Of a DNA stretch of 36,517 nt, positions 1-36,517 are shown in pieces. The notes under the pieces were generated by a model. The model did not search any database and had not been told where the DNA came from. It saw nothing but the letters and a program-made list of their open reading frames with translations. This DNA is from Terriglobales bacterium (GTDB lineage Bacteria > Acidobacteriota > Terriglobia > Terriglobales > Acidobacteriaceae). Each line of letters starts with the position of its first letter. Position 1 is the first letter of the stretch. A program made the translations under genes and the position numbers. The stretch lies in NCBI GenBank assembly GCA_025927695.1, contig JAICLA010000003.1, forward strand, positions 1 to 36,517, written 5' to 3'.

Positions 1-112
1 AATCGGCGGTGGCGTGCGCGAGTTCGTAGCCGGCGCCGGCGAGTGCGCCCACGGCCACACCGGCGGCGACGGTGGTCTTTACGAAAGAGCGTCTTGTGAT
101 CTCGTCAGCCAT
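1..112 (-). CDS. Tat-signal-bearing protein, N-terminal fragment truncated by the window edge; possibly the catalytic/oxidoreductase partner of the adjacent cytochrome b
   Basis: Reverse-complement reading from ATG at 112 gives MADEITRRSFVKTTVAAGVAVGALAGAGYELAHATAD, a twin-arginine motif (RRSFVK) plus hydrophobic stretch, running off the left edge. Confidence 0.7.
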   Translation of the reverse strand, partial: MADEITRRSFVKTTVAAGVAVGALAGAGYELAHATAD

Positions 113-125
113 ATACCTGCTACCT

Positions 126-165
126 GTCATCCTGAGCGAAGCGCGTAAGCGCGGAGTCGAAGGAC
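126..165. repeat. Probable dispersed intergenic repeat (GTCATCCTGAGCGAAGCGCGTAAGCGCGGAGTCGAAGGAC type)
   Basis: Matches from memory the GTCATCCTGAGCGAAG...GAGTCGAAGGA intergenic element; contains an internal GCGC-GTAA-GCGC hairpin. Only one copy noticed in the window. Confidence 0.5.
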
Positions 166-210
166 AACGCCTTGGACTTTGACTCTAAAGCGCCGAAGGC
201 GCGAAACACT

Positions 211-969
211 CTAATCGTCAGCAGCACTCCCTTCTTCCTTCACAGTCAGTCCGGCCATGTCACGCAGGTTCTGCCGGTTCACTTTCAAGATAGAGAAATA
301 GAAATGCGCGACGATCATGATGAGCAGGCAGAGCGCGGAGAGATCGTGAATCTGCCGGCAGAAATGGATGAGGCCGCGCGCGGACAGAAACATGCGCGAC
401 GCTGACAACCACATGAGCGAACCTGTCCCCACGAAGGCAATGGCCAGCAGCGCAAGAACGTGGTGATAGAGCTTTTGCAGCGCGTCATACTTGCCGGGCG
501 CGGGATAGTCGCGCGTCCACCCCATGAAGTTGCGCCAGATGGTGGCAGCGTCGCGGAACTCTTGGGTTGAGGGTTCCATCGATTTCTTGTCGCCTCGGAT
601 GAGTGCCGCGACGGCGTGCGCGACTACTCCGAGTCCGAAGAGCAGGCCCATCCATTCATGCAGCGTCAGCCAGGTGAGGCCGAAGCGCTCGCCCACGAGC
701 GGAGGTTGCGGCGCACGGCGGAAGAACAAAACCGCGCCAGAGAGAAGCAATCCGGCGAGCAGCAGAAAGTTTCCCCAGTGGTAGAACTTCTGGTTGAAGT
801 TGTAACGCGCAGGCGGCTTGCTCATGGGATTGCCACGCGCTCTACGGATGGCGTGAATTGCGCAAAATGCGATCGCGAGAAAGATGCCCGCCCAGACTAG
901 CGACGAGATCAGGCGCGAGTCATAGGCGTGGCCGGGGATGTCGGAAGCTTTCTGGAAGAGCGATGGCAT
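211..969 (-). CDS. Cytochrome b561 / formate dehydrogenase gamma-subunit-like membrane protein
   Basis: 252 aa with several TM helices and conserved His (YHWGNFLLLAG, TLHEWMGLLFG, LYHHVLALL, CRQIHDLSALCLLIMIVAHFYFSI). Confidence 0.75.
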   Translation of the reverse strand: MPSLFQKASDIPGHAYDSRLISSLVWAGIFLAIAFCAIHAIRRARGNPMSKPPARYNFNQKFYHWGNFLLLAGLLLSGAVLFFRRAPQPPLVGERFGLTWLTLHEWMGLLFGLGVVAHAVAALIRGDKKSMEPSTQEFRDAATIWRNFMGWTRDYPAPGKYDALQKLYHHVLALLAIAFVGTGSLMWLSASRMFLSARGLIHFCRQIHDLSALCLLIMIVAHFYFSILKVNRQNLRDMAGLTVKEEGSAADD

Positions 970-1010
970 GACTCTTTATCAAACGCTTCGTTCGTGAGCT
1001 ACTGTTAAAA

Positions 1011-1955
1011 CTAGTTCTTGGATTCTAAGAAGCCAGCTACCTTATCCCTGTGAAATGAAAATAAGAATTTGTCGACGCTAGCTGCAAGGACCTCTACATG
1101 GTGCATCTCACTCGGGTCGTAATAGTAGCCGAAAAGACGATAACGCATCGCTTTCCAAACTCGGCTAGCAAATCCAAATTTGAACAGTTTCTTTTGAGCG
1201 CTTTGAACGGCCCACGCTAGTTCCATTAAATCTTCGCGCAGCTTAGGTTCGGCTTCTTCAACCTGCGATATTCTCCCACGAAGTACGCCGAGCGACTTCT
1301 TGTTTTGTTCGTTTGCTACTTCAATCTCGTCAGAAGTTCGATTTATTTCATTAGCCTTCTTGTGAGTCATGAATGATGAAACAGCAATCGCTGGTAAAAC
1401 CGCCAGACAGCCGAGTGCTATGGTTCCACCTGCCATGCCCGCGCCTCCAGTAGCGAGGGAGCCTCCGCCAAACCAAGCCAGAGTTGCGTTTGTGGAAGCT
1501 GCTCCGTGCAAAACTCCGATCCCTATCCCAGTTGACGCTGATCCCAAATACGTGACCGCAGTCCAAGAGCCAATAGCTACGGCCGTGCCGCTTCCTATTG
1601 ATCCTGCTGTGATCCTGGCGCTCTCATAATATGCAATTGCCCTGGAGTTTCTAGCGAACGACTGATTTGCGGTGCCAATTGAGATTTTTGCGCTCTGCCT
1701 CCGCCGAACCTGCACCGGAGCCAGTAGCCTCTGTGCGCGATTTAGTTGAGAAAATGCATCTTCAGCTAAGATACCGATTGTCTTTAGAACTTCTTCGAGA
1801 CGGAAACTAAGTCTTTTTCCTTCATTGATTAGACGTTGGTATTCCAGAGAGACAGCCTTCCACCTTGCCAGAGCCCGGTCCAGCCGCGATTGGCCGCCAA
1901 GTGTAATGACGTTGAGAATCCCTTTACCGAGCAATTTCAGTTCATCCTTCAGCAT
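1011..1955 (-). CDS. Hypothetical membrane protein: coiled-coil flanks around a Gly/Ala-rich hydrophobic core (LHGAASTNATLAWFGGGSLATGGAGMAGGT)
   Basis: 314 aa ORF in a non-overlapped position; AT-richer than its neighbours; recognisable Gly-rich hydrophobic motif between heptad-like segments. Confidence 0.8.
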   Translation of the reverse strand: MLKDELKLLGKGILNVITLGGQSRLDRALARWKAVSLEYQRLINEGKRLSFRLEEVLKTIGILAEDAFSQLNRAQRLLAPVQVRRRQSAKISIGTANQSFARNSRAIAYYESARITAGSIGSGTAVAIGSWTAVTYLGSASTGIGIGVLHGAASTNATLAWFGGGSLATGGAGMAGGTIALGCLAVLPAIAVSSFMTHKKANEINRTSDEIEVANEQNKKSLGVLRGRISQVEEAEPKLREDLMELAWAVQSAQKKLFKFGFASRVWKAMRYRLFGYYYDPSEMHHVEVLAASVDKFLFSFHRDKVAGFLESKN

Positions 1956-1964
1956 ATCCCAACC

Positions 1965-3359
1965 TCACACCGCGTTGTACGTGCTTCTCTTAATGAACTC
2001 GCCGCTGCCAGGCTTGCCGTCGAACTTGTCGTCTTTCACCAGCACGCGTCCGCGGGACAGCACCACATCCGGCATGCCTTTTACGGTGATGCCTTCGAAC
2101 ATGGAGTAGTCCACGCGCATGTGGTGGTTGGTGGCGCTGATGGTGTGTTCGCGGTTGGGATCGAAGACTACGATGTCAGCATCACTGCCGACGGCGATTG
2201 TCCCTTTGCGCGGATAGAGGCCGAAGATCTTTGCCGGTGTTGTGGCCACGAGTTCAACGAAGCGATTGACGTTGAAGCGTCCTGCGGCTACGCCACCGGA
2301 ATAGATCAGGCTGTAGCGATGCTCGATGCCGGGGCCTCCGTTGGGAATCTTGGTGAAGTCGTCTTTACCTAATTGCTTCTGGTCTTTGAAGCAGAACGGG
2401 CAATGGTCTGTGCTGACGACCTGCAAGTGATCATGCTTGAGTCCGTGCCAGAGGCGTTCCTGGTTCCACTTTTCGCGCAGCGGCGGAGTGAAGACGACCT
2501 TCGCGCCTTCGAAGTCCGGCATGGCTTCCATGTCTTCAAGCGAGAGATAGAGATACTGCGGGCACGTCTCAGCGTAAACGGGCAAGCCGCGGTCGCGGGC
2601 CTCGCGGACTTTTTCCAACGCATCATTACAGCTCAAGTGAACGATATACACGGGCGAGCCGGCCATCTCTGCCAGCGCGATGGCGCGCGCTGTGGCCTCG
2701 GCTTCGGCAGTTGTTGGGCGCGTGAGCGCGTGATACTTGGGCGCGGTCTTCCCTTCTGCCAGCGCCTGCTGCACGATGACGTCAATCGCGCCGCCGTTCT
2801 CAGCGTGCATGCAGATCATGCCGCCGTGCTTTGAGGCTTTGCGCATGGCGCGGAAGATGCTGGCGTCATCAAGCATGAAGACGCCGGGATAGGCCATGAA
2901 GAGTTTGAAACTGGAGACTCCGTCGCGGATGAGCGCGGGCATCTCGTCAAGCTGCGCGTCTGGCAGGTCAGTAATGATGCAGTGGAAGGAATAGTCCACG
3001 ATGGCGCGGTCGCGCGCTTTTTCCATCCAATCGTCAAAGGCGGTGCGCAGGGTCTGGCCTTTGTATTGGATGGCGAAATCGATGAGCGTGGTGGTGCCGC
3101 CGAACGCAGCGGCGCGGGTGCCGGTCTCGAAGTCGTCTGCCGAGCGCGAGCCGCCGAAAGGCATATCAAGATGCGTGTGGACGTCAATACCGCCGGGCAT
3201 GACCAGCTTGCCTGTTGCGTCAATGATGTTCTTGCAATTCTGGCGCGGCAGTTTGGCGGCTATGGCGCCGATGCGGCCGCCGGTGATTGCAATGTCCGCT
3301 TCGTATGTGTCGCTGGCCGTAGCTACTGTGCCGTTCACTATGAGAGTGTCAAATGCCAT
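1965..3359 (-). CDS. hydA: Dihydropyrimidinase / D-hydantoinase
   Basis: 464 aa amidohydrolase: GGIDVHTHLDMPFGG metal site, DYSFHCIITD, SSFKLFMAYPGVFMLDD lysine, VYIVHLSC, STDHCPF. Confidence 0.93.
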   Translation of the reverse strand: MAFDTLIVNGTVATASDTYEADIAITGGRIGAIAAKLPRQNCKNIIDATGKLVMPGGIDVHTHLDMPFGGSRSADDFETGTRAAAFGGTTTLIDFAIQYKGQTLRTAFDDWMEKARDRAIVDYSFHCIITDLPDAQLDEMPALIRDGVSSFKLFMAYPGVFMLDDASIFRAMRKASKHGGMICMHAENGGAIDVIVQQALAEGKTAPKYHALTRPTTAEAEATARAIALAEMAGSPVYIVHLSCNDALEKVREARDRGLPVYAETCPQYLYLSLEDMEAMPDFEGAKVVFTPPLREKWNQERLWHGLKHDHLQVVSTDHCPFCFKDQKQLGKDDFTKIPNGGPGIEHRYSLIYSGGVAAGRFNVNRFVELVATTPAKIFGLYPRKGTIAVGSDADIVVFDPNREHTISATNHHMRVDYSMFEGITVKGMPDVVLSRGRVLVKDDKFDGKPGSGEFIKRSTYNAV

Positions 3360-3541
3360 ATGAGTCCTTGGGTATTAAGGTTCGATTGAGTGCGAGTTGG
3401 GAATCATCGCATATTGCTTATATAACGCGCTAAACTTTTATGCTAGACTCACGCCTCTTCACCCTGATTTTTGCGGGCCTGTTTGATGGCCGCGGGAGTG
3501 TTGCTTTTTTTGCGTTCGATCGACTTGGGGATGGCCCAAAT

Positions 3542-4912
3542 ATGCTGAAACAAGTGGCTCCGCGGTTGACGCCGGAGCAGTACGAAAAGAATTTTTCTGA
3601 TATCAACCCACCGCTCACGCAGTCACAGGCGCTGGAAGAAGGCTCGCGCTGCCTGTTCTGCTATGACGCGCCCTGTATCAAGGCGTGTCCAACGGAGATC
3701 AATGTGCCACAGTTCATCCGGCAGATCGGCACGGGCAATGTGACCGGTGCCGCGACGACCATTCTTAATGCCAACATCATGGGACACAGCTGCGCGCGGG
3801 TCTGTCCAACTTCGGTGCTGTGCGAAGGCGCATGCGTATTGAATTACGAGAACAAGCGGCCGGTGGATATCGGCAAGCTGCAGCGCTACGCGGTGGATTC
3901 CGTGATGGACACGCTGAAACTGTTTGAGCCGCCGGCGGACAACGGGAAGAAAGTCGCGCTGATCGGTGCTGGGCCGGCGAGTTTGTCATGCGCCACGGAG
4001 CTGCGTCGGCACGGATATCAAGTGACGATATTCGATGCGAATCCGCTGCCGGGTGGTTTGGATACCTATGGAATAGCAGCGTACAAGTTGCGGGCTTCCG
4101 ATGCGGTGCGGGAGATTGAATTAGTGCGGCGGCTGGGCGTTGAGATTAAGAGCAACGTGTTAGTAGGTAAAGATGCAACTCTGGTCGAACTAGAGAAAAA
4201 TTACGACGCGATATTCATTGGCATTGGGTTGGGCGGAACGGATGACCTCGGCATTCCGGGCGAAGATTTAGAAGGCTGCATCGACGCGCTGACATTCATT
4301 CGCGAGACGAAAGAGAATCCCTTCGACAAGGTTTTGATCGGCAATAAAGTCGCTGTCATCGGGGGCGGAAATACAGCGATTGACGTGGTCACTGCCGCCC
4401 ATCGACTCGGCGCAGAAGAGGTTTACATGATTTATCGCCGCGGAGAAGCCGAGGCGTCGGCCTTCAAGTATGAGATTGAACTGGCCAAGAAGGACGAAAT
4501 ATCCTTTATTTGGCAGGCTGCGCCGGCGAAGATATTAGGTCGCGGCAAGGTCGAGTCGCTGGAGTGCGTAAAGACCATGCTTGGACCGGCGGATGCAAGC
4601 GGTCGGCGGAGTCCGCAGAACATTTCCGGCAGCGAGTTCCGGCTTGATGTGGACATGGTCATCAAGGCGCTCGGCCAATCGAAAAAGACTGAATTCCTTC
4701 AATCGATCAGCGGTATGAAGCTGGAGAAAGGCCGCGTGGTGGTGAACGCCGAAACGTGCCAGACGGCGAATCCAAAGTATTTTGCCGGCGGCGATTGTGT
4801 GAACGGCGGCGGCGAAGTGGTTGACGCCGTTGCACACGGCAAGAAGGCCGCAGCCGGCATCCACGCCCACCTGGCCGGTAAAGCGGCAAACATGCGAGGG
4901 ACCCATGCCTGA
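3542..4912 (+). CDS. preT: NAD(P)-dependent dihydropyrimidine dehydrogenase subunit PreT (GltD-like)
   Basis: CxxC(x)nC Fe-S motifs, NIMGHSCARVCPTSVLCEGAC, two dinucleotide folds (VALIGAGPASLSCA, VAVIGGGNTAIDV). The ORF track starts at 3440, but the in-frame ATG at 3542 precedes the conserved region and has a GGGGAT ribosome-site-like sequence upstream. Confidence 0.9.
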   Translation: MLKQVAPRLTPEQYEKNFSDINPPLTQSQALEEGSRCLFCYDAPCIKACPTEINVPQFIRQIGTGNVTGAATTILNANIMGHSCARVCPTSVLCEGACVLNYENKRPVDIGKLQRYAVDSVMDTLKLFEPPADNGKKVALIGAGPASLSCATELRRHGYQVTIFDANPLPGGLDTYGIAAYKLRASDAVREIELVRRLGVEIKSNVLVGKDATLVELEKNYDAIFIGIGLGGTDDLGIPGEDLEGCIDALTFIRETKENPFDKVLIGNKVAVIGGGNTAIDVVTAAHRLGAEEVYMIYRRGEAEASAFKYEIELAKKDEISFIWQAAPAKILGRGKVESLECVKTMLGPADASGRRSPQNISGSEFRLDVDMVIKALGQSKKTEFLQSISGMKLEKGRVVVNAETCQTANPKYFAGGDCVNGGGEVVDAVAHGKKAAAGIHAHLAGKAANMRGTHA

Positions 4913-6236
4913 TATCAGCGTGAATTTTTGCGGAGTGAAATCGCCGAATCCGTTCTGGCTGGGCAGCGGCCCACCGGCGAACACCGCGTATCAGGTGATG
5001 CGCGCATTTGACGCTGGATGGGGCGGCGCGGTTTGGAAGACCATTGGCGAGCCCATCATGAATGTGAGCTCGCGCTATGGCTCTATCGATTACAAGAACG
5101 AGCGCATGATCGGGCTCAACAACATTGAGTTGATCAGCGACCGTCCCATCGAGACCAACTTCACTGAGATCACCGAGGTGAAGAAGAAGTATCCGAAGAA
5201 TGTTGTGGTCGCTTCGTTGATGGTGGAGTCGAAGCAGACCACGTGGCATGAGATCGTGAAGCGAACGAATGACTCCGGCGCGGACCTGATCGAGCTGAAC
5301 TTTGGATGTCCGCATGGGATGAGCGAGCGCGGCATGGGCGCGGCAGTTGGTCAGGTTCCCGAGTACGCGGGCATGATCACCGCGTGGGTGAAAGAAGTAG
5401 CGAAGATTCCAGTCATCGTGAAGCTCACACCGAATGTCACCGACATCGCCCACATGGCTGCGACAGTGAATGCCGCGGGCGCGGATGCAGTGTCGCTGAT
5501 CAATACGATCAACAGCCTTGTGGGAGTAGATCTCGATACCTGGGTGCCGCGGCCGATCGTGGGCGGCGCGTCCAGCCACGGCGGATATTGCGGTCCGGCG
5601 GTGAAGCCGATCGCGCTGAACATGGTGGCAAGCGTTTCACATCATCCGAAGGTGAACATTCCCATCAGCGGCATCGGCGGCATCGGCAATTGGCGGGATG
5701 CTGTCGAATTCATGCTGTTGGGTTCTACTTCCGTTCAAGTCTGCACGGCGGCGATGCATTATGGCTTCCGCATTGTGGAAGACATGGCTGAAGGCCTAAA
5801 CAACTACCTTGCGGAAAAAGGCATGCAGTCTGCCATGGAGCTTGTCGGCAAGTCAGTGAACAAAGTGAAAGATTGGGGCGATCTCAACCTCAACTACAAG
5901 GTCATCGCCAAGATCGATCCGGAGAAATGCATCGGATGTAACCTCTGTTATATCGCCTGTGAAGACGGTGCACACCAGTGCATCACAGCGGCACCGCGTC
6001 CTTTTGGCGATCTGCGCGAGGGCACGCCCGCAAAGCACATGCCACAGATCAAAGAGGACCACTGCGTGGGTTGTAACTTGTGCGCGCTGGTCTGTCCAGT
6101 GCCGCAGTGCATCACCATGCAAGAGATCGATACCGGACGTCCACCGATGAACTGGCGACAACTGCAGGAATCACGCGGCAAGAATCCGACGTGCAGCATG
6201 GATGAGCTTTTGGCAAAAGGTGCATCAACGCACTAG
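4905..6236 (+). CDS. preA: Dihydropyrimidine dehydrogenase subunit PreA (FMN barrel plus two 4Fe-4S motifs)
   Basis: NPFWLGSGPPANT start, LNFGCPHGMSERGMGAAVGQ, GIGGIGNWRDAVEF, C-terminal CIGCNLCYIAC and CVGCNLCALVCP. Start reassigned to ATG at 4905 from the ORF track start at 4821. Confidence 0.95.
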   Translation: MPDISVNFCGVKSPNPFWLGSGPPANTAYQVMRAFDAGWGGAVWKTIGEPIMNVSSRYGSIDYKNERMIGLNNIELISDRPIETNFTEITEVKKKYPKNVVVASLMVESKQTTWHEIVKRTNDSGADLIELNFGCPHGMSERGMGAAVGQVPEYAGMITAWVKEVAKIPVIVKLTPNVTDIAHMAATVNAAGADAVSLINTINSLVGVDLDTWVPRPIVGGASSHGGYCGPAVKPIALNMVASVSHHPKVNIPISGIGGIGNWRDAVEFMLLGSTSVQVCTAAMHYGFRIVEDMAEGLNNYLAEKGMQSAMELVGKSVNKVKDWGDLNLNYKVIAKIDPEKCIGCNLCYIACEDGAHQCITAAPRPFGDLREGTPAKHMPQIKEDHCVGCNLCALVCPVPQCITMQEIDTGRPPMNWRQLQESRGKNPTCSMDELLAKGASTH

Positions 6237-7675
6237 CTTTGCACTGAGCGCAGCCATTTACTGAATTCAGTTGCGCGGGCGCTGGCAGCCGGCGGGTCGA
6301 TATTGGTCATAACGATCACTACGTTTCCGCTTTGCAGATCAAACTCCAGCGCGGAGTTGATTCCCGGAGCGCCGCCCGCAATCCCCATTCCGCCAAGCGC
6401 AGGCTTGCCGGTTTCAGGCGATAGCATCACTAGCTTTCCGCTGCTGAGTGCTTCTGTGAACTTCAACATGTCTCCAACGGTTGAGTAGCCGCCACCGGCG
6501 GAGCTGCCGCGCCACGGGCGGGAGAATTCGTTATTGCGCTTCTGGCCTGGTTCCGACTGTTCAGTCGTGTAACCTTCCGCGCGGTCTGTCACTTTCTGGT
6601 CGCTAAGATAGCTGTCAGTGTCTTTCATGCCGGCAACGTCGAAGACGTTTTTCTTCACGTAGGAGTAATAGTCCTGGCCGGAAACTTTCTCGATGATGAG
6701 GCCAAGGACGACATATCCGCCGTTGGAATATTGGTTCTTGGTGCCCGGCTCGAATAGCAACGGTTGGTCTGCGAAAAGCGGTAGATAGTCGGCAAGGCTT
6801 CGCAACTTCGATTTTGGTGTCTGCTGATACTTTGGCCCAAAGAAATCTCCGATGCCGGAACGCATGGTCAATAGTTGAGCGATGGTGACTTTCTCGCGAG
6901 CGTCGGCATTGGGATAATCGGGCAAGTACTTACCCAACTTGTCTGTGTAGGTGAGCTTCCCTTGGCTGACTAACTGATCGATGCATATACGCGTAAAAAT
7001 CTTGTTGATTGAGCCGAGGTTGAATTTTGTGTTCACATCGTTAGGAATCTTTTTGTCACGGTCGGCATAACCATAAGCCTTTTCGAAGATCACTTTGCCT
7101 TTGCGGGCGAGCAATACTGCGCCTGAAAATTCATCCTTTTTTGTTGCGTCGTCGAGCGTGTCGGAGACTTTTTTTACAAACTCCGACTCCGACATGGGTG
7201 GCCCCGCTTGCGGACTCGGGCGGCCATCGGGACCATCAGCATCTTCCACTTGAAGCGCAATAAGTTTGTGAGGCGTTGCCGGTTCGAAGTTAAAAGTGAT
7301 ATCAACGGGTCCGGCATCTGTCTTCATGCGGACTTTGATGGCCATCTCATTGCCGGAAATCCGCACATCAGGTACTCCTTTGATCTCCAGCGACTTCATG
7401 CGAGCATGCATCTGCTTGTAGATCTGCAAACGGTCGGCGAGGGACCGCCGCTGCAGGGCTGCTTCGGACACATTGCCTTTAAGGAACGCTGACATGGCGT
7501 CATCGCCCGCATTGAAAGCGGCGACGTAGGATTGAATGCGTTCGCGATTGGGCAAGTCAGGAGGCAAACCTTGAGCGACGGCAGTGTTTGCGATAAGACT
7601 GAGAACTAAAACGCCAAAAAAACGACGGATGCGCACGAAGGTCTCCAGGAGATAAAGACTTGGGCGGTGGATCAC
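6233..7675 (-). CDS. Secreted serine hydrolase, class C beta-lactamase family
   Basis: N-terminal signal-like region (FFGVLVLSLIANTAVAQ); SxxK-type SINK (FNLGSINKIF), YSN motif (NQYSNGGYVVLGLIIEKVSG). Confidence 0.85.
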   Translation of the reverse strand: MIHRPSLYLLETFVRIRRFFGVLVLSLIANTAVAQGLPPDLPNRERIQSYVAAFNAGDDAMSAFLKGNVSEAALQRRSLADRLQIYKQMHARMKSLEIKGVPDVRISGNEMAIKVRMKTDAGPVDITFNFEPATPHKLIALQVEDADGPDGRPSPQAGPPMSESEFVKKVSDTLDDATKKDEFSGAVLLARKGKVIFEKAYGYADRDKKIPNDVNTKFNLGSINKIFTRICIDQLVSQGKLTYTDKLGKYLPDYPNADAREKVTIAQLLTMRSGIGDFFGPKYQQTPKSKLRSLADYLPLFADQPLLFEPGTKNQYSNGGYVVLGLIIEKVSGQDYYSYVKKNVFDVAGMKDTDSYLSDQKVTDRAEGYTTEQSEPGQKRNNEFSRPWRGSSAGGGYSTVGDMLKFTEALSSGKLVMLSPETGKPALGGMGIAGGAPGINSALEFDLQSGNVVIVMTNIDPPAASARATEFSKWLRSVQS

Positions 7676-7748
7676 TACTCACCGACCATGAGTGATTAAC
7701 GTTGGGATTCCGGCTTTTTTCGGCGAAAGCGGTTGATTTGCGGGAGCG

Positions 7749-8252
7749 CTACTTTTTCGCGGCTGGCTCGGGAGCGGGCGTGCCGATGTCAATGACCGCT
7801 TTCCATTGTCCGTCAGCTTCCTTGCGCCAGACGACAGCGCCGTTGTTGTGGGCTGTAACGATCTTCTTTCCCATACGGTACTGGATAACATCGGTCCCCG
7901 TCTCGTAGGCGAAATCGCCTGACGGGGCAACGACAACTTTGTCGGTAGAAAAGGTGATCTTGAAGTCAGGGTCAGCAAAAGACTTGGTGACATAATCCAG
8001 AATCGCGGCCTTGCCGATCACCGGCGGCTGCCCGGGAAAGATTAGCGTTGCATCATCCGCCCAGAAACTGGCTGCTTTGGCGGCATCCCGTTTCTGTGCG
8101 GTAGCCAGCCATTCTTTGTCGGTAGCACGGATATCTGCTTCAGCCTTGCTGAGATCGACATTCAGCTTGGCAGCCGCGGCAGTACAGGGTTGCGAAGGCT
8201 GTGCGCATCCGGCGAGCAAAAGTAGTGGGACCAACCACACAATACGTTTCAT
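7749..8252 (-). CDS. Putative lipoprotein with DUF4440/SnoaL-like (NTF2 fold) domain
   Basis: MKRIVWLVPLLLLAGCAQ lipobox; DIRATDKEWLATAQKRDAAKAASFWADDATLIFPGQPPVIGKAAI. Confidence 0.85.
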   Translation of the reverse strand: MKRIVWLVPLLLLAGCAQPSQPCTAAAAKLNVDLSKAEADIRATDKEWLATAQKRDAAKAASFWADDATLIFPGQPPVIGKAAILDYVTKSFADPDFKITFSTDKVVVAPSGDFAYETGTDVIQYRMGKKIVTAHNNGAVVWRKEADGQWKAVIDIGTPAPEPAAKK

Positions 8253-8329
8253 AAGGTCTCCTGTTTGGCGGGCAAGTATACGCTCCCAGAATCAGTTTCC
8301 CGTTCCCTGTTTCCCGTTTCCGGAGGCAG

Positions 8330-9007
8330 TTAGTTTTGCAGATCGAGCGTTACGGTTTGCGCTTTGCGTGTGGCCAAGGCGATTGGTTCAAGTTTCACGC
8401 CCCAAAAGATGGCGGAAACACGCAGAGTAATGATGAGTAATGCTGCGGCAGTTCCGCTCACAACTAACGATGCTCCTGTCCGTTGCAATCCCGCGAACAC
8501 TGCCGCGCCTAGCAGCGATACTGTGGCATAGATCTCCCCTTTGAAGATGCGAGGGATCTCGCCGCAAAGCACGTCACGGATCGCGCCTCCGGCAACGCCG
8601 GTGACCATTCCCATCAGCACCACGATGAGAAATGCATAGTGATCATTCAACGCGAGCTTCGCCCCACTGACGGTAAAGAGCGCCAAGCCTAGAGCGTCGG
8701 CCAAGGTGAGTGAATACGTAGGGACTGCCCATACACGCGCGTATGCCGCAGTTGCGACGGCGACCAGGGCGGGCAGCCACAAGAATGTGGTGTTAGCGAT
8801 CCAGAACACCGGCCTGTGATCGAGAAGAAGATCGCGCACCGTACCACCGCCAATGGCGGTGACAATCGCCGTAACTATGAGTCCGAAGATGTCCATCTTC
8901 TTGCGTGCAGCCGCCAGCGCGCCGGAGACGGCGCACACTGCGACGGCAAACATCTCTAGCCCATAGAGCAAGGCTGCTGGATTTGCGTAACGCACGGGGA
9001 TGGTCAT
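8330..9007 (-). CDS. TRIC cation channel / UPF0126 family membrane protein
   Basis: AVCAVSGALAAARKKMDIFGLIVTAIVTAIGGGTVRDLLLD repeated as ALFTVSGAKLALN...GMVTGVAGGAIRDVL. Confidence 0.92.
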   Translation of the reverse strand: MTIPVRYANPAALLYGLEMFAVAVCAVSGALAAARKKMDIFGLIVTAIVTAIGGGTVRDLLLDHRPVFWIANTTFLWLPALVAVATAAYARVWAVPTYSLTLADALGLALFTVSGAKLALNDHYAFLIVVLMGMVTGVAGGAIRDVLCGEIPRIFKGEIYATVSLLGAAVFAGLQRTGASLVVSGTAAALLIITLRVSAIFWGVKLEPIALATRKAQTVTLDLQN

Positions 9008-9039
9008 TGTTATTTCTCCTTCGAATCGGGGCCCAAAAT

Positions 9040-9067
9040 AGAAAAGCCGCTCAGTGTTTGAGCGGCT
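9040..9067 (-). terminator. Intrinsic terminator downstream of the glcDEF-PD40 operon
   Basis: Perfect 9-bp stem AGCCGCTCA/TGAGCGGCT (9045-9053/9059-9067), 5-nt loop, followed on the minus strand by TTTTC. Confidence 0.75.
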
Positions 9068-9261
9068 CTTCGGAAGATCTTAAAGGGCTAAGTTCTAGTC
9101 TTTCGCCCCCGAACCGCTGATATCGAACACACGCTTGTGCATAAACAGTTGGCATTGGACCATCTGCGGGATGCAACGCTCGATATGTTGAATCGCGGTT
9201 CTCACAATTCAAGATTACGTTGGATGACGGGATGTGTCAAACGATTCACCTTTGCGGCGGC

Positions 9262-10137
9262 TTATCGCGTGAACAGTTTCGGTTTGAGACTTTTGACCCC
9301 GACTGCGCTGAGATCGATCTGTTGCAGGCTGCGATCACGGCCGAAGTACAGCGTTTTGCCGTCCCGTGAAGGGACGGGATTGTATTCGAATGAAGCGGTA
9401 TTGACCTTCTTACCCAGATTGATAGGCGTCTGCCAGTTCCTTTTCCTCCAAAAAGACACGTAAAGGTCGGCTTGCCCTTCGCCGCCACTTCGCTGCGAAT
9501 AGAAGAGGAGCGTCTTCCCATCGGGAGAGATGAAAGGGCTGGTATCAGAGGCTCCGGAATTTATTGCCGCCGAAAGTTTTGAGGGAGATTGGTATTCGCC
9601 ATTCACGTATTTCGAAACATAGATATTGTTGATTTTGCCAGGTGCTTCGCGATCACTGAAGAAATACATGGTGCCGTCGCGTGTGATGACTGGCGTGCCC
9701 TCTTTGAAGTCTGAGTTCACACTGGCGACATGTTTCGGTTCGCCCCATGTCTGACCAATGCGTTCTGTATACCAGATATCCATGTTTGGTTTTGCGTCAG
9801 CGGCTGCGCCCGGCACGGTGCGGGTTGAGATAAAGAAGATGCGTTTGCCGTCGGGCGAGACGAATGGATCGAGGTCTGACCACGTTTCTCCGCTGAACTC
9901 CACAGGCTTGGCTGTTTGCCACTTGCCGTCGCGAAAGTCTGACCGGAAGACATGCGTCGCCTTTGCACCTTGTTCGCGGCGCGAGAAATAGGCCTCTTTG
10001 CCGTCGGGCGAAAATGTAATGCCGAATTCGTGGCCGGTGGAGATCACACCTTCGGCGAAGGCAGTTGCGAAGTCCTGGGCGCTTGCCAATGGCGCGACTA
10101 CTAAGAGGAAAAGAAAAAGTTTAGTAATAGCATTCAT
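9262..10137 (-). CDS. Secreted PD40/WD40-like beta-propeller (TolB-like) protein
   Basis: Signal peptide then repeated FSPDGKEAYFSRR, VSPDGKRIFFIS, ITRDGTMYFFSD, ISPDGKTLLFYS, PSRDGKTLYFG. Confidence 0.88.
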   Translation of the reverse strand: MNAITKLFLFLLVVAPLASAQDFATAFAEGVISTGHEFGITFSPDGKEAYFSRREQGAKATHVFRSDFRDGKWQTAKPVEFSGETWSDLDPFVSPDGKRIFFISTRTVPGAAADAKPNMDIWYTERIGQTWGEPKHVASVNSDFKEGTPVITRDGTMYFFSDREAPGKINNIYVSKYVNGEYQSPSKLSAAINSGASDTSPFISPDGKTLLFYSQRSGGEGQADLYVSFWRKRNWQTPINLGKKVNTASFEYNPVPSRDGKTLYFGRDRSLQQIDLSAVGVKSLKPKLFTR

Positions 10138-11479
10138 TCAGAACTTCGATAACGTGTTTGACGGGAAGATTCAAACCATTTTTTTCCATGCCAGCGCGTA
10201 GTTGCAGCATGCATCCGACATTTGCAGTCACTACGGTGCTGATAGACGCCGCGACCTGGGAAACGTCATCCATCTTGGCGTCAAGGATCTTCATTGATAG
10301 TTCGTTCTGCGCGACGTTGTAAGTGCCGGCGCTTCCACAGCATTGGTCCCAGTGAGGAAGCTCTATGATCTCTGCGCCGACAGCTCGCAGCAATTCGCGC
10401 GGGGCAGAGCGCACTTTCTGCGCATGCGCCAAATGGCACGGATCTTGATAGGTGACCTTCTCTGCAATCTTCTGTTTGGGTTCGCGCAGGCCTAGCGCAG
10501 CGAGGAATTCCGTTACATCTTTCATCTTCGAGACGAATTCGCGTGCGCGATCGGCGTATTCGGGGTCGTCGGCTAGCAGATCATCGTATTCTTTCAGGGT
10601 GGAACCGCATCCGGCCGCGTTAGTGATGATGGCGTCATATTTGTGCGCACCGTCGAGGAATGTATCGATATTCTTGCGCGCTAGTTTGCGAGCATCGTCG
10701 CGATAGCCAGAGTGGGAATGCAACGCGCCGCAGCAACGCTGGCGCGGAGTGACGTAGACTTCGACGCCGTTCATGGACAGCAAGCGAACAGTGGCATAGT
10801 TCAGGCGCGAGAAGGCGACGTTGGCGATGCATCCGGCGTGAAAAGCGACGCGCGCGCGCGTTTCGCCGACCGCCGGAATCAGCATGCCGATCTCCTCGAA
10901 GAAGAAATCGTGATCGATCTCAGGTGACAGGCGCTCGAGTTCTTCCATGCCGAAGAGGCGCAGCACGCCTGACTTTCGCACCAGACTTTGCAGCGGCGAT
11001 TGCTGATAGAAACGCATCATTCTCGCGGCTTGCGCGAGGCGGTGAAAATCTTTCAGCAGCTTTTCATAAAACACCCAGCGGACTATGCGCTCCATCACCG
11101 GACGCTTGTAGTGGGTTTCGATCTGAGCGCGGGCGCGTTCTACGATCTTGCCGTAGTGCACGCCCGACGGACATGCAGTTTCGCAGGCTACACATCCGAG
11201 ACAACGATCGATGTGTGTAACAAAAGAATCGCCAATAGGCAAGCGGCCTTCGTCCACTTGTAGGACTTGATAGATGCGTCCGCGGGGAGAATCCATCTCA
11301 ACGCCGAGCGCGCGGTAGGTGGGGCAATGATTCAGACACAATCCGCAATGGATGCAGGTGGAATAGAGTTCCCACGTGGGCCTATCGTGCGCGGAAAAAT
11401 TTGATACAGCGCACGACGGCTCATGCGGCAGGGCGTCTGACCCGCCTTCGTGCTTCGCGATCTGTACGAGGTCAGACAT
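10121..11479 (-). CDS. glcF: Glycolate oxidase iron-sulfur subunit
   Basis: CIHCGLCLNHCPTYR, CLGCVACETACPSGVHYG, and CCG motifs (RCCGALH, QCCGSAGTYN). Confidence 0.92.
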   Translation of the reverse strand: MSDLVQIAKHEGGSDALPHEPSCAVSNFSAHDRPTWELYSTCIHCGLCLNHCPTYRALGVEMDSPRGRIYQVLQVDEGRLPIGDSFVTHIDRCLGCVACETACPSGVHYGKIVERARAQIETHYKRPVMERIVRWVFYEKLLKDFHRLAQAARMMRFYQQSPLQSLVRKSGVLRLFGMEELERLSPEIDHDFFFEEIGMLIPAVGETRARVAFHAGCIANVAFSRLNYATVRLLSMNGVEVYVTPRQRCCGALHSHSGYRDDARKLARKNIDTFLDGAHKYDAIITNAAGCGSTLKEYDDLLADDPEYADRAREFVSKMKDVTEFLAALGLREPKQKIAEKVTYQDPCHLAHAQKVRSAPRELLRAVGAEIIELPHWDQCCGSAGTYNVAQNELSMKILDAKMDDVSQVAASISTVVTANVGCMLQLRAGMEKNGLNLPVKHVIEVLNECYY

Positions 11480-11481
11480 GG

Positions 11482-12939
11482 TTAGACGACGAACCTACCG
11501 CGATTCAGAATGTTCTTTGGATCCATTGCAGCACGAACTTCGCGCATCAGCGCCATATCATTCGCGCTGCTTCCCCACACATCAAAGCGCTCCTTGGCCT
11601 CCAGCGGACAGCGCACTACAACGGCTGCTGAACCTTTCGGCAATCTGCTGCGCAATGACGATGCGACGTTCGCGAATTGCATAGCGTTGGGCGGATCAAC
11701 CCCGAGGGGAACAAACGCGAAAGTGAGTGAGCCAGTAGCGGCGCGTCCGATGGAAGCGCTCAACAGGTTGTGCTCCAGCGCGCTTTGCTCCGCTGCCTCA
11801 TAGGCTGCGCGCACCCCGCTGGGTGCGACTCCGGCATTCACGACCATGCAGTTGAAATGCCGAGTGCGGATTGAATCTTCGAAATTGGAAAGCCGCTGCC
11901 AAACTTTGATCTCTTCGGCGCCAGCGAGTTCCCGCGATACCGCTTCGCCTAAATCTTTCCGATAGCGATTGAGGACCGCGTCGCTCCCGCCTGCGCGCAC
12001 AACTAGAGAGTAAACTTCGGCGCGCTTCATACCTTGTTGAGGAGCGTAATGATCTGGATCCCGCACTTCTGACTTTGCAGATAGATACTCATGAGCGCGT
12101 GGTGACACCAGTTCCAGACACATAGGCGCGAGCGGCGAAGCGATGATGCGATCGCGTTGCGCGATTGCAGTGGCGAGATCGGAACAATCCAGAATGAACG
12201 TGCGAGTCTGTTTCGGCAAAGGAAACACTTTGAAATTTGCGCTGGTGATCACCGCGAGTGTTCCCATGCTGCCGATAATGAGTTTCATCAAATCATATCC
12301 GGCAACATTCTTCACCACCTTACCGCCGCCTTTGGCGGTCTTACCGTCGCCCGTGACGAAGTTGATGCCAATGCAATAATCGCGCACGCTGCCGAATCCT
12401 GAACGCATGGGTCCATGTGCGTTTGCGGCCAGGACGCCGCCGATGGTGGCGCGTTCCGGAAGCATTGGATCGAGCGGGAGGAACTGCGAATTCTTTGCGA
12501 GGATGCCTTGTACTTCCGCAATCGTCATGCCGGCCTCTACGCTGAGGGTTAGGTCTCCGGCATCGTAGTGCAAAACTTCATTCATGCGGTGTGTGCGCAA
12601 CAGGATGTCAACACGTTGTGGCGTGGCGCCAATGGATTGTTTCGTTCCGGCGCCTTGTGGAACAATGTTGTAGTCATTCTCACCGGCAAATTGCAGGATG
12701 GCAGCCACTTCTTTTTCATCTGCGGGAGAGACGACAGCCGAAGGTATTACACCATCGATCGCACAATCAGAAAGTTGATCTGCGAATGTTTTTCGTTCTT
12801 TCTGGTTTTTTCTTTTGCCTTTGCGTCGTTCAGACTTGCGGCGCTCGGGCGTTCCTCCCAAAACAAAGCTCTCCCCCACGATTCTTCCCAGTTCGCGATG
12901 CAGAGTGGTCTCTTGCTCAGTCGCCACGCCGGAAGCCAT
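11482..12939 (-). CDS. glcE: Glycolate oxidase FAD-binding subunit
   Basis: FAD_binding_4-like domain (VPQGAGTKQSIGATP, PERATIGGVLAANAHGP); position between glcD and glcF. Confidence 0.88.
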   Translation of the reverse strand: MASGVATEQETTLHRELGRIVGESFVLGGTPERRKSERRKGKRKNQKERKTFADQLSDCAIDGVIPSAVVSPADEKEVAAILQFAGENDYNIVPQGAGTKQSIGATPQRVDILLRTHRMNEVLHYDAGDLTLSVEAGMTIAEVQGILAKNSQFLPLDPMLPERATIGGVLAANAHGPMRSGFGSVRDYCIGINFVTGDGKTAKGGGKVVKNVAGYDLMKLIIGSMGTLAVITSANFKVFPLPKQTRTFILDCSDLATAIAQRDRIIASPLAPMCLELVSPRAHEYLSAKSEVRDPDHYAPQQGMKRAEVYSLVVRAGGSDAVLNRYRKDLGEAVSRELAGAEEIKVWQRLSNFEDSIRTRHFNCMVVNAGVAPSGVRAAYEAAEQSALEHNLLSASIGRAATGSLTFAFVPLGVDPPNAMQFANVASSLRSRLPKGSAAVVVRCPLEAKERFDVWGSSANDMALMREVRAAMDPKNILNRGRFVV

Positions 12940-14399
12940 TAGTCGGCTCCGTGGATTTCAGAAGTAGCATTCGGCCCACCGACGCTAGGGTGCCCCGGCG
13001 AATAAGTCTCGCGGCAACTGCGAGTGGTGGGAAAAAGTTTTTGCGGATTGAGAGTGCCCGCCGGATTGAAGACGTTGCGCAGACGCGTCATCACGTCAAT
13101 GTCGTCTTCCGAGAACATCACGGGCATGGCGGCCATCTTTTCCATGCCGACGCCGTGCTCACCGGTGATGGAGCCGCCGACGCTGACACAGTATTCGAGA
13201 ATCTCTTGTCCGGCGGCGAGGGTGCGTTTTGTCTGCTCGCGATCGCGGGTGTCGAAGAGGATGAGGGGATGCAGATTTCCGTCACCGGCGTGGAAGATGT
13301 TGCCGATCTGCAGGTCATATTTCCTGCCGATCTCACCTATCTTACGCAGCGTCTGCGGAATCTTGGTGCGCGGGATGACGCCGTCTTGCACATAATATGA
13401 TGGCGAGATGCGGCCAACCGCGCCGAAGGCATTCTTGCGGCCTGACCACAAGAGCTGCCTTTCTTTTTCATCCGCTGCGCGGCGGACTCCGCGAGCGCCG
13501 ACACGAAGACATATCTCGCGCACGGCGTCAGCGTTTTCGTCTACAGCTTCGCGGAGTCCTTCAAGTTCGATGAGCAGCACTGCGCCGGAGTCGAGCGGAT
13601 ACCCTGCGTGAGTGGCGGCCTCGACCGCACGGAGTGTCCAACCGTCCAACATTTCTAAAGCGGCGGGCGTGATGGACGCGGCGGTGATGGCTACGACGCT
13701 ATTGGCGGCATCGTCCACGGTATTAAAGACTGCGAGCAGAGTCGCAACGGCCTCCGGAAGTTTTGTGAGGCGTACCGTGATTTTCGTGGCAATGCCGAGC
13801 GTGCCTTCCGAGCCAACAAAGAAACCGGTCATGTCATATCCGCAGCTCTCGGCCGCTTTGCCGCCGAATTCGACAATGCGTCCTCCTGGCAGAACGACTT
13901 CGAGTCCGGTCACGTGATTCACAGTCACGCCATTGGCGAGCGTGTGGGGTCCGCCGGAATTTTCTGCTACGTTGCCGCCGATGGTACATGCCTTCTGACT
14001 GCTGGGGTCGGGAGCGAAGTAGTATCCGCGCGATTCGACGGCATGCGTGAGGTCAAGATTCACCACTCCCGGCTGAACCACCGCGCGCTGGCTGGGGATA
14101 TCGATCTCAAGGATCTTGTTCATGCGCGAGAAACCGATGACGATGCCGCCTTGTCTCGCGATGGCCCCACCACTCAAGCCGGTGCCTGCTCCGCGGGGCA
14201 CTATGGGAACATTTTCTTTCGTGGCGAGACGCGCGATCTGTGAAACCTGTTCGGTGGTCTGGGGGAAACACACCGCTTGCGGAGTACCGCGGTCTACGCC
14301 GCCGTCATATTCGTAAAGCATCAGGTCTTCAGGATGGTCGAGTACACCATCTTTCCCGACGATCTTCTTCAATTGCTTTACGAGCCTGTGAAACTGCAT
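12939..14399 (-). CDS. glcD: Glycolate oxidase subunit GlcD (FAD-linked oxidase)
   Basis: VPRGAGTGLSGGAIA, IGGNVAENSGGPHTLANGVT, C-terminal HAGDGNLHPLILFD and GEHGVGMEK. Start set to the internal ATG at 14399 because the longer ORF start (14447) crosses a hairpin. Confidence 0.92.
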   Translation of the reverse strand: MQFHRLVKQLKKIVGKDGVLDHPEDLMLYEYDGGVDRGTPQAVCFPQTTEQVSQIARLATKENVPIVPRGAGTGLSGGAIARQGGIVIGFSRMNKILEIDIPSQRAVVQPGVVNLDLTHAVESRGYYFAPDPSSQKACTIGGNVAENSGGPHTLANGVTVNHVTGLEVVLPGGRIVEFGGKAAESCGYDMTGFFVGSEGTLGIATKITVRLTKLPEAVATLLAVFNTVDDAANSVVAITAASITPAALEMLDGWTLRAVEAATHAGYPLDSGAVLLIELEGLREAVDENADAVREICLRVGARGVRRAADEKERQLLWSGRKNAFGAVGRISPSYYVQDGVIPRTKIPQTLRKIGEIGRKYDLQIGNIFHAGDGNLHPLILFDTRDREQTKRTLAAGQEILEYCVSVGGSITGEHGVGMEKMAAMPVMFSEDDIDVMTRLRNVFNPAGTLNPQKLFPTTRSCRETYSPGHPSVGGPNATSEIHGAD

Positions 14400-14421
14400 G
14401 GGGATGCGCAGATTGTAGCAA

Positions 14422-14441
14422 AGGCCGCTCGAAAGCGGCCT
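14422..14441 (-). terminator. Terminator-like hairpin between the Asn-rich protein gene and glcD
   Basis: Perfect 8-bp stem AGGCCGCT/AGCGGCCT with a 4-nt loop (TTCG on the minus strand); short T-run after it on the minus strand, so termination strength is uncertain. Confidence 0.45.
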
Positions 14442-14464
14442 CTGCATCGCGAAGGAATTTTCGC

Positions 14465-15907
14465 TTAGTGATTCAGGTCAATCGAATCAAGTATCAGGCT
14501 GTTGGTATTCAGCAGCAATACTTGCTGGTTGTATATTACGCGCTCAGTGTTGCTGGCGGCGGCAGGAAGCTGCTTCTCGCACGCAAGCGGCAGAGATTGC
14601 GCTTGTTTCTGGGCGGCATAAGGAAGCGTGTCGCCTTTGTGGTATGGGATCGCGTTCGGAGTGGCAGCAGGAACAGCGCTGGGTGTGCTCGCCAGGCAAC
14701 TGGTGATAACACGACGGTCACGCGCCGAGAATTCCCATCCGGTATTCGTGGGCGTGGTGGTATTGGGCACTCCGCCATAAACCGCATCCTCTTCCGCGCT
14801 GCTGGTTGCGGGAGCATTAGTAGCAGTTTGCGGATTGCCAGAAGGCGGATTGGACGAAGGTTGCGCCGGTATTGAATTGTCGGAGTCGGAAGAGCTGTTT
14901 TCTCGTCGGCGAAGAACGGGAGCATCGTCAGGCGTGTTATTGCTCGCGACCGTAGAATCCCGGCGGTTGTTCGGATAGTTATTGCCGGGATAGCTATTCC
15001 TGTTATTGGGGTAGCTGTTGTCATTCGGGTAGTTGTTGCTACCTGAATTCGGATAGTTATTGTTCGGATAAGAATTGCTATTGCTCGGATAATTGCCGTT
15101 CGAATTGGAGTTCGGGTCAGAATTCGAATCGTGGCGACGATGTAGCACAGGCGCATTAGCATCACGCGGGCCGGAGTCGTTGTAGACGCTCGGCTGTGTC
15201 TCCATCGCGCGAGCGGCGGGTGAATTAATAGGAACCACCGTCGTTTCGGCACTGGTCACAAATCGCAAAATCCCTTCTGAATCTACGCGTGCTTCTTTTT
15301 TACCAGTAGCAGCAGCGGCACCAGTTCCGGCGGCTGCGCCCGTCGCTGCACCTATTGCAGCGCCTGAACCGCCTCCCGCGATGCCACCAATGATCGCTCC
15401 GAGGATTGCGCCTCCGCCGACTTTCGTCGTGTTGCTGGCCGTGTGAGAGGCTCCGGTGATCTCTTTAGACACAACCGTGAGGCCGGCAATCTGTTGATCA
15501 GAATGAATGTTATTGAGCGTTAGAACGAGTTGGCCGGAATCTTGCAGCCGTCCTGATGGCTTCACGCTGACGACGCGGCCGCTGACCTGGTCGCCGCGCT
15601 GGAAAATGATGTTCCCGTTGTCGTCTTCGATGGAACTGACGAGCGATCCGGTGAAAGTATCGCCGGGTTGCGAGGTGGCGCTGCTCAACATCTCGTTCAC
15701 GCGGATCTGAACGTCGAGTCCTGACGGCAGATAAATCGTTTGCGGAACATTGTTCCCATTCGGCGCAGGTGTGTTCTGCACGCTCGTGTTCTGCACGGGC
15801 CGCGAGTTCACCTGCGATTGCGCGAAAGCTCCGATTGACAGCGCAAGCACAACGACATAAGCCGCAAAATACTTTTTCACCTTCACCGGTTCACCTCTAA
15901 ATAGCAC
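14465..15907 (-). CDS. Exported hypothetical protein with glycine-zipper segment and Asn/Tyr/Pro/Ser-rich low-complexity tract
   Basis: Signal-like N-terminus (KYFAAYVVVLALSIGAFAQ), GGGAILGAIIGGIAGGGSGAAIGAATGAAAG, then NYPN/SYPN-type repeats. A GTG at 15886 with GAGGTGA upstream is a possible alternative start. Confidence 0.8.
   Translation of the reverse strand: MLFRGEPVKVKKYFAAYVVVLALSIGAFAQSQVNSRPVQNTSVQNTPAPNGNNVPQTIYLPSGLDVQIRVNEMLSSATSQPGDTFTGSLVSSIEDDNGNIIFQRGDQVSGRVVSVKPSGRLQDSGQLVLTLNNIHSDQQIAGLTVVSKEITGASHTASNTTKVGGGAILGAIIGGIAGGGSGAAIGAATGAAAGTGAAAATGKKEARVDSEGILRFVTSAETTVVPINSPAARAMETQPSVYNDSGPRDANAPVLHRRHDSNSDPNSNSNGNYPSNSNSYPNNNYPNSGSNNYPNDNSYPNNRNSYPGNNYPNNRRDSTVASNNTPDDAPVLRRRENSSSDSDNSIPAQPSSNPPSGNPQTATNAPATSSAEEDAVYGGVPNTTTPTNTGWEFSARDRRVITSCLASTPSAVPAATPNAIPYHKGDTLPYAAQKQAQSLPLACEKQLPAAASNTERVIYNQQVLLLNTNSLILDSIDLNH
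14957..15140 (-). repeat. Coding low-complexity repeat tract (degenerate N-Y-P-N-N units)
   Basis: Translates to SNSDPNSNSNGNYPSNSNSYPNNNYPNSGSNNYPNDNSYPNNRNSYPGNNYPNNRR; boundaries approximate. Confidence 0.8.
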
Positions 15908-15969
15908 CTTATGGGGACTTGGTGTATTAGATGCGGACGGCTGACATTTCGGACAGTAAAGTTAGGTAA

Positions 15970-17367
15970 TCAGCGGCGCTTGTCCATGAAAACAATGTAG
16001 CTGGATGCCCACAATCTGGTAGGAAGGCTGCCGTGCGGCTGCGCAGTCACTACCAGGTTGTAATCGTCTGTCACCGCAATCTTATTCAAGACGGAATCGG
16101 CTGCAAAAGGCTGAGCTAGCGCCAAATACCGCAAAAAATCCAACACTTCCCCACTTCCTTCATAACCCGGGGCGGCGAATGAAAGTTGCGTGCTTCCATC
16201 TGAAAAATGCCAGGCCAAAGAGGCCGTGAGTTGAATGGCGGCTTCGTAGTCTTCTGGGGCTACGGTGCCGGGTGCGGGATTGTCAAAGACGATGCGCAGT
16301 TTGCGCTCGTCCTCTCGGGTGAATTCACGGACTTTGAGAGCGCCGGATTTTGCGGTCGCCTTCCAATCCACCATACGAGCCGAATCTTCCGGCAAATATT
16401 CGCGAATGCGGTAGAGATCGTGGCCGCGGCCGCGCACGTAGGCTTCAAACTCGCCGGTAACCATGGGGAGGACGTGGAAGAAATCATCAGTGGCTTCGAC
16501 CGAGGGATAGACCACCATCTCGTGCTCGAGCTTCATGCGGCGCGTCTTCAGAAGAAATGAGAAAGGAAAGCGCGTAGCCAAGCCGAAGCCGTTTTGCACG
16601 TAGCGCCCGCGACGCGGAAAAGTCAGTTCTACATCAGCATGCGCTTTGCCACGAGACGCAATGTAGGGAAAATAAACCGAGCCATGAAAGATCGCATCGC
16701 TGGCTGCTGGAATCTCTTTCCGTCGAAGTTTGAGGTCGGGCCAATTCACCCAACGTTTTTCAGGGGTTCGCTTTGGCGGAAAAGCGAACGTGCCACGCTC
16801 CCATTCCCAGCGTTTTTGTCCAGCGGCTTGCGATTTTGGGGGAACGATGCTGACTGAGAATGACGACGTCCAATGGCGATTCTGCAAAGAAAGTTTGGCG
16901 ATGACCGGCTGTTTAGCAAACACATGCTCGGGAATGGCGGCATCGATGCGCAGGCCGCGGAGCACATGAGCTGATGCGATTCCGGAGATGACGATGGCCG
17001 CCAGCATCGCGGCGAGAATGATGAACAACAAGTTGTTGCCGGAGGTGAGCGAGGCCACGCCGATCAACAAGGTGATGCTGAGATAGACCACGCCCTCTGA
17101 AGTCACGTCATAGTCGAAGGCCTCGCGCATCCCTTCCAGAGCAACGCGTTTTGCAAGATAGGGGATGGAATAGATGCCGACGAATCCGGCAGTGAGTAGC
17201 GCCACAGCGGCAGCGACGTTCATGCCAAAAATATTTCCGGATTCGCGCAGCACCGTGGAAAGCAAGGCCGCGCCAAACGCGATGACCAGACCCGCCATGG
17301 CAGTGAAGAAACGGATCCAGGCTTTGCGATCTGTCATAGCAATAGCGCGTTTGATCTGATCAAGCAT
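15970..17367 (-). CDS. DUF58 domain membrane protein
   Basis: Paired N-terminal TM helices and DUF58 signature GRGHDLYRIREYLPEDSARMVDWKATAKSGALKVREFTREDERKLRIVFDN. Confidence 0.88.
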   Translation of the reverse strand: MLDQIKRAIAMTDRKAWIRFFTAMAGLVIAFGAALLSTVLRESGNIFGMNVAAAVALLTAGFVGIYSIPYLAKRVALEGMREAFDYDVTSEGVVYLSITLLIGVASLTSGNNLLFIILAAMLAAIVISGIASAHVLRGLRIDAAIPEHVFAKQPVIAKLSLQNRHWTSSFSVSIVPPKSQAAGQKRWEWERGTFAFPPKRTPEKRWVNWPDLKLRRKEIPAASDAIFHGSVYFPYIASRGKAHADVELTFPRRGRYVQNGFGLATRFPFSFLLKTRRMKLEHEMVVYPSVEATDDFFHVLPMVTGEFEAYVRGRGHDLYRIREYLPEDSARMVDWKATAKSGALKVREFTREDERKLRIVFDNPAPGTVAPEDYEAAIQLTASLAWHFSDGSTQLSFAAPGYEGSGEVLDFLRYLALAQPFAADSVLNKIAVTDDYNLVVTAQPHGSLPTRLWASSYIVFMDKRR

Positions 17368-17424
17368 CCCATGCAGGATGTTACCCCGTGCGTCGTTTTG
17401 AAGCCATGAAAGCTGGCATGATTT

Positions 17425-17556
17425 GGCGTCCGGCCTTACGACCTATTTATGTGGGCAAGTGCAACCGCCGCTCTGCCCAGCTACTCCAACTCAAATAGAA
17501 ATCGCCTCTTTAGCTTCTTTCTTGGGGGAGAGCCTTCACTGGCTCTCCATTTTTTT
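17425..17556 (+). ncRNA. Candidate structured small RNA ending in an intrinsic terminator (unidentified)
   Basis: Nested complementary segments GGCG/CGCC (17425-28/17503-06), CTATTT/AAATAG (17443-48/17493-98), GGGCA/TGCCC (17453-57/17474-78), followed by a terminator, with no ORF upstream on this strand. Confidence 0.35.
17527..17556 (+). terminator. Intrinsic terminator without an upstream co-directional gene
   Basis: GGAGAGCC-TTCACT-GGCTCTCC (8-bp perfect stem) followed by ATTTTTTT. Confidence 0.8.
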
Positions 17557-17611
17557 GCCCGATTTTCGTTGCATTTGCGGCTATGGTTTTCCACAGTAGA
17601 ATTCTGAATCT

Positions 17612-17630
17612 TGTATCTTATTCGGATACA
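17612..17630. promoter_or_regulatory. Inverted repeat TGTATC-N7-GATACA, candidate response-regulator binding site
   Basis: 6-bp perfect dyad located about 65-85 bp upstream of the sigma-54-like promoter; lies within a larger imperfect hairpin 17577-17644. Confidence 0.4.
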
Positions 17631-17654
17631 GCACCATAAGCTGCGCTAAATACT

Positions 17655-17674
17655 AGAAAACATTATATGTTTCC
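17655..17674. promoter_or_regulatory. Inverted repeat GAAAACAT-TAT-ATGTTTCC, candidate response-regulator binding site
   Basis: 8-bp arms with one mismatch, just upstream of the -24/-12 element; end coordinates approximate to 1 nt. Confidence 0.4.
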
Positions 17675-17694
17675 ACGTAGAATAGTGGGGACTA

Positions 17695-17710
17695 TGGCAT
17701 ACCGCTTGCA
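17695..17710 (+). promoter_or_regulatory. Sigma-54 (-24/-12) promoter of the two-component operon
   Basis: TGGCATACCGCTTGCA fits TGGCAYRNNNNTTGCW exactly, with GG-N10-GC spacing; about 65 nt before the kinase ATG. Confidence 0.75.
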
Positions 17711-17775
17711 CCACCAAGTGTAGGAGAGACTGTCACCTCTCTAAAATTGTCAGTATCCTTAAAGAAGTTTGGGCG

Positions 17776-20616
17776 ATGATCACTCAACTGCAAGGTCGCA
17801 TGACGGCAATCCTGTTGGCTACTCTCACGCTGACAGTGATGGTTTTTGCGTGGCTGAACTTGCAACAAGAGCGCCGGGTCACGATCCCTACCGACGGCGT
17901 TTGGTGGGTTGAAACCGGCAAAACACTCGTCGCCGAGCGGGTTCGTGCGCAAGGCCCCGGCCAACTGGCTGGCATCAAAGTCGGCGACCACCTGCTGGAA
18001 GTGAACGACCAGACGATTGAGAACGCCGCGGATTTTGAACGCCAGATCTATAAAAAGGGCGTCTACACAGACGTCAAGTACGCACTGCAGCGCGGCGGCG
18101 TGCCGGTGGATGTGCAAGTCATCCTTGTTCCTGCTGACACGTCCCTGAATATTGGTTTAAGAACGATCGCGCTGATCTACCTCGGCATTGGATTGTTCGT
18201 ATTCATTCGCCGCTGGGGCGCACCCAAGTCAACGCACTTTTACCTTTTCTGCCTGGTCTCATTCGTCTTCTATGCGTTCAAGTACACGGGCAAATTCAAC
18301 GCGTTTGACTGGATTATTTATTGGTCAAACGTAGTCGCGTGGCTGTTGCAGCCAGCCTTGTTCCTGCATTTTGCGGTCACATTCCCGGATAGACGCTCTC
18401 TTCTCGAAAGACATAGGTGGACAGCAGCGCTGATCTACCTGCCCGGCGCGATCTTGCTGGCGCTGCATGTTACCGCGTTTGAAACACTTGCTCCAACGGA
18501 GTTACTGCGCTTCCGGCTCGACCAATTGCATTACAGCTACCTGACAATCTATTTCGTGCTGTCGGCTGCGATTTTGTGGGACAGCTATCGCCGTGCTGAT
18601 ACGCCGATCCTGCGTCAGCAGATGAAGTGGATCACTCGCGGAACGATCCTGGCTATTGCCCCCTTCACGCTTATCTATGTCATCCCGACGGTCTGGGGTG
18701 TTCTGCCGACGGCAGGCATGAAGATGTCAGTGCTGTCATTGATCTTCCTGCCGCTAACGTTCGGTTACGCCATCATCCGTTACCGCTTGATGGACGTGGA
18801 CATCATCTTCAAGCGCGGCGTGATCTATACGCTGGCCGCGGCGAGCATCGTTGGTTTGTATTTCGGCGTGGCCGCACTGTTCGCGCAGTTCGTACAGACG
18901 AAGTTCACGCTGGGTAATTGGGGATTGATCGTCGCCATTGTTGTGACGGCGCTCTTGTTCGATCCGTTAAAGCACGTGATCCAAGACCGGCTCGACAAGC
19001 TCTTCGATCGCAAGCGGTACGACTATCGCAGCACTCTCCTCGATTTTGGCCGCGACCTGAGTTCTGAAACGGATTTGAACAAGACGTTGAATGCCACGGT
19101 CGACCGGCTGTCGCGCACGCTGTTAGTAGACCGCGTCGCCATCTTCCTGGCCGACGACGAGCTCGAGGAAAAGTTCTTCATGGCGAAGGCTTTCAACATC
19201 GGCTACGAAGGGCCGATGGATTTAAGCTTCCTCCTGGTCTCGCGCCCTGAGGACGAATTGGGGCACTTATTCTTCGACAACACACGCCAGGCAGTACGCG
19301 AGACGCCGGCGGCGCAGGCGACCATCGCGGTGCTTGACCTCAACTACTACATTCCCTGCAAGGTGCAGAACAAAACAATTGCCGTGCTGGGATTAGGCAA
19401 GACTGTACACGGCGACTTCCTCTCTAGCGAAGACGTGGAACTTGTCGAGACTCTCGCAGGTTATCTCGGCATATCTATCCAGAACGCGCTGCTCTATGCG
19501 TCACTTGAACAGAAGGCCGCTGAGTACGAGCGATTGAAAGAGTTCAACGAGAACATCGTTGAATCCATCAGCGTTGGTGTCCTTGCGGTGGATCTTGAAG
19601 ATCGCGTGGAGTCTTGGAACTCGCAGATGGAAGTGATGTATGCCACGCCGCGTGCGCAAGCCAAAGGCAAGCTGCTGAGCGAGATATTCCCGCCGCACTT
19701 CATGGAAACATTCAACCGCGTGCGGCACAATCCAGGCATTCACAACCTTTATAAATTCCGTGTGAATACGCCCACCGGCGAATGGCGCACGGCAAATATC
19801 GCCATTGCACCGCTGGTTTCTCGTAACTTCCAGGTTGTGGGGCGACTCATTATTGTGGACGACATCACGGAGCGCATCGCGCTGGAATCGCAATTGTCAC
19901 AGGCAGAGAAGATGTCATCGATCGGCGTACTCGCTGCAGGTGTCGCGCACGAGGTGAACACTCCGCTGGCTGTGATCTCGTCTTACGCGCAACTGCTGAC
20001 CAAGCAGTTGCAAGGTGATGAAAAGCTTTCTGGCCTGTTGGACAAGATCACGCGGCAGAGCTTCCGCGCGTCTGAGATCGTGAACAACCTGCTGAATTTC
20101 TCGCGCACAGGCAGCAGCGAGTTCAGCGATGTTGACGTGAACAAAGTCATTACGGACACGCTGGCTTTGCTGGAACATCAGTTTAAGACCGCGCGTATCA
20201 AAGTGCAGGACGATCTTTATCACGGATTGCCTCATATCTATGGCAACAGCGGCAAACTGCAGCAGGTGTTTTTGAACCTGTTCCTGAACGCAAAAGACGC
20301 TATGCCGAACGGTGGCACGCTGATGGTGTCCACGAGCAACGGCAACGCGGTGAATGTTCGCGTTTCTGATACTGGCTCTGGCATCGCGCAGGAACACATT
20401 GCGCGCATCTACGATCCGTTCTTCACCACGAAGAATGCCGTGCGTGAGGGCCAGAAACGCGGAACGGGACTTGGGCTTTCAGTCACCTACGGCATCATCC
20501 AGGAGCACGCGGGCAAGATCAACGTTGAGAGTCAGCCGGGACAAGGGACCACGTTCCACTTGGAATTCCCCATGTCATTGGTGAAGGAACCGCAAAGTAA
20601 AGCGGTGCAGGTTTAA
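17776..20616 (+). CDS. Sensor histidine kinase: PDZ, multi-TM region, GAF, PAS, HisKA, HATPase_c
   Basis: PDZ-like GQLAGIKVGDHLLEVNDQTIENAADFE; about 7 TM helices; H-box AAGVAHEVNTPLAVISSYAQLL; N-box LNLFLNAKDAMPNGG; G-boxes VSDTGSGI and GTGLGLSVTYGII. Confidence 0.93.
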   Translation: MITQLQGRMTAILLATLTLTVMVFAWLNLQQERRVTIPTDGVWWVETGKTLVAERVRAQGPGQLAGIKVGDHLLEVNDQTIENAADFERQIYKKGVYTDVKYALQRGGVPVDVQVILVPADTSLNIGLRTIALIYLGIGLFVFIRRWGAPKSTHFYLFCLVSFVFYAFKYTGKFNAFDWIIYWSNVVAWLLQPALFLHFAVTFPDRRSLLERHRWTAALIYLPGAILLALHVTAFETLAPTELLRFRLDQLHYSYLTIYFVLSAAILWDSYRRADTPILRQQMKWITRGTILAIAPFTLIYVIPTVWGVLPTAGMKMSVLSLIFLPLTFGYAIIRYRLMDVDIIFKRGVIYTLAAASIVGLYFGVAALFAQFVQTKFTLGNWGLIVAIVVTALLFDPLKHVIQDRLDKLFDRKRYDYRSTLLDFGRDLSSETDLNKTLNATVDRLSRTLLVDRVAIFLADDELEEKFFMAKAFNIGYEGPMDLSFLLVSRPEDELGHLFFDNTRQAVRETPAAQATIAVLDLNYYIPCKVQNKTIAVLGLGKTVHGDFLSSEDVELVETLAGYLGISIQNALLYASLEQKAAEYERLKEFNENIVESISVGVLAVDLEDRVESWNSQMEVMYATPRAQAKGKLLSEIFPPHFMETFNRVRHNPGIHNLYKFRVNTPTGEWRTANIAIAPLVSRNFQVVGRLIIVDDITERIALESQLSQAEKMSSIGVLAAGVAHEVNTPLAVISSYAQLLTKQLQGDEKLSGLLDKITRQSFRASEIVNNLLNFSRTGSSEFSDVDVNKVITDTLALLEHQFKTARIKVQDDLYHGLPHIYGNSGKLQQVFLNLFLNAKDAMPNGGTLMVSTSNGNAVNVRVSDTGSGIAQEHIARIYDPFFTTKNAVREGQKRGTGLGLSVTYGIIQEHAGKINVESQPGQGTTFHLEFPMSLVKEPQSKAVQV

Positions 20617-20624
20617 GGAAGACA

Positions 20625-22061
20625 ATGGCTGAGACAGCAGTATTTCCGCATAGGATCAAGCGCGACGCTGAGAAGATGTCGCCGGCGCATGTGCTCATCA
20701 TTGACGATGAGATGGCGATCCGCGAATCGTTGCAGACGCTTCTCGAACTGGAAGACTACATTGTGACGCAGGCAGACACTGCGGAACAGGGATTGTCGCT
20801 CCTCGCAGCCAACACTTACGACCTGGTAATGCTGGATATTTCGCTGCCCGACCGCAACGGGCTGGACGTACTTGAAGAGATTCGCGAGCGCGACGCTTCT
20901 ACGCCCATCATCATGATCACGGCGCACGGCACCGTCGACAATGCGATCCGCGCCATGCAGAACGGCGCGTCGAACTTCATTGCCAAGCCGTGGGACAACG
21001 AAAAGCTTTTGGCGGACGTTTCCGCAGCGGTTGCACGCCGGCGCGTTGAAGAAGAGAACGAACAGCTCAAGCGCGCCCTCAAGCAGCGCTACAGTTTCTC
21101 CAACATTGTTGGCAAGAGCGACCGCATGCTCAAGGTTTTCGACCTTGTGGCGCAGGTCGCTCCGAGCCGCTCGACTATCTTGATCCAAGGCGAGAGCGGC
21201 ACCGGCAAAGAACTCATTGCGAAGGCTGTTCATGCGAATTCTCCGCGTAAAGACCGCCCCTTTGTTCCCGTGAACACGGGCTCGATGCCCGGCGACTTGT
21301 TGGAATCAACATTGTTCGGACACGTGAAAGGCGCGTTCACTTCTGCCATCGCATCGAAAAAAGGTCTGTTTGAAGTCGCCGACCGCGGCACGATCTTCTT
21401 GGACGAGATCGGCTCTATGGGTCTGGACACGCAAGCCAAGATCTTGCGTGTGCTGCAAGACCGCAAGTTCATGCACCTGGGCGGCGTCACTGAGATCCAG
21501 GCGGATGTGCGCATCATCGCCGCTACGAATGAAGATCTCAAACAGCTGGTAAAAGAAGGGCGCTTCCGCGAAGACCTTTTTTATCGCTTGAACGTCATCA
21601 CCATTGACCTGCCGGCGCTACGTGACCGCAAGGAAGACATTCCTCTTCTAGTCACACACTTCTTGCAAAGGTTTTGCAATGAGAACGGTAAGCCGAACCT
21701 CACGATGAATCCTGAGGCGCTGCGTCCGTTAATGGATTATGGCTGGCCGGGCAATGTGCGCGAACTGGAAAATGTTGTGGAGCGCGCGGTGGTTCTTTCC
21801 AGCGGGAATGCGATTAGCGTAGACCTCATTCCCGACCACATCGTGGGACGCGCTCCCATCACCAGCATCCTAGAAGGACGGGAAGACGCTTCCTTGTTTG
21901 ACATCATGGAAGAGTGCGAGCGCCGCATCATCGTGGACATGCTCGAGAAGTGCAATTGGAACCAGACCGATGCGGCCGAACGCTTTCGCGTGCCACTGTC
22001 CACGCTGAACCAGAAGATCAAGCGCTTGAACGTAGAAATCCGCAAAAAGAGCCGCGACTAG
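20625..22061 (+). CDS. Sigma-54-dependent response regulator (REC-AAA+-Fis HTH, NtrC family)
   Basis: REC ([26 protein letters not shown]), Walker [15 protein letters not shown] loop, FLDEIGSM, C-terminal HTH ([25 protein letters not shown]). Confidence 0.95.
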
Positions 22062-22108
22062 TCAATATCGACCGCGAATCTTTTGCGGGAGCTCTCTATC
22101 TAATAAAT

Positions 22109-22504
22109 ATGACTGATAAGATTAAAAAGACTGACGCTCAATGGCGCGAGCAACTTTCGCCTGAGCAGTACCGCATCGCTCGCCAGAAGGGCACTGAGAT
22201 GGCCTTCACAGGCGAGTACTACAAGACCAAGACGCCGGGTACGTACCTTTGCATGGCTTGTGGACAGGAATTGTTCAGTTCTGACACAAAGTACGAATCG
22301 GGCAGTGGCTGGCCGAGCTTCTATCAACCGTTACAAAAAGACGCAGTCGAGACCGTGGACGACAGCAGCCACGGCATGACGCGGACGGAAGTCGTGTGCA
22401 GCCGCTGCGGTTCCCATCTGGGCCACGTATTCCCTGACGGCCCCAAGCCGACCGGGTTGCGCTACTGTATGAACTCGGCTTCGTTGAAGTTGCAGCCTAA
22501 ATAA
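22109..22504 (+). CDS. msrB: Peptide-methionine (R)-S-oxide reductase
   Basis: [68 protein letters not shown]. Start corrected to ATG at 22109 from ORF track start 21914. Confidence 0.96.
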
Positions 22505-22524
22505 TCTTCGTAAGCTCCACATTA

Positions 22525-22570
22525 CAATGGCGAACCGGACTTGATTCCTAGTCTGGTTCGCCATTGTTTT
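22525..22570 (+). terminator. Intrinsic terminator after msrB
   Basis: 12-bp perfect stem CAATGGCGAACC/GGTTCGCCATTG (22525-22536/22555-22566), internal GAC/GTC pairing, then TTTTC. Confidence 0.8.
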
Positions 22571-22616
22571 CCTTCCTTTAAGCCGCACTCATTTCCGGAT
22601 AGACTTTCAGGCTATT

Positions 22617-24737
22617 ATGCGGAAAGTGTCGAGTGCGCTGGCCTGCGTGCTTGCAGGGCTGGGGTGTCTCTCGGCGCAGCTTTGTGCTGCGCAGACGCCG
22701 CGCCGCATTCCGCGCCAAAATACCGGTCAACAAGCTGCCGTGGTTGGGCGAGTGATGCAGCAATCTTCCCTTGAAGCCGCAAACGCGCAACCAGTCAATG
22801 GGACTGAAGTCACGCTCCAGATCGGCAATCGCATCGTTTCCGCCGCAACCGATGCTGACGGCATTTTCCGTGTCGGCGGATTGCTGCCGGGAACTTATCT
22901 TCTCTCAGCCAAACATTCAGGATTCCAGCCCTTCATGAAGGCGAATGTGGAACTACATCAGGGCGAGATGTTGGTATTGGAGATTGGGCTTACACCTTCA
23001 GGAGCGGCTGCGCGGATTCCACCCGGGAGCACGAGGCAGATACCGGTAATGACTCCGGAAGGCAGCGGAGAGTCTCAACCTTCGTATCGCGAGATCAGTC
23101 GGAGGCCCACGACCGACTCTGAAGCAGTCTCATTTGCCGCGACGCCCACGCCTGATAAAAACTTCATCACCGAACGTGACCGCTGGGATTTGAGCATGCC
23201 TGATTGGGAGCGCTATGGCGATCGCGAGGGAGAATTCGGCTGGACTCGCGGTCGCTGGTTCGATCCGTTCAACCGCAATCGAATCAAGGGTGATAAACCG
23301 GTGATTGGCCAGAACATCTTTCTGAACTTCACTGGCACCAGCACCACCGCATTTGATGGTCGACGCTTGCCGGTGCCGAGTGGCGCGTCAGCGGCGAATC
23401 CCGGCAGTCAGGTGTTCTTTGGCAATGGCGGGCAGGCGTTCGTCGCGCAAACCTTCCGCCTGTCATTCGATCTGTTCCACGGCGACACCAGCTTCAAACC
23501 GGTAGATTGGCGCATCCGGGTCACACCCGCGTTCAACATGACGCAGCTTTGGGCACGCGAGCGCGGCGCGGTGAACATTGATGTCCGTGAAGGCACTCAG
23601 CGCTTTGACGAGCACTTCGGATTACAGGAAGCCTTCGGCGAGATAAAACTTCACGACCTAAGTCCAAACTATGACTTTGTTTCTCTTCGTGCCGGCATTC
23701 AGCAGTTCAGCAGCGACTTCCGCGGATTCATCTTCACTGATGAGCAGCCTGGCGTCCGGCTATTCGGCAACCTGCGCTCGAACCGCATCGAGTACAACGC
23801 CGCTTATTTCCAGATGATGGAAAAGGATACGAATAGCGGGCTGAACAAATTCCGACGGCGTCAGCAACAGGTGCTGATCGGCAATGTGTACATCCAGGAC
23901 TTTTTCTTTCATGGATATACGACGCAGTTCAGCTATCACTTCAACAAAGACGACGCTTCCCTGCACTACGACGAGAATGATTTCCTCACGCGCCCGGCGC
24001 CGATCGGAGCGGTCACGCCGCACAACATTCGTACCCACTACATCGGGTGGACGGGCAACGGGCACATCGGCAGGCTGAACATCAATCATGCCGCGTATCA
24101 GGTACTCGGGCACGACGACTTGAATCCGATCGCCGGACGCTATGTCGACATCAATGCACAGATGGCTGCGGTGGAACTCTCCCTTGACCACGATTGGCTG
24201 CGCTATCGCACGTCGGTGTTTTATGCGTCTGGCGACAAGAACGCGCGGGACAGCGTGGCGCGGGGATTTGATTCGATCGACGAAGCGCAGACATTCGCGG
24301 GCGGCGACTTCATGTTCTTCAACCGCGAGGGCATTCGCTTGACGGGAACAGGAGTCGCGCTTACGTCGCCGGACAGTTTCCTTCCGGACCTGCGGTCGAG
24401 CAAAGAAGAAGGACAGTCGAACTTCGTGAATCCCGGTATCTTCCTCGTAAATGCCGGCGTTGACGCGGACATCACGCCGAAGCTGCGGGCCGTCACCAAT
24501 GTGAATTACATGCGCTTTGTGCGCCCCAGCGTGCTGGACCAGTTGCTATTCCAGTCGAATATCGCGTCGAACATCGGAACGGATTACAGCGCCGGGTTGG
24601 TATACCGTCCGCCTCTCACAGACAATATGACGCTCACTGGCGGAGTGTCGGCACTTGCGCCCGGACTTGGCCTGCGACAGATATACACCAGCAAGACCCT
24701 GATCTCAGGTTTCATCATAGTGAGATTCCAGTTTTGA
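22617..24737 (+). CDS. Outer-membrane beta-barrel protein with N-terminal carboxypeptidase-regulatory-like domain
   Basis: Signal peptide; [45 protein letters not shown]; long amphipathic-strand region ending in FIIVRFQF (terminal aromatic OM signature). Confidence 0.8.
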
Positions 24738-24753
24738 AGACGCAGTAGGTGGA

Positions 24754-24759
24754 TATAAT
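24754..24759 (+). promoter_or_regulatory. Possible -10 element (TATAAT) upstream of the deca-heme/LVIVD gene
   Basis: Exact TATAAT about 25 nt upstream of ATG 24784; -35 match is poor. Confidence 0.3.
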
Positions 24760-24783
24760 CGGGCGACCTTGCCGATAGTTTTC

Positions 24784-27700
24784 ATGCGACTCTCGACCGC
24801 ACAAATCGGACGACTGATCATCGCGCTGGTGTTCGCCGGTGCGCTTGTGCTGTTGGTTGTGCGCGCGGGCGGTAAGGCGCAGGCGGCAGAGCCGCCGCCT
24901 CAGGATCAAGGTCTACTCGGCCAGACGCAGCAGGATGCCGACGCCAAGAGCGCCGGCTGCACCTCTTGCCACACCAAAACTGACAGCGCGACCATGCATC
25001 CCACGGGCACCGTGCGATTAGGTTGCACAGATTGCCATGGGGGAGATGCGGGCGTGAGCGTCGCTGCAGGCGTCGCCGCCGAATCGGCCGGATATCAGCA
25101 AGCGAAGAAGAAAGCCCATGTCCTCCCTCGCAATAAGGAAAATACATCCGGCGGCGCGAATCCTGTCCGCGCGTATGCCGATTGGATCAAAGAGAGCTAT
25201 GACTTCATCCGCTTTGTGAATCCCGGCGATCTGCGTGTGGCCGCGCAAAGCTGTGGGACCTCAGGCTGCCATACAGCTGAGGTGCAGAAGGTCCGAACCA
25301 GCATGATGACGCACGGCGCCATGCTGTGGGAGGCCGGCCTGTATAACAACGGCGCATTCCCGTATAAGAACGCACACTTTGGTGAAGCCTACGGAGAAGA
25401 TGGTTCGCCGCAGCGGCTGCAGACGTGGCCTCCGCCAACGGCAGAAGAAACAAAGACTAAAGGAGTGCTTCCCTTTCTTGATCCTCTACAGCGCTGGGAA
25501 GTCTCGATGCCCGGCAATGCACTGCGGGTGTTCGAACGCGGTGGCGGAAAGCGTGGTGAGACGGCCAATCCGAATCCTGAAGAAGACGCTGGGCGTCCGG
25601 ACGTAAAGTTAGGCGAGCGGGGGTTCGGTACCGAGCTTCGTACCGATCCTGTGTTCCTCGGCTTGCAGAAGACGCGATTGCTGGATCCTTTGCTCTCTTT
25701 CCCTGGCACCAATGACCAGCCCGGCGACTACCGCGGCAGCGGCTGCACCGGATGCCATGTGGTCTATGCCAACGACCGCAGCACATTCAATTCAGCGCAG
25801 TACGCGCAGTACGGAAATGAAGGCCACTCGATCACGGTTGATCCCACCATTCCGAAGAACCAATCCGGACATCCGCTGCAACACGTCTTCACGCGCACCA
25901 TTCCATCCAGTCAATGCATGAGTTGCCACGTTCATCCCGGCACGAACATGATGGCTACATACTTCGGCTACACCTTCTGGGACAACGAAGTGGACGACCA
26001 GAAGATGTATCCGAAGATTGAGCACGACCCGACCCAGGCTGAATTGCAGCGCGCGCATTTACGGAATCCCGAAGGTGCGACTGCGCGCGGGCTGTGGTCC
26101 GACGTGAAGTTCCTGGAAAAGACCGGCACGCCAGAGTTCAACAAAGACCTGCAGCATACCCAGTTCGCTGATTTCCATAGCCATGGCTGGATATTCCGCG
26201 CCGTGTACAAACACGATCGCAAAGGAAACTTGCTAGACGCCGACGGCAAGATCGTCTCCTTCACTGATCCAGACAAGTTCGCCAAGGCTGTGCACCTCAA
26301 AGATATCCACCTGGAAAAGGGTATGCAATGCGTCGATTGCCACTTCGAGCAAGACTCGCATGGCAATGGCAAACTTTATGGCGAGACTCGCAATGCCGTG
26401 GAGATCACTTGTATTGATTGCCATGGCACGATCAGTGCGTATGCGAATCTCACGACATCCGGCCCCGCCGCCCCAGTCGGGGGCACACGGCTTGATACCC
26501 TGCGCACGAGTTGGAGGCAGTCGCGCTTCTACTGGCGCGGCGAAAAACTCTTCCAGCGCTCCGTCATGGAACAAGGCAAAGAGTGGGAAGTGGTACAGGT
26601 GAAAGACACCATCACACCCGGCAACATTCATTACAACGAGAAATCGCGGCTGGCGAAGACCATCCAAAAGGACGGATTCATCTGGGGCAATTCGCGCGAT
26701 ATGGAAAAATTGGCGCATGGCGACTCGCGCATGACTTGCCAGAGCTGCCACACGTCGTGGGCGCCAAACTGCTTCGGCTGCCACCTGGAGATGACCGCCA
26801 ATCAGAAGATGCCCGCGCTGCACAACGAAGGCCAGATGTCGCGCAACTGGACCTCCTACAACTTCCAGGTGCTGCGCGACGATTCTTACATGCTCGGCAT
26901 TGACGGTACCGTGACCGGTAACAAGATATCGCCGGTGCGGTCCGCGTGCGCCATCATCGTGAGTTCGCAAAACGCGAACCGCGATTGGCTCTACTTCGGC
27001 CAGCAGACGGTCTCTGCAGAAGGCTTCAGTGGACAGTCGTTCAGTCCGTTCGTCCCCCATACGGTTCGCGCGAAAGAGACGAAGCAGTGCACGGATTGTC
27101 ATGTCTCCTCTGACAAAGACAATAACGCCTGGATGGCGCAGCTCATGTTGCAGGGCACGAACTTCCTCAACTACATGGGCCAATATATATATGTGGCGAA
27201 GGGCGACGAAGGGTTCGAGGCAGTTCCCTTCCAGGAAAAAGACGAGCCACAGACGGTTATCGGCAGTGATTTCCATCGTGTCGCATACCCGGAGCGATAC
27301 AAGAAATTCATCGCGCACAAGTCGCAGCTTAGGACCGGCTACGAGCATGCCGGAAAAGAAGTATTGGACCTGCAGATGCGCGGCGAGTACCTCTACGCCG
27401 CGATGGGCACCGGCGGGTTGCGCATCTTCGACATTGCCAACATCGACAATAAGGATTTTTCGGAGCGCATGACCACGGCGCCAGTCTCGCCGCTGGGGCA
27501 ACGTCTGTACGTGAAGACCAAATTCGCGGCAGACATCGCTAGCCCCACCACGCTGGCAGTCGATCCGACCCGCGAACGATTCCCTGAGAATGAGGAGCAG
27601 CCCATCCATCCTATCTACGCCTACCTGTATGTCGCGGATAAAAACGAGGGACTGGTTGTCATTGGCAACACAGGCAAAGCCAAAACGCCGGGAGTGGCAA

Positions 27701-28521
27701 CGCTGCTCGATGGCGAGCCGCGCAACAACTTCATAAGCCGCGCTTTGGCGTTCAATCCGCGCGGCGCGTTAAACGGCGCGCATCGCATCGTGATCGCCGG
27801 AACTTATGCCTACCTTCTCTGCGATGCCGGGCTTCAGGTGGTCAGCCTCGATGATCCCCTCCATCCGAAGATCACGGCGACGATTCCCGCCGCTTCCCTG
27901 CCGGATGCGCGAGGCTTATCAATCCAGTTCCGGTATGCATTTGTCGTGGATCGCGAGGGACTGAAGGTGCTCGACGCGACTGACCTAGCGCATCCGACGC
28001 TCGTGCAAGGCGCAACCGTTCCAGTCGAAGACGCTCGCAATATTTATGTTTCGCGCACGTACGCGTTCATCGCCGGCGGCAAGCAAGGTATCGTGATTGT
28101 GGATGTTGAGAAACCCGAGCATCCCAAGCTCGATCAGGTCTTCAACGCGAATGGCGCGTTGAACGACACGCGCGACATCAAGATCGGCATGGTAAGTGCC
28201 AGCCAGTTTGCATTCGTCGCGGACGGCAAGAACGGTATGCGCATCGTGCAGGTGTTCTCTCCGGGAGACAATCCCGAATTTTACGGATTCAGTCCGCGAC
28301 CGACTCCGAAGCTGATCGCGACTTATCGCGGCAAGGGCGAAGCCCTGGCCATCTCCAAAGGTATTGATCGCGACCGCGCAGTGGACGAGAGCGGCAACCA
28401 GCTCGCCGTCTTCGGACGCCGCGGCGCGCGGCCCTTCACGCTAAAAGAGATGCAGAAGATGTATCTCCGCGAAGGCAAACTCTTCACAGTCACAGACACG
28501 CCACCCGGCCCGCCGCAATAA
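24784..28521 (+). CDS. Exported deca-heme c-type cytochrome fused to C-terminal LVIVD repeats
   Basis: Nine CxxCH motifs plus one CX4CH (CGTSGCH); C-terminal half has repeats such as [63 protein letters not shown]; signal peptide ending AQA-AE. ATG at 24784 preferred over TTG at 24769. Confidence 0.9.
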
Positions 28522-28527
28522 ATCTCG

Positions 28528-29904
28528 CTAGTCAGCCTGCCCAGTGAGTTGAGGAATTGTGTACACGGGCTTGAACGGCTTACGCTGCTGCCAATCGTGA
28601 TATTGGTGGCAGAGAAAGCATCCGCTCTCTGCAGATGAATTGCTGGCCCCGCTATGGCAGCTGCGGCACGAATCAATTCCCGGTATCAGTACGTCTGAAG
28701 TCCGCGCGCTGGTCAGCGCGGCAGCGTGGCAGGAATCGCAACGGACAGCCGAGTGGGCGCTGTGATCGAAATACGAATGGCTGAACCAGCGTGTAGGCAT
28801 GGATGCAGGTTGTATCTTCGGCAAACCCAGTTGCGAGTCGTGCGCGTCCGGCGAGGTGGTTTCCGCATGGCATTGCTTACAAGTCTTGCCCCAGAGAAGG
28901 GTTTCATCCGAAGCGACTCTGTCCTTCAGCCAGTCATCAGGACTCTTCGCTTGCAGCGCTACTTGCTGCACGCCTGGAATGCGTCTGGTCGCGGCTTCGG
29001 TCTCGCGCCATGCCGCAGGATTCGTCTTCAAATATTGTGTGAGGGCCGTGCGCACGAACCCATCTACAACAGCCGGCGTCTCATGCGGCACCGAACCTGC
29101 AGCCTTTGTGTCAAAGGGCAACGAGTGGCATGCTATGCAATGCTTGTCATATGAGATTGGGCCCATGAGCGCCTCCCGAGAATCGCGCATGGGGCCTAGC
29201 GGAGCTTCGTTGGCAGACGCATGCTGCCATTGAGCTGAACCGAAGCGCCAGGGACCTTGCTGCTCACCCGAAGGACGATGACAATCCGAACATTCCAGGT
29301 CGACATTGCGAGTCTTTGAGCCCGGAGGCCCAAGCAAGCCAGATTTCATGTGCACCGAGTGGTTGAAAGCGATGGTCGTTAGATCAGGCTTCTTCAAGGC
29401 CGCAAATTCAGGGTGCTGCTTACCAAAACTAAGGATGGCGTTCACCATATGCGGCGAACCGTGCGTGGTCTTTAGATCAGAGTGGCACTGCGTGCAGTTC
29501 TGGTCAGCCGTGCGCGCGAGTTGCACTGAACCCACGTGCTCGGCATGACAGGAGCCGCACGTGGGAGTGAAAGTCACAAGGTCAGCGTGATGTGCGGGCG
29601 CCTGGTGGCAGGTTAAGCAAGCTTGATCCTGTGCATGCTTCCTGAAACCGCCAACGCGCAACGTGCCAACAAAGTTTGCGTGACAAGTGTCACATTGCTT
29701 GCCTAGGACCGCGTGCGCGCGAGACATCTTGCCACTACTGTAAGGAACGCTGTCACCGCGCAAACCCTGGACTCCCAGCCAAGCGAGAAACAATACGGGC
29801 ACGCATGCGGCTAGCAGCGCAAGCGCGAGCTTGCGTCGCGTCCAGGTCTTGAAGTAATTCAAGTCATGGCGCGTTCCGAGTTGTTTAGCCGTGCGTTTGC
29901 GCAT
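28528..29904 (-). CDS. Membrane-anchored deca-heme c-type cytochrome
   Basis: Ten CxxCH motifs (CDTCH, CLTCH, CGSCH, CTQCH, CSDCH, CIACH, CKQCH, CDSCH, CRSCH, CFLCH); N-terminal TM anchor KLALALLAACVPVLFLAWLGVQGL. Confidence 0.9.
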   Translation of the reverse strand: MRKRTAKQLGTRHDLNYFKTWTRRKLALALLAACVPVLFLAWLGVQGLRGDSVPYSSGKMSRAHAVLGKQCDTCHANFVGTLRVGGFRKHAQDQACLTCHQAPAHHADLVTFTPTCGSCHAEHVGSVQLARTADQNCTQCHSDLKTTHGSPHMVNAILSFGKQHPEFAALKKPDLTTIAFNHSVHMKSGLLGPPGSKTRNVDLECSDCHRPSGEQQGPWRFGSAQWQHASANEAPLGPMRDSREALMGPISYDKHCIACHSLPFDTKAAGSVPHETPAVVDGFVRTALTQYLKTNPAAWRETEAATRRIPGVQQVALQAKSPDDWLKDRVASDETLLWGKTCKQCHAETTSPDAHDSQLGLPKIQPASMPTRWFSHSYFDHSAHSAVRCDSCHAAALTSARTSDVLIPGIDSCRSCHSGASNSSAESGCFLCHQYHDWQQRKPFKPVYTIPQLTGQAD

Positions 29905-29911
29905 CGTCTCT

Positions 29912-30802
29912 CTAGTACCGCAAAGCGACCACCGCGTGGATCAGGCCCAAAACCATTACCGCTGCTGCCAACGGCACATGGCCCAACAGCCAGCTGTGCA
30001 GCCAGCGATGATATTTCGATTGCCGGTCGAGATCGCGTTTTTCCTGGCAAATGTTTTCCAGGTCATTGAATATCTCATGCAACATTTCCGGAGACACCGT
30101 GCGCATCTGCTCGAACAGGAGTTTCGATTCGCGTTCGCTGCGCAAGTTAGAACCGCGCGCACTGCGGGCGGAAAGATAGGGGCGGATCTGGTCAGAATAA
30201 ACTTCAGTCAAATGGCTGCGTGTTTGAGAATTCACTAACTTCAGTGTGAGCGCTGCTATTCGGCGCTCGTTGGACATAGCCGGCGCCAGCAGACCTTCCA
30301 GCGTAGGCGAGAATGCAAGGCGCAATCTATCTGCTTCTTCTACCAGTTGCGCACGCACACGATCGATCTGGTCATAGATGGTCTCCATGGCCACCCGTTC
30401 GGTGATCAGGTTCGGCAGGTAATGTTGCAGCACTGCGCCGAAAATGCCGCTGGCAATGACCAGCGATAGCAGGATCATGAGAATCGTTGTAAGTGAACCA
30501 CCGAGCGAAAATCCCGCATGGAAAAGAATGATGGGATATGAAAGCAGCCCGAGCCACAGATGGCCGCGCATCCACGTCTGCGCGCGCCCGATCCGCCAGG
30601 TGGTGAACCGCTTGCGCAGGCTGAGCAGCGTGGCGAAGATCATCAGTCCATAGCCAACGACTCCGAAAGCAATGCCGATCGCGCTACCGCCGCTCGGACC
30701 ATGCGCAGACTCCAGCGAATAAGGAACGTAGACGGCCAGCGACACGAGGAAGAGGATCGCGGTAACGATGGCCCATCGCTTGTGTGTATGGTCGATGCGC
30801 AA
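29912..30802 (-). CDS. Cytochrome b-like integral membrane protein
   Basis: About 5 hydrophobic helices with His in or near membrane (MRGHLWLGLLSYPIILFHAGFSLGG; WLHSWLLGHVPLAAAVMVLGLIHAVVALRY); TTG start directly after the upstream stop. Confidence 0.7.
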   Translation of the reverse strand: MRIDHTHKRWAIVTAILFLVSLAVYVPYSLESAHGPSGGSAIGIAFGVVGYGLMIFATLLSLRKRFTTWRIGRAQTWMRGHLWLGLLSYPIILFHAGFSLGGSLTTILMILLSLVIASGIFGAVLQHYLPNLITERVAMETIYDQIDRVRAQLVEEADRLRLAFSPTLEGLLAPAMSNERRIAALTLKLVNSQTRSHLTEVYSDQIRPYLSARSARGSNLRSERESKLLFEQMRTVSPEMLHEIFNDLENICQEKRDLDRQSKYHRWLHSWLLGHVPLAAAVMVLGLIHAVVALRY

Positions 30803-32989
30803 TCAGTCAATCGCCTTCAAATGTTTTTGGTCCACCATGTCAGCAAAGAAGTCGGTGGGCGTGACACGATGCGCGGCGTCATGCGGACATGAGTACACGC
30901 AGCTCGGTTCAGGGTGATCATGGCAAAGATTGCACGATGTGGCCTTACGGATGACTCGAGCTTTCTTCAAACGCGCCTGTGCATCGCCCGCTTGCGCAAA
31001 CACCTCGCCTGACTCTTTAACCGCGAACTCCTGCAGATTGATGTTTCCATACGGACAATTGTTCGCGCAGACACCACAGCCAATGCACCAATCTTCAATA
31101 ATGACTTCCAAAGAATTCTTTCTGCGGATGGCGCCCACCGGGCAGCCGACCATGCATAGCGGGTCGCGGCACTGCCGGCACGACGTGGCGACAAGGTAGT
31201 GATCGAATCGAAGGCCGTCGCGGATGAGGCGCGTGACACCATCATGCGAATCGGCGCAGCCTTTCACGCATTGGTCGCAGCGCGTGCACTTTTCCAGATC
31301 AAGCACGAGCAGGCTCTGCGCTTCCATCAAGCCTTGCTGCAGGAACTGATCGACAGGAACCGTGCTGACCTGTTTGAAACGGTTTTTGTTCTCTCTGATT
31401 CGGTCGTCTGACACGGCTTTGAGTCTGTCCGCGATGTCAGGGAACGTCGCCATCATCTCGTTGAAATCATGCGCGGAGATCTTCACGACTTCCGTGTGGT
31501 CTAGCGCGGAACAGGTCGCAGTACGAACGCCGCCGCCACCGAGCAGACCGATCTCGCCGAAGTAACTTCCCTTTGACAAATAGGCCAGAACCAATTCGCC
31601 GCCAGGATAATGCTCTGTGACTTTCACGAAACCGATGCGGACTAGATAGAAGGCGTCTGCCTTATCGCCTTGTTCAAAGATCACGTCTCCCGGCGCATAA
31701 CGAATGAGTTCAACTTCCTCACGCAAATGCTCGATGAAGTTTGACGTCAGCGTCGAGAAGATGGGCACGCTGCGCAGGTGCGTTTCCAGCGCACGCTGGC
31801 GATAGTTGAGTTCCAGTTGCGCGCGGAAGGTCTTGTTCTTCTGCATCACGTCAAGCACGTTGCGCAGCATCTCTAGCATCACGCAGTCGGTCTCAGCCCG
31901 CACCGTGGCAGAGCGTGGATAGAAACTCATGCAGGTCATCTCGCCGAAGAGTTCGCCGGGACCTAGCTTCGCGACCGGATTGTCATACTCAAGATCAATG
32001 TTGGCGTCGATGGAGATGAATTTCTTGATGAGATTTTCTTCTTCGCGTTGATGGTCCGCGCGGCCTTTAAGCTTGTTTCTCAGCTTGCTGAAAAAACCAT
32101 TGCCGGTGCCTTCCGTATCGACGTGCCCCTGTGGACTGGCCAGGTAGATGTCGACGGTGCCTTCGAGAATATAAAACGCCGTGGAACCGTAATCGCCTTC
32201 ACGGAAAATGATGTCGCCTTTCTTGTAATTGCGCTTCACGATGGCGCCGCGATTCAACTCAAGAAATGTTCCGGATACGCCTTTGAAGACCGGCAGCTGC
32301 AGCAGCTCTTTTACGTCGAGCGAGAGGCCTTCGTCTTCCTGTAAGTGCTGGCCCACTACCTTCTTGTTAGTCAGCGCGCCCGTGGGACAAGAGACCATAC
32401 ACTCACCGCATGAGACGCAGGACGAACTGCCCATGGGCGAATCCATATCAAATGAGATGGCCGCGGCGTAGCCTTTGCCTTGACGAGCAATGACATTGTT
32501 ATGCCGCACTTCGCCGCAAGCACGGATACAGCGGTCGCAGAGGATGCACGCAGAGTGGTCCACCAAAATGCTAAGGGAAGATTCGTCTTGGCCGCGCGGT
32601 GCGGCGCGTTTGGTGAAACGCGACTCGCTCACGCCATAAAGCTGCGCGAAGGTCTCGAGTTCGCAGTCGCCGGAATGTTGCTGGCGTACACAGGGGCTGG
32701 GGTGATCTGCGACCAGCAGTTCCACCAGGCTGCTGCGCGCTGCCTGAATCTCAGCAGTGTTGGTCTTCACCTGCATGTTCTGGTCGCATTGGCGGATGCA
32801 CGATGCCGCATAGACGCGTGCACCGACATCGACCACACATAAGCGGCAAACCGCCACGGGGCCCTCGTTCTGCTGATGGCAGAGCGTGGGGATGGGAATG
32901 TCATGCATTCGCGCGGCGTCAAAGATCGTGGTGCCGATAGGCACTTCGACCTTGCGGCCGTCAATAGTGAGATGGACCATATCGCTCAT
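30803..32989 (-). CDS. NuoG-like Fe-S protein with two internal cNMP-binding domains and a C-terminal DmsB/HybA-like 4Fe-4S domain
   Basis: N-terminal 2Fe-2S (LCHQQNEGPVAVCRLCVVDV), CILCDRCIRACGEV, CVSCGECMVSCPTGAL; cNMP cassettes FGEMTCMSFYPRSATV and FGEIGLLGGGGVRTATC; C-terminal CTRCDQCVKGC, CRQCRDPLCMVGCPVGA, CIGCGVCANNCPYG, CNLCHDHPEPSCVYSCPHDA. Confidence 0.9.
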   Translation of the reverse strand: MSDMVHLTIDGRKVEVPIGTTIFDAARMHDIPIPTLCHQQNEGPVAVCRLCVVDVGARVYAASCIRQCDQNMQVKTNTAEIQAARSSLVELLVADHPSPCVRQQHSGDCELETFAQLYGVSESRFTKRAAPRGQDESSLSILVDHSACILCDRCIRACGEVRHNNVIARQGKGYAAAISFDMDSPMGSSSCVSCGECMVSCPTGALTNKKVVGQHLQEDEGLSLDVKELLQLPVFKGVSGTFLELNRGAIVKRNYKKGDIIFREGDYGSTAFYILEGTVDIYLASPQGHVDTEGTGNGFFSKLRNKLKGRADHQREEENLIKKFISIDANIDLEYDNPVAKLGPGELFGEMTCMSFYPRSATVRAETDCVMLEMLRNVLDVMQKNKTFRAQLELNYRQRALETHLRSVPIFSTLTSNFIEHLREEVELIRYAPGDVIFEQGDKADAFYLVRIGFVKVTEHYPGGELVLAYLSKGSYFGEIGLLGGGGVRTATCSALDHTEVVKISAHDFNEMMATFPDIADRLKAVSDDRIRENKNRFKQVSTVPVDQFLQQGLMEAQSLLVLDLEKCTRCDQCVKGCADSHDGVTRLIRDGLRFDHYLVATSCRQCRDPLCMVGCPVGAIRRKNSLEVIIEDWCIGCGVCANNCPYGNINLQEFAVKESGEVFAQAGDAQARLKKARVIRKATSCNLCHDHPEPSCVYSCPHDAAHRVTPTDFFADMVDQKHLKAID

Positions 32990-34713
32990 GCGCGTTTCCC
33001 CTCAAAGCACACACCCGCAGGACACTGGCGATTCAATATGTGCGCGTCAATCTCTGGGCGGAAATGTTTGATGACCGACTGAATAGGAGCAGGCAATATC
33101 TGGCCTAATCCGCAAATGGATGTTTGCCGCAGCGTGTGAGACAGCTCGTCGAGCAGCGGCATGTCGCTGGCAGTGAAGCGGCCTTGCGTCCATCCGGTGA
33201 GCATGTCCACCATTTTTTGCGAACCTACGCGGCACGGCACGCACTTGCCGCAGGATTCATTCCGATAGAACTTCACCGCGTTCAGCGCCATGTCAAGCAT
33301 GCAGGTACCTTCGGCACAGACTACGATAGCGCCCGAGCCCACCATGGAGCCGGCCTTCGCCATCACGTTCCAATCGAGAGGAAGATCAAGCATCGAGGCG
33401 GGCAGATATCCTGACGAAGGGCCTGACGGCGCGTAGCCCACGATCTTCTTGCCCGCCGGCGGCCCGCCTGCGTAGTTGTTGATCAACTCGGTGTAAGTAG
33501 TCCCCATGGGCACCTCGAACACGCCGGGGTTCACCACATCGCCGCTCACGCCGACGAACTTCAGCCCGAATGCGCCATTCTTGCCGTGGGACTTATACCA
33601 GGCGGAGCCTTTTGCCAGGATTGCGGTCGCGAAGGCAAAAGTCTCTACGTTGTTGATCACGGTGGGCTTGTTCCATAGCCCATGCATAACAGGAAAGGGT
33701 GGCTTGTTGCGCGGCTCTGAGCGCTTGCCTTCGATCGCTTCGAGCAGCGCAGTCTCCTCCCCGCAGATGTATCCGCCTGGACTTACAAAGATGGAGAGAT
33801 CAAAGCCGAGTCCCGACACAAGGATATTCGGCCCTAGGATCTTCTTCTCATAGCAACGGTCGATCTCTTTTTGCAGGATGTGTTCCTGCTCTTCGTACTC
33901 ATGCCGGATGTAGAGAATGCCTTTTTTCGCGCCGGTGATCAGGCCTGCAATGATCATGCCCTCGATCACCAGATGCGGCAGATGCGTCATGATGAAGCGA
34001 TCTTTGATGGTGCCGGGTTCGCTTTCGTCCGCATTGCAGACGATGAATTTCTCGTCGCCCGCGGCGTCACGTACAGCTTCCCACTTCATGCCGGTAGGAA
34101 ATCCGGCGCCGCCCATGCCGCGTAGCGCGCTGTCACGCAACACCCCGATGGCTTCAGCCCATTTTGGCGCAGCAAGCAAATCCTGGAGAACTTTGTAAGG
34201 CCGCTGGCCTTCGTAAGGATCTGTGAGCAATGTGGGCGACGCGGCCCCGTTATGCGCCGCCTTCGTGGGGTGGCCTAGCAGCGCTTGATCAATCAGATCG
34301 CCGGCCGAGGAAACCGTCAGGTGGTCGTAATAATCATCGCCGATGCTCATGGCCGGAGCGTGATCGCATCGGCCAAGGCACGAGGCAGGACGCAAGGTGA
34401 AATCGACATCTGCAGTCGTGCGGAACCGGTCCTTGATGCCTGCAAACAGTTTGTCTGAGCCGCGGAGATGGCAGCTCATGTCCGTGCACACATTCACGTT
34501 CACCTTGGCGGGCTTCTGCAAATAAAAGTGCGGATAAAAACTGGCGACCGTATAAACGTTTTTTACGTCAATGCCGCGGCGCTCCGCCACCTGCTTCATC
34601 TGAGCCGCAGGCAGAAAGCCATACACTCGCTGGATATGCTTCAGTTCCGCGAATATGCCTTCGAGCTTGCGGTCGGCCACGGGGCCCCGCGCTGGTGACG
34701 TGCTGGTTGTCAA
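32986..34713 (-). CDS. NuoE-NuoF fusion (NADH:acceptor oxidoreductase diaphorase subunit, HoxEF/HndAC-like)
   Basis: NuoE 2Fe-2S motifs CTDMSC and CLGRC; NuoF MGGAGFPTGMKW, GGYICGEETALLEAIEG, SCGKCVPCRVG, SICGLGQ; ends CPAGVCFEGKRA. Start reassigned to TTG 34713 (GGAG ribosome site) from ORF track start 34761. Confidence 0.9.
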   Translation of the reverse strand: MTTSTSPARGPVADRKLEGIFAELKHIQRVYGFLPAAQMKQVAERRGIDVKNVYTVASFYPHFYLQKPAKVNVNVCTDMSCHLRGSDKLFAGIKDRFRTTADVDFTLRPASCLGRCDHAPAMSIGDDYYDHLTVSSAGDLIDQALLGHPTKAAHNGAASPTLLTDPYEGQRPYKVLQDLLAAPKWAEAIGVLRDSALRGMGGAGFPTGMKWEAVRDAAGDEKFIVCNADESEPGTIKDRFIMTHLPHLVIEGMIIAGLITGAKKGILYIRHEYEEQEHILQKEIDRCYEKKILGPNILVSGLGFDLSIFVSPGGYICGEETALLEAIEGKRSEPRNKPPFPVMHGLWNKPTVINNVETFAFATAILAKGSAWYKSHGKNGAFGLKFVGVSGDVVNPGVFEVPMGTTYTELINNYAGGPPAGKKIVGYAPSGPSSGYLPASMLDLPLDWNVMAKAGSMVGSGAIVVCAEGTCMLDMALNAVKFYRNESCGKCVPCRVGSQKMVDMLTGWTQGRFTASDMPLLDELSHTLRQTSICGLGQILPAPIQSVIKHFRPEIDAHILNRQCPAGVCFEGKRA

Positions 34714-34732
34714 AGATTGTCTCCGGTGGGGG

Positions 34733-34761
34733 ATTATAATCTGCCCCGCGGGACCTACCAA
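34733..34761 (-). promoter_or_regulatory. Sigma-70-type promoter for the NuoEF/Fe-S/cytochrome b/deca-heme operon
   Basis: Minus strand TTGGTA-N17-TATAAT (34761-34756/34738-34733), about 20 nt upstream of proposed start 34713. Confidence 0.6.
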
Positions 34762-34832
34762 TCGGCAATGTTACTGAGCATGTGCATTAATAAAAAGCTA
34801 GCCAAATTCGCCCCGGTCTCGGCTAGACTGTC

Positions 34833-36167
34833 ATGGCTTCTATGACGACCCTCGCCAGAAAGACGCGATCGGCAGTTGCGCAGACTCTATTTGTGGCGAC
34901 CTTTGCCCTTGCCGGCGCGCTTTGCGCGGCCGCTCAGCAATCTGTAGCCCATGAAGCGAAATACCTAGGACCCGGCTCCTGCAGCGCTGTGGCCTGCCAC
35001 GGCGGCCTGGCTCCTATGAACGTGACGCCTATCCTGCAGAACGAATACAGCATCTGGGTGGTCAAAGATAAGCACGCCAAAGCCTGGTCTGTACTGCAAA
35101 ACCCCGTTTCCCAACGGATGGCCAACATCCTTGGCATCGGCAAAGCGCAGGCCGCGCCAAAATGCCTCGCCTGCCACGCGCTGGCTATCACACCCGCGCA
35201 AAAGGGCCGCGACTTCGACAATACTGACGGCGTGAGCTGTGAGAGCTGCCACGGCCCGTCGTCCAACTGGCTGGGACCACATACCCTCAAAGGCGCGACC
35301 ACGGTGCAAAACATCGCGCTGGGCATGTTTGATACCAAAGACGTGATCAAGCGCGCTGAAGGCTGCATGACTTGCCACATAGGCACGGCAGACAAGTTTG
35401 TTGACCACGAAATGATCGCCGCCGGACATCCTGACCTGGTCTTCGAACTTGACGCTTATCTCGCCGTTGAGCCGCCGCATTGGAAAGCCAATCCGGATCC
35501 ATTCAATGGCGTGCGCGTCTGGAGCGTAGGTCAAGCCGTTCAGCTTTCGGAGAGCCTAAAGCGGCTCTCGCGACGCGCGAATGGTCCGATTTGGCCGGAA
35601 TATGCTGAGCTTGATTGCATGAGTTGCCATCACAGCTTGACCAAACCGGAAGATAGCTGGCGGCAGAATCTTGGTTATCACGATCGGCGGCCGGGAAATC
35701 CGGCTTACAACGATGCGCACTATGTTGTATTCCGCGCGCTGCTGAAAGATTGGGACGCCGGCGCGAGTAGCGACCTTGAGAAACAGCTTGATGTCGTCTA
35801 TCGCGAGACCACCAAACTCAACGGCGACCGCAAGGCAATCGCCTCCGCGGCTGATTCCGCTGCTGCCATCTCCGGTTCCCTGGCGCAGCGGCTGAACAAG
35901 ATGGAATTCAATCGCGAGTCCACCGCGCGGCTGATCCGCGCGATCTGCGCTGATGCTGACCACATATCAGCTGGTGGTGTGCGTTCAGCCGAGCAAGCGA
36001 CTATGGCTCTCGATTCCGCCCTGATCGCCTATTCCAAGTCTGCGGGTAACCAGCCGGAGACGCGTAACGCGGTTAATGCTCTGTTCTCGCAGCTGGACAA
36101 TCCCTCTGCGTACAACGCTCCCAAGTTTGCGGCGGCGATGAAGCACGTTAGCGCTTCCCTGCGCTAA
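34833..36167 (+). CDS. Exported multiheme c-type cytochrome (cytochrome c554-like), 5 heme motifs
   Basis: Signal peptide; CSAVACH (CX4CH), CLACH, CESCH, CMTCH, CMSCH. Confidence 0.87.
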   Translation: MASMTTLARKTRSAVAQTLFVATFALAGALCAAAQQSVAHEAKYLGPGSCSAVACHGGLAPMNVTPILQNEYSIWVVKDKHAKAWSVLQNPVSQRMANILGIGKAQAAPKCLACHALAITPAQKGRDFDNTDGVSCESCHGPSSNWLGPHTLKGATTVQNIALGMFDTKDVIKRAEGCMTCHIGTADKFVDHEMIAAGHPDLVFELDAYLAVEPPHWKANPDPFNGVRVWSVGQAVQLSESLKRLSRRANGPIWPEYAELDCMSCHHSLTKPEDSWRQNLGYHDRRPGNPAYNDAHYVVFRALLKDWDAGASSDLEKQLDVVYRETTKLNGDRKAIASAADSAAAISGSLAQRLNKMEFNRESTARLIRAICADADHISAGGVRSAEQATMALDSALIAYSKSAGNQPETRNAVNALFSQLDNPSAYNAPKFAAAMKHVSASLR

Positions 36168-36168
36168 C
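36147..36168. terminator. Hairpin spanning the stop codon of the penta-heme cytochrome gene
   Basis: Perfect 8-bp stem GTTAGCGC-TTCCCT-GCGCTAAC; no U-tract, so terminator function is uncertain. Confidence 0.35.
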
Positions 36169-36187
36169 GCTTCAAACTTACTGACAA

Positions 36188-36517
36188 CTAGAAGGTTGGG
36201 TTGCGCGGAAACTTCAGATACGGCAACTGCACATTGCCGATCATGATGTGATCTGCCCGTATTGCATCGGGCGGCTCGAAACCGATTGCGGCTTGCGCGG
36301 AGACGTAATCGTCTTGCTCCACGCCGTCGCCGGAGATGCCGAGCGCGCCCACAAGCACGCCATTCTTATAGAGCGGAACGCTGCCCGGGAAGAAGACAAC
36401 GCCGTTCTGGTTCGGGTTCGCCGGCTGGTGTCCGTTGGTACAAGGATGCGCGCGGTCGTACTGATACAACTGGAAAAATGGCCCGGGCGACGAGCCGTCA
36501 ATCCCTGATGGGAAGAA
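36188..36517 (-). CDS. GlcG/HbpS-like (heme-binding) family protein, N-terminus beyond the window
   Basis: FFPGSVPLYKNGVLVGALGISGDGVEQDDYVSAQAA signature; frame stays open to the right edge (FFPSGIDGSSPGPFFQLYQYDRAHP). Confidence 0.75.
   Translation of the reverse strand, partial: FFPSGIDGSSPGPFFQLYQYDRAHPCTNGHQPANPNQNGVVFFPGSVPLYKNGVLVGALGISGDGVEQDDYVSAQAAIGFEPPDAIRADHIMIGNVQLPYLKFPRNPTF

Follow-up and report, generated by a model that had tools for sequence, protein, structure and literature searches.

A bacterial iron-sulfur protein with tandem cyclic-nucleotide-binding domains in a predicted NADH-to-periplasm electron conduit

The CNB-FeS gene and its operon

The window (the whole stretch of 36,517 nucleotides of Terriglobales DNA analysed here) carries a minus-strand operon whose core gene encodes a protein that combines iron-sulfur modules with two cyclic-nucleotide-binding (CNB) domains. 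This CNB-FeS protein, its parts and its neighbours are listed below, with the basis of each assignment in parentheses.

30803..32989, minus strand: CNB-FeS protein P0001, 728 aa, with NuoG/HydA-like N-terminus, CNB-A, CNB-B and four-cluster ferredoxin (Pfam, PDB match, dN/dS)
32354..32989, minus strand: NuoG/HydA-like N-terminal module, residues 1-212 (Pfam; PDB match to HydA1, E 2e-40; Cys conservation)
31835..32293, minus strand: CNB-A, spanning about residues 233-385 and interrupted by an insert at about 288-338 (PF00027 half-matches; PKA/PKG tandem fold match)
31904..31948, minus strand: CNB-A phosphate-binding cassette FGEMTCMSFYPRSAT, residues 348-362 (homologue conservation)
31430..31768, minus strand: CNB-B, about residues 408-520 (one clean PF00027 match at 429-515; PKA/PKG fold match)
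31517..31561, minus strand: CNB-B phosphate-binding cassette FGEIGLLGGGGVRTA, residues 477-491 (homologue conservation)
30866..31312, minus strand: DmsB-like four-[4Fe-4S] ferredoxin domain, residues 560-708, with 16 ligand Cys (Pfam, Cys alignment)
32986..34761, minus strand: NuoE-NuoF fusion P0002, 591 aa, with TTG as the called start (NADH/FMN, [2Fe-2S] and [4Fe-4S] input)
29912..30802, minus strand: integral membrane protein P0003, predicted diheme cytochrome b (His pattern, gene order)
28528..29904, minus strand: N-terminally anchored decaheme cytochrome c P0004, 10 CXXCH
24769..28521, plus strand: P0006, a multiheme cytochrome with LVIVD repeats, 9 CXXCH and a signal-like N-terminus (convergent to the operon; syntenic in many loci)
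22617..24737, plus strand: predicted outer-membrane beta-barrel (signal-like N-terminus, CarboxypepD_reg, C-terminal Phe; syntenic)
34833..36167, plus strand: c554-family cytochrome P0005, 4 CXXCH (divergent from the operon; syntenic)

The CNB-FeS gene runs from an ATG at 32989 to a TGA finishing at 30803 as one open reading frame, and the coordinates and single 728-aa product given in a preliminary description of this DNA are therefore correct. A Pfam search recovers Fer2_4 at residues 3-78 (E 2e-15), two 4Fe-4S pairs at about residues 143-206 and 600-705, and cNMP_binding, with E 1.4e-40 over the whole protein. Comparison with a 97%-identical relative (L009) gives dN 0.022 and dS 1.40, a dN/dS of about 0.016. 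These values, together with homologues in three phyla, place the architecture far beyond chance. Confidence in the AlphaFold model is low outside the CNB domains: the mean pLDDT is 60, and the Fe-S parts fall below 50. A role as a transcription factor is ruled out by the domain content, since the Pfam matches of the protein include no HTH family and nothing corresponding to the C-terminal DNA-binding domain of CRP/FNR regulators.

The N-terminal module carries ligands for a [2Fe-2S] cluster (C37/C48/C51/C64) and for two [4Fe-4S] clusters (C148-C158 and C191-C201). The NuoG/HydA-type His-Cys3 site lacks one ligand: H96, C100 and C109 are conserved, the middle Cys is replaced by Gln (HydA HNRECTTCIRSENC versus HPSPCVRQQHSGDC in the window), and PF10588 falls under its Pfam cut-off. 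The proposal of a NuoG/HydA-type N-terminus with 2Fe-2S and 4Fe-4S motifs thus stands apart from this missing Cys; the His-Cys3 [4Fe-4S] cluster that it implied may be absent or differently bound. The label 'NuoG-like' also needs some adjustment. The module is of the HydA/NuoG kind, but its nearest PDB relatives are the NADH-dependent [FeFe] hydrogenase HydA1 (E 2e-40) and formate dehydrogenase alpha rather than NuoG, and a score of 110 bits against the NuoG equivalog TIGR01973 (cut-off 470) does not qualify the protein as NuoG. The HydA, FdhA and NuoG modules of hydrogenases, formate dehydrogenases and complex I are served by the same NuoEF-to-cluster-chain input. Unlike these enzymes, the window protein lacks the middle Cys, has no H-cluster, molybdopterin or complex I domain, and carries CNB domains instead.

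At the other end of the protein, all 16 ligand Cys of a DmsB-type ferredoxin are present in four complete quartets (568/571/574/578, 604/607/612/616, 635/638/641/645 and 686/689/697/701), as the preliminary description had claimed for a DmsB/HybA-like domain. C689 is Ser in 3 of 25 relatives. DmsB/HydN-type subunits share the sixteen Cys and four motifs. In contrast to them, the ferredoxin here is fused behind CNB domains, and the adjoining membrane gene resembles a cytochrome b rather than a molybdoenzyme or an NrfD/DmsC protein.

The NuoEF fusion lies directly upstream of the CNB-FeS gene, with an ATGA overlap, and matches PF01257 (2Fe-2S thioredoxin-like), PF01512 (FMN-binding) and PF10589 (4Fe-4S), all above cut-off. 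On the other side, P0003 starts one base past the CNB-FeS stop codon (zero gap). Its homologues have invariant H81/H95 and H275/H289, two HX13H pairs on separate segments whose spacing suits two b hemes, as well as H265. P0003 matches no Pfam family and has no significant PDB fold match, so it is assigned as a cytochrome b from the His pattern and its place in the gene order. The gene order of the window is conserved at many Acidobacteriota loci, and from this order the operon reads as a path from NADH through an Fe-S chain and membrane heme b to periplasmic heme c. An input module of complex I is ruled out, because complete relatives have a second, separate NuoF and the operon leads to cytochromes.

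Hmc/Tmc-type complexes have a similar layout of cytoplasmic Fe-S protein, membrane cytochrome b and periplasmic multiheme cytochrome c, and a gene for a predicted outer-membrane barrel lies near the window operon, a point of similarity to porin-cytochrome conduits. The window operon differs from both in its dedicated NADH input, its CNB domains and a predicted cytochrome b for which no cytochrome b family was detected among Pfam matches or PDB folds.

Several other gene sets lie in the window. Near the barrel gene, a histidine kinase (PDZ, GAF, PAS) is followed by an NtrC-type response regulator (17776-22061, plus strand), and transcriptional control of the cytochrome set by this pair is possible. 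A hydantoinase-like amidohydrolase and a dihydropyrimidine-dehydrogenase-like pair (1965-6236) form a pyrimidine-degradation set. The genes for two FAD-linked oxidases and for an Fe-S protein with a CCG domain (10121-14447, minus strand) resemble the glycolate oxidase GlcDEF operon.

Tandem CNB domains and their pockets

Foldseek searches with the AlphaFold model rank tandem-CNB proteins first (PKG I-beta with cGMP, PKA R and Bcy1), and PKA/PKG relatives are also recovered by sequence. The CNB-A/CNB-B order, the cassette and its spacing are those of PKA/PKG regulatory tandems. The window protein differs in being bacterial, in having an insert of roughly 50 residues in CNB-A, and in that an electron carrier, rather than a kinase, would be controlled. 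This insert, at about residues 288-338, splits CNB-A and causes it to appear as two PF00027 half-matches.

Both phosphate-binding cassettes keep FGE and Arg (F348-G-E350...R359 in CNB-A and F477-G-E479...R489 in CNB-B), which bears out the earlier description of two CAP_ED-type domains with these residues; the fold is that of PF00027/CAP_ED. The spacing from Glu to Arg and the motif fit PKA/PKG cassettes. CNB-A keeps the canonical cassette Arg together with the Ala-Thr that comes after it, and Thr352, not Glu, occupies the position of PKA Ala202. Among all 15-mers of the protein, the cassette at residues 348-362 is the most conserved, with a mean identity of 0.992 over 25 homologues that exceeds that of every Fe-S motif. 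E350 and R359 are present in 64/64 relatives of groups a and b, which are defined below. In CNB-B, E479 and R489 each occur in 62/64, and four relatives have lost one or the other. The CNB-B cassette loop of the window (31517-31561) has one extra Gly (GGGG) relative to L009 and nearly all others.

Kannan et al. 2007 (PMC2246266) reported co-evolution between the cassette Arg and a beta2-beta3 loop Gly. The residue equivalent to this Gly (PKA Gly169) is G268 in CNB-A and is found in 63/64 members of groups a and b. At the same position CNB-B has A444, and Ala is also the most common residue there across groups a-d.

CNB-B also matches the CNB domains of Pycsar effectors (PycTIR, E 3.5e-23; PADLOC). 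Pycsar is a system that uses cyclic pyrimidines. A Pycsar defence effector is ruled out, as the PADLOC match covers CNB-B alone and a TIR or other effector domain is absent.

Relatives, clades and linked cyclases

A genome scan yields 32 loci, whose hosts belong to Acidobacteriota, Rokubacteria/Methylomirabilota and Planctomycetota; one of them, Granulicella aggregans, is a named isolate. Wider searches find matches in 30/396 Acidobacteriota, 68/392 Planctomycetota and 15/95 Rokubacteria-group genomes, where many of the Planctomycetota and Rokubacteria-group matches are to the NuoG-N part alone in other enzymes. A non-redundant set of 89 core sequences was divided into five groups. NuoG-type proteins (group a, n=45) carry the fused NuoG-N module, short-type proteins (b, n=19) have no input domain, and flavin-type proteins (c, n=5) begin with a flavin/pyridine-nucleotide oxidoreductase domain, as judged from Pfam analysis of one member. 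Group d holds 13 divergent short forms and group o the 7 others.

The NADH module follows this division closely. NuoEF lies just upstream in 42/45 NuoG-type loci versus 0/44 of the others (0/19 in group b). The membrane and periplasmic partners are shared more widely: the cytochrome b gene adjoins the core gene at 33/45, 16/19, 5/5 and 12/13 loci of groups a, b, c and d, and the decaheme gene at 34/45, 15/19, 4/5 and 10/13. From these counts, the constant unit is the tandem CNB, four-cluster ferredoxin, cytochrome b and decaheme; the NAD(P)H input is exchanged in some groups and missing in others. At some Planctomycetota NuoG-type loci (L028, L038, L100, L107, L109-L111, L116 and L119) the cytochrome b and decaheme neighbours were not detected, and the electron partner of these proteins may differ.

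Clade d (L054-L066) keeps the fold, the cassette Glu and the operon partners. The Arg is found in 0/13 members in CNB-A and 0/13 in CNB-B, and the coupled Gly (position of G268) in 1/13. Group c keeps the Arg yet has Thr at the coupled-Gly position of CNB-A, so the coupling is not universal. The preliminary description had named degenerate or blocked pockets as evidence that would count against nucleotide control. At the level of sequence, the pockets are intact in the protein's own clade (a and b) and degenerate in sister clade d. The pattern is the one expected if groups a and b use CNB-A to bind a cyclic nucleotide and group d has abandoned this. The clade d downstream genes tested encode FHA proteins and FHA proteins with a pyridine-nucleotide oxidoreductase (L082:1-2292 and L082:2289-3398), as if phospho-signalling or another ligand had replaced the cyclic nucleotide. 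DUF4388-FHA genes are also found just upstream of clade c CNB-FeS genes (L086:8637-9551 and L089:4312-5385).

Nucleotide cyclases of class III, called by a cyclase-domain profile and confirmed by Pfam for representatives, are encoded 1 bp to 5.8 kb from the core gene at 11/35 NuoG-type loci versus 0/32 others. The Fisher p of 3e-4 for this linkage is uncorrected for relatedness, and the 11 cases represent about five independent arrangements, as judged from the differing architectures (CHASE2-, GAF-, FHA-, TPR- and AAA/TPR-cyclase). For example, a Planctomycetota FHA-cyclase gene (L038:6813-7730), in which the first metal Asp is Glu, is directly upstream of a NuoG-CNB-FeS gene. The cultured species G. 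aggregans (L027) has both the NuoEF-to-decaheme operon and a linked cyclase. Counts of cyclases per whole genome are 1 in L017, 2 in three others, and 15 and 21 in two more; in the 3.3 Mb L017 genome, the sole detected cyclase is the neighbour of the core gene. No linked cyclase was found at short-type loci, though these keep the Arg. None is encoded within the 36.5 kb window either, and the genome from which the window derives has three cyclase domains elsewhere.

The tandem CNB has a known precedent in a redox setting. Bact_Pyrredox, listed as family 13 by Kannan et al. 2007 (PMC2246266), has a pyridine nucleotide-disulphide oxidoreductase domain followed by tandem CNB domains and thus shares with the window protein the joining of a tandem CNB to a redox module. 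Its cassette GEMGLISGRRRGATVRA matches that of clade c (FGEMSLISGRRRNATARA in L069), which has the same cytochrome b and decaheme partners, and in cassette and architecture the family corresponds to group c. The oxidoreductase domain that defines it is found in clade c only. The window protein has a HydA/NuoG-N module (Fer2_4) and a separate NuoEF in place of the flavin domain. Neither the C-terminal four-cluster ferredoxin nor a membrane conduit is mentioned in the main text of PMC2246266, in which the word 'ferredoxin' does not occur. Family 2B encapsulins carry a CNB domain (PMC8049743) and, like other non-transcriptional bacterial CNB proteins and the protein studied here, no DNA-binding domain, but their partner domains and role are unrelated. 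The tandem-CNB/pyridine-nucleotide oxidoreductase family has therefore been known since 2007. The NuoG-CNB-CNB-FeS protein, the shared cytochrome b/decaheme conduit and the cyclase linkage are apparently new, in that no description of them was found in the open-licence full-text literature. The Acidobacteria and Verrucomicrobia conduit papers searched do not mention a dedicated NADH input or CNB domains.

A candidate gated electron conduit

A mechanism can be proposed in which the NuoEF fusion would oxidise NADH and pass electrons along the HydA/NuoG-like cluster chain to the DmsB-like ferredoxin domain, both within the CNB-FeS protein. From there, electrons would cross the inner membrane through the diheme cytochrome b and reach the anchored decaheme cytochrome in the periplasm; the LVIVD multiheme cytochrome and the outer-membrane barrel are probable further steps. 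The tandem CNB, similar to that of PKA regulatory subunits, sits between the NADH-side and membrane-side clusters of one polypeptide. A cyclic nucleotide would occupy CNB-A, with weaker binding or a tuning role at CNB-B, and the ligand would alter how the cluster modules are arranged or how they dock to the membrane subunit, such that the conduit opens or closes. Binding, the identity of the ligand (cAMP or cGMP most likely), the direction of flow and gating are the steps that we infer.

Taken as a whole chain of claims, the assignment of this operon as a NADH-to-periplasm electron conduit gated by cyclic nucleotide on CNB-A is somewhat favoured. Direct control of this kind, rather than control of transcription, was the central proposal of the preliminary description. 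It is the best-supported reading, although binding and an effect on electron flow are still predictions. Direct action is favoured by the missing DNA-binding domain, the conservation of the CNB-A cassette, the joint retention or loss of Gly and Arg, and the cyclases near related loci.

The other readings considered here concern electron direction or quinone exchange, a structural role for the CNB domains, and a different ligand. They overlap one another. In the first, which is unlikely but deserves the most weight, electrons flow in reverse or exchange with quinone at the cytochrome b, such that the operon encodes an uptake system or a quinone-linked complex (Hmc/Tmc-like) and not a NADH outlet. 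Diheme cytochromes b commonly carry quinone sites, which would alter the circuit. Sets of multiheme and outer-membrane proteins serve electron uptake as well as discharge, and the short-type loci contain no NADH module. However, the core gene and its NuoEF/NuoG-N input are closely linked (42/45 versus 0/44), and transfer from NADH to c-type heme is downhill, whereas electrons moving inward to NAD+ would have to climb in energy and work against the membrane potential.

A purely structural role for the CNB domains, as spacers or dimerisation modules that descend from a regulatory ancestor, keep both cluster modules in place and have ceased to bind any ligand that matters, is rather improbable. 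CNB folds that bind no ligand do exist elsewhere. In addition, clade d maintains the same operon with both Arg lost, so a conduit can work without a canonical pocket, and the window itself contains no cyclase. Yet a spacer would be expected to drift, as clade d did. In CNB-A the Glu and Arg that contact the ligand in PKA are instead present in 64/64 relatives, the cassette is conserved beyond the Fe-S motifs, and cyclases are linked to the core gene in relatives.

The same low probability attaches to a conduit that is gated by some other small ligand, such as cCMP/cUMP, a nucleoside or another nucleotide, rather than by cAMP or cGMP. The similarity of CNB-B to the CNB domain of PycTIR would fit this alternative. 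Against it, class III cyclases are mostly purine cyclases, and those linked to the core genes belong to this class; CNB-A also retains the Arg and Ala-Thr, with Thr352 rather than Glu at the Ala202 position. For clade d, a possible model is provided by trypanosome PKA, where loss of the Arg accompanies nucleoside binding (PMC10959531).

There is almost no chance that the fusion is an artefact of assembly, binning or a frameshift, as might be suspected from a source assembly that is 72% complete in 318 contigs, and this explanation is rejected because the architecture recurs in many independent genomes of three phyla, one isolate among them, as a single open frame with the low dN/dS given above.

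Beyond the window, the gated-conduit interpretation might be extended to the whole family, and the case for doing so is close to balanced. NuoG-, flavin- and short-type proteins would then belong to widespread transmembrane conduits with a PKA-like, tandem-CNB cyclic-nucleotide switch, some with a linked cyclase, and clade d would have been re-tuned to another ligand or signal. The natural variants, with and without the phosphate-binding Arg and with and without the NADH module, offer material for comparison.

A path from NADH to the periplasm would bypass proton-pumping complex I and could run down the membrane potential. For this reason, a fast allosteric valve would be useful to the cell. 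Cyclic nucleotides in bacteria are known mainly as transcription signals. If the proposed mechanism is correct, these proteins would represent post-translational control by a second messenger over the destination of respiratory electrons, in which a respiratory path is opened or closed within seconds in abundant, poorly understood soil phyla.
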